A stretch of 43,006 bases of DNA from Coriobacteriia bacterium (lineage in GTDB: Bacteria > Actinomycetota > Coriobacteriia > Anaerosomatales > PHET01): positions 1 to 43,006 of the forward strand of contig JAXMKZ010000006.1 of assembly GCA_034370385.1 (NCBI GenBank), in the 5' to 3' direction. The notes below the pieces were generated by a model. That model had not been told where the DNA came from. It saw only the letters and a list, made by a program, of their open reading frames with translations, and did not search any database. A program made the position numbers and the translations under genes. Positions 1 to 43,006 of the stretch are shown here, in pieces. Each line of letters opens with the position of its first letter. Position 1 is the stretch's first letter.

Positions 1-140
1 TGTGCATCGAGACGATGTCCACCCATTCCTCCAGTCGCAGCAAACTGACCCTCCTCGCACGGCGCCGCCATACGAGGAGCCTACAAGGGTGGTCAGTTTT
101 CGACCGTCACAGGGTGTTCAGTATTGAGCCGTCAGCGACA
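1..140 (+). mobile_element. Right end of an IS21-like insertion sequence (partial)
   Basis: Two imperfect 20-bp repeats lie at 90-109 (TGGTCAGTTTTCGACCG then TCA) and 115-134 (TGTTCAGTATTGAGCCG then TCA), a 25-bp period, and the segment ends in GCGACA at 140. Multiple tandem repeats just inside a terminus ending in CA are typical of IS21-family ends. Frame 2 is open from 2 to 127 and could be the tail of a transposition gene, but I do not recognise its protein. Immediately after 140 the reading changes to a membrane-protein-like sequence, so 140/141 is taken as the junction. The body of the element lies outside the window. The family assignment is from memory of such ends, not from a transposase. 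Confidence 0.5.
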
Positions 141-300
141 CGTACTGTCGCGTTGGCTATCGGACTGCTTGCGGCCGCCTACCCCGACAAGCTCTACTTC
201 CTCTCGAGGGGTGCGGCCGACAGCATGGCCGTACCGCTGGTGCTTGGTGGACTTGGACTTGGACATAGTACCGCCGCGGCGGGGAGTCGATTGGCTGGGT
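141..300 (+). pseudogene. Fragment of a membrane glycosyltransferase-like gene
   Basis: The frame beginning at 141 reads through hydrophobic sequence with a segment like AAYPDKLYFLSRGAADSMA. This resembles the luminal-loop style of GT39/GT87-type polyprenyl-sugar-dependent glycosyltransferases, where P-x2-L-x-F-x-S-R is followed by A-D-S. No start codon or upstream part of the gene is present, because the IS21-like end abuts it at 140, and likeness ends near 300 where the opposite-strand acyltransferase remnant begins. It is best read as debris of a gene cut by the insertion. The assignment rests on a short stretch and could be wrong. Confidence 0.3.
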
Positions 301-309
301 CCATTGCGG

Positions 310-616
310 TTACGTCTTTCTTGACGCGGGCAAGCCGAGACTCGTGCGCAGCAAGGGCACATGCGCGATAGAGCCCGCGATGGAGGCCGCGCACAAGAAG
401 CCTCCGACCGTCAGAAGCAGCCAGTTAAGGTACCAAGTGAATACATCTGATGGGAGTGCTTGCGACAGTGCCTCCAGAACGGGCATGTGCGAAAGATAGA
501 CTCCGAGCGGCGCCAAGCAGGACTGCTTCGGGCAGGTGCATTGCGGCGTGTTGAGCGACGACGAGCACCACGGCCGTCAACCTAAGGAGATCAAGACTAT
601 CGAGGCGTCGCTTCAT
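310..616 (-). pseudogene. Remnant of an acyltransferase-3 (OafA/YrhL-like) gene
   Basis: The frame starting at ATG 616 encodes MKRRLDSLDLLRLTAVVLVV and then AQHA, the classic first helix of acyltransferase-3 membrane O-acyltransferases. After about 36 codons the likeness switches to another frame (through about 516-310), reading PLGVYLSHMPVLEAL and then a final membrane helix, which matches the C-terminal end of the same family. The central part, about 280 residues in a normal 330-400 residue enzyme, is missing and the join is out of frame. The start overlaps the 3' end of the GT2 gene by 20 bp, so this was probably the third gene of a GT39-GT2-acyltransferase operon that modified a surface glycan. 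It is now non-functional. Confidence 0.7.
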
Positions 617-1589
617 TGCGATCGCGATTCCTAGTTGGGGTTAACGAGCGGGCTGCTAGCCGACTATGGCCGTGATCTTGCATCCATCGATGCAGTTCGA
701 GTTCATACAGCATCCGCGACTGCTTTCTGAGCGCATCGAGTACGACTCCTGTTGACAACGAGAGCAGACTACTTGTTCCCAGAGCAACAGCCACAATCAA
801 CGAGGGGTACCTGCGAACGTAGCCGGTCATCAGGTACTCATCGAGAGGTGGGATGAAGAGCACGATTGCTCCCACGAGCAGGACAGTGGCGATGATGCTT
901 GAGAAGAGCAGCGGACGATAGTCCTTGAAGAGTGCAAAGACGGTCTTCAGCACCCGCAGGCCGTCTGGAATGGTCCTGAGCTTAGAGACACTTCCTTGGC
1001 AGCGATCTCGATACTCCATCGGCATTTGGGCAATGAGGAAATCCTTGTCAAGAGCGTGAATAGTCATTTCGGTTTCAATCTCGAATCCGCGGCTCATGAC
1101 TGGGAACGTTTGAACGAATAACCTCGAAAAGGCGCGCGCGCCGGTCATGACATCGCCGATCTTTGCCTCGAATATCGTGTTGATGAGCCACCGGACCAGC
1201 ATGTTTCCAGCTCCGTGTAGCGCTCGGCGGTTCTCCTCAAAGTAGGAGGAGCTGAGCCGATCGCCAACCACCATGTCTGCCTCACCATGAGACACCGGTC
1301 CCAGTAACGCAACCACACTCTCAGCGGAGTAGGTATCGTCACCATCGACGAGCAGATACATGTCTGCATCGATGCCTCTGAACATCGAGCGAATCACGTG
1401 ACCCTTGCCCTGCCTACGCTCGCTGACTACAACTGCGCCCGCTCGAACAGCCAGCTCGGCGCTGCGATCTGTTGAGTTGTTGTCGTAGACGTAGACGACG
1501 CAATCCGGCAGCAGGCGCCGAAAGTCGGATACGACCTTCTCGATGGTTGCTTCCTCGTTATGGCATGGAACCAGAACTGCAGTGTTCAT
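597..1589 (-). CDS. Family 2 glycosyltransferase with C-terminal membrane helices
   Basis: A 330-residue protein with an N-terminal GT-A fold of the polyprenyl-phosphate hexose synthase type. It opens with AVLVPCHNEEATIEKVV and has the metal/nucleotide acidic motif VDGDDTY at residues 81-87. A variable linker is followed by two hydrophobic helices at about 228-250 and 262-288, and a basic tail. Enzymes of this kind (DPM1/GtrB-like) move a hexose from a nucleotide sugar to polyprenyl phosphate on the inner membrane face. The gene overlaps the preceding GT39-like gene by 4 bp and the decayed acyltransferase start by 20 bp, so it is the middle gene of a coupled operon. A lipid-linked sugar donor for the upstream GT39-like enzyme is the natural inference; the sugar is unknown. 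Confidence 0.85.
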   Translation of the reverse strand: MNTAVLVPCHNEEATIEKVVSDFRRLLPDCVVYVYDNNSTDRSAELAVRAGAVVVSERRQGKGHVIRSMFRGIDADMYLLVDGDDTYSAESVVALLGPVSHGEADMVVGDRLSSSYFEENRRALHGAGNMLVRWLINTIFEAKIGDVMTGARAFSRLFVQTFPVMSRGFEIETEMTIHALDKDFLIAQMPMEYRDRCQGSVSKLRTIPDGLRVLKTVFALFKDYRPLLFSSIIATVLLVGAIVLFIPPLDEYLMTGYVRRYPSLIVAVALGTSSLLSLSTGVVLDALRKQSRMLYELELHRWMQDHGHSRLAARSLTPTRNRDRNEATPR

Positions 1590-2935
1590 CTCACACCTCT
1601 GTAATCGAGTGTTTCGGGCGCTGATGCAGCTGCACTTCCACTAAGCGGTGAAGATAGTCGCTGCGAGCACCTGGATGTGAGTCGATTCAATGCGCAGGCG
1701 ATCGCCACGTACAGGAACGGCATGAAGGGGTACACGTACCTGTGTAGGCCCAGGTAGTAGCTCGTCCCCACGGTGACGAGCAGTACACACAAGCCCATGA
1801 ACACGAACTCGTACCTTGCATCGGATCTAATGGATAGCGCGAGTAGAGCGGCGAGTCCGAGCGCAGACATGACGGCATGAACCCGCAGAACCCAGTAGGA
1901 AGACGCGCCGAGCACAGTGTCCCAATAATGGGGCAGGAGCCAGGCCGCCGCTGGCTTCCCCAAGGCATAGGTGAAGACTAGGTCGAGCGGGTCAGTCCTC
2001 CATCGCTGCACGAGTCGCTGATGGGCGGCCCTCGCAAACAGGTGGCTCTTCTCTAGCTCGTTCCCCGTGAAGTTGCTAGTCAGTTCATCCATCTGCACAA
2101 ATGCACCGCCGTGCTCTGGATACGGGTCAAACCTCTGATACGTGCCTTCCAGTAGCGGCGCCCCTTCGAACGAGGTGAACGGAACGAATGCGTCGAAGAG
2201 GCAGTAATTGCGAATCCACCAAGGCATCAACACCGCCACGATAACCATGATCGCTGCTGCGGTCTGCCGCCACAGAAGCTTGCGGGGGAATCTCCGCAAG
2301 AGCAGATAGATGAGCGCTGGCGGCAGCATCATCAGAGCCGCCTGGCGCAGGTAGATCGCGAGTATGAACACACCTAGCGACAGAGAGAAGTACTTCCACC
2401 CCGGTTCATCTCCAAGCCGGATGACGAGAAGGGCAAACGTAGTCACCGCCAAGGAGAAAGGATTCTCACTTAGCGTCAGCAATCCAGTGTAGATGTTCGG
2501 CATTGAGAAGGTGAGAAAGGCGGAGGCCACTAGCCCGACCCATAACCCGCCAACTCGACTTCCAAGCAAATAGACCATGTAGATGGTTGCCAACGACAGT
2601 AGAAGTAGTGTCGCTTTGACCAGCAAGTGCTCTGTGAACGGGCTCTCTGCTGCGGATAGGAGCAAGGCGAGGAATGCCGAATAGCCAGGCATCTGGTATG
2701 CCGACGATTCGGCGCCTGCAAAGGTGAACCTTCCGGACGCCGCAAGTTCACGTGCAGAATCCATGAATCGGACCGCATCGATGTACTGCCCGTCGTACGT
2801 GATTCCCACGTCGTAGACCGCTGCGATCCGTAGCACAGAAGCCAAGGCAAGCAGCAGGTAGATGCCCCTGTCAGGGTTTAGTAACCCCTTCATCCGAGAA
2901 ACGCCTCGCTTTGCTACGACTTCATGGAGGTTCAT
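1586..2935 (-). CDS. GT39-like integral membrane glycosyltransferase
   Basis: A polytopic membrane protein of about 449 residues with roughly ten hydrophobic helices. After the first helix comes a loop with TYDGQYIDA (Asp at about residue 48), then PGYSAFLALLL. This is the arrangement seen in GT39/PMT/ArnT-like glycosyltransferases, where the loop acid is catalytic. ATG 2935 is chosen because GAGAGGGA lies just upstream at spacing 3-4; ATG 2893 is an alternative. It probably transfers a lipid-linked sugar outside the membrane, with the downstream GT2 making the donor. An IS3 element ends only 22 bp upstream of the start codon, so the original promoter has been separated from the gene. Acceptor and sugar cannot be told. 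Confidence 0.75.
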   Translation of the reverse strand: MNLHEVVAKRGVSRMKGLLNPDRGIYLLLALASVLRIAAVYDVGITYDGQYIDAVRFMDSARELAASGRFTFAGAESSAYQMPGYSAFLALLLSAAESPFTEHLLVKATLLLLSLATIYMVYLLGSRVGGLWVGLVASAFLTFSMPNIYTGLLTLSENPFSLAVTTFALLVIRLGDEPGWKYFSLSLGVFILAIYLRQAALMMLPPALIYLLLRRFPRKLLWRQTAAAIMVIVAVLMPWWIRNYCLFDAFVPFTSFEGAPLLEGTYQRFDPYPEHGGAFVQMDELTSNFTGNELEKSHLFARAAHQRLVQRWRTDPLDLVFTYALGKPAAAWLLPHYWDTVLGASSYWVLRVHAVMSALGLAALLALSIRSDARYEFVFMGLCVLLVTVGTSYYLGLHRYVYPFMPFLYVAIACALNRLTSRCSQRLSSPLSGSAAASAPETLDYRGVR

Positions 2936-2957
2936 AGTCCCTCTCAGTTCCAGAGAC

Positions 2958-2982
2958 TGAAGCGCCCCGGGTTCCACGTCGG
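2958..2982 (+). repeat. IS3 terminal inverted repeat (orfB side)
   Basis: Begins TGAAGCGCCCCGGGTT and pairs with the repeat at 4083-4107. It marks the boundary of the element only 22 bp from the start codon of the GT39-like gene. Confidence 0.8.
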
Positions 2983-2987
2983 CTCGA

Positions 2988-3738
2988 TTATGTGGAAGCC
3001 ACGGTCTCCCGGGCGACTTCCTGATTGTAGCGGTCTAGAGCTTGTTGCGGCGTCAGCCGCCTGACCCTTCCGTCCTGACAGACCTTCAGCGAGCGGTGCT
3101 TGCGGCGGGCGTTGTACCAGCCGATGTAGGTCACGAGCGCGAGTTCCAGGTCGAGTCTCGTCCTCCACGTGTAGCGTTTGGTCAGCTCCCTCTTCAGTGT
3201 CGACATGATGCTTTCCGCCATCGCGTTGTCCAAAGCGGTGCCCGTGCGACCCCTGCTCGGGACGATGCCGACCCTCTTCAGACGCTCGGTGTACTCGTAG
3301 GATGTGTATTGGCTCCCGTTGTCCGTATGCACGATCAAGCCACCCTCGTGATGCAGCCGTGATGCTTCCGCCATGTCGAATGCGTCGGTGAATAGTGATT
3401 GCCGCATGTGGCTCGCGAGCTGCCAGCCCACGATGCGTCTCGTGTGCACGTCGACCACGACGGCCAGGTAGCTCCAACCCTCCCAGGTCCTGATGTAGGT
3501 GACGGGCCACGGGGATGCCCTCATCGTTGAGTTCATCCCAGATCTTGAGCTGGCCGTAGATGCCGGCGGAGCCAGCGTGCACGCGCTTGATCTGGGCAAG
3601 CAGATACTCGTCTCGCACGGTCCTGGCCGACGGTGGTCGGACACGTCGGGCGCGATACGCGCTCGCGGAAACCTCTATCTCCCGGCAGATCGGCTCGACC
3701 CCGAAGTGAACGCGATTCTTGTCGATGAATGCGCTCAC
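2988..3738 (-). pseudogene. IS3 transposase OrfB with internal deletion and frameshift
   Basis: The first frame (GTG 3738, overlapping the orfA stop) encodes the HTH-type start of IS3 OrfB: SAFIDKNRVHFGVEPICR, followed later by SAGIYGQLKIWDELNDEGIP. Near 3503-3510 this frame is lost. The integrase core continues in another frame from VTYIRTWEGWSYLAVVVD to the C-terminus at 2988. The second catalytic Asp (HTDNGSQYTS) and the Glu (NAMAESIMSTLK) of the DDE triad are present. The first Asp, which in the family directly precedes the (V/I)TY stretch, is missing along with about 50-60 residues. The enzyme should therefore be dead, and the element could move only with help from another copy. Confidence 0.85.
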
Positions 3739-4034
3739 CGCGGACGGGGTTGGTCGAGCTCCTTGGCGAAAAACACGCTCGCCGCCTTCAGGATCTCGTT
3801 GGAGCGCTTCAGGTCGCGGATCTCTTTGCGAAGCGCGGTGAGTTCCTCGCGCTCGGCTGTCGTCAGCCGATCGGTGCGCGTGCCGTCATTGGCCTCGTCC
3901 TGGCGCACCCACAGCCGCAAGGTGTCGGGGTGGATGCCCAGATTTCGTGCGACCTGAGTGATCGGCCGCTCGGATTCACGTGCGACTCGGACGGAGCGCT
4001 CTCGAAACCCGGGGGAGCACTTCGAACGTCTTGC
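3735..4034 (-). CDS. IS3-family transposase OrfA
   Basis: A small helix-turn-helix protein of about 99 residues. It starts MARRSKCSPGFRERSVRVAR (ATG 4034; an upstream in-frame start at 4064 would add ten residues). The HTH reads ITQVARNLGIHPDTLRLWVR, followed by a leucine-zipper-like coiled coil ending SNEILKAASVFFAKELDQPR, the standard IS3 OrfA signature. In active elements OrfA binds the terminal repeats, and a programmed frameshift makes the OrfAB transposase. Here orfA appears intact but its partner orfB is broken, so no full transposase can be made from this copy. Confidence 0.85.
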   Translation of the reverse strand, partial: ARRSKCSPGFRERSVRVARESERPITQVARNLGIHPDTLRLWVRQDEANDGTRTDRLTTAEREELTALRKEIRDLKRSNEILKAASVFFAKELDQPRPR

Positions 4035-4082
4035 CATGGGTCTGACTCCTTTCTCCAGGACCAAGTACTCCTGGAAACGGAG

Positions 4083-4107
4083 CCTCCGTCAAACAAGGGG
4101 CGCTTCA
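4083..4107 (-). repeat. IS3 terminal inverted repeat (orfA side)
   Basis: On the minus strand it begins TGAAGCGCCCCTTGTT. The first 11 bases are identical to the other end, with scattered mismatches after that. Confidence 0.8.
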
Positions 4108-4341
4108 AAGCGGCAGTTCGGCTACAGAGGAAGGCGGGCCGAAGTGGGTCGCGGGGCCGCGAAGTGGGGATTCCCATGACAACAACAGGGCTGTCACAGA
4201 TTCCACCCCGGCGTACTAGGCTGGGATGCCTCCGAAGTCAGCTTCTTTGGACGTCTACCGCCCTAGCGAGTCGGCTTCTAGTGCGCGATACTGTGCGATG
4301 GCTCAGCAGGTGACTGTAGGCCTCCTCAGGCGTACTGCCCA
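4108..4341. other. Gene-free stretch between IS3 and the epimerase gene
   Basis: No reading frame here resembles a protein I recognise. The part around 4150-4250 (GGGCTGTCACAGATTCC region) has the look of non-coding mobile-element debris, but I cannot assign it. A weak GCCT-N4-AGGC inverted repeat at about 4321-4332 lies just past the epimerase stop and lacks a T-tract, so it is not called as a terminator. Confidence 0.4.
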
Positions 4342-5379
4342 TCAGAAGAACCGCTTCGCTACGATCAGGATGCCCTGTTTCCACGGCACTCGGTGCGAGA
4401 CGCCGCTCTCGCCCGCGAAGTCATCGAGGTGCTCGACGTACCACACGTAGTTGCGTACCAGTGCGTCTTGGTTGGAGTACTTGGGCTGCCACCCAAGAAC
4501 ACGCTTCGCCTTGTCGATCGACACGAACGAGTCCTTCGAAGCAGTCTCATAGACCCACTTGTAGAGCGGGGAGAGCTTGAGTGCTTCGAGCACTCGGAGG
4601 GTCCAGATCATGGGTGCGGCCGGGAACCCCTTGATCTTCTTGCCGTGGCCCGCCCGGTCGAGCACAGCCTGGTAGTCCGCGCGCATCGTCGCGAACTCCT
4701 CGGCACCTATGTTGAACGTGTCGTTGACGACATCTCGCTGAAGCGTGCAGCACAGATAGACCGCGTCACACAGGTCCGCGACGTCGAGCAGCTGGTAGCG
4801 GTTGGTGCCGTCGCCGATCATGGGGAAGCCGTGACCCGTGTACGCCCAGTCGTAGAACAGCGCGAACACGCCCAGGCGCTCGGGGCCGATGAATGACTTG
4901 GGTCTGACTATAGGGACGCACATGCCGCGCTCTCGGTAGCGTAGGCAGACCTCCTCGGCAGCGATCTTGGCTTCACCGTAGGGGCCAACACCAATGAGGG
5001 GGTCGTCTTCGAGTAGCGGGTGATGGTCGGGTATGCCGTACACGGCGGTGGACGAGATCATCACGAAGCGGTCCACGCCCTGGAATTCTGCCGCTTCGAG
5101 AAGGATGCATGTGCCATCGACGTCTGTCGAGCGGATGTCCTCGGGGGAGTAGAGGGGCAGCGCAGCAGCGGTGTGCACGACGATGTCGACGTCGGCCATA
5201 GCGGCGCGAACCGTCTGCTCATCTCGGATATCGCCCACGATGGCTTCGACCTGGTCGACGCAGTCTGCGTAGTCGAACTCGATCAGGTCGAGGGAGCGGA
5301 CCTGATGACCGTGGCCGAGCAAGGAGCGAATGAGGTTGATGCCAAGGAATCCGGAGCCACCGGTAACGAGGTAGCGCAT
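4342..5379 (-). CDS. NAD-dependent epimerase/dehydratase (extended SDR)
   Basis: A 345-residue extended short-chain dehydrogenase. The N-terminal Rossmann motif is TGGSGFLG (residues 6-13), an acidic residue (D31) ends strand 2, the catalytic SST region is at 109-111, and the YxxxK pair is Y134/K138 (PYGEAK). The family includes nucleotide-sugar 4-epimerases, dehydratases and 3-beta-HSD-like enzymes; residues fixing the substrate cannot be judged by eye. ATG 5379 has GAAAGG upstream. It lies 13 bp after the UbiA gene on the same strand, so the two are probably co-transcribed, and a role in modifying a polyprenyl-linked or nucleotide sugar is a reasonable guess. Confidence 0.85.
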   Translation of the reverse strand: MRYLVTGGSGFLGINLIRSLLGHGHQVRSLDLIEFDYADCVDQVEAIVGDIRDEQTVRAAMADVDIVVHTAAALPLYSPEDIRSTDVDGTCILLEAAEFQGVDRFVMISSTAVYGIPDHHPLLEDDPLIGVGPYGEAKIAAEEVCLRYRERGMCVPIVRPKSFIGPERLGVFALFYDWAYTGHGFPMIGDGTNRYQLLDVADLCDAVYLCCTLQRDVVNDTFNIGAEEFATMRADYQAVLDRAGHGKKIKGFPAAPMIWTLRVLEALKLSPLYKWVYETASKDSFVSIDKAKRVLGWQPKYSNQDALVRNYVWYVEHLDDFAGESGVSHRVPWKQGILIVAKRFF

Positions 5380-5392
5380 GCGCTAGGCCTTT

Positions 5393-6265
5393 CTAGACGA
5401 AATAGAGGGTCGCGCCCACTGCGGCCAGCCACAGCAGGATGTTGATGATGAGGGGCCTGTCGGTGAGCAGGATCTCCTCTGGAGACCCTCCCAGATTGCG
5501 CTTGTGCACGAGGTACAGGTAGCGGAACAGGCCGTAGACCACGAATGGGATGCTGAGCATCAGGTAGCCGTGCCGCTGGCCGGTGCTCGAGAAGAAGGTG
5601 TAGAGCGCGTACGTCACTATGGTCGAGGCGGTGATGGCCGACAGCATTGAGTCGATCAGCGGTGCCGAGTAGTGCTCGAGGCAGGGCCGGTGGTCGCAGG
5701 CGACGTCTTCCGCCAGCGTGAGCTCGTGTCGGCGCTTGGCAAGACCCAGGAACAGCGCGAGTAGAGCAGCGCAGATGTAGAGCCAGGGAGACCCGCTCAG
5801 CCCTGTCACGACGGTTCCCGCGAAGGCCCGCAACACGAATCCGGCGGAGATCGCCATGACATCGAGGATCACTTCGTGCTTGAGCCAGAAGGTATACGCC
5901 GCCTGAAGCGTTAGGTAACCGGCGGAGACCAGTCCAAACTGCACTCCAAGTGCGAAGGCGCCTGCGAGAGACGTGACCACCAGCGCCGCCGTGGCGGTGA
6001 CGGCGGTTCGAGGGTTGAGCTGTCCTGCCGCCAGTGGACGGAGACGCTTCGTTTTGTGGGTCCGGTCGCGCTCGAGATCCACCAGGTCGTTCGCGATGTA
6101 GACGGCACTCGACAGCGCGCAGAAGACCACGAAAGCCGCAACTGTGCGCAGGTTGTTCGAAGCGACACCAACTTGGCCCGCAAATATGAGCGGGGCGAAG
6201 ACGATGAGGTTCTTGGTCCACTGGCGTGGACGCATTGTGACAAGCAAGGCGCGCACGGCAGACAC
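5393..6265 (-). CDS. UbiA-family decaprenyl-phosphate phosphoribosyltransferase
   Basis: A 290-residue polytopic membrane enzyme very like mycobacterial Rv3806c. It opens with MRPRQWTKN. The first Mg/PRPP acidic motif is NDLVDLERD (59-67), followed by THKTKRLRPLAAG. Then come LKHEVILDVM-x2-SAGFVLRAFAG, AKRRHEL and, near the end, SPEEILLTDRPL. In mycobacteria this enzyme transfers 5-phosphoribose from PRPP to decaprenyl phosphate, the first step to the arabinose donor DPA. GTG 6265 is preferred because AAGGAGA sits 7 bp upstream. A good promoter lies at 6307-6335. DprE1/DprE2-like partners are not in this window, so whether the product is ribose- or arabinose-linked is open. Confidence 0.85.
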   Translation of the reverse strand: MSAVRALLVTMRPRQWTKNLIVFAPLIFAGQVGVASNNLRTVAAFVVFCALSSAVYIANDLVDLERDRTHKTKRLRPLAAGQLNPRTAVTATAALVVTSLAGAFALGVQFGLVSAGYLTLQAAYTFWLKHEVILDVMAISAGFVLRAFAGTVVTGLSGSPWLYICAALLALFLGLAKRRHELTLAEDVACDHRPCLEHYSAPLIDSMLSAITASTIVTYALYTFFSSTGQRHGYLMLSIPFVVYGLFRYLYLVHKRNLGGSPEEILLTDRPLIINILLWLAAVGATLYFV

Positions 6266-6306
6266 TCGACGGTCTCCTTGCTGTTTGGTGCGGCAGAACG
6301 CGCATC

Positions 6307-6335
6307 ATCATACCTGTGGGCGTGTTGAGTGTCAG
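6307..6335 (-). promoter_or_regulatory. Sigma70-type promoter for the ubiA-epimerase operon
   Basis: On the minus strand CTGACA (6335-6330) and TATGAT (6312-6307) are separated by exactly 17 bp. They match the -35 and -10 consensus at 5/6 positions each. The predicted start near 6300 gives a leader of about 35 nt to GTG 6265 with its AAGGAGA site. It is among the clearest promoters in the window. Confidence 0.6.
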
Positions 6336-6454
6336 CAGGAACCGGCCGTATGCGATTGCCGGGTCGAGGGTCGAGCTGGGTCAGCCTGTTCTCGTTTGCC
6401 CTCTCACGACGTATGCTTCCATGCAGTCGTTCAAGAAGGCGAAAGGGGGCTTGC

Positions 6455-7060
6455 GTGGGTGTCGTCCGGAGACTGCTCAGGCGTATGCGTGCCCTTCTCA
6501 GACGGGAGCCCTATCTGCCAAGCCATCTCGCTGTTGGTGCTAACGCCTACATATCTCGCTACGCCTACATCGACTGGAACCATGCGGCCCACATTGTCAT
6601 CGAAGACCACGCGGTGCTGGCTCCCCGCTGTGCGATTCTTGCGCATGACTCGTCCAGCGCGATGTCGACTGGCCTGACGTGGGTGGCCCCAGTTCTGCTC
6701 AAGAGTTACTGCTACATCGGCTACGGGGCCATCGTTCTGCCCGGAGTCACCGTGGGAGCGCGCGCAGTCGTCGGTGCGGGTTCCGTTGTCACGAGCGATG
6801 TTCCGGATGGGGCCGTCGTCGCCGGAGCGCCCGCTCGCATCGTTGGCGAGGTGAACCGGCTGGACGCAGATCGTCTCGCTCTCGCGAAGCAGCAGGGCGG
6901 CGTGTTTCCGGCGGATCGTTTCATGAGGGCCGAGCATGATCCCGTACGTCTCGTGATGCTGCGCGAGGCGGTCGAAACGGGTGGCGGTTACTTCACGGGC
7001 GGCATCCGCGGGTCGGGCGAGGACCGCAGGTATCCGGTCGAGCTTGTGGAGACGATATGA
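6455..7060 (+). CDS. Left-handed beta-helix (hexapeptide) acetyltransferase
   Basis: A protein of about 201 residues with a basic N-terminus and then hexapeptide-repeat coils: AVGANAYISRYAYIDW, IVIEDHAVLAPRCAILAHD, and after a gap YIGYGAIVLPGVTVGARAVV then GAGSVVTSDVP. It ends with the closing motif GAPARIV, as in Maa/LacA/WcaF O-acetyltransferases. The likely catalytic His is H64 (ILAHD). GTG 6455 is chosen because AAAGGGGG lies just upstream; frames further upstream lack family likeness. It probably acetylates a sugar of the surface glycan using acetyl-CoA. It is divergent from ubiA and 60 bp before leuD. Substrate unknown. Confidence 0.8.
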   Translation: MGVVRRLLRRMRALLRREPYLPSHLAVGANAYISRYAYIDWNHAAHIVIEDHAVLAPRCAILAHDSSSAMSTGLTWVAPVLLKSYCYIGYGAIVLPGVTVGARAVVGAGSVVTSDVPDGAVVAGAPARIVGEVNRLDADRLALAKQQGGVFPADRFMRAEHDPVRLVMLREAVETGGGYFTGGIRGSGEDRRYPVELVETI

Positions 7061-7079
7061 GCGTGTCTCGCGTGCGCAC

Positions 7080-7115
7080 GTGCTAAAATCCCTCGACTAT
7101 TCGAGGCGTAAGGAG
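7080..7115 (+). promoter_or_regulatory. Extended -10 promoter with overlapping palindrome and RBS for leuD
   Basis: TG-C-TAAAAT (extended -10, hexamer at 7083-7088) is followed by a perfect inverted repeat CCTCGA-CTAT-TCGAGG (7091-7106) at the expected transcription start, then the AAGGAG ribosome site (7110-7115) before GTG 7121. No good -35 is visible. The palindrome could be an operator or a short leader hairpin. Confidence 0.45.
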
Positions 7116-7120
7116 CACCC

Positions 7121-7615
7121 GTGAAGTTCACCGGCACCGCCCACAAGTACGGGCGTGACGTCGACACCGACGTCATCATCCCGGCCCGCTATCTCAACAC
7201 GAGCGATCCGACCGAGCTGGCGAAGCACTGCATGGAAGACCTCGATGCCGGATTCGTGGGCAAGGTCGAGTCGGGGGACATCCTTGTCGCCGCCGAGAAC
7301 TTCGGCTGCGGCTCCTCTCGCGAGCACGCGCCCATCTCCATCAAGGCTGCGGGCGTCTCGGTGATCATCGCCAAGAGCTTCGCGCGCATCTTCTACCGCA
7401 ATGCCATCAACACGGGCCTTCCCATCATGGAAGCCCCCGAGGCGGTCGATGGAATCAGCGATGGTGACAGGGTGTCGGTCGACGCTGATGCCGGCGTGAT
7501 TGTGAACGAAACCACGGGGCAGACCTTTGCCGCTCGGCCTTTTCCTCCGTTCGTGAAGGACATCATCGAGCAGGGCGGCCTGATCGAGTCGGTCAAGCAC
7601 AAGCTCGGCTCGTAG
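7121..7615 (+). CDS. leuD: 3-isopropylmalate dehydratase small subunit
   Basis: A 164-residue LeuD of the short archaeal/actinobacterial type. The swivel-domain motifs are DVDTDVIIPARYLNT near the N-terminus, ENFGCGSSREHAP at about 66-78 (substrate-binding loop) and FARIFYRNAINTGLP. With LeuC it isomerises 2- to 3-isopropylmalate, and in citramalate users it also isomerises citramalate. GTG 7121 follows AAGGAG by 5 bp. leuC is not next to it, which is unusual, and must lie elsewhere. The next leucine gene, leuB, is 2.3 kb downstream beyond a ligase-like gene. cimA in the same window makes the dual leucine/isoleucine role likely. Confidence 0.93.
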   Translation: MKFTGTAHKYGRDVDTDVIIPARYLNTSDPTELAKHCMEDLDAGFVGKVESGDILVAAENFGCGSSREHAPISIKAAGVSVIIAKSFARIFYRNAINTGLPIMEAPEAVDGISDGDRVSVDADAGVIVNETTGQTFAARPFPPFVKDIIEQGGLIESVKHKLGS

Positions 7616-7736
7616 GTTTCGTGGGCTAAGGTTGGCCTACAAACTGCACTTGCCCGTTTCGGTAAGCGGTGACGACGGGTGGCCGCGTGCCATCGGTCTG
7701 TTCTGAGTCGGACGTTCTCCGACGATTGGAGTGCAC

Positions 7737-9845
7737 TTGGTCTCGAAGTCCAAGGGCGACAAGCGCCGCAATAGCCATGGTGGGGAACCGAATCGCCAAG
7801 GCACGGCTGTCCCCGGCGGGGGCGGCGTTGCCGCGTCACTCTCGCTGAGCGGCATGAGCGCCCCTCAGCGCATCGCCTGGCTCGCCTTGCTCGCGCTGGT
7901 CTTCGTGGTGCCTTTGGCCATGGGCCGTCTTGCGCTTCCCGGCGCTCAGACGCCGATCACCTTCGATCAGTTCGACCTGATCAAGACCTTCGTCATCCGA
8001 GTCTGTGTGTCGATAGGACTCGCGGCATGGGCGTGGCACATCCTGATCGAGGGCGGCCGACTGCGCCGATCCAAGGTCGACTACCTCATCGTCGCGCTGC
8101 TGGGCTGGGTTGCACTCACCACGATCACCTCAATCCATCCGCAGACCGCGCTCTTTGGCACCTATCGTAGGTACGAAGGGTTTCTCACGTACCTCACGTA
8201 CGCAGGCACGTTCTTCTTGGCGATTCAGCTGCTCGACCGCGGATCGCGCATCCGCACGCTGGCCAAGACGTTCTTCTGGTCCGCCGCGGTCGTCAACGCG
8301 TACGCCGTGCTCCAGTACCTTGGTCTCGACCCGGTGGAGTGGGGCCCTCTGTCGTTCGAGGAGAACCGCGCATTCTCGTTCTTCGGCAACCCTGAGCTGC
8401 TGGCAGGCTACGTGGTGATGTCGCTGACCATCGCGCTATCGCTGGCCTTGGCCGAGGAGCGGACCTCATGGCGCGCGGTGTACTGGTCGGGCTTCGTGGT
8501 GGCTTTGGTGTCGTGGATAGCCACGTTCACGCGCGGCGCATGGATAGCTGGGGCCGTTGCGCTTCTCGTGATGCTCGTCGTCGTCATCATGACTGGCGTG
8601 AAGCTCAGAGGCGTCGACAAGGCATTTCTCGGAGCCGGTGGCGCGGCAGGCGCTGCACTGGTTGCCCTGAGTCTGAGTGCGACGAACGAGGTCATGAACG
8701 TGTGGCTGCGACTGAGTTCCATCCTCGACTTCAGCACCGGCAGCGCAGGCAACCGCTTCAGGATCTGGCAGTCAGCACTCGACGCGGTGGCCGATCGGCC
8801 GATACTCGGCTTCGGAGCCGACACGTTCAAGCTCGTCTTCCCGAAGTACCGACCTATCGACTATCTAGGGGACGGCTACCTCACCGTCGCCGACAACGTC
8901 CACAACTACCCTCTCCAGCTCGCAGTGGCGCTGGGAATCCCGGGCCTGTTGCTGGTGATTGCGGTGTTCGGCTACGCGGCGTACTCATCGGCACCCACCG
9001 TGTTTCTCCGCTCCGAGTCGGCCTCGGCAGACCGGCTGGTTCTGGCGGGGTTCTGGGCCGCGTGTGTGGGCTACCTGGCCCACCTGTTCTTCGCGCTGTC
9101 TATCACCAGCACTACGGTGCTGCTGTGGGTCGCTACGGCCGCGGTACTCGCGCCCTCCGCTCGCAGCATCCAGGTGGGGGAGCTGAGGTGGGGTCGTGCG
9201 GGAGCGGTGTCTGCCGCTGTGCTCGCAGCCGCTGTGGTCGTTGCCAGCTTCGTGCCCCTTCACGCGGACAACCTCTACGTGAAGTCGAAGCTGGCCCAAG
9301 GACAGGATCGCGTCGCGCTCGCCGAGAAGGCCGCCCGCGCACTGCCGTATGAAAGCGCCTACCGGTCCGAGATCTCCATTGCTCGCATGGACGTGTTCGT
9401 CGAGGCCCTTCTGCAAGTGGATGCCGTGAGAGGCACCGCTAGCGAGCAGGCGGCCCGGTCGGCCCTGCAAGGTGTGTTCGTCGACACGGAACGCGCGATG
9501 CTCGATGCCATGGAGCGCTCCCCCTGGGAGTTCGAGAACTACATCTTCTTGGCAAACCTCTACGCCGCAGCGGGCGACTACATCGACCCGACGTACTATG
9601 ACCGCTCGATTGAAGTGGCTCGCACAGGGATCGAGGATAGAGGGTTCACCTACGATGCGAGGCTTCGCTTCCAGCTTGCCCGCGGCTTGCACGCACGGGG
9701 GCAGTCGCAGGAGGCCTTCGAGCACATCAAGCTTGCCGCCCAGCTCGCACCTGACTATCCCGAGGCACAGCTGCTCTTCGCCGAGATAGCGCGTGAACTA
9801 GGGGAACCGGCTGGCACTGGCTCAGTGCCGGACGAGACTAGGTGA
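7737..9845 (+). CDS. O-antigen ligase/PglL-like membrane protein with TPR-like C-terminus
   Basis: About 702 residues: a low-complexity basic/glycine N-terminus of about 40, about a dozen hydrophobic helices (about 45-490), then a soluble domain of about 210 residues. The large extracytoplasmic loop holds the Wzy_C/WaaL superfamily motif RFRIWQSALDAVADRPILGF, followed by G-x-DTF and VHNYPLQLA with the conserved His at about 388. The C-terminal region has TPR-like helices (LARGLHARGQSQEAFEHIKL). TTG 7737 is preferred because GGAG (7728-7731) is 5 bp upstream; GTG 7731 is the alternative. Relatives ligate or polymerise lipid-linked glycans, or transfer them to protein. Which one applies here cannot be decided. 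It sits between leuD and leuB on the same strand. Confidence 0.75.
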   Translation: MVSKSKGDKRRNSHGGEPNRQGTAVPGGGGVAASLSLSGMSAPQRIAWLALLALVFVVPLAMGRLALPGAQTPITFDQFDLIKTFVIRVCVSIGLAAWAWHILIEGGRLRRSKVDYLIVALLGWVALTTITSIHPQTALFGTYRRYEGFLTYLTYAGTFFLAIQLLDRGSRIRTLAKTFFWSAAVVNAYAVLQYLGLDPVEWGPLSFEENRAFSFFGNPELLAGYVVMSLTIALSLALAEERTSWRAVYWSGFVVALVSWIATFTRGAWIAGAVALLVMLVVVIMTGVKLRGVDKAFLGAGGAAGAALVALSLSATNEVMNVWLRLSSILDFSTGSAGNRFRIWQSALDAVADRPILGFGADTFKLVFPKYRPIDYLGDGYLTVADNVHNYPLQLAVALGIPGLLLVIAVFGYAAYSSAPTVFLRSESASADRLVLAGFWAACVGYLAHLFFALSITSTTVLLWVATAAVLAPSARSIQVGELRWGRAGAVSAAVLAAAVVVASFVPLHADNLYVKSKLAQGQDRVALAEKAARALPYESAYRSEISIARMDVFVEALLQVDAVRGTASEQAARSALQGVFVDTERAMLDAMERSPWEFENYIFLANLYAAAGDYIDPTYYDRSIEVARTGIEDRGFTYDARLRFQLARGLHARGQSQEAFEHIKLAAQLAPDYPEAQLLFAEIARELGEPAGTGSVPDETR

Positions 9846-9904
9846 AAACGGTCAGAGAAGGTTAGAGTGTCTCGCAAACCATCGTCGTGCTTCGGGAGGA
9901 CATC

Positions 9905-11023
9905 GTGACCACCAGCTATCGCATCTGTCTGCTGCCCGGAGACGGCATAGGCCCTGAGATCACCGCCGAGGTGGTGAAGGTGCTCGACGCCATCGGCGCC
10001 AAGCATGACGTCGCGTTCACCTACGATGAGGCGCTGCTGGGTGGCGCGGCGATCGACGCCACCGGCTCCGCACTTCCCGAGGAGACGCTGGCTGTGGCCC
10101 ACGCAGCCGACGCCGTGCTCCTCGCCGCGATCGGCGGCCCCAAGTGGGACACCACCGATCCGGCCAAACCCCGTCCTGAGCAGGGTCTTCTCGGCATACG
10201 CAAGGCTCTGGGTCTGTACGCGAACCTGCGGCCGGTCAAGATCTTCGACGCGCTGCGCGAGGCCTCATCGCTTAAGCCTGAGTTCCTCGAGGGTGTCGAC
10301 ATGCTCATCGTGCGCGAGCTGACGGGCGGCCTGTACTTCGGTGACCGCGCTCGCGAGACCGGCGTCGACGGCGCGGCGACGGGCGGGGGAGCCGGCATGC
10401 GCGCCTACGACACGATGATGTACTCCGAGTACGAGATCGAGCGCATAGCGCGCATCGCATTCGACGCAGCCCGCACGCGTGGCAACAAGGTCCACAGCGT
10501 CGACAAGGCCAACGTGCTCGAGTCGAGCCGCCTGTGGCGCGAGGTCGTGCACCGGCTGCACGCTGCAGAGTACTCCGATGTCGAACTCGTAGATCAGCTC
10601 GTGGACAACTCGGCGATGCAGCTCATTCGCACACCTAACCAGTTCGATGTCATGGTCACGGAGAACATGTTCGGCGACATCCTCTCAGACGAGGCATCCA
10701 TGCTCACCGGGTCCCTCGGCATGCTCGCGAGCGCCTCCCTCGGCGACGGTACGGCGCTCTACGAGCCCAGCCATGGCTCGGCGCCGGATATAGCCGGTCA
10801 GGGCGTCGCGAACCCGCTTGCGATGCTGCTGTCCGTCGAGCTGATGCTGCGGTACAGCTTCGACATGCACGCGGCGGCCGACGAGCTCGCGGCAGCGATC
10901 GAGAAGGTGCTTGCGGATGGATGGCGCACCCGGGACATCGCCAGCGCCGATACCTCTGCAGACAGCATTGTCGGCACAGCTGCTATGGGCGACTTGGTGT
11001 TGCGCGCGCTTTCGGCCGCGTAG
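9905..11023 (+). CDS. leuB: 3-isopropylmalate dehydrogenase
   Basis: About 372 residues of the beta-decarboxylating dehydrogenase family. It has [20 protein letters not shown] at the N-terminus, the substrate Arg region [19 protein letters not shown], and the Mg/NAD motifs [19 protein letters not shown] and [14 protein letters not shown]. It oxidises 3-isopropylmalate in leucine synthesis and, with citramalate-derived erythro-3-methylmalate, yields 2-oxobutyrate for isoleucine. GTG 9905 is chosen because GGGAGG lies 5-6 bp upstream; the longer frame from 9887 lacks a ribosome site. Convergent with the pglF gene, 42 bp apart, with no obvious terminator between. Confidence 0.95.
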
Positions 11024-11065
11024 GCTCTCGATTCGGCACCCGGTCCAGCCCAAGCGTTGTTGCCG

Positions 11066-12918
<1,853 letters not shown>

Positions 12919-12922
<4 letters not shown>

Positions 12923-14139
12923 CGGCTCGCCGCCTCGAAGACCTTGTGGACGGCGGTGATGGTGTCGTCGATATCGGCATCGCCCATGGTGGGGTGAACC
13001 AAGAATGCGAGTGAGGTCTCATGGACTTCGGCCGCGACCGGCAGACGATGAGCCGGGGCCAAGCCCGCCGAGGCGAACGCCTCCTCGCGATAGATTTCGG
13101 CGCATCCGCCGTACTGCGCCATTACGCCCTCGGCGGTGATCGCGGTGGCGATGCGGTCGCGACTCCACCCGGGCGCCAGGGCATCGGGTTCAACGTAGGT
13201 GTAGAAGCGGTAGAACGCGTGGGCGGTGTCGTCGGGGGGAAGCGGGACGCGCAGTGCAGGAATGCCGCTCAGACCTCGGGCGAGACGGAGTGCGTTGCGT
13301 GTGCGCTGTGCGTGCCAGTCCGGCAGCTTCGACAGGCCCACGCGCCCGACGGCTGCCGAGAACTCGTCTAGGCGCCAGTTCGAGCCGAAGCTGTCGACCG
13401 TCCACTTGAAGGAGGTTGAACCCGACATGAAATCGGGATCGTGCACCTTGCGATAGGACTTGCCGTGGTCCTTGTAGGACCAGGCGACCTCGTATGCTGC
13501 GTCGTCGTCGAGAACGAGCATGCCCCCCTCGCCGACGGGAAGCACCTTGTCCTGGCAGAACGAGAAGGCCGCAGCGTGGCTGCCGAGCGCCCCAACGGGT
13601 CGACCTCGGTAGGTAGCACCGTGAGCCTGCGCGCAGTCCTCGATGACGACTAGGTCACGCTCGGCCGCCAGACGCATGATTCCGTCCATGTCGACAGGCC
13701 AACCGCCCAAGTGGACAGGGATGATCGCCCGGGTCCTCTCGGTGAGCACGTCGGCCACGGTCTCTGCGGTCAGGTTCGAGCTGTCGCGGTCGATGTCGGC
13801 GCAGATGGGGACCGCGCCGACCGCAACCACCGCGCTGGCCGTCGCGATGAAGGTGCGGCTGGGCACGATGACCGCATCACCCGGGCCGATTCCGAAGGCG
13901 CGCAGACCGAGTTCGAGCGCGAGTGTTCCGTTCGCCAGCGCGATACCGTGCTGGCGTTCGAGCGATTGAGCGTACTCGGACTCGAAGATCTTGCCCTGTT
14001 CGCCTGTCCAGTAGTTGAGGCGACCTGAGCGCGCGACCTCGGCGACCGCCGCGATCTCCTCGGCACCCGGGGCAGGCCAGGTGGGGAGCGGGGCGGTCCT
14101 GACGGGTGGGCCGCCGTCGATGGCGAGCGGTGCGGTCAC
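12919..14139 (-). CDS. DegT/DnrJ/EryC1/StrS (PglE-like) sugar aminotransferase
   Basis: A 406-residue PLP enzyme of the sugar aminotransferase family. It has IALANGTLALELGLRAFGIG, FIATASAVVAVGAVPI-x-ADID, VIEDCAQAHGATY and FSFCQDKVLPVGEGGM, the last containing the PLP-binding Lys. GTG 14139 is chosen over the longer frame because AGAGGAGT lies 3 bp upstream and homology starts there. It should aminate the 4-keto sugar made by the PglF-like enzyme. It overlaps both neighbours by a few bases, so translation is coupled. The regiochemistry (C4) is inferred from the operon rather than from residues. Confidence 0.88.
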
Positions 14140-14140
14140 G

Positions 14141-14752
14141 CTACTCCTCTGAGGCGGTGATCGAGCGGGCAGGGACGCCGGCGTAGCGACCGTCAGCGGG
14201 AATGTCGCCGACGACGACCGTGCCGGCGCCGAGCACCGTCCAGTTACCCACCGAACGGGAAGGGATGATCGAGCAGCCTGCGCCGACCAGTGCGCCCTCA
14301 CCGATGCTCACGCCGCCACACAGGCCCGTCATGGGTCCGATGTGGGCGTGATCGCCGATGACGCAGTCGTGGTCGACGGTCGAGCTGGTGTTCAGAATGG
14401 CGTTGCTGCCGATGTGCGCTCCGGTGTTGATCACCACGCCGGCGGCCACGAACGTCCCTTCGCCGATGACGACTCCGGGGGCGATGACCGCTGATGGGTG
14501 GATCACGGTGGCGGGTCTCAGTCCTGATGCGGAGTAGTCAGCGAACAGCCCGGCGCGGGTGAGGTTGTCGCCCACCGCGACGATGAACCCATCGGCGTCG
14601 GCACCCTTGGCCGAAGGTGAGACGGGCACACCGAGCACGTCGGAACGCCCACCAGGGTCGCCCACGACGCGCACCACGTCGATGCCCGCGAGCTGCGCCG
14701 CATCGACAACGACGCTTGCGTGCCCGCCCGCACCGATCACGAGTAGCCTCAC
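14141..14752 (-). CDS. PglD-type sugar N-acetyltransferase
   Basis: A 203-residue protein with an N-terminal small Rossmann-like domain (LLVIGAGGHASVVVDAAQLA) for the nucleotide sugar and a C-terminal left-handed beta-helix. The catalytic His lies in STVDHDCVIGDHAHIG, and the acetyl-CoA end reads GAGTVVVGDIPADGRYAGVPAR. This two-domain layout is characteristic of PglD/NeuD enzymes. It would acetylate the 4-amino group made by the upstream-numbered PglE-like protein. GTG 14752 has a CAGGAGGA site 3 bp away and overlaps the pglC stop by 4 bp. Confidence 0.88.
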   Translation of the reverse strand: MRLLVIGAGGHASVVVDAAQLAGIDVVRVVGDPGGRSDVLGVPVSPSAKGADADGFIVAVGDNLTRAGLFADYSASGLRPATVIHPSAVIAPGVVIGEGTFVAAGVVINTGAHIGSNAILNTSSTVDHDCVIGDHAHIGPMTGLCGGVSIGEGALVGAGCSIIPSRSVGNWTVLGAGTVVVGDIPADGRYAGVPARSITASEE

Positions 14753-15405
14753 GAGTCCTCCTGATCAGATTGGGTCGTCACGTTTCCGCCGAACGGCTCC
14801 ATGGTCGCGTGCCCGGTTGCTGAGACGCCGTCTCGACGAAACACCGTCGAGACCGTTCTGGCCAGAATGCGGAAGTCGAGCAGGAACGACCTGTTGTCCA
14901 CGTACCACACATCCATCGCGAAGCGCTCGTCCCACGACACGGCGTTGCGCCCATTCACCTGTGCCCATCCCGTGATTCCCGGCCGCACCTCATGCCTGCG
15001 AGCCTGCAAGTCATTGTAGCGCGGCAGGTACTCCACCAGCAGTGGTCGTGGCCCGACGATGCTCATCTGTCCGAGAAGCACGTTGACCAGCTCGGGCAGC
15101 TCGTCGAGCGAACTCGAGCGTAGGATGCGACCGAAGCGGGTGAGACGTTGTGCGTCCGACCCCACGGCGCTGACCGCGCTCTCGCCCAAGAGGGCGTCAT
15201 GCATCGATCGGAACTTGTAGAGCGTGAAGACCCGACCGCCTCTTCCCGGTCTCTGTTGGGTGAACAACACCGGCGAGCCGAGCATCACCCTCACGAGCAG
15301 CGCCGTGATCAGGAGAACGGGGCTCAGCACGACGAGGAGCACTGCCGCAGTCAGGACGTCGAGGATTCGCTTCACGACGTCGTAAGCACGATGGGTGCGA
15401 CTCAC
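14749..15405 (-). CDS. PglC-like polyprenyl-phosphate sugar-1-phosphate transferase
   Basis: A 218-residue monotopic phosphoglycosyl transferase. One N-terminal re-entrant hydrophobic helix (about 18-42) contains a Pro (LSPVLL). It is followed by LYKFRSM, the catalytic Asp-Glu dyad in SSSLDELPELVNVLLGQMSI, VGPRPLL and GITGWAQVNGRN. It loads a sugar phosphate onto undecaprenyl phosphate, starting glycan assembly. With the three genes that follow it, it predicts Und-PP-diNAcBac or a close relative. GTG 15405 has GGGAGG 6-7 bp upstream. The gap of 117 bp to the flippase-like gene may hold an internal promoter. Confidence 0.9.
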   Translation of the reverse strand: MSRTHRAYDVVKRILDVLTAAVLLVVLSPVLLITALLVRVMLGSPVLFTQQRPGRGGRVFTLYKFRSMHDALLGESAVSAVGSDAQRLTRFGRILRSSSLDELPELVNVLLGQMSIVGPRPLLVEYLPRYNDLQARRHEVRPGITGWAQVNGRNAVSWDERFAMDVWYVDNRSFLLDFRILARTVSTVFRRDGVSATGHATMEPFGGNVTTQSDQEDS

Positions 15406-15522
15406 GCCGTGCCTCCCGGGAGAAATGCACTATCGGTGGAAAGGCGAGCGTCTCTGATCACGCGGATGGTCACCATTTTCGTCTGAGTGGTCAGCGGAGC
15501 ACCTAGATACTCGGGCACCATT

Positions 15523-16497
15523 CTAACGTGCCGATTCTTCGGCCGAATCGCTGAACAGCTTCCTGAAGAGCGAAGGTCTCGTTGCGATCGCGATCCACCC
15601 CCAGGTGACCCCCCACCACAGCGTGGCGACACGGGTGATCATGGTAGCGGCACCTGCGCTCAAGGGGTCCATGCCGGAGGCGACCAGGATTCCCACCATC
15701 GAGGCCTCGGTCACACCGATCCCACCAGGCAGGAACGTCAAGGCGCCGATGATGGTGGCGATCGCGTGAATGGAGACCGCTCCCACGACGCTCAACTCGT
15801 GGTAGCCGAGCGCATTCAGGCACATGCTGAAACCGATGCCCTCAAGCCCCCAAGCGAGCGCGGACGCGGGGATCGACCATAGCATCGTGCGCCATCTCAG
15901 GGAGACTCGGATGGTTGCCGAGATGGCCGACGCTGCCGCATGGTGCTTCCTAGACCACTCATGGCGGCAGAGGAACGTGAGCGCGCGCTCGTGAAACCAC
16001 GCCGAACTCGCCACCCAGGTACCGATGACAATGAGTGAAAGCGCCGCCACCAGTGCCCACACGCTGCCGCCTACCAGTGTCAGCGCGCCAAGTGAGAGAA
16101 TGCAGACAGCGATGAGATCGGCCAGTCGCTCAGAGAAGACAAGGGCGATGCCGCGCGACATCGGCATGTCAGCCACGGCACTTGCAAGCCACGGCTTGAA
16201 GAGTTCGCCGATGCGCCCTGGCGTGACAGCCATCGCTTGACCGGAGAACTGCAGATACATCGCATCTCTTGTCGAGACGGGGAAGCCGATGACCCGCATG
16301 AGTGCGCCCCATCGCACTCCCCGAATCACGAAGCCAGCTGCGCTCAGCATGAGCATGACCGCGAATACTGCCGGAGGGAACGCGCGCAGTGCCGCCAGCA
16401 TCTGGGAGGCGTCGGTGAGAAACGCGAGCACCACATAGAGAAGCGCGCTGGCAAGTGCCGCCAGCATCGTGCCAGCGACGATGCGTTTGAGGTTCAT
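15523..16497 (-). CDS. Flippase-like membrane protein (LPG synthase TM-region/AglD family)
   Basis: About 324 residues with seven to nine hydrophobic helices and the UPF0104/lysylphosphatidylglycerol-synthase transmembrane-region pattern. It has RGVRWGALMRVIGFPVSTRD early, SGQAMAVTPGRIGELFKPWL, VFSERLADLI, and FLPGGIGVTEASMVG late. It lacks the soluble aminoacyl-transferase domain, so it is not a complete MprF. Members are often found in glycan operons and are suspected lipid or lipid-glycan transporters. ATG 16497 is chosen; upstream frame lacks likeness, and an in-frame GTG four codons before is possible. It lies between the GT4 and pglC genes on the same strand. Confidence 0.75.
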   Translation of the reverse strand: MNLKRIVAGTMLAALASALLYVVLAFLTDASQMLAALRAFPPAVFAVMLMLSAAGFVIRGVRWGALMRVIGFPVSTRDAMYLQFSGQAMAVTPGRIGELFKPWLASAVADMPMSRGIALVFSERLADLIAVCILSLGALTLVGGSVWALVAALSLIVIGTWVASSAWFHERALTFLCRHEWSRKHHAAASAISATIRVSLRWRTMLWSIPASALAWGLEGIGFSMCLNALGYHELSVVGAVSIHAIATIIGALTFLPGGIGVTEASMVGILVASGMDPLSAGAATMITRVATLWWGVTWGWIAIATRPSLFRKLFSDSAEESAR

Positions 16498-16614
16498 GGT
16501 TCCGCTCACGTTGCCCGTTGAATGTCGTGACCCAGACGATGCCGGACCCGTCCGCCGTTGCATGCACACCGAAGCGGATTATCGCACTGATGAACCCGCG
16601 CGAGGCACTGCGGC

Positions 16615-17802
16615 TCAGGCGACCTTGTCGGTGGACCGTCCTGAGAGCCTCGACGTTCGCGAGAGAAGCGCCTCGTCGTAGAGCCCCTCGTATGCCGAGA
16701 TGATGGATGACAAGGCGAATCGGGACTCCACACGCTGACGAGCAGCTATTCCTCGGGCACGGACGTCATCGGGATTGTCCGCCGCGGCGTCGATGAGCCG
16801 GGCCAGTGCGAGCGCATCGTTCTTCGGCGCTATCCAGCCAGAGTCCTCACCAACTGCGTCAGTAATGCCCCGTGTAGCGGTCCCCAGAATCGGCCTCCCT
16901 GCGGCCATCGCCTCAAGGACCGCGCGGGGAAGCCCCTCTCTTTCGGACACAAGTATCAGCGCGTTCGAGGCAGCGAGAAGCGCCGGGACATCGTGCCGGT
17001 AGCCGGCGAAGCGCACACGCTCCTTGATGTGCCGTGCAACGACCTGTTTGCGGATACGGTCCTGGAGTGGGCCTTCGCCGACGAACACCACGACAACACG
17101 TCCGCTGGTGACGCGGGTGAGCGCGTCGACAAGATGAGCGTGACGCTTGACGCGGCCGAACTCCGCGACCATGAGTAAGACGAACGCATCGTCTGAGACA
17201 TCGAGCTCGCGGCGTAGCTCGCGCGAGGCGTCTGTATCGGACGCCTCAGGCGAGAAGTCCTCAATGTCGACGCCGATGCCAGGTATGAGTCGTACTCGAT
17301 CCGGCTCGATAGTCCCGAAACGTCGCGCAGCGTCGAAGTCCACCTCGTTGATCGTCACAAGGAGGTCGGTCCATCGTGCTGCGGCCCGCTCCATCGACCG
17401 GTACCCTGCGGCGATGACCGGGTTCTGACCCGGATAGAAGTGGAACCCGTGCGCGGTGTAGATGATGGCCGGCCGCGTCTTAGCAGGGAGCTTTCGCAGT
17501 GCGAATCGGGTCACGAAGGCGGCGATCGGGGTGTGTACGTGGACGATGTCGTAGCCGTTCTGCTCGACGATCTCCCGCACGCGGCCCGCGGTGCCGATCA
17601 GGTTCGATGGACTCAGCGGGTTACGCGACCATGCAGCGTCAAAACGCTCGTCGAACACACCGTTCAGTGCGCGTTCCGTGGTCGCGCCGTTTGACAGCGC
17701 ATCGATGCGCCACCCCTTCATGCGAAAGTGGCGCGCGAAGGGGGTGAGGAACAGCCTGAGGGTGACCGGCACGGTCGTGACGGAGAGTGCGGATGGGCTC
17801 AT
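16615..17802 (-). CDS. Family 4 glycosyltransferase
   Basis: A 395-residue GT-B enzyme. The N-terminal acceptor domain contains DIVHVHTPIAAFVTRFALR and IIYTAHGFHFYPG, as in EpsD/PglA-like enzymes. The C-terminal donor domain has VAEFGRVKRHAHLVDAL, FVGEGPLQDRIR and the EX7E signature EREGLPRAVLEAMAAG. It probably adds a second sugar to the lipid-linked monosaccharide. ATG 17802 overlaps the wecB stop by 4 bp (ATGA), so it is translationally coupled to the epimerase that would supply UDP-ManNAc. Donor and linkage are not readable from sequence. Confidence 0.87.
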   Translation of the reverse strand: MSPSALSVTTVPVTLRLFLTPFARHFRMKGWRIDALSNGATTERALNGVFDERFDAAWSRNPLSPSNLIGTAGRVREIVEQNGYDIVHVHTPIAAFVTRFALRKLPAKTRPAIIYTAHGFHFYPGQNPVIAAGYRSMERAAARWTDLLVTINEVDFDAARRFGTIEPDRVRLIPGIGVDIEDFSPEASDTDASRELRRELDVSDDAFVLLMVAEFGRVKRHAHLVDALTRVTSGRVVVVFVGEGPLQDRIRKQVVARHIKERVRFAGYRHDVPALLAASNALILVSEREGLPRAVLEAMAAGRPILGTATRGITDAVGEDSGWIAPKNDALALARLIDAAADNPDDVRARGIAARQRVESRFALSSIISAYEGLYDEALLSRTSRLSGRSTDKVA

Positions 17803-18932
17803 GGCGCTTCCCTGTATCTCTCCTCGCTATCGGCAGCGAGCAGGTCGGCGATGCGCGTCGCCGCCTTCCCGTCGCCGAACGGGTTCGAAGCACAGGCCAT
17901 TGACGCGTAGGCAGCCTCGTCCGTCAGCAGTCTGGTCACTTCATCGACGATTCGCGCCGAATCCGTTCCCACGAGCTTCGCGACTCCCGAAGCGATAGCC
18001 TCTGGACGCTCGGTCACGTCGCGAAGCACGAGAGTGGGGACACCGAGGGCGGGCGCTTCCTCCTGGATGCCCCCGGAGTCGGAGAGGATCAGCGTGGCTG
18101 CGTCCATGAGCTTGACGAAGGCGAGGTACTCCTGAGAGCCGACGAGTAGTACTCGATCGAGCTTGTCCAAAAGCTGGTGTGCGGTGTCGGTGACGATCGG
18201 ATTGGGGTGTGTCGCGAAGAGCACCTGGACATCATCGAATCGGGTCACGATCTCGGCAATCGCGTCGCAGATTCCCCGGAGCGGGTCCCCCCAATTCTCA
18301 CGCCGGTGTGCCGTCACCAAGATGATGCGTCGGCCGCTCGCCAGAGCGGTGGACAGGCGTCCCGGAGGGAAGGCGAATGGTCGGCTTCGCGTAGCGAGTA
18401 GCGCGTCGACCACGGTGTTCCCGGTCACGTGAACGTCGGAAGGATCGATGCCCTCTGCAAGCAGGTTCTCGCGTGCTCCTGGCGTCGCCGCGAAGTGCCA
18501 TCGCGTCAGACGCGAGGTCATCTGACGGTTGCCTTCTTCAGGGTACGGCCGCATCAGATCGTGCGTACGGAGCCCGGCCTCGACATGTGCGACAGGAACC
18601 CGATGGTAGAACGCCGCCAGAGCCGCAGCGAACGTGGTGGTGGTGTCCCCTTGGACCATTATCACGTCGGGCCGCGATTGGTCTATCACCGGTGACAGCC
18701 CGCGCAGTGCGCGAGTTGTGACATCGGTGAGCGATTGCCCTGTCTGCATTATGTCGAGATCGTAGTCCGGCTGGACCTCAAACAGACTCAGAACCTGGTC
18801 CAGGATCTCGCGATGCTGCCCGGTGACTGCGACGATCGGGTCGAACGTGCCACGACGACTCAGGAGCTCGCCGACGACCGGCGCGAGCTTGATCGCTTCG
18901 GGACGCGTGCCGAACACCGTGAGAACGCGCAC
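17799..18932 (-). CDS. wecB: UDP-N-acetylglucosamine 2-epimerase (non-hydrolysing)
   Basis: A 377-residue WecB/MnaA-type enzyme. It has TRPEAIKLAPVVGEL, VQGDTTTTFAAALAAFYHRV followed by PVAHVEAGLRT, HRRENWG, and the UDP-binding SDSGGIQEEAPALGVPTLVL followed by RDVTERPEA. It interconverts UDP-GlcNAc and UDP-ManNAc. GTG 18932 has AAAGGAG about 10 bp upstream. It is first in the minus-strand glycan operon and divergent from a ligase-like gene at 19022; the 89-bp divergent region should hold both promoters, but I see no convincing consensus pair in it. Confidence 0.93.
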   Translation of the reverse strand: MRVLTVFGTRPEAIKLAPVVGELLSRRGTFDPIVAVTGQHREILDQVLSLFEVQPDYDLDIMQTGQSLTDVTTRALRGLSPVIDQSRPDVIMVQGDTTTTFAAALAAFYHRVPVAHVEAGLRTHDLMRPYPEEGNRQMTSRLTRWHFAATPGARENLLAEGIDPSDVHVTGNTVVDALLATRSRPFAFPPGRLSTALASGRRIILVTAHRRENWGDPLRGICDAIAEIVTRFDDVQVLFATHPNPIVTDTAHQLLDKLDRVLLVGSQEYLAFVKLMDAATLILSDSGGIQEEAPALGVPTLVLRDVTERPEAIASGVAKLVGTDSARIVDEVTRLLTDEAAYASMACASNPFGDGKAATRIADLLAADSEERYREAP

Positions 18933-19021
18933 CAGACCAGGTCTCCTTTCGCGCGCGGTAATCGCGCTATGCTTGGTCGGTCCGTCTTCGGACGATCCCT
19001 CTGACGGGGAGGAACACCAGC

Positions 19022-20815
19022 GTGGCTGAGTCGTATCTTAGACGAAGACGGGAGGGGGTAGTCGCTGCGCCCGGGGCTGTGGCGTGGCCGGTCATCGTGC
19101 TGCTTGCGACGTGCCTGCTTGCTCTTGTCTCGACGCTCGGGGCCAGCCAGCAGCTCGATGCCGTCGACGGCGCCGCGGTGATGCTCGGCGTCGCCGCGCT
19201 GGTGGCGGCCTTCGGTCTTTCTTCGCGCCCCGAAGCGCTCGTACCGCGTACGCGGCTCGGATTCGCGTGGACCGCGTTCCTCGGTTGGGCCTTACTGAGT
19301 GCCGTGTTGTCGAGCCGGATCTGGGCGGCCCTCATGGGCGAAGTCACTAGCCTGCTCGGGTGGTTCACCCTCATGGCGGTCACGCTCGTTGCCGTTGCTG
19401 CCGCCCGCTTCGGGCGCGGTGCCCGGCTTGCGCTTGAGGTCGCCGCACCGGTCGTGGTGTTCGGCGAGGTCGTCGCCACCATCGTGCAACTCACGCTGGG
19501 CGATACGCCTCGCGGATCCTTGCCCAACTCCACCTACCTTGGCGAGGCGGTGCTTCTCCTGCTGCCCTTCGTCATGGCGGAAGACAGCGGTGCGCTTCGG
19601 CTCGAGCGCAGACACCGCCTATGGCTGGCGGGGTCTGCGGCGATTACGCTGGCGGCCGCTGGGTCTCGGGTCTCGGCGGTCGTGGCCATCGGCTGGTTCC
19701 TGTGGGTGCTCGCAAGCAGATCCGGCCTCAGCCGCTCGCTTAAGACCGCGGCGGCGGCAGCAACGATTATCGCTGTGGCCGTGGGCGCAATCACGTTCGC
19801 TCGTGCCGAGGTTCTCGGTTCATCAGGTGTCGAGACGCTCGGTCAGCGCCCGCAGATGTGGCGAACGGCGCTGGAGGCGACCACCACTCGCCCGCTCCTT
19901 GGCTACGGGCCCGACGGTTTCATGGCCGGGGGTGTAGCCGTCACCACGCCCGAGTGGGCCAGGCAGGGGGCCGCACTTGTGTTTCGCCCCGGCGCGGTCG
20001 ATCCCCACAGCATCGTGATATGGGTGCTGGTGTCGGCGGGGGCGATTGGTCTCGCCCTGCTCGTGTGGGCGCTGGTCGAGCTTTGTTTCGCGTGGCGAGC
20101 GCGCGCACGCTTGGGAGCAGATGTTGCACCGGGGGTGTTCGCTGTCGTCGGAGCGCTTCTCGTGTTCCTGACAGCGCCTGCCGCCCTGCAGGTGCTGCCG
20201 CTGTTCGGCTTCGTACTAGGCGTGTCCCTGTGCGGCGACGATGGCGACCTCGATGGCAGCCCGCAGTCGTCGGCGGTTGGCCGGGTGATGCTTGTCCTCG
20301 CCACTCTTTCGGTACTGACCATGACCGTGAACGCAGCTACGCGCCTAGCGCTCGAAGAGCACGGCCCTGAGGTCTCACCTGCGAAGGTTCGACTCGCTCA
20401 GGCCGCAACCGACTTGTGGCGCTTTGACGCGCACCTGGCTTACCTGGCCTCACTGCACTGGGGCTGGGTGGCGGCTGCCAACCCTGCGGTGGCCTCGGCA
20501 CAACCCGACTTGGTGGCCATCGAACGCGCGTACGCGGTTGACGGGCGCGACCCGTTCGTAGCGTTCGAGCGAGCGCGAACGCTACGCTTCTACGGCGCTC
20601 CGAACGAGACTATTGAGGCGGCGTTCCTCTCCACGTTCGACCGCTGGTCGCTCTTTCCACTCGCGCGCGCCGAGTACGCGGTCTTCCTTGCCCAGAACGG
20701 CCGTTTCGACGAAGCGCGGGAGCAGATTGCGATTGCACGGCTCGTTGATGATCCCGATATGCAGGCGACCAAGGCCATCGAGGCGGCGGAGGCCGAGATG
20801 GCAGCGGGCAAGTAG
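19022..20815 (+). CDS. Second O-antigen ligase/polymerase-like membrane protein
   Basis: 597 residues: eleven or so hydrophobic helices up to about residue 440, then a soluble helical tail of about 150. The periplasmic loop has LGQRPQMWRTALEATTTRPL followed by LGYGPDGFM, and then DPHSIVIWVLVSAG, where the His matches the conserved position in WaaL/PglL/Wzy_C proteins. The tail (NGRFDEAREQIAIARLVDDP) is TPR-like. GTG 19022 has GGGGAGG upstream. It is divergent from wecB and probably belongs to the same glycan system. It shares architecture with the protein at 7737, though the two are not close in sequence. Ligase, polymerase or O-oligosaccharyltransferase are all possible. Confidence 0.7.
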   Translation: MAESYLRRRREGVVAAPGAVAWPVIVLLATCLLALVSTLGASQQLDAVDGAAVMLGVAALVAAFGLSSRPEALVPRTRLGFAWTAFLGWALLSAVLSSRIWAALMGEVTSLLGWFTLMAVTLVAVAAARFGRGARLALEVAAPVVVFGEVVATIVQLTLGDTPRGSLPNSTYLGEAVLLLLPFVMAEDSGALRLERRHRLWLAGSAAITLAAAGSRVSAVVAIGWFLWVLASRSGLSRSLKTAAAAATIIAVAVGAITFARAEVLGSSGVETLGQRPQMWRTALEATTTRPLLGYGPDGFMAGGVAVTTPEWARQGAALVFRPGAVDPHSIVIWVLVSAGAIGLALLVWALVELCFAWRARARLGADVAPGVFAVVGALLVFLTAPAALQVLPLFGFVLGVSLCGDDGDLDGSPQSSAVGRVMLVLATLSVLTMTVNAATRLALEEHGPEVSPAKVRLAQAATDLWRFDAHLAYLASLHWGWVAAANPAVASAQPDLVAIERAYAVDGRDPFVAFERARTLRFYGAPNETIEAAFLSTFDRWSLFPLARAEYAVFLAQNGRFDEAREQIAIARLVDDPDMQATKAIEAAEAEMAAGK

Positions 20816-20910
20816 GGCGGCGGTTGGGGTTCGGTTGGAGACGGGCAAGGCGCAGCCGCAATCACCCTCGGCATCTTCGATGCGCCGGCCGACGAGGTCC
20901 GAGTCATCCG

Positions 20911-20939
20911 TTCGCACGACCCACGCGCTCGGGTACACT
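20911..20939 (+). promoter_or_regulatory. Possible promoter for ilvE
   Basis: TTCGCA (20911-20916) and TACACT (20934-20939) are separated by 17 bp, matching the -35/-10 consensus only moderately. They lie about 40 bp before the GAGAGGGG ribosome site of ilvE. Confidence 0.35.
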
Positions 20940-20980
20940 AGCCAGCACCTGTATCCGCCGCCTTCCGAGAGGGGTGCGTG

Positions 20981-21895
20981 ATGTCACTGCCGACTGTGGA
21001 CTACATCTGGATGGACGGCGAGTTCGTCGAGTGGGAGAAGGCGCAGATCCACGTACTCTCTCACGCGCTGCACTACGGCTCGGGCGTCTTTGAGGGCGAG
21101 CGGTGCTACGAGACCGCCGACGGCCCCGCCATCTTTCGCAGTCGCGAGCACGCCGAGCGCCTGCTGCGCAGCGCCAAGATGCTCTACATGGACCCGGGCT
21201 ACTCGGCCGACGAGATCATGGAGATCAAGCGCGAGCTGATCCGCAAGAACAACCTCAAGAGCTGCTACCTTCGACCCGTCGTGTATCGCGGCTACGGCGT
21301 CATGGGTCTCGATCCGATCCCCGCGCCCACCCAGTTCTTCATCGCCGCGTGGCCGTGGGAGAGCTACCTGGGCGAGGACGGCCTCAAGAACGGTGTCGCC
21401 GTGGGCATCTCCAGCTGGCGTCAGCGCGGCATAAACGCCACTCCGCCCGCGATCAAGGCATGCGGACAGTATCTGAACAGCTCCTTCGCGCGTATCGAGG
21501 CCAACCGCCACGGTTACATGGAGGCCATCCTCTTGAACGAGGAGGGCAAGGTCTGCGAAGGCACCGGCGAGAACCTCTTCGTCGTGCGCGACGGCGTGAT
21601 CTCCACCCCGCCGGTGTCCGACGGCATCCTTGCGGGCATCACGCGCGACTCGATCATGATCATCGCCGACGACCTGGGCTACCCGGTGCTCGAGGAGTCG
21701 ATCGTCCGGACGGACCTGTACACCTGTGACGAGTTCTTCATGACCGGGTCCGCAGCCGAGGTTGTCCCGGTTCGCTCGGTCGACGGCTACGACCTGGGCG
21801 AACCCGGCCCCATCACCAAGGATCTCCAGGAGACGTACTTCCGCGTCGTGCGCGGCGAGGAGTCCGAGTACGAGGAGTGGCTCGACCGGGTCTAG
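20981..21895 (+). CDS. ilvE: Branched-chain amino-acid aminotransferase
   Basis: A 304-residue fold-type IV PLP aminotransferase. It has DYIWMDGEFVEWEKAQIHVL, SHALHYGSGVFEG, YLRPVVYRGYG, PAIKACGQYLNSS and EGTGENLFVVRDGVISTPP, then GILAGITRDSI. The GINATPPAIK stretch and length fit IlvE rather than D-amino-acid aminotransferase or aminodeoxychorismate lyase. It performs the last step of leucine, isoleucine and valine synthesis. ATG 20981 is favoured over GTG 20978 because GAGAGGGG is at better spacing. The next gene starts 8 bp after the stop, so the operon continues to cimA. Confidence 0.93.
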   Translation: MSLPTVDYIWMDGEFVEWEKAQIHVLSHALHYGSGVFEGERCYETADGPAIFRSREHAERLLRSAKMLYMDPGYSADEIMEIKRELIRKNNLKSCYLRPVVYRGYGVMGLDPIPAPTQFFIAAWPWESYLGEDGLKNGVAVGISSWRQRGINATPPAIKACGQYLNSSFARIEANRHGYMEAILLNEEGKVCEGTGENLFVVRDGVISTPPVSDGILAGITRDSIMIIADDLGYPVLEESIVRTDLYTCDEFFMTGSAAEVVPVRSVDGYDLGEPGPITKDLQETYFRVVRGEESEYEEWLDRV

Positions 21896-21903
21896 GGGGA
21901 GCC

Positions 21904-22122
21904 GTGGGCGAACTCAAGCAGCAGCCGAACCGACGCCTCTACATCGAGACGCTTCGTCGCATGACGCCCGAGCAGAAGCTCCTCAAGGTCGATGAGCTGA
22001 CTGAGACCTCTCGCGAACTGCTTCGGGCGGGTATCGCGGAGCGCCATCCGGAAGCGACCGAGGCCGAGCAGCACGCCATCTACCTCGAGAGGCTTGAGCG
22101 GTGTCGCAAACGCAGCTGCTGA
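21904..22122 (+). CDS. Small charged helical protein, partner of the nucleotidyltransferase
   Basis: A 72-residue hydrophilic, helix-rich protein. Its core reads RRMTPEQKLLKVDELTETS, RELLRAGIAERHPEATEAEQ and LERLERC. Small proteins of this pattern (MTPEQKL...G...RHP...E) recur next to nucleotidyltransferase genes in many genomes; their function is not established to my knowledge. GTG 21904 has GGGGGAG 2-3 bp before it, right after the ilvE stop, and its 3' end overlaps the nucleotidyltransferase start by 22 bp. It may bind or regulate its partner. No DNA-binding motif is evident. Confidence 0.7.
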   Translation: MGELKQQPNRRLYIETLRRMTPEQKLLKVDELTETSRELLRAGIAERHPEATEAEQHAIYLERLERCRKRSC

Positions 22123-22682
22123 TAGACGCCGTCGATACTTTGGAGCGAGCACGCGTCGGATACCTCATGACGGGCTCTTTCGCCTCGAGCCTGCAAGGCG
22201 AGCCTCGGTCCACCCACGATGTGGATCTCGTGGTCGAAGTCGAGCCACGGATGGTCAGCGCGTTGGCCGAGGCCTTCGGCGCTCCCAGGTATTACTTCGA
22301 TCAAGATGCTGCCCTGGACGCTCTGCGGCATCGAAGTATGTTCCAGTTGCTCGACACAAGTACGGGTGACAAGGTCGACTTCTGGGCCCTGACGGATGGG
22401 GACTTCGATGCAAGCAGATTCGCGCGTCGCGTCAGCGTTCAAGCGTTCGGCAGAAGCATGTGCGTATCCTCGCCAGAGGACACGATTCTGCAGAAGCTCA
22501 AGTGGGCCCAGGCTAGCGGGGGCAGCGAGCGTCACGTGCGCGACGCGACCGGGGTCTACGAGTTCCAGTCTCCCGATCTCGACGAGACGTACCTCAGTCT
22601 CTGGGCGGGCGCGCTCGGAGTCGAGAAACTGCTGGCCACCGTGCGCGAGCGAGCCACATCCGACGACGAGCGGGTAGAATGA
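22101..22682 (+). CDS. Nucleotidyltransferase-fold protein (MNT/AbiEii-like)
   Basis: A 193-residue protein with a pol-beta-type nucleotidyltransferase signature: TGSFASSLQGEPRSTHDVDL gives the G-S-x(n)-D-x-D motif near residues 24-44, and DKVDFWAL supplies a plausible third carboxylate. The later SPEDTILQKLKWAQASG with a helical C-terminus is common in uncharacterised nucleotidyltransferases and AbiEii/DUF6036-like proteins. All three catalytic acids seem present, so it may be active in nucleotide transfer to RNA or protein. GTG 22101 lies within the small upstream gene, and the stop overlaps cimA by 4 bp. A toxin role is possible but unproven. Confidence 0.72.
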   Translation: MSQTQLLIDAVDTLERARVGYLMTGSFASSLQGEPRSTHDVDLVVEVEPRMVSALAEAFGAPRYYFDQDAALDALRHRSMFQLLDTSTGDKVDFWALTDGDFDASRFARRVSVQAFGRSMCVSSPEDTILQKLKWAQASGGSERHVRDATGVYEFQSPDLDETYLSLWAGALGVEKLLATVRERATSDDERVE

Positions 22683-24256
22683 CCCCCATGGTCACCCTCT
22701 ACGACACCACACTGCGCGACGGCACCCAGCGAGAAGGGATGTCGCTGTCCGCCGAGGACAAGCTGCGTATCGCGGCCAAACTCGACGTGCTCGGCGTTCA
22801 CTACATCGAAGGCGGCTTCCCCGGCTCAAACCCCAAAGACATCGAGTTCTTCGAGAGGGCGCGCGACCTGAAGCTTGAGAACGCGGTTATCACAGCGTTC
22901 GGCTCCACGCGGCGCAAGGATATCGCGCCGGAAGCCGACGAGGGTCTGGCGGCACTGCTCGAAACCGGGTGTGCCGGGCTGTGCATCTTTGGCAAGGCGT
23001 GGGACGTCCACGTGACCGAGACGCTCAAGACCACGCTCGAGGAGAACCTCGCCATGGTCCGCGACTCGGTGGCGTACCTCAAGGCGGCCGGGCGCACGGT
23101 CTTCTTCGATGCCGAGCACTTCTTCGACGGCTACAAGGCAAACCCGGGCTATGCGCTTGAGGTCTGCCGCACGGCGCATGAGGCGGGCGCGGATGCCGTC
23201 GTGCTCTGCGACACCAACGGGGGCACGCTCCCGCACGAGATCATGCGGGCGGTCAACGAACTGTCGCTGGCGCTCGAGGTCCCCCTGGGCATCCACGCGC
23301 ACAACGACGCCGGCTGCGCGGTGGCCAACTCGCTCGTAGCCGTCGAGGCCGGATGCGTCCACGTGCAGGGCACGGCCAACGGCTACGGTGAGCGTGCGGG
23401 CAACGCCGACCTGCTCTCGATAATCCCGTCGCTCGTGCTCAAGATGGGCGACGACTGCCTCACGCGCGAGCAGCTCAAGCTCCTCTCCGAGACGAGCCAC
23501 TTCATCGCCGAGACCGCGAACCTTTCGCCCAATGCGCACCAGCCGTACGTGGGTGCCAGCGCATTCGCGCACAAGGGCGGCGTGCATGCGAGCGCGGCTG
23601 CGCGGCTCCCCGAGGCATACGAGCACGTCGACCCGACCACCGTAGGCAACCTGGCGCGCGTCGTCGTGAGCGAGCTAGCGGGGCGCGCCTCACTCACGAT
23701 GAAGGCCAAGGAGCTCGGTATCGAGCTCACGGGCGATACCGCGGCCGAGGTCCTCGATTCGATCAAGGAACTCGAGCACCAGGGCTACAGCTTCGAGACG
23801 GCCGACGCTTCGCTCGCCATCATGCTCAAGAAGCGCATGGGCACCTATGAGCCGCTCTTCCGCCTGGAGTCCTTCCGCGTCATCGCCGAGAAGCGCGAAG
23901 ACGGACGCGTGATGACCGAGGCCACGATCAAGGTCCACGTGAAGGGGCACCGCTACATCGCCACGGCCGAGGGTAACGGTCCCGTCAACGCTTTGGACAA
24001 GGCGTTGCGCATCGCCATCGAACGCTTCTATCCGGCGCTTGCCGACATTACGCTCGAGGACTTCAAGGTACGCGTGCTCGAGGACAAGAAGGGCACCGGC
24101 GCGGTCACGCGGGTCTTCATCGAGACCGGCGACCGGCACGAGTCCTGGGGTACCGTCGGCGTATCGGAGAACATCATCGAGGCCTCGTGGGAGGCGCTCG
24201 TGGATTCGGTGGAGTACGGGCTGTCGCGGGCCTCACGCCCGCCGCTCACGGAATGA
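22679..24256 (+). CDS. cimA: (R)-citramalate synthase
   Basis: A 525-residue member of the isopropylmalate/citramalate synthase family. It has LYDTTLRDGTQREGMSLS at the N-terminus (metal and substrate residues), EGGFPGSNPKD, FFDAEHFFDGYKANPGYAL, LCDTNGGTLPHE, GIHAHNDAGCAVANS and QGTANGYGERAGNAD, and a complete C-terminal LeuA-dimer regulatory domain. EGGFPGSNPKD and FDAEHFFDGYK are characteristic of the CimA subgroup rather than LeuA. It condenses pyruvate with acetyl-CoA to give citramalate, which LeuCD and LeuB convert to 2-oxobutyrate. ATG 22679 overlaps the preceding stop (ATGA); ATG 22688 is an alternative. Confidence 0.92.
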   Translation: MTPMVTLYDTTLRDGTQREGMSLSAEDKLRIAAKLDVLGVHYIEGGFPGSNPKDIEFFERARDLKLENAVITAFGSTRRKDIAPEADEGLAALLETGCAGLCIFGKAWDVHVTETLKTTLEENLAMVRDSVAYLKAAGRTVFFDAEHFFDGYKANPGYALEVCRTAHEAGADAVVLCDTNGGTLPHEIMRAVNELSLALEVPLGIHAHNDAGCAVANSLVAVEAGCVHVQGTANGYGERAGNADLLSIIPSLVLKMGDDCLTREQLKLLSETSHFIAETANLSPNAHQPYVGASAFAHKGGVHASAAARLPEAYEHVDPTTVGNLARVVVSELAGRASLTMKAKELGIELTGDTAAEVLDSIKELEHQGYSFETADASLAIMLKKRMGTYEPLFRLESFRVIAEKREDGRVMTEATIKVHVKGHRYIATAEGNGPVNALDKALRIAIERFYPALADITLEDFKVRVLEDKKGTGAVTRVFIETGDRHESWGTVGVSENIIEASWEALVDSVEYGLSRASRPPLTE

Positions 24257-24340
24257 CCACACCAGGCGGGCAGGAGAACGGCATCGCTTATGGAAGATGA
24301 AAGCGAAACCGATTCCCTCAAGCGCGTCCGGGAGAGTGGT

Positions 24341-25099
24341 ATGCGAGTTGTCCGGGTGCTTCACGAGGGTGACTGCCGCTACGGACTGGCTGACGAGGAC
24401 ACGGTCACCCTTCTGAGCGATGAGCCGTTCGCGGCGTGGGAGCCCGAGGGAATCCTCGCGCTTCACGAAGTACGCCTGCTGGCACCCACCCTGCCGACCA
24501 AAGTGGTGTGCGTCGGGCTGAACTATCGCGGCCACATCGCCGAGATGGGCCACGAGATGCCCACCGAGCCGGTCATCTTCCTGAAGCCGTCCACCTCGGT
24601 CATCGCGACCCAGCAGACCATTCCGCTGCCGCCGGGTGTCGGTCGCGTCGACTACGAGGCGGAGCTTGGGGTGGTCATCGGCCGCCGCACGCACAACGCC
24701 ACGCGAGACGAGGCGATGGCGAACGTTCTCGGGTTCACGTGCGGCAACGACGTGACCGCACGCGATCTGCAGAAGCGCGACGGTCAGTGGTCGCGCGCCA
24801 AGGGCTTCGATGGGTTCTGTCCGCTCGGACCGTGGATCGAGACCGACGTGGACCCCGCCGACCTCGCGCTGGAGTGCTTGGTCAATGGCGAGATACGCCA
24901 GACGGCGCGTACCAGTGACATGCTCTTCGACCCCTACGAGCTGGTGAGTTTCGCGAGCACCGTCATGACGCTCGTGCCCGGAGATGTCGTGCTCACCGGC
25001 ACGCCTGCCGGTATCGGCCCGCTCCACCACGGCGACGTGGTCGAGGTGCGCATCGAGGGCGTCGGTTCGCTCGTCAACGTCGTCGGAGAGCCCTGCTGA
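24341..25099 (+). CDS. Fumarylacetoacetate hydrolase-family protein
   Basis: About 252 residues. The FAH catalytic fold begins at VVCVGLNYRGHIAEMGHEMP, with IFLKPSTSVI, the metal-site run VDYEAELGVVIG, GFTCGNDVTARDLQ, KGFDGFCPLGPWI and VVLTGTPAGIGPL. The metal acids E-x-E and D are all visible. Family members hydrolyse, isomerise or decarboxylate acylpyruvates and related oxo-acids (FAHD1-like); the substrate here is unknown. ATG 24341 is chosen because GGGAGAG precedes it; the frame from 24290 adds unrelated residues. It follows cimA on the same strand at 84 bp, so co-transcription is possible. Confidence 0.87.
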   Translation: MRVVRVLHEGDCRYGLADEDTVTLLSDEPFAAWEPEGILALHEVRLLAPTLPTKVVCVGLNYRGHIAEMGHEMPTEPVIFLKPSTSVIATQQTIPLPPGVGRVDYEAELGVVIGRRTHNATRDEAMANVLGFTCGNDVTARDLQKRDGQWSRAKGFDGFCPLGPWIETDVDPADLALECLVNGEIRQTARTSDMLFDPYELVSFASTVMTLVPGDVVLTGTPAGIGPLHHGDVVEVRIEGVGSLVNVVGEPC

Positions 25100-25237
25100 C
25101 CGCTGGTGCCCACGCGTTGCCGCTTGTCGCGAACGGGCCACCGTTCGGCTATCCACAGGCACATCATGTCGTCCCTGCGTGCTATCCTCACCCCGACATC
25201 TTGTGGTTCACGCCGTTTCTTGGGGAGTAGTCAGTTC

Positions 25238-25558
25238 ATGCCCGCAGACCGCCTTCGCACGCGCGAGGTGGAGCAGTTGCTCCGCGCGTTTCTCATGCTC
25301 GAGAGCCCCGACGACGCCTTTGCGTTGCTCGAGGACGTGTGCACCGTGCGCGAGCTTCAGGAGATGGCCAGCCGGCTTGAAGTCGCACGACTTCTGGACG
25401 CCGGAGAGCACTACACCGCGATCCAGGAGCGCACCGGCGCGTCGGCAACCACCATCTCTCGCGTCAGCAAGGCGCTCAACTACGGTGCCGATGGATACCG
25501 TCGCGTCCTCGACCGGCTCGCCGAGGCCTCAGGGCCTGACGCGCCGATGAAGTCGTAG
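25238..25558 (+). CDS. YerC/TrpR-family transcriptional regulator
   Basis: A 106-residue all-helical protein of the TrpR-like YerC/YecD family. Conserved helices include LLRAFLMLESPDDAFALLED, VCTVRELQEMASRLEVARLL and the helix-turn-helix YTAIQERTGASATTISRVSK, then ALNYGADGY. It probably binds a palindromic operator as a dimer, with an amino acid or related ligand as co-effector. Comparative genomics, as I recall, has linked members in Firmicutes to histidine genes. ATG 25238 is chosen; GGGGAG is about 10 bp upstream. It precedes dnaE by 11 bp and the his operon begins 3.6 kb downstream. Confidence 0.85.
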   Translation: MPADRLRTREVEQLLRAFLMLESPDDAFALLEDVCTVRELQEMASRLEVARLLDAGEHYTAIQERTGASATTISRVSKALNYGADGYRRVLDRLAEASGPDAPMKS

Positions 25559-25569
25559 AGGAGGGCACG

Positions 25570-28500
25570 ATGTCCTTCGTTCACCTCCACACGCACAGCG
25601 AGTACTCGCTCCTCGACGGCGCGGCACGCGTCACCGACCTCGTCAAGCGGGCCGGGGAGCTTGAGATGCCGGCGCTCGCCATCACCGACCACGGCTACAT
25701 GTATGGCGCTGTGGACTTCTTCCGCACGGCCACGGAGGCGGGCATCAAGCCCATCATCGGTTGCGAGGTCTACTTCATGCCGGAGCGGGTGCTGTCCGGC
25801 GGGCAGCCCGGTCTGTACCACCTCGTGCTGCTGGCGAAGAACGATATCGGCTATCGCAACCTCATGGCCATCGTCTCCGACGCCGCCGTCAACGGCTTCT
25901 ACTACAAGCCTCAGGTCGACCTAGCCACGCTGCAGCGGCATGCCGAGGGCATCATCTGCACCTCGGCGTGCATGAGCGGCATCGTCTCGAAGTCCATCGA
26001 GCAGGGCTCTCCGGATGAGGCCCGGGTCTGGGCCGAGCGGTTCGCTTCCACCTTCGCGCCGGGCGACTTCTATCTGGAGATCCAGAACCAAGGCATCACC
26101 GCCAGCAACGGGGTCACGCAGGCGCAGCTGGCTGCTGCCATCGCGTCCATCGGGCGCGAGACAGGCATCCCGCTCGTGGCCACGAACGACATCCACTACT
26201 TGCGACGCAGTGATGCCGAGACGCAGGACCTTTTGCTGTGCATCGGCACCAACTCGACGGTCGATCAGCCCGGACGCATGAAGTTCTCCTGTGACGAGTT
26301 CTTCATGAAGTCTTCCGAGGAGATGGCTGCCGCGTTGCCCGAGTATGCCGAGGCGCTCGCCAACACCGTAGAGGTTGCCGAGAAGTGCAACGTCTCGATC
26401 GAGTTCGACAAGATCATCTTGCCGGGATTCACCGTGCCTGAGGGACACGATGTGGAGTCGTTCTTGCGCGCCGAGTGCATCACGGGTCTGCTCGAGCGCT
26501 ACGGCGATCCCCTTCCCGATGAAGTGGTCGAACGTCTCGACTACGAGCTGGGGATCATCAACGACAAGGGCTTTGCCGCCTACTTCCTCATCGTCGCCGA
26601 CTTCACCCGCTGGGCCAAGGAGCAGGGTATCGGCGTGGGCCCGGGTCGCGGCAGCGCGGCCGGCTCGATCATCGCCTACTCGCTCGGTATCACGGCGCTC
26701 GATCCCATCGAGCACGGTCTGCTGTTTGAGCGTTTCTTGAACCCCGAGCGCTCGGAGATGCCCGATATCGACATGGACTTTGACGACGAGCGTCGTCAAG
26801 AGGTCATCGAGCACGTGCGCGAGCAGTACGGCGCCGACAAGGTCGCCCAGATTATCACGTTCGGCAAGATGAAAGCACGCGCAGCCGTGCGCGATGCCGG
26901 ACGGGTGCTCGGATACCCGTACGGGGTGCCGGACAAGATCAGCAAGATGATCCTCGAAGATCTGGGCGCCACCATCGAAGGTTCGCTGGCGGCCAACTCC
27001 GAGTTCAAGTCCGACTACGAGACCAATCCCGACACCAAGCGCATCGTGGATGCCGCCATCTCGCTTGAGAACATCACGCGCGGCGAGGGTGTGCACGCGG
27101 CCGGTGTCGTCATCTGCCGCGACCCGCTTCACCATCACGTGCCCATCAAGTACGACACCAAGGGCGGCGCGGTCATCACGCAGTACGACGGTCCGACCGT
27201 CGCCCAGATGGGTCTGCTCAAGATGGACTTTCTCGGGCTGCGCACGCTGACCGTCATCGCCAAGGCCGTCGGCAACGTCGCGCGCAATCACGGCATCACC
27301 CTGGTGCCCGACGACTTCCCGCTCGACGACCCGCAGACCTTCGAGTTGCTGCAGAAGGGTGACACCGCAGGCGTGTTCCAGGTGGAATCGGGCGGCATGC
27401 GCCAGCTGCTCAAGCGACTGCAGCCGACGTGCTTTGCCGACGTCGTCGCCATCCTGGCTCTTTACCGGCCTGGACCGCTCAAGTCGGGCATGGTGGACGA
27501 CTTCGTCGACCGCAAGAACGGCAAGCGCGCCGTCACCTACTACGACGAGCGACTCAAGCCGCTGCTGGAGGACACCTACGGCGCCATCGTCTACCAGGAA
27601 CAGGTCATGCGCATCTCCATGCTCATGAGCGGCTTTTCGGCCGGCAAGGCGGACAAGCTGCGCAAGGCCATGGGCAAGAAGCAGCTCGAGGCGCTCGAGG
27701 CCCTCGAGGGCGACTGGACCGAGGGCGCCGCCGCCAACGGCTACGACCCGGAAGTGGCCAAGAAGATGTGGGCCGACATCCTGCCGTTCGCCGAGTACGC
27801 GTTCAACAAGAGCCACTCCGCGGCATACGGCCTGCTCACGATGCAGACCGCCTACCTCCGGGCCCACTACCCGCTCGAGTTCATGGCGGCTGTGCTCACG
27901 AGCTACACCGGCAAGACCGACGAGATCGTGAAGTACGTGGCCGAGTGCAACCGCTCGGGCATGACCGTGCTGCCTCCTGATGTGAACTCCTCGGGTCGCG
28001 ACTTCACCGCCGTGCCCGGCGAGGGGATTCGCTTCGGGCTCGCGGGCATCAGAGGCGTGGGCGAAGGAGTCGTCGAGGGCATCGAGGCCGCGCGCACGTC
28101 CGGGGGCGATTTCAAGTCCCTCCATGACTTCTGCGAGCGCGTCGATCTCAAGCAGATGAATCGCAAGACGCTTGAGGCGCTCGTCAAGGCGGGCGCGTTC
28201 GACTCCACGGGCTACTCGCGCCGTCAGCTCATGAACTTCGTTGAAGAGGGCGGCGTTCTTGAGGCGGCCAACAAGCGCCAGAAAGACCGCGATGCCGGTC
28301 AGTTCTCCATGTTCGACTTGGTGGACGCTGCGGATCACGGGTTCAACGACGAGGCGCCCGAGGCGGACGGAATCGAGTGGGATAAGCGCATCAAGCTCGG
28401 GTTCGAGAAGGAGATGCTCGGCATCTACGTCTCCGATCACCCGCTCCGCGAGATCGAGGAGATGCTGCGTGAGGCGCAAGACGCGTCCCTCGGCGACCTC

Positions 28501-29019
28501 GAGGGCCTGACTCCGGGGCGCGAGTCGTGGTTCGCCGGGCTGCTCAGCTCGGTGACCCGCAAGCCCACGAAGAAGGGCAACATGATGGCGATCCTGGGGC
28601 TTGAGGACCTCGAGGGCGCCGCCGAAGTCGTGATGTTCCCGCAGATCTACGAGCGCTTCCGTGATGCCGTCGAGGTGGATGCGGTGGTGCGGATCAAGGC
28701 GAAGGTCGAGACCGACGACCGCGGCCTGAAGCTCATCGCGTCCGACATCCAGCCCTTCGACGGCGCGGGCTTCAACAAGCCGCCCCGGCGCATCGTCATC
28801 AAGACCGACGGTGGCGCACTGGTCAACGGGCGTGCCACCTCGCTCAAGGAGATCCTGACCCGCTATCCCGGGCGCGATGTCGTCGAGCTGCGGGTGCACG
28901 ATGACGAGAACGACAAGACGATCGTGTGCACGATGCCGGAGAGGGTCAACAGCGAGGCGAGCGCGCTGCACGCCGAGCTCAGAGAGCTGTTCGGCATCTC
29001 CGCGGTCGCTGCTGCCTGA
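25570..29019 (+). CDS. dnaE: DNA polymerase III alpha subunit
   Basis: 1149 residues, the usual length for DnaE1. An N-terminal PHP domain begins FVHLHTHSEYSLLDGAARV. The palm carries GPGRGSAAGSIIAYSLGIT and the catalytic PDIDMDFDDERRQEV, followed by fingers, the helix-hairpin-helix region (FCERVDLKQMNRKTLEALVK) and a C-terminal OB fold (WFAGLLSSVTRKPTKKGNMM). It is the replicative chain-elongating polymerase. ATG 25570 follows GAGGAGGG at good spacing. A long uninterrupted antisense frame opposite this gene is a codon-bias shadow. It lies between the YerC gene and the his promoter. Confidence 0.97.
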   Translation: MSFVHLHTHSEYSLLDGAARVTDLVKRAGELEMPALAITDHGYMYGAVDFFRTATEAGIKPIIGCEVYFMPERVLSGGQPGLYHLVLLAKNDIGYRNLMAIVSDAAVNGFYYKPQVDLATLQRHAEGIICTSACMSGIVSKSIEQGSPDEARVWAERFASTFAPGDFYLEIQNQGITASNGVTQAQLAAAIASIGRETGIPLVATNDIHYLRRSDAETQDLLLCIGTNSTVDQPGRMKFSCDEFFMKSSEEMAAALPEYAEALANTVEVAEKCNVSIEFDKIILPGFTVPEGHDVESFLRAECITGLLERYGDPLPDEVVERLDYELGIINDKGFAAYFLIVADFTRWAKEQGIGVGPGRGSAAGSIIAYSLGITALDPIEHGLLFERFLNPERSEMPDIDMDFDDERRQEVIEHVREQYGADKVAQIITFGKMKARAAVRDAGRVLGYPYGVPDKISKMILEDLGATIEGSLAANSEFKSDYETNPDTKRIVDAAISLENITRGEGVHAAGVVICRDPLHHHVPIKYDTKGGAVITQYDGPTVAQMGLLKMDFLGLRTLTVIAKAVGNVARNHGITLVPDDFPLDDPQTFELLQKGDTAGVFQVESGGMRQLLKRLQPTCFADVVAILALYRPGPLKSGMVDDFVDRKNGKRAVTYYDERLKPLLEDTYGAIVYQEQVMRISMLMSGFSAGKADKLRKAMGKKQLEALEALEGDWTEGAAANGYDPEVAKKMWADILPFAEYAFNKSHSAAYGLLTMQTAYLRAHYPLEFMAAVLTSYTGKTDEIVKYVAECNRSGMTVLPPDVNSSGRDFTAVPGEGIRFGLAGIRGVGEGVVEGIEAARTSGGDFKSLHDFCERVDLKQMNRKTLEALVKAGAFDSTGYSRRQLMNFVEEGGVLEAANKRQKDRDAGQFSMFDLVDAADHGFNDEAPEADGIEWDKRIKLGFEKEMLGIYVSDHPLREIEEMLREAQDASLGDLEGLTPGRESWFAGLLSSVTRKPTKKGNMMAILGLEDLEGAAEVVMFPQIYERFRDAVEVDAVVRIKAKVETDDRGLKLIASDIQPFDGAGFNKPPRRIVIKTDGGALVNGRATSLKEILTRYPGRDVVELRVHDDENDKTIVCTMPERVNSEASALHAELRELFGISAVAAA

Positions 29020-29038
29020 GAGGGTCTGCGGGGGACGG

Positions 29039-29069
29039 TTGCACTCTAGCACTCTACTGTGATAGAGTG
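29039..29069 (+). promoter_or_regulatory. his operon promoter with palindromic operator
   Basis: TTGCAC (29039-29044) and TAGAGT (29063-29068), 18 bp apart, form a plausible promoter about 70 bp before hisZ. A perfect palindrome CACTCTA-N6-TAGAGTG (29050-29069) covers the spacer and -10 hexamer, and a further direct copy CACTCTA is at 29042-29048. Protein binding here would block polymerase. Candidate ligand protein: the YerC-like regulator encoded at 25238. Confidence 0.5.
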
Positions 29070-29140
29070 GTGCTCATCGGGTACCTGTGAGGGTCGGACC
29101 CGAGAGTTCCTTCGCCCAAGCCAACAGGAGTCGAGCACGT

Positions 29141-30256
29141 ATGCGCCCAATCACCCCGCGGGGATTTCGTGATGTTCTGCCCGAAGAGGCCGCCGAGCGA
29201 GAAGCGGTCAGTGCTGCGATCGCCGCGGTGTTCTCGTCATGGGGCTACGACCCGGTCGAAACACCCGTCGTCGAGGTGTACGAGACGCTGTCCGCCGCCG
29301 CGGGCGACCTGCAGGGCACGGCGTTTCGCCTGTTCGATCTGGACGGGCGGCTGCTGGCGCTTCGCCCCGACGTGACGGTGCCCGTCGCCCGGCTGTATGC
29401 GGCTCGCATGGCGCACGACGCTGGCATCAGGCGATTCCGCTACCGGGCCGAGGTGTTTCGCGAGCACGAATCGCTGCGGGGTCAGAACCGCCAGTTCACG
29501 CAACTGGGGGTCGAACTGGTGGGTGCGGGAGGCCCGGCTGCTGACGCCGAGGTCGTCGCGGTCCTGGTCGAGGCGCTGGCCGCTTCAGGGCTCGCCGACT
29601 TCACCGTGGCGGTTGGCGACGTCGCGGTGCTGATCGCGCTGCTCGACGCGGCCGGACCCGGTGCGGGCGAAGCGTGGCGAGCCGACGTTCTGGCTGCCGC
29701 GCACGATCGCAACTTCGTGGCGCTTGACGCGCTTGCGGCACGCGTGGGCGGCGACGTCGGTACCGCGCTTGCGGAGGTCGTGCGCCTGCGCGGCGGCGTG
29801 GAAGCCATCGAGCGCTGCCGGGCCATCGTGGAGCCGGTCGTGGGTACGCGTGAGGTCGATGACTTCGCGCGGACCTGGCAGCTGCTTGAAGCCGCGGGGG
29901 TCACCGACCACGTCATGGTCGACTTCGGCGTCATCCGCTCCTTCGACTACTACACGGGACTCGTTCTCGAGGCCTACGCACCCGGGCTCGGCGTCGCGTT
30001 AGGCGGCGGGGGGCGCTACGACACGTTGCTCGCGGCCTATGATGCGCCGGCGCCCGCTGCCGGGTTCGCCATCGGGCTTGAGCGTCTCTCCATCGCGCTG
30101 GCGGACCAAGGCGTCGTCGTGCCGGTCCAGCCGAGCGCCGCGGTCGTGGGCGGTGATGCGGCCGCTGCGTTCACTGAGGCAGCGCGACGCCGCGCAGCCG
30201 GCGAGCGGGTGGCGCTTGGAGCAGAGGTATTCGCCGGCGAGGAGGTGGCGTCGTGA
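29141..30256 (+). CDS. hisZ: ATP phosphoribosyltransferase regulatory subunit
   Basis: About 371 residues with a class II aminoacyl-tRNA-synthetase-like core resembling HisRS. It has TPRGFRDVLPEEAAERE, motif 2-like RFRYRAEVFREHESLRGQNR followed by QFTQLGVELVG, and GFAIGLERLSIAL near the end. The HisRS anticodon-binding domain is missing, as expected for HisZ. It forms a hetero-octamer with short-form HisG and confers histidine feedback. ATG 29141 is preferred to the earlier 29087 start because AACAGGAG precedes it and homology begins there. It overlaps hisG by 4 bp. Confidence 0.9.
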   Translation: MRPITPRGFRDVLPEEAAEREAVSAAIAAVFSSWGYDPVETPVVEVYETLSAAAGDLQGTAFRLFDLDGRLLALRPDVTVPVARLYAARMAHDAGIRRFRYRAEVFREHESLRGQNRQFTQLGVELVGAGGPAADAEVVAVLVEALAASGLADFTVAVGDVAVLIALLDAAGPGAGEAWRADVLAAAHDRNFVALDALAARVGGDVGTALAEVVRLRGGVEAIERCRAIVEPVVGTREVDDFARTWQLLEAAGVTDHVMVDFGVIRSFDYYTGLVLEAYAPGLGVALGGGGRYDTLLAAYDAPAPAAGFAIGLERLSIALADQGVVVPVQPSAAVVGGDAAAAFTEAARRRAAGERVALGAEVFAGEEVAS

Positions 30257-30927
30257 TCGCGACCGCTCGCGGCAACGGCAAAGGCGGCGGCAGGCTACGC
30301 GTCGCCGTACCTAAGGGTGCGCTATTCCCCGGCTCGATCGAGGCCCTGCGCGACGCTGGGCTCGACGTGGAGGGGCTCGCCGATCCTGGCCGGCAGCTCA
30401 TCGTGACCACGGCCGATGCTGAGTTCATCATCTCCAAGCCCACCGACGTGCCGGTCTACGTGGCCTACGGCGCAGCGGACTGCGGCATCGCGGGGCGTGA
30501 CGTGCTCGTCGAGGCCGGGCTCGACGTGGTCGAGCTTGTGGACCTGGGCTTCGGCGGCTGTCGGTTCGTGGTGGCAGAGCGCGAGGACGCACCGGACCTC
30601 GCGGAGCGCTATCGCCACGTCGGCGTGATCCGCGTGGCCACCAAGTACCCGCGCATCGCCGAGATCCACTTCGCGTCCAAGGGCGTTCAGGTTGAGATCG
30701 TGAAGCTCTACGGCAACATCGAGCTGGCGCCGCTCATCGGCATCGCCGATGTGATCGTCGACATCACGGCAACGGGAACGACGCTTCGGGAGAACAAGCT
30801 GCGAATCGTTGAGGATGTGCTACCTTCCACCGCTCGGTTCATCGGTAATCCGGCCTCCACGCGCACCGACCCGCGCGTGGTCGACTTGGCTGACCGCTTG
30901 TCAGAAGGCTCGGTAGAATCCACGTAA
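30253..30927 (+). CDS. hisG: ATP phosphoribosyltransferase catalytic subunit (short form)
   Basis: 224 residues, the short HisG form that lacks the C-terminal regulatory domain and needs HisZ. Recognisable motifs are LRVAVPKGALFPGSIEAL, YGAADCGIAGRDVLVEAGLD, ATKYPRIAEIHFASKG, LYGNIELAPLIGIADVIVD and ITATGTTLRENKL, including the PRPP-binding stretch. It catalyses the first committed step of histidine synthesis, condensing ATP and PRPP. GTG 30253 overlaps the hisZ stop. A 72-bp spacer with a CCCGCG-N4-CGCGGG hairpin separates it from hisD. Confidence 0.95.
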   Translation: MIATARGNGKGGGRLRVAVPKGALFPGSIEALRDAGLDVEGLADPGRQLIVTTADAEFIISKPTDVPVYVAYGAADCGIAGRDVLVEAGLDVVELVDLGFGGCRFVVAEREDAPDLAERYRHVGVIRVATKYPRIAEIHFASKGVQVEIVKLYGNIELAPLIGIADVIVDITATGTTLRENKLRIVEDVLPSTARFIGNPASTRTDPRVVDLADRLSEGSVEST

Positions 30928-30939
30928 GAACGTACGCTT

Positions 30940-30955
30940 CCCGCGCTCACGCGGG
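30940..30955 (+). promoter_or_regulatory. Hairpin in the hisG-hisD spacer
   Basis: A perfect 6-bp GC stem CCCGCG/CGCGGG with loop CTCA. There is no T-tract after it, so it is not an intrinsic terminator; it may stabilise or process the mRNA. TAGAAT at 30914-30919 resembles a -10 but has no -35 at normal spacing. Confidence 0.4.
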
Positions 30956-30999
30956 GATGAAGAACAAGCAAGGACGTAACGACGAAAGCGAGTGACCTG

Positions 31000-32343
31000 A
31001 TGCTCAGAAGAATCGTGCTCAAGCCCAGCCAGCGTCTCACCGAGGCCGATCTCGCGCGCTCGGGCGGCGTGGACGCCGAGATCATCGGCGTGGCGGCGCG
31101 CATCGTCGACGACGTGCGGACGCGCGGCGATGAAGCGCTGCGCGACCTCACGAAGCAGTTCGATAAGTGCGACCTCGATGACTTCCGGGTGACCGAAGCC
31201 GAGATTGACGCTGCGGTCGCTCAGTGCGAGCCGGCGTTTCTCGATGCGATCACTGCGGCAGCCGCCGCAATCGAGGAGTTCCACGCTCGCCAGGTGCAGC
31301 AGTCGTGGTTCACCGCGCAGGAGGGTGGGGTGTTCCTGGGCCAGAAGGTCACGCCGCTGTGCCGCGTGGGAATCTACGTGCCCGGAGGCCGCGCGAAGTA
31401 CCCGTCAAGCGTGCTGATGTGCGCGATTCCGGCTCAGGTGGCAGGGGTTGGCGATATCGCGATGGTCGTGCCGCCGGATGCCGACGGTAGCGTGAACCCG
31501 TACACGCTGGCGGCCGCAGCCGAGGCGGGCGTCACCGAGATCTACAAGGTCGGGGGCGCCCAGGCCGTCGCAGCGCTCGCGTACGGAACGGCGAGCATCC
31601 CGCGCGTGGACAAGATCGTCGGTCCGGGCAACGCGTATGTGACCGCAGCCAAGAAGCTCGTGATGGGCGACGTCGGCATCGACATGCTGGCCGGTCCGAG
31701 CGAGGTGCTCGTGCTGGCCGACGAGACCGCGATACCCGCCTTCGTCGCCATCGATCTGATGGCACAGGCCGAGCACGACCCGCGCGCGGCCACCTACCTC
31801 GTGACCACCGACCCCGAGCTTCCCGATCTGGTGGAAGAGGCGCTCGGGTTGCTTCTGGCCGAGTCTCCGCGTGGCGAGATCACCCAGCGCTCGCTCGTGG
31901 ACAACGGCGTGGCCATCGTGTGCCCGGATATCGTCGCGGCGCTCGATACCGTCGACCTCGTGGCCCCGGAGCACCTGGAGATCCAGTGCTCTGACGCCTT
32001 CGACCTGCTCGGCAGCATCAACAACGCCGGCGCCATCTTCCTCGGGCACTGGACGTGCGAAAGCGTCGGAGACTACATCGCCGGCCCTAACCACGTTCTG
32101 CCCACGGGTGGCACGGCCCGCTTCTCCAGTCCGCTGTCGGTGGACGACTTCGTGAAGAAGTCGAGCGTGCTGTCCTATTCGTACGACGCGCTCGAGCTGG
32201 ACGGCCCCACCGTGATCGAGCTGGCCGAGAAGGAGGGCCTGTGGGCCCACGCGCGGGCTGTCTCTTTGCGGATTGACGCCATCGAAGCAGAGCGGGCCGG
32301 CGAGTTCGACGAGGGTCTTGACGATGCCGAGGAGCGCTTGTGA
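31000..32343 (+). CDS. hisD: Histidinol dehydrogenase
   Basis: 447 residues. Motifs include GIYVPGGRAKYPSSVLM, EIYKVGGAQAVAALAYGT, VDKIVGPGNAYVTAAKKLV, IDMLAGPSEVLVLADE, MAQAEHDPRAATYLVTT, VAPEHLEIQ and FLGHWTCESVGDYIAGPNHV then LPTGGTAR. The Zn ligands (Q/H in AQAEHD, D and H later) and the Glu-His catalytic pair (APEHLE, PNHVLP) are present. It oxidises histidinol to histidine in two NAD-dependent steps. It ends 4 bp inside hisC. The order hisZ-G-D-C-B matches a classical compact operon. Confidence 0.96.
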   Translation: MLRRIVLKPSQRLTEADLARSGGVDAEIIGVAARIVDDVRTRGDEALRDLTKQFDKCDLDDFRVTEAEIDAAVAQCEPAFLDAITAAAAAIEEFHARQVQQSWFTAQEGGVFLGQKVTPLCRVGIYVPGGRAKYPSSVLMCAIPAQVAGVGDIAMVVPPDADGSVNPYTLAAAAEAGVTEIYKVGGAQAVAALAYGTASIPRVDKIVGPGNAYVTAAKKLVMGDVGIDMLAGPSEVLVLADETAIPAFVAIDLMAQAEHDPRAATYLVTTDPELPDLVEEALGLLLAESPRGEITQRSLVDNGVAIVCPDIVAALDTVDLVAPEHLEIQCSDAFDLLGSINNAGAIFLGHWTCESVGDYIAGPNHVLPTGGTARFSSPLSVDDFVKKSSVLSYSYDALELDGPTVIELAEKEGLWAHARAVSLRIDAIEAERAGEFDEGLDDAEERL

Positions 32344-33458
32344 ACAGTTTTCGTGAACCACGCCCTGAGCTTGAGGGGCTCATATCGTATGACGCCAAGG
32401 ATGTGCGGGCTGACGTCATGCTGGCCTCCAACGAGCACCCGCTGAACCTGCCCGCAGAGGTCGTGTCCAAGCTCAAGGAACGGTTGGCCGACTTCAACTT
32501 CAACCGCTATCCGGACCCCACTGCCACCGAGCTTCGCAAGCTGCTCGCCGAGGCCAACGGACTCGACCCGGAAAACGTCCTGATCGGCAACGGCGGCGAC
32601 GAGCTCATCTTCGACCTGCTGCTGGCGTGGGGCGGACCCGGGCGAAAGCTGCTCGACACCCCGCCGACCTTCTCGATGTATGCCATCGACGCGACGGTCA
32701 CCGGCACCGAGGTGGTGCGCATACCGCGCCAAGCCGACTTCTCGCTTGATGAAGCGGCGATTCTTGCGCGGGTGGCCGAGGGCGACATCGATCTCATCAT
32801 GCTCGCCAACCCCAATAACCCCACGGGCAACCTTATCGACGAGGGCTTCCTGATCGACCTGCTCAAGGCGACCGATGCCATCGTGCTCGTGGATGAGGCG
32901 TACTTCGAGTTCAGCCGCCACACGATGCGCCCGCACATGACGAGGCACCCCAACCTCGTGCTGCTGCGCACGTTCTCCAAGGCATTCTCGCTTGCCGGAC
33001 TGCGGGTGGGCTACCTGCTGGGCCACGCGGACGTGGTCCGGGAGCTCATGAAGGTGCGGCAGCCTTACTCGGTCAACGCATTCTCGCAGTGGGTGGCCTC
33101 GGTCGTGTTCCGCGAGCGTGTTGCGTTCGAGCAGTCCATCAGCGAGATCATGCGCGGCCGCGACCAGCTCATGCACGGGCTCGATATGTTCTCTGAGGTG
33201 GAGGTCTTCCCGACCGAGGCGAACTTCGTGCTGTTTCGCGTCGAGCACGCGAGCGCCCTGTGGCGCGACCTGCTGCACAGCTATTCGGTGCTGGTGCGGG
33301 ACTTCACGCGTTCGCCGGGGCTTGAGAACTGCCTGCGTGTGACGGTGGGGACGCACGAGGAGAATCAACTCTTCTTGGAGGCAATGGACCAGGTGCTCGC
33401 CACGCGGCGTGCATCAGATCACTTCGGCGAGAAGGCGACGGCTGCTCGTCACGGCTGA
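32340..33458 (+). CDS. hisC: Histidinol-phosphate aminotransferase
   Basis: A 372-residue fold-type I PLP enzyme with LASNEHPLNLP, NFNRYPDPTATELRKLLAEA, IGNGGDELIFDLLLAWGGPG, MLANPNNPTGNL, VDEAYFEFS and TFSKAFSLAGLRVGYLLG, where the Lys binds PLP. It converts imidazole-acetol phosphate to histidinol phosphate and may also serve aromatic amino acids. GTG 32340 overlaps the hisD stop by 4 bp. The 29-bp spacer to hisB contains GAAAGG. Confidence 0.95.
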   Translation: MNSFREPRPELEGLISYDAKDVRADVMLASNEHPLNLPAEVVSKLKERLADFNFNRYPDPTATELRKLLAEANGLDPENVLIGNGGDELIFDLLLAWGGPGRKLLDTPPTFSMYAIDATVTGTEVVRIPRQADFSLDEAAILARVAEGDIDLIMLANPNNPTGNLIDEGFLIDLLKATDAIVLVDEAYFEFSRHTMRPHMTRHPNLVLLRTFSKAFSLAGLRVGYLLGHADVVRELMKVRQPYSVNAFSQWVASVVFRERVAFEQSISEIMRGRDQLMHGLDMFSEVEVFPTEANFVLFRVEHASALWRDLLHSYSVLVRDFTRSPGLENCLRVTVGTHEENQLFLEAMDQVLATRRASDHFGEKATAARHG

Positions 33459-33487
33459 GACCGTGACCACAACGGAAAGGCGATGCG

Positions 33488-34075
33488 ATGGGCCGCACGG
33501 CGACGATGACCCGCACGACGGGGGAGACCGACATCACGCTGACACTGGACCTCGATGGGACGGGGAAGACGTCGGTTCAGACCGGTGTGCCGTTCTTCGA
33601 CCACATGCTCGATGCGTTCGGGCGGCACGCGACGTTCGACCTCGCGGTGGCGGCCACCGGCGACGTGGAGATCGACGCGCACCACACCGTCGAAGACGTC
33701 GGCATCGTGCTGGGTAGCGCGCTCTCCGAGGCGCTTGCAGACAAGGCCGGAATCACCCGCTTCGGCGACGCGGTGGTGCCCATGGACGAAGCGCTTGTGC
33801 TCGCGGCGGTGGACGTGAGCGGTCGCGGGCAGCTGCACTACGCCGTCGAGCTGCCCATCGAGATCATCGGCACGTTCGATACGACGCTGGCCAAGGAGTT
33901 TCTGGTGGCGTTCGCGTCGAGTGCGGGCCTCACGCTGCACGTGCGCTCCTTCACCGGCGAGAACGCCCACCACATCATCGAGGCGGTCTTCAAGGCGGTC
34001 GCGCGCGCGGTGCGCACGGCGGTCTCCATCGACCCGCGCGTGAGCGGTGTGCCGTCGACGAAGGGCTCCCTGTGA
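33488..34075 (+). CDS. hisB: Imidazoleglycerol-phosphate dehydratase
   Basis: 195 residues, the monofunctional HisB form without the phosphatase domain. It has PFFDHMLDAFGRHATFDL, DVEIDAHHTVEDVGIVLG, GRGQLHYAVELP and FTGENAHHIIEAVFKAVARA. The paired His/Glu metal ligands (HHTVED and HHIIE) for the di-Mn centre are intact. It dehydrates imidazole-glycerol phosphate. ATG 33488 follows GAAAGGCG. It overlaps hisH by 4 bp. A separate histidinol phosphatase must be encoded elsewhere. Confidence 0.95.
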   Translation: MGRTATMTRTTGETDITLTLDLDGTGKTSVQTGVPFFDHMLDAFGRHATFDLAVAATGDVEIDAHHTVEDVGIVLGSALSEALADKAGITRFGDAVVPMDEALVLAAVDVSGRGQLHYAVELPIEIIGTFDTTLAKEFLVAFASSAGLTLHVRSFTGENAHHIIEAVFKAVARAVRTAVSIDPRVSGVPSTKGSL

Positions 34076-34695
34076 TCGCGATCGTCGACTACCGCATGGG
34101 CAACCTGCGCAGCGTGCAGAAGGGTTTCGAGCACGCTGGCGTGGCTGACGTCGTTGTGACCGACGATCCGACCGTGGTCGAGCGAGCCGACGGAATCGTG
34201 CTGCCGGGCGTCGGCGCCTTTCGCGACGCCGCCGCCAATCTGCGCCAGAGCGGCTGCGAGGAGGTCATGCTCCGCCGCGTGCGCGAGGGCACGCCGTTCC
34301 TCGGCATCTGCCTGGGACTGCAGTTGCTTGCTGATGTGGGGCTTGAGGATGGCGAGTGGGAGGGCCTGGGCCTGGTGCCGGGCACCTGCGAGCGCCTTCC
34401 CGGCGGCGTGAAGATCCCGCACATCGGCTGGAATACCGTCGAGTACCCGCGCGAGAGCCCGCTCTTTGAGGGCATCGACGAGTCGACGGCCTTCTACTTC
34501 GTGCACAGCTATCGGATCGTGCCCGCCGATGAGAGCGTCATCATCGGGTCGACCGAGTACGGCGTGCGCTTTGCAGCGGCCGTGCAGGTGGGGCCGGCCG
34601 CGTTCGCCGTTCAGTTCCACCCCGAGAAATCGTCGACGATGGGCTTGAAGCTGCTCGCCAACTTCGGACGAATCGTGAAAGGGGCACGCGCATGA
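34072..34695 (+). CDS. hisH: Imidazole glycerol phosphate synthase, glutaminase subunit
   Basis: A 207-residue class I glutamine amidotransferase. It begins IAIVDYRMGNLRSVQKGFEH, with LPGVGAFRDA, the nucleophile Cys in FLGICLGLQLLAD, IPHIGWNTVEY, FVHSYRI and the catalytic His-Glu in AVQFHPEKS. It delivers ammonia to HisF. GTG 34072 overlaps the hisB stop and its own stop overlaps hisA, so translation is coupled. Confidence 0.96.
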   Translation: MIAIVDYRMGNLRSVQKGFEHAGVADVVVTDDPTVVERADGIVLPGVGAFRDAAANLRQSGCEEVMLRRVREGTPFLGICLGLQLLADVGLEDGEWEGLGLVPGTCERLPGGVKIPHIGWNTVEYPRESPLFEGIDESTAFYFVHSYRIVPADESVIIGSTEYGVRFAAAVQVGPAAFAVQFHPEKSSTMGLKLLANFGRIVKGARA

Positions 34696-35423
34696 TCGTT
34701 CTACCGGCCATCGACCTGCTGGGCGGGCGCGCCGTACGGCTCGCGCAGGGCGACTACGAACGCGTGACGGTCTACAACGAGGATCCGGTCGCCCAGGCGC
34801 GCGAGTTCGCTGAAGCGGGAGCCGAGTGGATCCACGTCGTGGACCTCGACGGCGCACGCGACGGCGTTCCGGGCAACACCGAGGTCATCGAGCGGATCGT
34901 CGCCGAAGTGGGCATCCCGGTGCAGACGGGCGGCGGTATCCGGACGCTTGAGACCATGGTTCGTCTCGTGGGCGCGGGAGCAAGTCGCCTTGTGCTCGGA
35001 ACGAAGCTTGCGACGGACCCGGCCTTCGTGCGCGAGGCGGTGGCGCGCTTCGGCGACCGCGTCGCGGCCGGCATCGACGCGCGCGACGGGATGGTCGCGG
35101 TGCAGGGCTGGCGAGAAGGCACGGCGACACCGGCCGCCGAGCTCGTCGCTGAACTGCGCGACCTGGGCGTGGGGCACCTCGTCTACACGGACATCTCGCG
35201 CGACGGCATGCAGACCGGCGTGAGCGTCGATGCCTACGAGCAGATCGCCGAGACCGCCGGGTTCCCGGTGATCGCGAGCGGCGGCGTGTCCACGCTCGAC
35301 GACTTCCGCGAACTGGCAGCGCTCGGCCCGGATGTCATCGCCGGCGCCATCACCGGGCGCGCGCTGTACGAAGGCGCGTTCAAGCTCAAGCACGCGATCC
35401 TGGCCGCGCGGGGCCAGTACTGA
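34692..35423 (+). CDS. hisA: ProFAR isomerase
   Basis: A 243-residue (beta-alpha)8 barrel with [20 protein letters not shown] (catalytic Asp), [40 protein letters not shown] (second Asp) and [13 protein letters not shown]. It isomerises ProFAR to PRFAR. In actinobacteria the same barrel can be PriA, which also serves tryptophan synthesis; I cannot distinguish HisA from PriA here. It overlaps hisH by 4 bp and hisF by one base. Confidence 0.93.
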
Positions 35424-36190
35424 TGCTGATGAAACGCGTCATACCCTGCCTCGACGTACATGAGGGGCGCGTGGTCAAGGGCGTCAACTTCGTGAACCTG
35501 CGTGACGCCGGTGACCCGGTGGAGATGGCGGCGATCTACGACAAGGCCGGCGCCGACGAGGTCGTTTTCCTCGACATCACGGCGAGCCACGAGGAGCGCC
35601 CGAGCATGCTCGACGTGGCCACCCGCACCGCCGAGGAGTGTTTCATCCCCTACACCGTCGGTGGCGGCATGCGCTCGTCCGCCGATATCCGCGCGATGCT
35701 CAAGGCGGGCGCGGACAAGATATCGCTGAACTCCGCTGCGGTGAGGGCGCCTGAGCTCATCACCGAGACGAGCCGCATCTACGGCGCTCAGTGCATCGTC
35801 ACCGCGATCGACGCACGGCGTGTTCCCGGCTCCTCGCCGGCGCGCTGGGAGGTCTTCATCAACGGCGGGCGCATCAACACCGAGATGGACGCGGTCGCGT
35901 GGGCGGCGGAGGCTGAGCGGCTCGGCAGCGGCGAGATCCTGCTCACGAGCATGGACTGCGACGGCGTCAAGGATGGCTACGACATCGACCTGACCCGGGC
36001 CGTCACCCGTGCCGTGAACGTGCCGGTCATCGCCAGCGGGGGAGCGGGGGAGCTCGACCACTTCGCCGAGGTTGTCATCGAGGCCGACGCCGATGCGGTG
36101 CTGGCCGCGAGCGTCTTCCACTTCGGGACGTACACCGTCAAGCAGGTCAAGGAGCACATGCGCGCCGCGGGCATAGCGGTGCGGGTGTAG
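35423..36190 (+). CDS. hisF: Imidazole glycerol phosphate synthase, cyclase subunit
   Basis: A 255-residue (beta-alpha)8 barrel with [20 protein letters not shown] (catalytic Asp in CLDV), [24 protein letters not shown], the second Asp in [21 protein letters not shown] and [13 protein letters not shown]. With HisH it makes IGP and AICAR. It is the last his gene seen. hisI/hisE, often next in actinobacteria, do not follow, so those steps must be encoded elsewhere. The 127 bp after it contain no clear terminator. Confidence 0.96.
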
Positions 36191-36317
36191 GGGCGATAGA
36201 CTGCAGTTGAGCGCGAATAGGGTTGTGCGAAGGGGGCTTTGCGATGCGTGCGGTAGTTGCATACCACCTAGACATCACGAGGCGATTGAGGCGCGCTGTG
36301 GTCAGGTGGCAGGAATC
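36191..36317. other. Spacer between hisF and the surface-protein genes
   Basis: 127 bp with no convincing promoter pair, terminator or small gene. A frame starting at 36207 runs into the following gene but its first 37 codons look non-coding. AGGA just before GTG 36318 is the only visible translation signal. Confidence 0.4.
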
Positions 36318-37742
36318 GTGAGGTTTGCGATTTGGACGGTGCGACTCTGCTGCATCTTCGCGGCAGCGTCTGCGATCTGCCTACCCGATTCCGCCATCGC
36401 AGTTGAACCGAGTGAACTTGTCCTCGCTACGACGCCGGAGCTGAGTGACACGGGACTGCTCGACGTTCTGATTCCTGCATTCGAATCGCAGAACCCGCAC
36501 TACTCTGTCCGGACTGTCGTGGTTGGATCAGGCGCTGCTATTGCACTCGCCAACGCGAGAGACGTCGACGCCCTGCTGGTCAACACCACCCAGCAGTCGG
36601 AATCCCTTTACTACAAGGGTGTCGCGGTGTGGCGCCTGCCATACTTCAGCTTCGACTCAGTCTTGCTCGGTCCGGAGTCCAATCCTGCGGGAGTGCTTCG
36701 AAGTGAATCCGCCACGCAGTCGTTTGACAGGATCGCGCGAGCCGGAGGGCTCTTCGTTCCGCGAAGCGACGGCTCGCCATGCGACCTGAAGGAGTTGGAG
36801 ATCTGGAAGGCGTGCGGAAATCCGCAGTTGGGGAAGCCGTGGTATCTGTCGACGGCAACGAGAGACGCCACCGGGGCGATCCTAATGGCAGAATCGCTGC
36901 GAGCCTACACCCTGACGGAACGCCACGTTTGGCTCAGGGCAAGGGCGTCGGGGGCTATGCCTGATTTGGAAGTCGTGAACGAAGGGTCACCTGCGTACGT
37001 GGTGCCGTGCAGTCTGCTTGGGGTATTCGGAGCACGGAACCGAGAGGCCGCATCCGCCTTCGGGATCTGGATGGCCGGTATACCCGCTCGCAACCTCGTG
37101 GCGCGGTTCGGAAGGGCGGACTGGGGCTACGAGGTCTTCAAGGTGAGTCCGGGAAATCGGGATGTCCGGCTCGTGGGTGCTCAGTCAAGGACCGTGTCGT
37201 ATGGACGCACGGTCTCCATCATGGCGGAGGTATTTGAACACGAGGCCATCGGTCGTCCGATCCAAGTGAGTCTTACAACGAGGGACTCATCGCGCACCGT
37301 TGACGCGTACTCAGCGGGGGGCTTCGCGAAGTACGTGTGGGCGCCGACCTCCCGCACCACCGTGCGAGCGCGGACTGCCGACTCGAGTGCGGCCCCAGCC
37401 GGCACATGGTCTGAGCCCGTCGAGGTCCGGGTCGCACACGCCGTCTCAGCGCCGACGGTCTCGGCGTACTCGGTCAAGCGCATGCAACGGATCCGCATCT
37501 CTGGCAAGGTGGTGCCCAAGCATGCTGTGGGCACGAAGGTGCGCGTCGAGGTCAAGAACCCCAAGGGTGTCGTGAAGACCTACACCACGAAGGTGACCTC
37601 GACCGCGTCGGGGTCCTGCACCTGGGTGCTCAACGGCGCACTGGACCTCAAGGGTACCTGGCGTTTCCGCGCGACCCTTGCGGGCGACCCGGCGCACGCA
37701 ACAGGAACCAGCGGTTGGAGCAGGGGAGTGGTGGTGCGGTGA
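36318..37742 (+). CDS. TupA-like solute-binding protein fused to Ig-like C-terminal domains
   Basis: About 474 residues. A signal peptide (1-29, cleavage near AIA/VE) has no lipobox, unlike most Gram-positive binding proteins. Residues 31-280 match tungstate-binding TupA in layout: TGLLDVLIPAFESQNPHYSV, VVGSGAAIALA, DALLVNT, DSVLLGPESNPAG, LKELEIWKACGNPQLGKPWY and AESLRAYTLTERHVW. Ligand-site signatures are altered: TupA-type TTTS is TTPE, and R-x-D-S-G-T is RSDGSPCD. Two Ig-like domains follow (about 283-375 and 376-474). The last is nearly identical to the end of the next gene. GTG 36318 gives a sound signal peptide. It overlaps the next gene (GTGA). Tungstate transport is unlikely; a sensing or surface role is inferred. 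Confidence 0.75.
   Translation: MRFAIWTVRLCCIFAAASAICLPDSAIAVEPSELVLATTPELSDTGLLDVLIPAFESQNPHYSVRTVVVGSGAAIALANARDVDALLVNTTQQSESLYYKGVAVWRLPYFSFDSVLLGPESNPAGVLRSESATQSFDRIARAGGLFVPRSDGSPCDLKELEIWKACGNPQLGKPWYLSTATRDATGAILMAESLRAYTLTERHVWLRARASGAMPDLEVVNEGSPAYVVPCSLLGVFGARNREAASAFGIWMAGIPARNLVARFGRADWGYEVFKVSPGNRDVRLVGAQSRTVSYGRTVSIMAEVFEHEAIGRPIQVSLTTRDSSRTVDAYSAGGFAKYVWAPTSRTTVRARTADSSAAPAGTWSEPVEVRVAHAVSAPTVSAYSVKRMQRIRISGKVVPKHAVGTKVRVEVKNPKGVVKTYTTKVTSTASGSCTWVLNGALDLKGTWRFRATLAGDPAHATGTSGWSRGVVVR
37411..37742 (+). repeat. Duplicated C-terminal module, copy 1
   Basis: About 330 bp collinear without gaps with 40611-40942, exactly 3200 bp away. By eye there are about 20 differences in the last 309 bp (37434-37742). 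It encodes the final ~110 residues, beginning near PVEVRVAHAVSAPTVSAYSV. Confidence 0.9.
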
Positions 37743-40700
37743 GGCGGGCGGCACACCTCATCACGAAGGCGATGGCCGGCCTGGCGTTGATCGCGTTGTG
37801 CTTGGCAGGAGGAGCCTTCGTGCCCGCCTCCGCGGCGGCTATCCCGCAGCTGCTCAACGTTGCGGGCGATTTCAACGCCGACGGCCTGACTGACCTAGCG
37901 CGCTGCGTCGACGCCGGCGGAGGGACCTTCAACATGTGGTTCTTCATGTCGGACGGCACGCAGTTCCAAGTGAAGAAGTCGAGTCTCGTCGCTGGCTGGG
38001 GTTACACGCTCGCGCACTGGCTTGCGGGTGATGTCGACGGCGACGGGCGCGATGAACTGGTGGCCTTCTATAACTACGGTGGTACGAGCTGCGCGATCTG
38101 GGTCTTCGAGGTTGACGGTACCAGTCTCTCAGGCAGTAGGCCTTGGTACGTTCCGAGCGGGTGGGAATGGGCCCGCGTGAAGCCCTTCATTGGCGACATC
38201 GACGGGGATGGTCGCGATGAGATTCTGGCTGCCTACGACCACGGCGGGGACTCTACAGGCATCTGGACTTGGGACATCGATGCGGCCAGCGTCACTCCAA
38301 GGCGCGACTGGTACACCGCCTCGAGCTACAACTGGAGCAACTCGAACTACCTGTGCGGTGACGTCGATGGCAACGGCGTCGATGAGATCATCTCCTACTA
38401 CAACTACTCCTTGGGCAGTACCGGAATCTGGCTGTTCAGCCGCCAACCAGACGGATCGATCATCACGCTTGGCCGGAAGTGGTTCGTCTCCAGCGGTTGG
38501 GACTACAACGCGGTCAAGCCGGTAGCCGGTGATGTCGACGGTGACGGCCGCGATGAGATCGCGCTGCTGTACAACTACAACGGCTGGAATGGCTGGGCTA
38601 TCGGGTTGTGGACGAAGGATGCCGAGACCAACCCTATGACCCCGACTCAGCGCCCTTGGACGCCTCCATCGGGGTCATGGTCCTGGGATCGCGTGTCCAC
38701 GGTCATAGGGGACGCCGACGGAGACGGCAAGGACGAGCTGATGGGCTTCTACGACTACGGTTCCGAGTCGTGGGGTCTGTTCTGCTGGCGGCCGGATCGT
38801 GACAATTGGTGGGCTTTCAAGTTCTGGAACAAAGGCGCTGGCGCATGGTCCGAGGCCGCCATGCCGATGCAGACATCTTCCTTTGCGATTGTCGATAATC
38901 TCGCTCCCACGACGCTCATCTCCGGAGTTGCAGCCGGATGGTCAAAGACCCCGGTGACGTTCACGTTGAGGGCCAGTGACGGCACGGGTGGACGTGGGGT
39001 CAAGGCAGTCAACTACCGCCTTAACGGGGGTGCACAGGTTCTGTATGCGAACCCGGTGACCGTCGCCACGGAAGGCGAGACAACCGTCGAATACTGGGCG
39101 ACGGACGTCGTGGTGCCACCGAACACCGAGACGGCGAAGTCCGCAGTGATCAAGGTCGATATGACGCCACCCGTGACCGCGAGCGATGCAGTCCCGTCGT
39201 ACCAGCGGTCGGCCTCGATTCGACTGACCGCAGCAGATGCAAGATCCGGCGTCGCGACTACCCAGTACCGATTGGATGGGGGGAACTGGGTTACGGGAAA
39301 CGTAGTGAGCACGGATGTGGGCGGATTGCACACCCTGGGCCTACGCTCCACCGACGTGGCGGGCAACGTCGAGAACGAGCGCACGGTCACCTTCACGGTC
39401 GAGATGTTCCCCGCTTCGATTTCCTTCTCGGTCACCTCGGCATCCCCGCGCGCGGGCGATTCCGTTACGGTGTCGGGGCGGCTTACGGCAGCGAACGGAT
39501 CGGCGCTCTCAGGTGTGGCGGTGAAACTGCAGCGCTCTTCGGACGGCTCGGTCTGGACTGATGCCGCCAACGCGACGACCAACGCGTCAGGCGACTTCTC
39601 GATCGCCGTCACGCCGTCGGGGGCCACGCATTACCGTGTCACGAGTGCCTCGACCGCGACGCACGGGTCGGCCACGTCGCCCGGCACTCTCGTGACTCCG
39701 GTGCTGCGCTCGACCACGCTCACCCTTGCGGGTCCGGCGAGCACCCCACGCGCCGTAGCCTCCTTCACGCTGTCGGGGCGGCTCACCGAGTCTCCCTCCG
39801 CCGGGGTCTCGGGGGCGGCGGTGAAGGTCCAGCGCTCGACGGACGGCTCGACGTGGACCGACATCGGCACGGCGACCACGAACGGCGCGGGCGACTTCAC
39901 TTTCTCCGCCTCGCACGCAGCAGGCGCCTTCTACCGCGCGCTGTTCGCCGCCACGGCAACGCATGCCGCATCGAGCGCGAACGCGGTGCGAGTCGGTGTC
40001 TCGGAGCCCGACGACGAGCCTTCCGGGGCCAGCGCGCCCTCCGTATTCCCGCTCTCGGGTTCGATCCGTGACGGCGATGACGTCCGCGACGTCTACCGCA
40101 TCACCACCGACGGTTCCGGACATCCCGTCGACCTCGGACTCACCGGCCCCGCCTCAGCGGACTTCAGGCTCGCGGTCTATTCGGCGTCCGCGTCCTCGCT
40201 GGACGGTACCTCCGCGCTCATGCGCTCGGGCGGCACCGTGTGGCCACGCGGTGTGCGCCTTCCCAACGCCGCAGCCGAGGAGCTGCTGCTCGTCGTCGAG
40301 CGCCACAGCGGCTCCGGCTCCTACGCTGTCGCGCGCACCGATCACCTCTCACCCGAGGTGGAGAGCGACACGGCCTCGCCGATCACGGTTCGCTACGGTT
40401 CGACCACCCGTATCTCCGCATCGGTGATCGAGCGTCCGTGGATGGCGGGATCCATGCCCGTGCAGGTGCGGGTCGTCGCAGCCGGAAAGGCCCGCTACTA
40501 CTCCGCGACCGCACTGGGCGGCGTCATGGCCTTCTCCTTCAAGCCGACCGCGCGCTCGGTGGTGTCGATGCGCTCGGCTTCGAGCCCGAACTCACCGGCC
40601 GGCGCGTGGTCGGCTCCTGTCGAGGTGCGGGTGGCACACGCCGTCTCAGCGCCGACGGTCTCGGCGTACTCGGTCAAGCGCATGCAACGGATCCGCATCT

Positions 40701-40942
40701 CCGGCAAGGTGGTGCCCAAGCATGCTGTGGGCACGAAGGTGCGCGTCGAGGTCAAGAATCCCAAGGGTGTCGTGAAGACTTACACCGCCAAGGTGACCTC
40801 GACCGCGTCGGGGTCCTGCACCTGGGCGCTCAACGGCGCACTCGATCTCAAGGGCACCTGGCGCTTCCGCGCGACCCTTCCAGGTGACTCGGCGCACGAA
40901 CAGGGCACGAGCGGTTGGAGCAGGGGAGTGGTGGTGCGGTGA
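37739..40942 (+). CDS. Large secreted FG-GAP/Ig-like repeat surface protein
   Basis: About 1067 residues. A signal peptide (to about 34, ASAAA) is followed by six FG-GAP/VCBS-like repeats to about 385, each with a Ca-binding loop such as GDVDGDGRDE, GDIDGDGRDE or GDADGDGKDE and an aromatic YNYGG segment. Then come OmpL47-like Ig domains (about 388-560, YRLDGGNWVTG, RSTDVAGNVE), two tandem Ig modules (about 558-755, LQRSSDGSVWTD and VQRSTDGSTWTD), a pre-peptidase-C-like beta domain (about 756-870), and the two Ig modules shared with the upstream protein. GTG 37739 has GGGGAG upstream and overlaps the previous stop. No sortase or S-layer motif is seen; anchoring may use the shared C-terminal module. 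Adhesion or matrix function is inferred. Confidence 0.8.
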   Translation: MRRAAHLITKAMAGLALIALCLAGGAFVPASAAAIPQLLNVAGDFNADGLTDLARCVDAGGGTFNMWFFMSDGTQFQVKKSSLVAGWGYTLAHWLAGDVDGDGRDELVAFYNYGGTSCAIWVFEVDGTSLSGSRPWYVPSGWEWARVKPFIGDIDGDGRDEILAAYDHGGDSTGIWTWDIDAASVTPRRDWYTASSYNWSNSNYLCGDVDGNGVDEIISYYNYSLGSTGIWLFSRQPDGSIITLGRKWFVSSGWDYNAVKPVAGDVDGDGRDEIALLYNYNGWNGWAIGLWTKDAETNPMTPTQRPWTPPSGSWSWDRVSTVIGDADGDGKDELMGFYDYGSESWGLFCWRPDRDNWWAFKFWNKGAGAWSEAAMPMQTSSFAIVDNLAPTTLISGVAAGWSKTPVTFTLRASDGTGGRGVKAVNYRLNGGAQVLYANPVTVATEGETTVEYWATDVVVPPNTETAKSAVIKVDMTPPVTASDAVPSYQRSASIRLTAADARSGVATTQYRLDGGNWVTGNVVSTDVGGLHTLGLRSTDVAGNVENERTVTFTVEMFPASISFSVTSASPRAGDSVTVSGRLTAANGSALSGVAVKLQRSSDGSVWTDAANATTNASGDFSIAVTPSGATHYRVTSASTATHGSATSPGTLVTPVLRSTTLTLAGPASTPRAVASFTLSGRLTESPSAGVSGAAVKVQRSTDGSTWTDIGTATTNGAGDFTFSASHAAGAFYRALFAATATHAASSANAVRVGVSEPDDEPSGASAPSVFPLSGSIRDGDDVRDVYRITTDGSGHPVDLGLTGPASADFRLAVYSASASSLDGTSALMRSGGTVWPRGVRLPNAAAEELLLVVERHSGSGSYAVARTDHLSPEVESDTASPITVRYGSTTRISASVIERPWMAGSMPVQVRVVAAGKARYYSATALGGVMAFSFKPTARSVVSMRSASSPNSPAGAWSAPVEVRVAHAVSAPTVSAYSVKRMQRIRISGKVVPKHAVGTKVRVEVKNPKGVVKTYTAKVTSTASGSCTWALNGALDLKGTWRFRATLPGDSAHEQGTSGWSRGVVVR
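40611..40942 (+). repeat. Duplicated C-terminal module, copy 2
   Basis: Partner of 37411-37742, same length and order. The sequence just upstream in both genes is related only at protein level, so nucleotide identity rises sharply in the final module. Confidence 0.9.
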
Positions 40943-40959
40943 TGCAGGTGGCTCTCGTC

Positions 40960-42840
40960 CTACCAGAATCGCGTGCCGTCGGTGCTGCCGCCTCCGCTTG
41001 AGCCCGTGCTCGTGCGAGGGGCGCTTGCTCTCGGCTTCGGCGCGGCCTTGACTGCGACGGTCTTGGGCGCGCTGAAGCTCTTGGTGAAGTAGGGCGTTGC
41101 GGCGAAGAGCGCGCGCACGTAGTACGAACCGGTGCTCGATGGCTTCCAAGGAACGGTGACGCTACCGTTCTCGTCCGTTGCGCCCGTCTTGATGTCCTTC
41201 CACGTCTCTTTGTCCTTCGACCACTGGAAGGTGATCTTCGCCTTCCCGACGCGGTCCGTGGTCTCGGCGTTGCGCAACACCGCGATGAGCATGGCGGACT
41301 GGCCTGCCGTCAGTTTCTGGTCATCGATGTCGAGGGCCACAGACGTCGGTTGCGGACCGGTTAGGGTGACGGCGATTCTGGTCCCGGTGGCCGCGCGGGA
41401 GCCTGCTGCGGGGTCCTGCTCCAAGACCTTGTATCCTGTCGCCGGCTCAAGCGGTGCGCCGCTGGTGTCGACCGGCGTCAGCTCAAACTTCGCATACTCA
41501 GCAATCTCGGACGCGGACGCCCAGGTCTTTCCGGTCAGCTCCGGCACTTCGATTTCATTCGGCGATTCTGCTTGGGTCGTCGGTGCGCTCTGGGCATCCG
41601 AACTGCGAGAGCCCATCGCGAATACGCCCACAGCGATCAGCCCGAGGGTTGCGATGGCGACGACGACTGCAATGGTCCTTCGCGTTCGGGATGGTGCCGG
41701 CACGTTGTCACGCGCTACCTTCTGCTCGGGTACGGGCATCACGTGGGTCGTGGTCGACTTTCGCACCGGGGCTCGCAGCGCCGACGCGGGACTAGGTGGC
41801 GCCGCCGGCGTCGCTTCTGACGTCGGCGTCTTCTGCGAACGGGCCTCAAGCCCTGGAATCAGCGCAGTAGATTCGGCTGACGGCGCGGAGTCCTTGGGCG
41901 GACGCGCAGCCTCTTTGATCGGGGAGACACTTGGTCCGATTGCGGCCAGTGGACCCGCGACCCCGGCGCTATCCGCCGTGTCGCTATCCGGCACATCGAA
42001 CACGGTGGCCTCGGCCAGGTCGACGATGGTCGCGTCGACGAAGTCAACGGAGTCCGCCGATCTGAGCACCGCGGGCACAGCGTTCCACGCCGCGCGCATC
42101 TCCGACGCGCTCGAGTAGCGGGCGTCGGGATCCTTCTCCAGCGCGCGCATGATCACGGCTGACACTTCGGGCATCAGCTGCGGGTTCACGTCATCGGGCG
42201 CGACCGGCTGCTCGTGGGCGACCCGGTACAGGATTGTGGCCACACTCGTGTCGCCCGAGCCCGAGAAGGGGCTTACTCCCGTCAAGAGCACGTAGGCGAG
42301 CACGCCGATGGAGAACAGGTCGGTTCGGGCGTCGATGGCCGCACCCCGCACCTGCTCCGGAGACATGTAGGCCGGCGTGCCGAGTACCGTTCCCACGGTC
42401 GTGAGCGTCTCGTTAGAGGTGAGATGTGCGACGCCGAAGTCCGCGAGCTTGATGTGATTCTCCGGAGTGACGAAGATGTTGTCGGGCTTCAGGTCTCGGT
42501 GGATTACGCCCCGGCTGTGGGCGTATCCGACGGCGTCGAGCAGCTCGTCGATGATGCGCACACCGAGGTCGGGAGACACGCGCGTGCGCCGGATGAGGTC
42601 GGTGAGAACCTCGCCCTCGACAAGCTCCATGACCATGCCCGGACGTCCGTCGAACACCCCCGCGGCGTGCACTGTGACGATTCCGGAGTGCTTCAGGCGG
42701 GCGACGGCTTTGGCCTCGCGGACGAACCTCTCTTGGTACTCGGACACGACCCGCTCGCTGGCCCCGTGCGGCATGACGGGCTCTTTGATCGCGACCTCGC
42801 GGTCAAGGGCTGGGTCATACGCGCGCCAGACAACCGCCAT
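40960..42840 (-). CDS. Membrane Ser/Thr protein kinase with PASTA and Ig-like ectodomain
   Basis: Numbered from ATG 42840 (626 residues). It has VAIK (K19), HRDLKPDN (114-121), DFG (134-136) and GTPAYMSPEQ (154-163). A Pro/Ala/Ser-rich juxtamembrane linker (about 285-385) is followed by one membrane helix (389-409), a single PASTA domain (430-494) and an Ig-like domain (498-600) ending in a Ser/Gly tail. The glycine-rich loop GELGRGAMAVVW starts before this ATG, so the true protein begins further upstream, perhaps at CTG 42918; no in-frame ATG, GTG or TTG exists there. It phosphorylates cytoplasmic targets in response to outside signals. Convergent with the surface-protein gene, 17 bp apart. 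Confidence 0.88.
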   Translation of the reverse strand: MAVVWRAYDPALDREVAIKEPVMPHGASERVVSEYQERFVREAKAVARLKHSGIVTVHAAGVFDGRPGMVMELVEGEVLTDLIRRTRVSPDLGVRIIDELLDAVGYAHSRGVIHRDLKPDNIFVTPENHIKLADFGVAHLTSNETLTTVGTVLGTPAYMSPEQVRGAAIDARTDLFSIGVLAYVLLTGVSPFSGSGDTSVATILYRVAHEQPVAPDDVNPQLMPEVSAVIMRALEKDPDARYSSASEMRAAWNAVPAVLRSADSVDFVDATIVDLAEATVFDVPDSDTADSAGVAGPLAAIGPSVSPIKEAARPPKDSAPSAESTALIPGLEARSQKTPTSEATPAAPPSPASALRAPVRKSTTTHVMPVPEQKVARDNVPAPSRTRRTIAVVVAIATLGLIAVGVFAMGSRSSDAQSAPTTQAESPNEIEVPELTGKTWASASEIAEYAKFELTPVDTSGAPLEPATGYKVLEQDPAAGSRAATGTRIAVTLTGPQPTSVALDIDDQKLTAGQSAMLIAVLRNAETTDRVGKAKITFQWSKDKETWKDIKTGATDENGSVTVPWKPSSTGSYYVRALFAATPYFTKSFSAPKTVAVKAAPKPRASAPRTSTGSSGGGSTDGTRFW

Positions 42841-42972
42841 GGCGCCACGTCCGAGCTCCCCGATGGCTAACGTCCCCGGTAGTGGTGTACGAGTTCCCGA
42901 GGGTCGCCTGACAAACAGGCGGCCACTGCTCCATCCTTGAGGTCGACCAAGACCCGAACCAAGGAGGAGACA
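42841..42972. other. Region between the kinase and the divergent right-edge gene
   Basis: On the minus strand, kinase-like coding sense (TLAIGELGRGA) continues to about 42870 and the frame stays open to the window edge. The rest should hold the divergent promoters; no clear -35/-10 pair was found. Confidence 0.4.
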
Positions 42973-43006
42973 GTGACCAAGGACAAGATGGACCGCCTGA
43001 CGTGGC
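42973..43006 (+). CDS. Start of an unidentified gene (cut by window edge)
   Basis: GTG 42973 begins VTKDKMDRLTW after a very strong AAGGAGGAG site at 42961-42969. Only eleven complete codons are visible, so the product cannot be named. It is divergent from the kinase gene. Confidence 0.5.
   Translation, partial: MTKDKMDRLTW

Follow-up and report, generated by a model that had tools for sequence, protein, structure and literature searches.

Two genes for secreted proteins and a gene for a membrane Ser/Thr kinase lie side by side in the window, the whole stretch of 43,006 nucleotides that was analysed here. For most bacterial Ser/Thr kinases it is still open what they sense (PMC6069109), and the preliminary description of this DNA suggested that the three products form a module for surface sensing and adhesion. 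The locus thus raises the question of whether the two surface proteins work together with the kinase or only share its neighbourhood.

For the hisF gene (35423..36190, + strand), the last gene of a hisBHAF run, most of 60 relatives have an orthologue with 69-95% identity along its full length. On the same strand, 127 bp 3' of hisF, starts the gene for P1 (36318..37742, + strand; 474 aa with a putative GTG start), a secreted binding protein that derives from TupA and ends in two Ig-like domains. The next gene, P2 (37739..40942, + strand; 1067 aa, also with a putative GTG start), encodes a secreted protein with an FG-GAP propeller, Ig-like domains, a PPC-like domain and a C-terminal domain (CTD). 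The two reading frames share a GTGA overlap, with the GTG of P2 at 37739 and the end of P1 at 37742. The gene for a Hanks-type Ser/Thr kinase with a single transmembrane (TM) helix and an ectodomain of one PASTA and one Ig-like domain (40960..42840, - strand) is convergent with P2, and 17 bp separate the two stops; the N-terminus of the kinase is possibly incomplete at the contig end. The open reading frames and the signal peptides read from the sequence (VRFAIWTVRLCCIFAAASAICLPDSAIA in P1, VRRAAHLITKAMAGLALIALCLAGGAFVPASAAA in P2) bear out the preliminary view of two translationally overlapping genes for secreted proteins, and the labels TupA-like, FG-GAP and PASTA were all upheld in the profile search.

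The P1 protein has a two-lobe periplasmic binding fold related to TupA, found by both profile and structure matches. It matches the PBP_like_2 profile (E 5.8e-12), and its nearest solved structure is the TupA structure 3lr1 (E 6.5e-29), with E 8.8e-21 for another TupA structure, 5my5; its score against the NCBIfam TupA equivalog is 74.8 bits, below the cut-off of 400. The oxyanion site of TupA comprises T9, T10, T11, S12, H59, R118, T124 and D170 (PMC5517513). Residue numbering was checked before the comparison. In the lobe pair of P1 (36414..37184, + strand) five of these eight residues are changed (T11P, S12E, H59N, T124C and D170E), and T9, T10 and R118 are retained. All eight are kept, except for S/T at position 9, in 22 of 22 other TupA sequences. 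No TupB or TupC was found beside P1 among the ORFs of the window, and both other TupA genes of this genome adjoin TupB/TupC. Thus P1 resembles TupA (3lr1, 5my5; PMC5517513) in its fold and in the three retained residues, but differs from it in the other site residues, S12E among them, in the absence of a TupB/TupC neighbour, in the two added C-terminal Ig-like domains, and in being a secreted protein that is by sequence no lipoprotein. The mostly changed site and the missing TupB/TupC suggest that P1 has left an ABC-transport role, and on these grounds it was rejected as a functional tungstate-binding protein.

The P2 protein contains an FG-GAP/VCBS-type propeller (37832..38848, + strand) with six GDxDGDGxDE calcium-type loops, as read in the translation. 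The match to FG-GAP_3 covers five stretches and is above the profile cut-off (E 2.2e-14, 54.2 bits); the nearest solved chain is 9oee_A ('Secreted esterase', E 2e-23). P2 shares the repeated loops with propeller surface proteins of this kind; it differs in lacking an enzyme domain by profile and in carrying extra modules. These are an OmpL47-type domain (E 2.2e-27 in the profile search), the tandem domains Ig1 (39410-39706) and Ig2 (39707-40003; together 39410..40003, + strand), a PPC-like domain (40007..40372, + strand) and the CTD (40625..40939, + strand; HMM A1 E 3.7e-33). The PPC-like domain searched alone gave no Pfam match, but an S8 protease from this genome has PPC repeats that match it (E 1.4e-22). 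In the fold model of the C-terminal half the PPC stretch is poorly predicted (pLDDT <35), and the PDB structures that the model matches are of generic Ig/macroglobulin type.

The preliminary description also noted that P1 and P2 end in the same pair of Ig-like domains, and indeed their C-terminal ~186 residues match at 71% in the alignment (E 4e-75). This match includes the first Ig-like domain of P1, of the YGxTVxI type (37185..37424, + strand), which aligns to its P2 counterpart, and the P1 CTD (37425..37739, + strand; HMM A1 E 3.2e-32). Near-identity is confined to the last ~105-117 codons; over 105 codons it amounts to 94% at the aa level and 93% at the nt level. Counted back from the stops without gaps, identity drops abruptly to about 0.5 before the CTD, and therefore the domain preceding it is a more distant paralogue in the two proteins. 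Judged from the sequence, the sharp edge of the CTD near-identity looks as it might after gene conversion; the dN/dS of the two CTDs is 0.15. HMM A1 found the CTD at 29 places of this genome, mostly ending at a stop codon, and no family for it exists in Pfam or NCBIfam. It is an Ig-like C-terminal domain of general use, carried by about 25 proteins of this bacterium. Since it occurs genome-wide, the CTD is no marker of a dedicated system, and the near-identical tail was dropped as a mark of a private system of P1, P2 and the kinase.

The kinase matches Pkinase with E 2.5e-43 and has the catalytic motifs (G-loop, VAIK, HRDLKPDN, DFG and SPE). Its ectodomain consists of a PASTA domain (PF03793; 41362..41553, - strand; residues 430-493, E 4.2e-8) and an Ig-like domain (41044..41352, - strand), modelled by AlphaFold2 as all-beta with pLDDT of about 85-97. 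No ATG, GTG or TTG was found in the kinase frame upstream of the G-loop, in the 165 bp to the contig end (43006); the start assigned earlier, 42918, is a CTG. The Hanks-type kinase domain, TM helix and extracellular PASTA are all shared with PknB/PrkC/Stk1. However, those kinases have three or more PASTA domains and the kinase here a single one; it reaches 291 bits where the equivalog cut-off is 450, has a GS-rich C-terminus, and is an accessory paralogue outside the division cluster, the core pair being on contig C42. PASTA-Ig kinases are already known as a type: PrkC has a C-terminal Ig-fold after its PASTA repeats (PMC3601408). Sister kinases in relatives bear other ectodomains, namely SBP_bac_3, F5/8 type C, and Big_7 with a SnoaL-like domain.

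The resemblance of the kinase ectodomain to the Ig modules of P2, proposed in the preliminary description, proved to be true homology (BLASTP E 6e-5; hhalign against the set of P2 Ig domains, probability 95%, E 3.9e-8), and fold prediction did not separate the two, both being Ig-like. When the kinase Ig was searched against the 2.69-Mb genome, P2 Ig2 ranked first apart from the query itself (E 1.9e-4); a paralogous kinase came next through its own Ig (0.0016), and P2 Ig1 third (0.018). With P2 Ig2 as the query in turn, four relatives from other parts of the genome came out closer to it than the kinase, which places the link at the level of the domain family and leaves no private pair. The paralogous kinase, on contig C59, carries the same domain (34% identity; 50% over the kinase part). 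The Ig thus belongs to the kinase family, and its copying from P2 is rejected. The kinase and P2 Ig domains are probably related as members of a single domain family that circulates in this genome.

We give somewhat better than even credence to a lineage-specific cassette for two surface proteins retained at the wall, next to an accessory PASTA-Ig sensor kinase. P1 and P2 would form a two-gene cell-surface cassette between hisF and the kinase and would be exported by their predicted Sec signal peptides. The CTD would hold them in the envelope or matrix, as on the other secreted proteins that carry it. P1 probably descends from tungstate-binding TupA, has presumably left ABC transport, and its present role is most likely to bind a different ligand or to act as a scaffold only. 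The FG-GAP architecture of P2 suggests a calcium-dependent propeller adhesin or a glycan binder. The kinase, apparently of a subfamily with swappable ectodomains, most likely senses wall fragments or envelope state via PASTA and Ig, by analogy with PknB/PrkC. Functional linkage of P1 and P2 with the kinase is plausible, and direct contact of either protein with it is possible and not required by the data.

Several neighbourhoods argue for some functional link. The accessory paralogous kinase at C59 is convergent with a gene for a secreted propeller protein that ends in the same CTD, and at C42 a gene with PPC and CTD adjoins one of the two core-cluster kinases. In six genomes a CTD gene lies within 3 kb of 5 of 15 kinase loci (0.91 expected); without the present locus the count is 4 of 14 against 0.86 (P 0.006, post hoc). 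Among the relatives read, G026 is the only one in which a kinase gene converges on hisF; this kinase, from the same subfamily, has a fused solute-binding ectodomain, which hints that a binding protein and a kinase can belong together. The C59 locus also looked type VII-like through an FHA-FtsK/SpoIIIE ATPase; its two small proteins have no Pfam match, and thus no WXG100 claim is made for it.

The neighbourhoods at C59 and in G026 and the excess of CTD genes near kinases, together with the Ig homology, the rank of P2 Ig2 in the genome search and the tight coupling of P1 and P2 only 17 bp from the kinase, also speak for a dedicated sensing module. In such a module P1 would capture a ligand, P2 would report an attachment state, or both, and Ig docking on the kinase ectodomain would alter cytoplasmic phosphorylation. 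Actinobacteria provide a precedent in GlnH-GlnX-PknG, where a periplasmic binding protein controls a Ser/Thr kinase (PMC6069109, PMC9769921). In that pathway, however, a soluble kinase is linked to the membrane through GlnX and a single conserved operon holds the genes, whereas the kinase described here sits in the membrane itself, is encoded on the opposite strand, and belongs to a set that is not conserved. The homology at domain-family level and the modest, post hoc enrichment also weigh against this arrangement, which we regard as doubtful.

The distribution in relatives counts against it as well. Among 60 relatives, the P1 search gave nothing beyond TupA-domain or weak tail matches, the P2 search only a generic Ig/OmpL47-type region and one partial propeller match, and the kinase search, outside this genome, only kinase domain matches. 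In 69 genomes of the order, the P1 tail was found only in this genome, plus one 33% tail match. Two peptide-pattern scans of 84,980 species genomes, a method that detects close relatives only, found no relatives of P1 or P2. None of the other genomes searched in the order contains the trio; a lack of co-occurrence in relatives was one of the outcomes that the preliminary description named as refuting its proposal, and it largely applies. Of the proposed module there remain the correctly named parts, the real Ig homology and, as weaker signs, the C59 neighbourhood and the excess of CTD genes near kinases; a conserved trio and a private tail do not.

In the relatives whose DNA after hisF was read, mostly hisI/hisE and trp genes come next, with none of P1, P2 or the kinase. 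The absence of P1 and P2 would fit a chance neighbourhood, in which they entered the his locus recently as surface-protein genes that may be mobile or decaying, the kinase is unrelated, and the shared domains are common Ig modules. The apparent recent conversion of the CTD, the abundance of CTD and Ig domains in the genome and the kinase lacking a canonical start upstream of its G-loop agree with it. On the other hand, the reading frames and signal peptides of P1 and P2 are intact, the low dN/dS points to purifying selection on the CTD, and the similar neighbourhood at C59 and the enrichment of CTD genes near kinases also speak against a chance neighbourhood, which we consider unlikely. The most far-reaching proposal, that P1 is a wall-tethered extracellular sensor feeding the kinase together with P2 via homologous Ig modules and that the CTD is an undescribed surface-retention label of exported proteins of the order, appears improbable as a whole.

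With the lineage-specific cassette as the preferred reading, the juxtaposition of a binding protein of transporter type, its site rebuilt, and a kinase that carries a related Ig domain offers a concrete and testable candidate for an extracellular input. The CTD, which ends about 25 secreted proteins in one genome, merits a family entry.

The genome of this bacterium (G000) comprises 2.69 Mb, and the window is one entire contig of it (G000:C6). ORF calling and reading of the DNA place hisBHAF on the forward strand, followed on the same strand by the genes of two secreted proteins, P1 (36318-37742) and P2 (37739-40942), which overlap by GTGA. Both proteins have Sec-type signal peptides at their N-termini; these and the overlap suggest that translation starts at GTG codons at 36318 and 37739. 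A Hanks-type Ser/Thr kinase gene is encoded on the reverse strand, with its stop at 40960, 17 bp from the P2 stop.

The N-terminal part of P1 is a TupA-type binding protein (PBP_like_2, E 5.8e-12; solved structure 3lr1, E 6.5e-29). In TupA of Desulfovibrio alaskensis, residues T9-T11, S12, H59, R118, T124 and D170 line the tungstate site (PMC5517513), and this numbering, mapped onto 5my5, agrees residue for residue. At T9, T10, T11, S12, H59, R118, T124 and D170, P1 has T, T, P, E, N, R, C and E, whereas the set is kept in all 22 other sequences, including the two other TupA proteins of the genome, where position 9 is either S or T. Both other tupA genes are followed by tupB and tupC; neither gene follows P1. 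P1 shares the two-lobe binding fold with TupA and is derived from it, yet given the changed site and the missing partner genes it should not be filed as TupA. One other TupA of the genome carries an N-terminal Ig-like domain (L070, G000:C41, 8275-9501, in a tupABC cluster), and a similar gene occurs in a tupBC cluster of the related genome G026 (L104, G026:C35, 7186-8481), so the lineage makes a habit of fusing Ig modules with TupA.

P2 has a propeller of FG-GAP repeats, found above the cut-off in a profile search, and matches 9oee_A with E 2e-23. The propeller is followed by OmpL47-type repeats, two Ig-like domains (Ig1 and Ig2), a PPC-like domain, one more Ig-like domain and a C-terminal Ig-like domain (CTD). 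The PPC-like domain has no Pfam recognition and was identified by its match to the PPC repeats of an S8 protease (E 1.4e-22).

The CTD ends both P1 (37425-37739) and P2 (40625-40939). The two proteins are 71% identical over 186 residues by BLASTP and 92% identical over 349 bp by BLASTN. Counted codon-wise from the stop, the final 105 codons have 93% DNA identity with dS 0.20 and dN 0.031, and ungapped identity falls to about 0.5 past about 110 codons. This is most simply explained by a partial duplication, or by a gene conversion event, that took in the last domain alone, under purifying selection. The domain is generic and not specific to this pair: profile A1, made from the tails of ten proteins, finds it at 29 places in the genome at E <= 0.01, including the two in the window and loci L126-L152. 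Its carriers are secreted and include propeller proteins of the TolB-like, BNR and NHL types, OmpL47-type proteins and an S8 protease bearing PPC repeats; in most of the loci that were read, its final V-x-V-R/K strand runs up to the stop codon. No model for it exists in Pfam or NCBIfam. A cut-off of E <= 1e-6 gives 16-25 matches in each of the related genomes G001, G002 and G026, 7 in G035 and none in G003. Among 396 genomes evenly drawn from the phylum it was found in 9, a lower bound because only a few candidates in each genome were scored in this broad search. The C-terminal place on secreted proteins suggests a role in wall or matrix retention.

The window kinase has all core motifs and a single copy each of a transmembrane helix, a PASTA domain and an Ig-like domain; PrkC has already been reported to carry an Ig fold behind its PASTA part (PMC3601408). 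Between the contig end and the G-loop there is no ATG, GTG or TTG, and the frame runs on to that end (42840-43006); hence the N-terminus may be cut or mis-assembled, the gene damaged, or the start unusual. The Ig-like domain is modelled confidently (pLDDT about 85-97) and matches Ig domains of macroglobulin, intimin and InvE, among others. The preliminary description noted a resemblance to the Ig modules of P2, and the homology is true: hhalign of the kinase Ig pair against the P2 Ig set gives E 3.9e-8, and P2 Ig2 matches the kinase domain better than anything else in the genome but the domain itself (E 1.9e-4), followed by the Ig domain of a paralogous kinase on contig C59. The likeness is however at the level of the domain family, P2 Ig2 having nearer relatives elsewhere in the genome.

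Conserved co-occurrence of the three genes was not seen: no orthologues of P1, P2 or the kinase ectodomain were found in 60 relatives, two species-wide scans yielded no relatives of P1 and P2, and the P1 tail was absent from 69 genomes of the order save for a 33% match in G001. Outside G026, in the relatives whose hisF surroundings were read, mostly hisI/hisE and trp genes come after hisF. The C59 kinase (50% identity over 420 aa) is divergent from an FHA-FtsK/SpoIIIE ATPase gene and convergent with a gene for an NHL propeller and CTD protein, after which comes a second propeller and CTD gene. Two FHA proteins are also encoded near this Ig-ectodomain kinase, and its locus (L069, G000:C59:209000-225473, 2654-12325) has the look of a type VII system, but no Pfam family matches the small proteins there. 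The nearest kinases in G026, G035 and G013 lie in clusters with several kinases and FHA proteins, accompanied in G026 and G013 by a PP2C-like protein, as judged by eye. Ectodomains are swapped within this one kinase subfamily: they are of F5/8 type C (NADase_transloc) in L093 (G026:C23, 8790-10463), Big_7 with SnoaL-like in L096 (G035:C109, 1742-3559), and a fused SBP_bac_3 solute-binding domain (E 1.2e-36) in L094 (G026:C23, 8666-10444). The last gene, at the edge of a multi-kinase, FHA and PP2C-like cluster, faces hisF in convergent orientation, just as the hisF-P1-P2 run and the window kinase converge.

Strong CTD matches were counted near kinase loci of six genomes. Within 3 kb they occur at 5 of 15 loci against 0.91 expected (P 9e-4), or 4/14 against 0.86 with the index locus excluded (P 0.006); within 5 kb, at 6 of 15 against 1.17, or 5/14 (P 0.002). 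The association is suggestive only, since the test was devised after the C59 locus had been seen and ignores clustering of CTD genes, and the core kinase loci share ancestry.

These genomic hints and a precedent in kind, the GlnH-GlnX-PknG pathway (PMC6069109), make a direct link of P1 and P2 to the kinase conceivable, if rather unlikely. The two proteins, we suggest, are synthesised together, exported and retained in the envelope by the CTD. The P2 propeller would probably bind calcium and a glycan or protein surface, P1 would probably bind another ligand than TupA does or act as a scaffold, and the kinase would read wall fragments or the state of the envelope.
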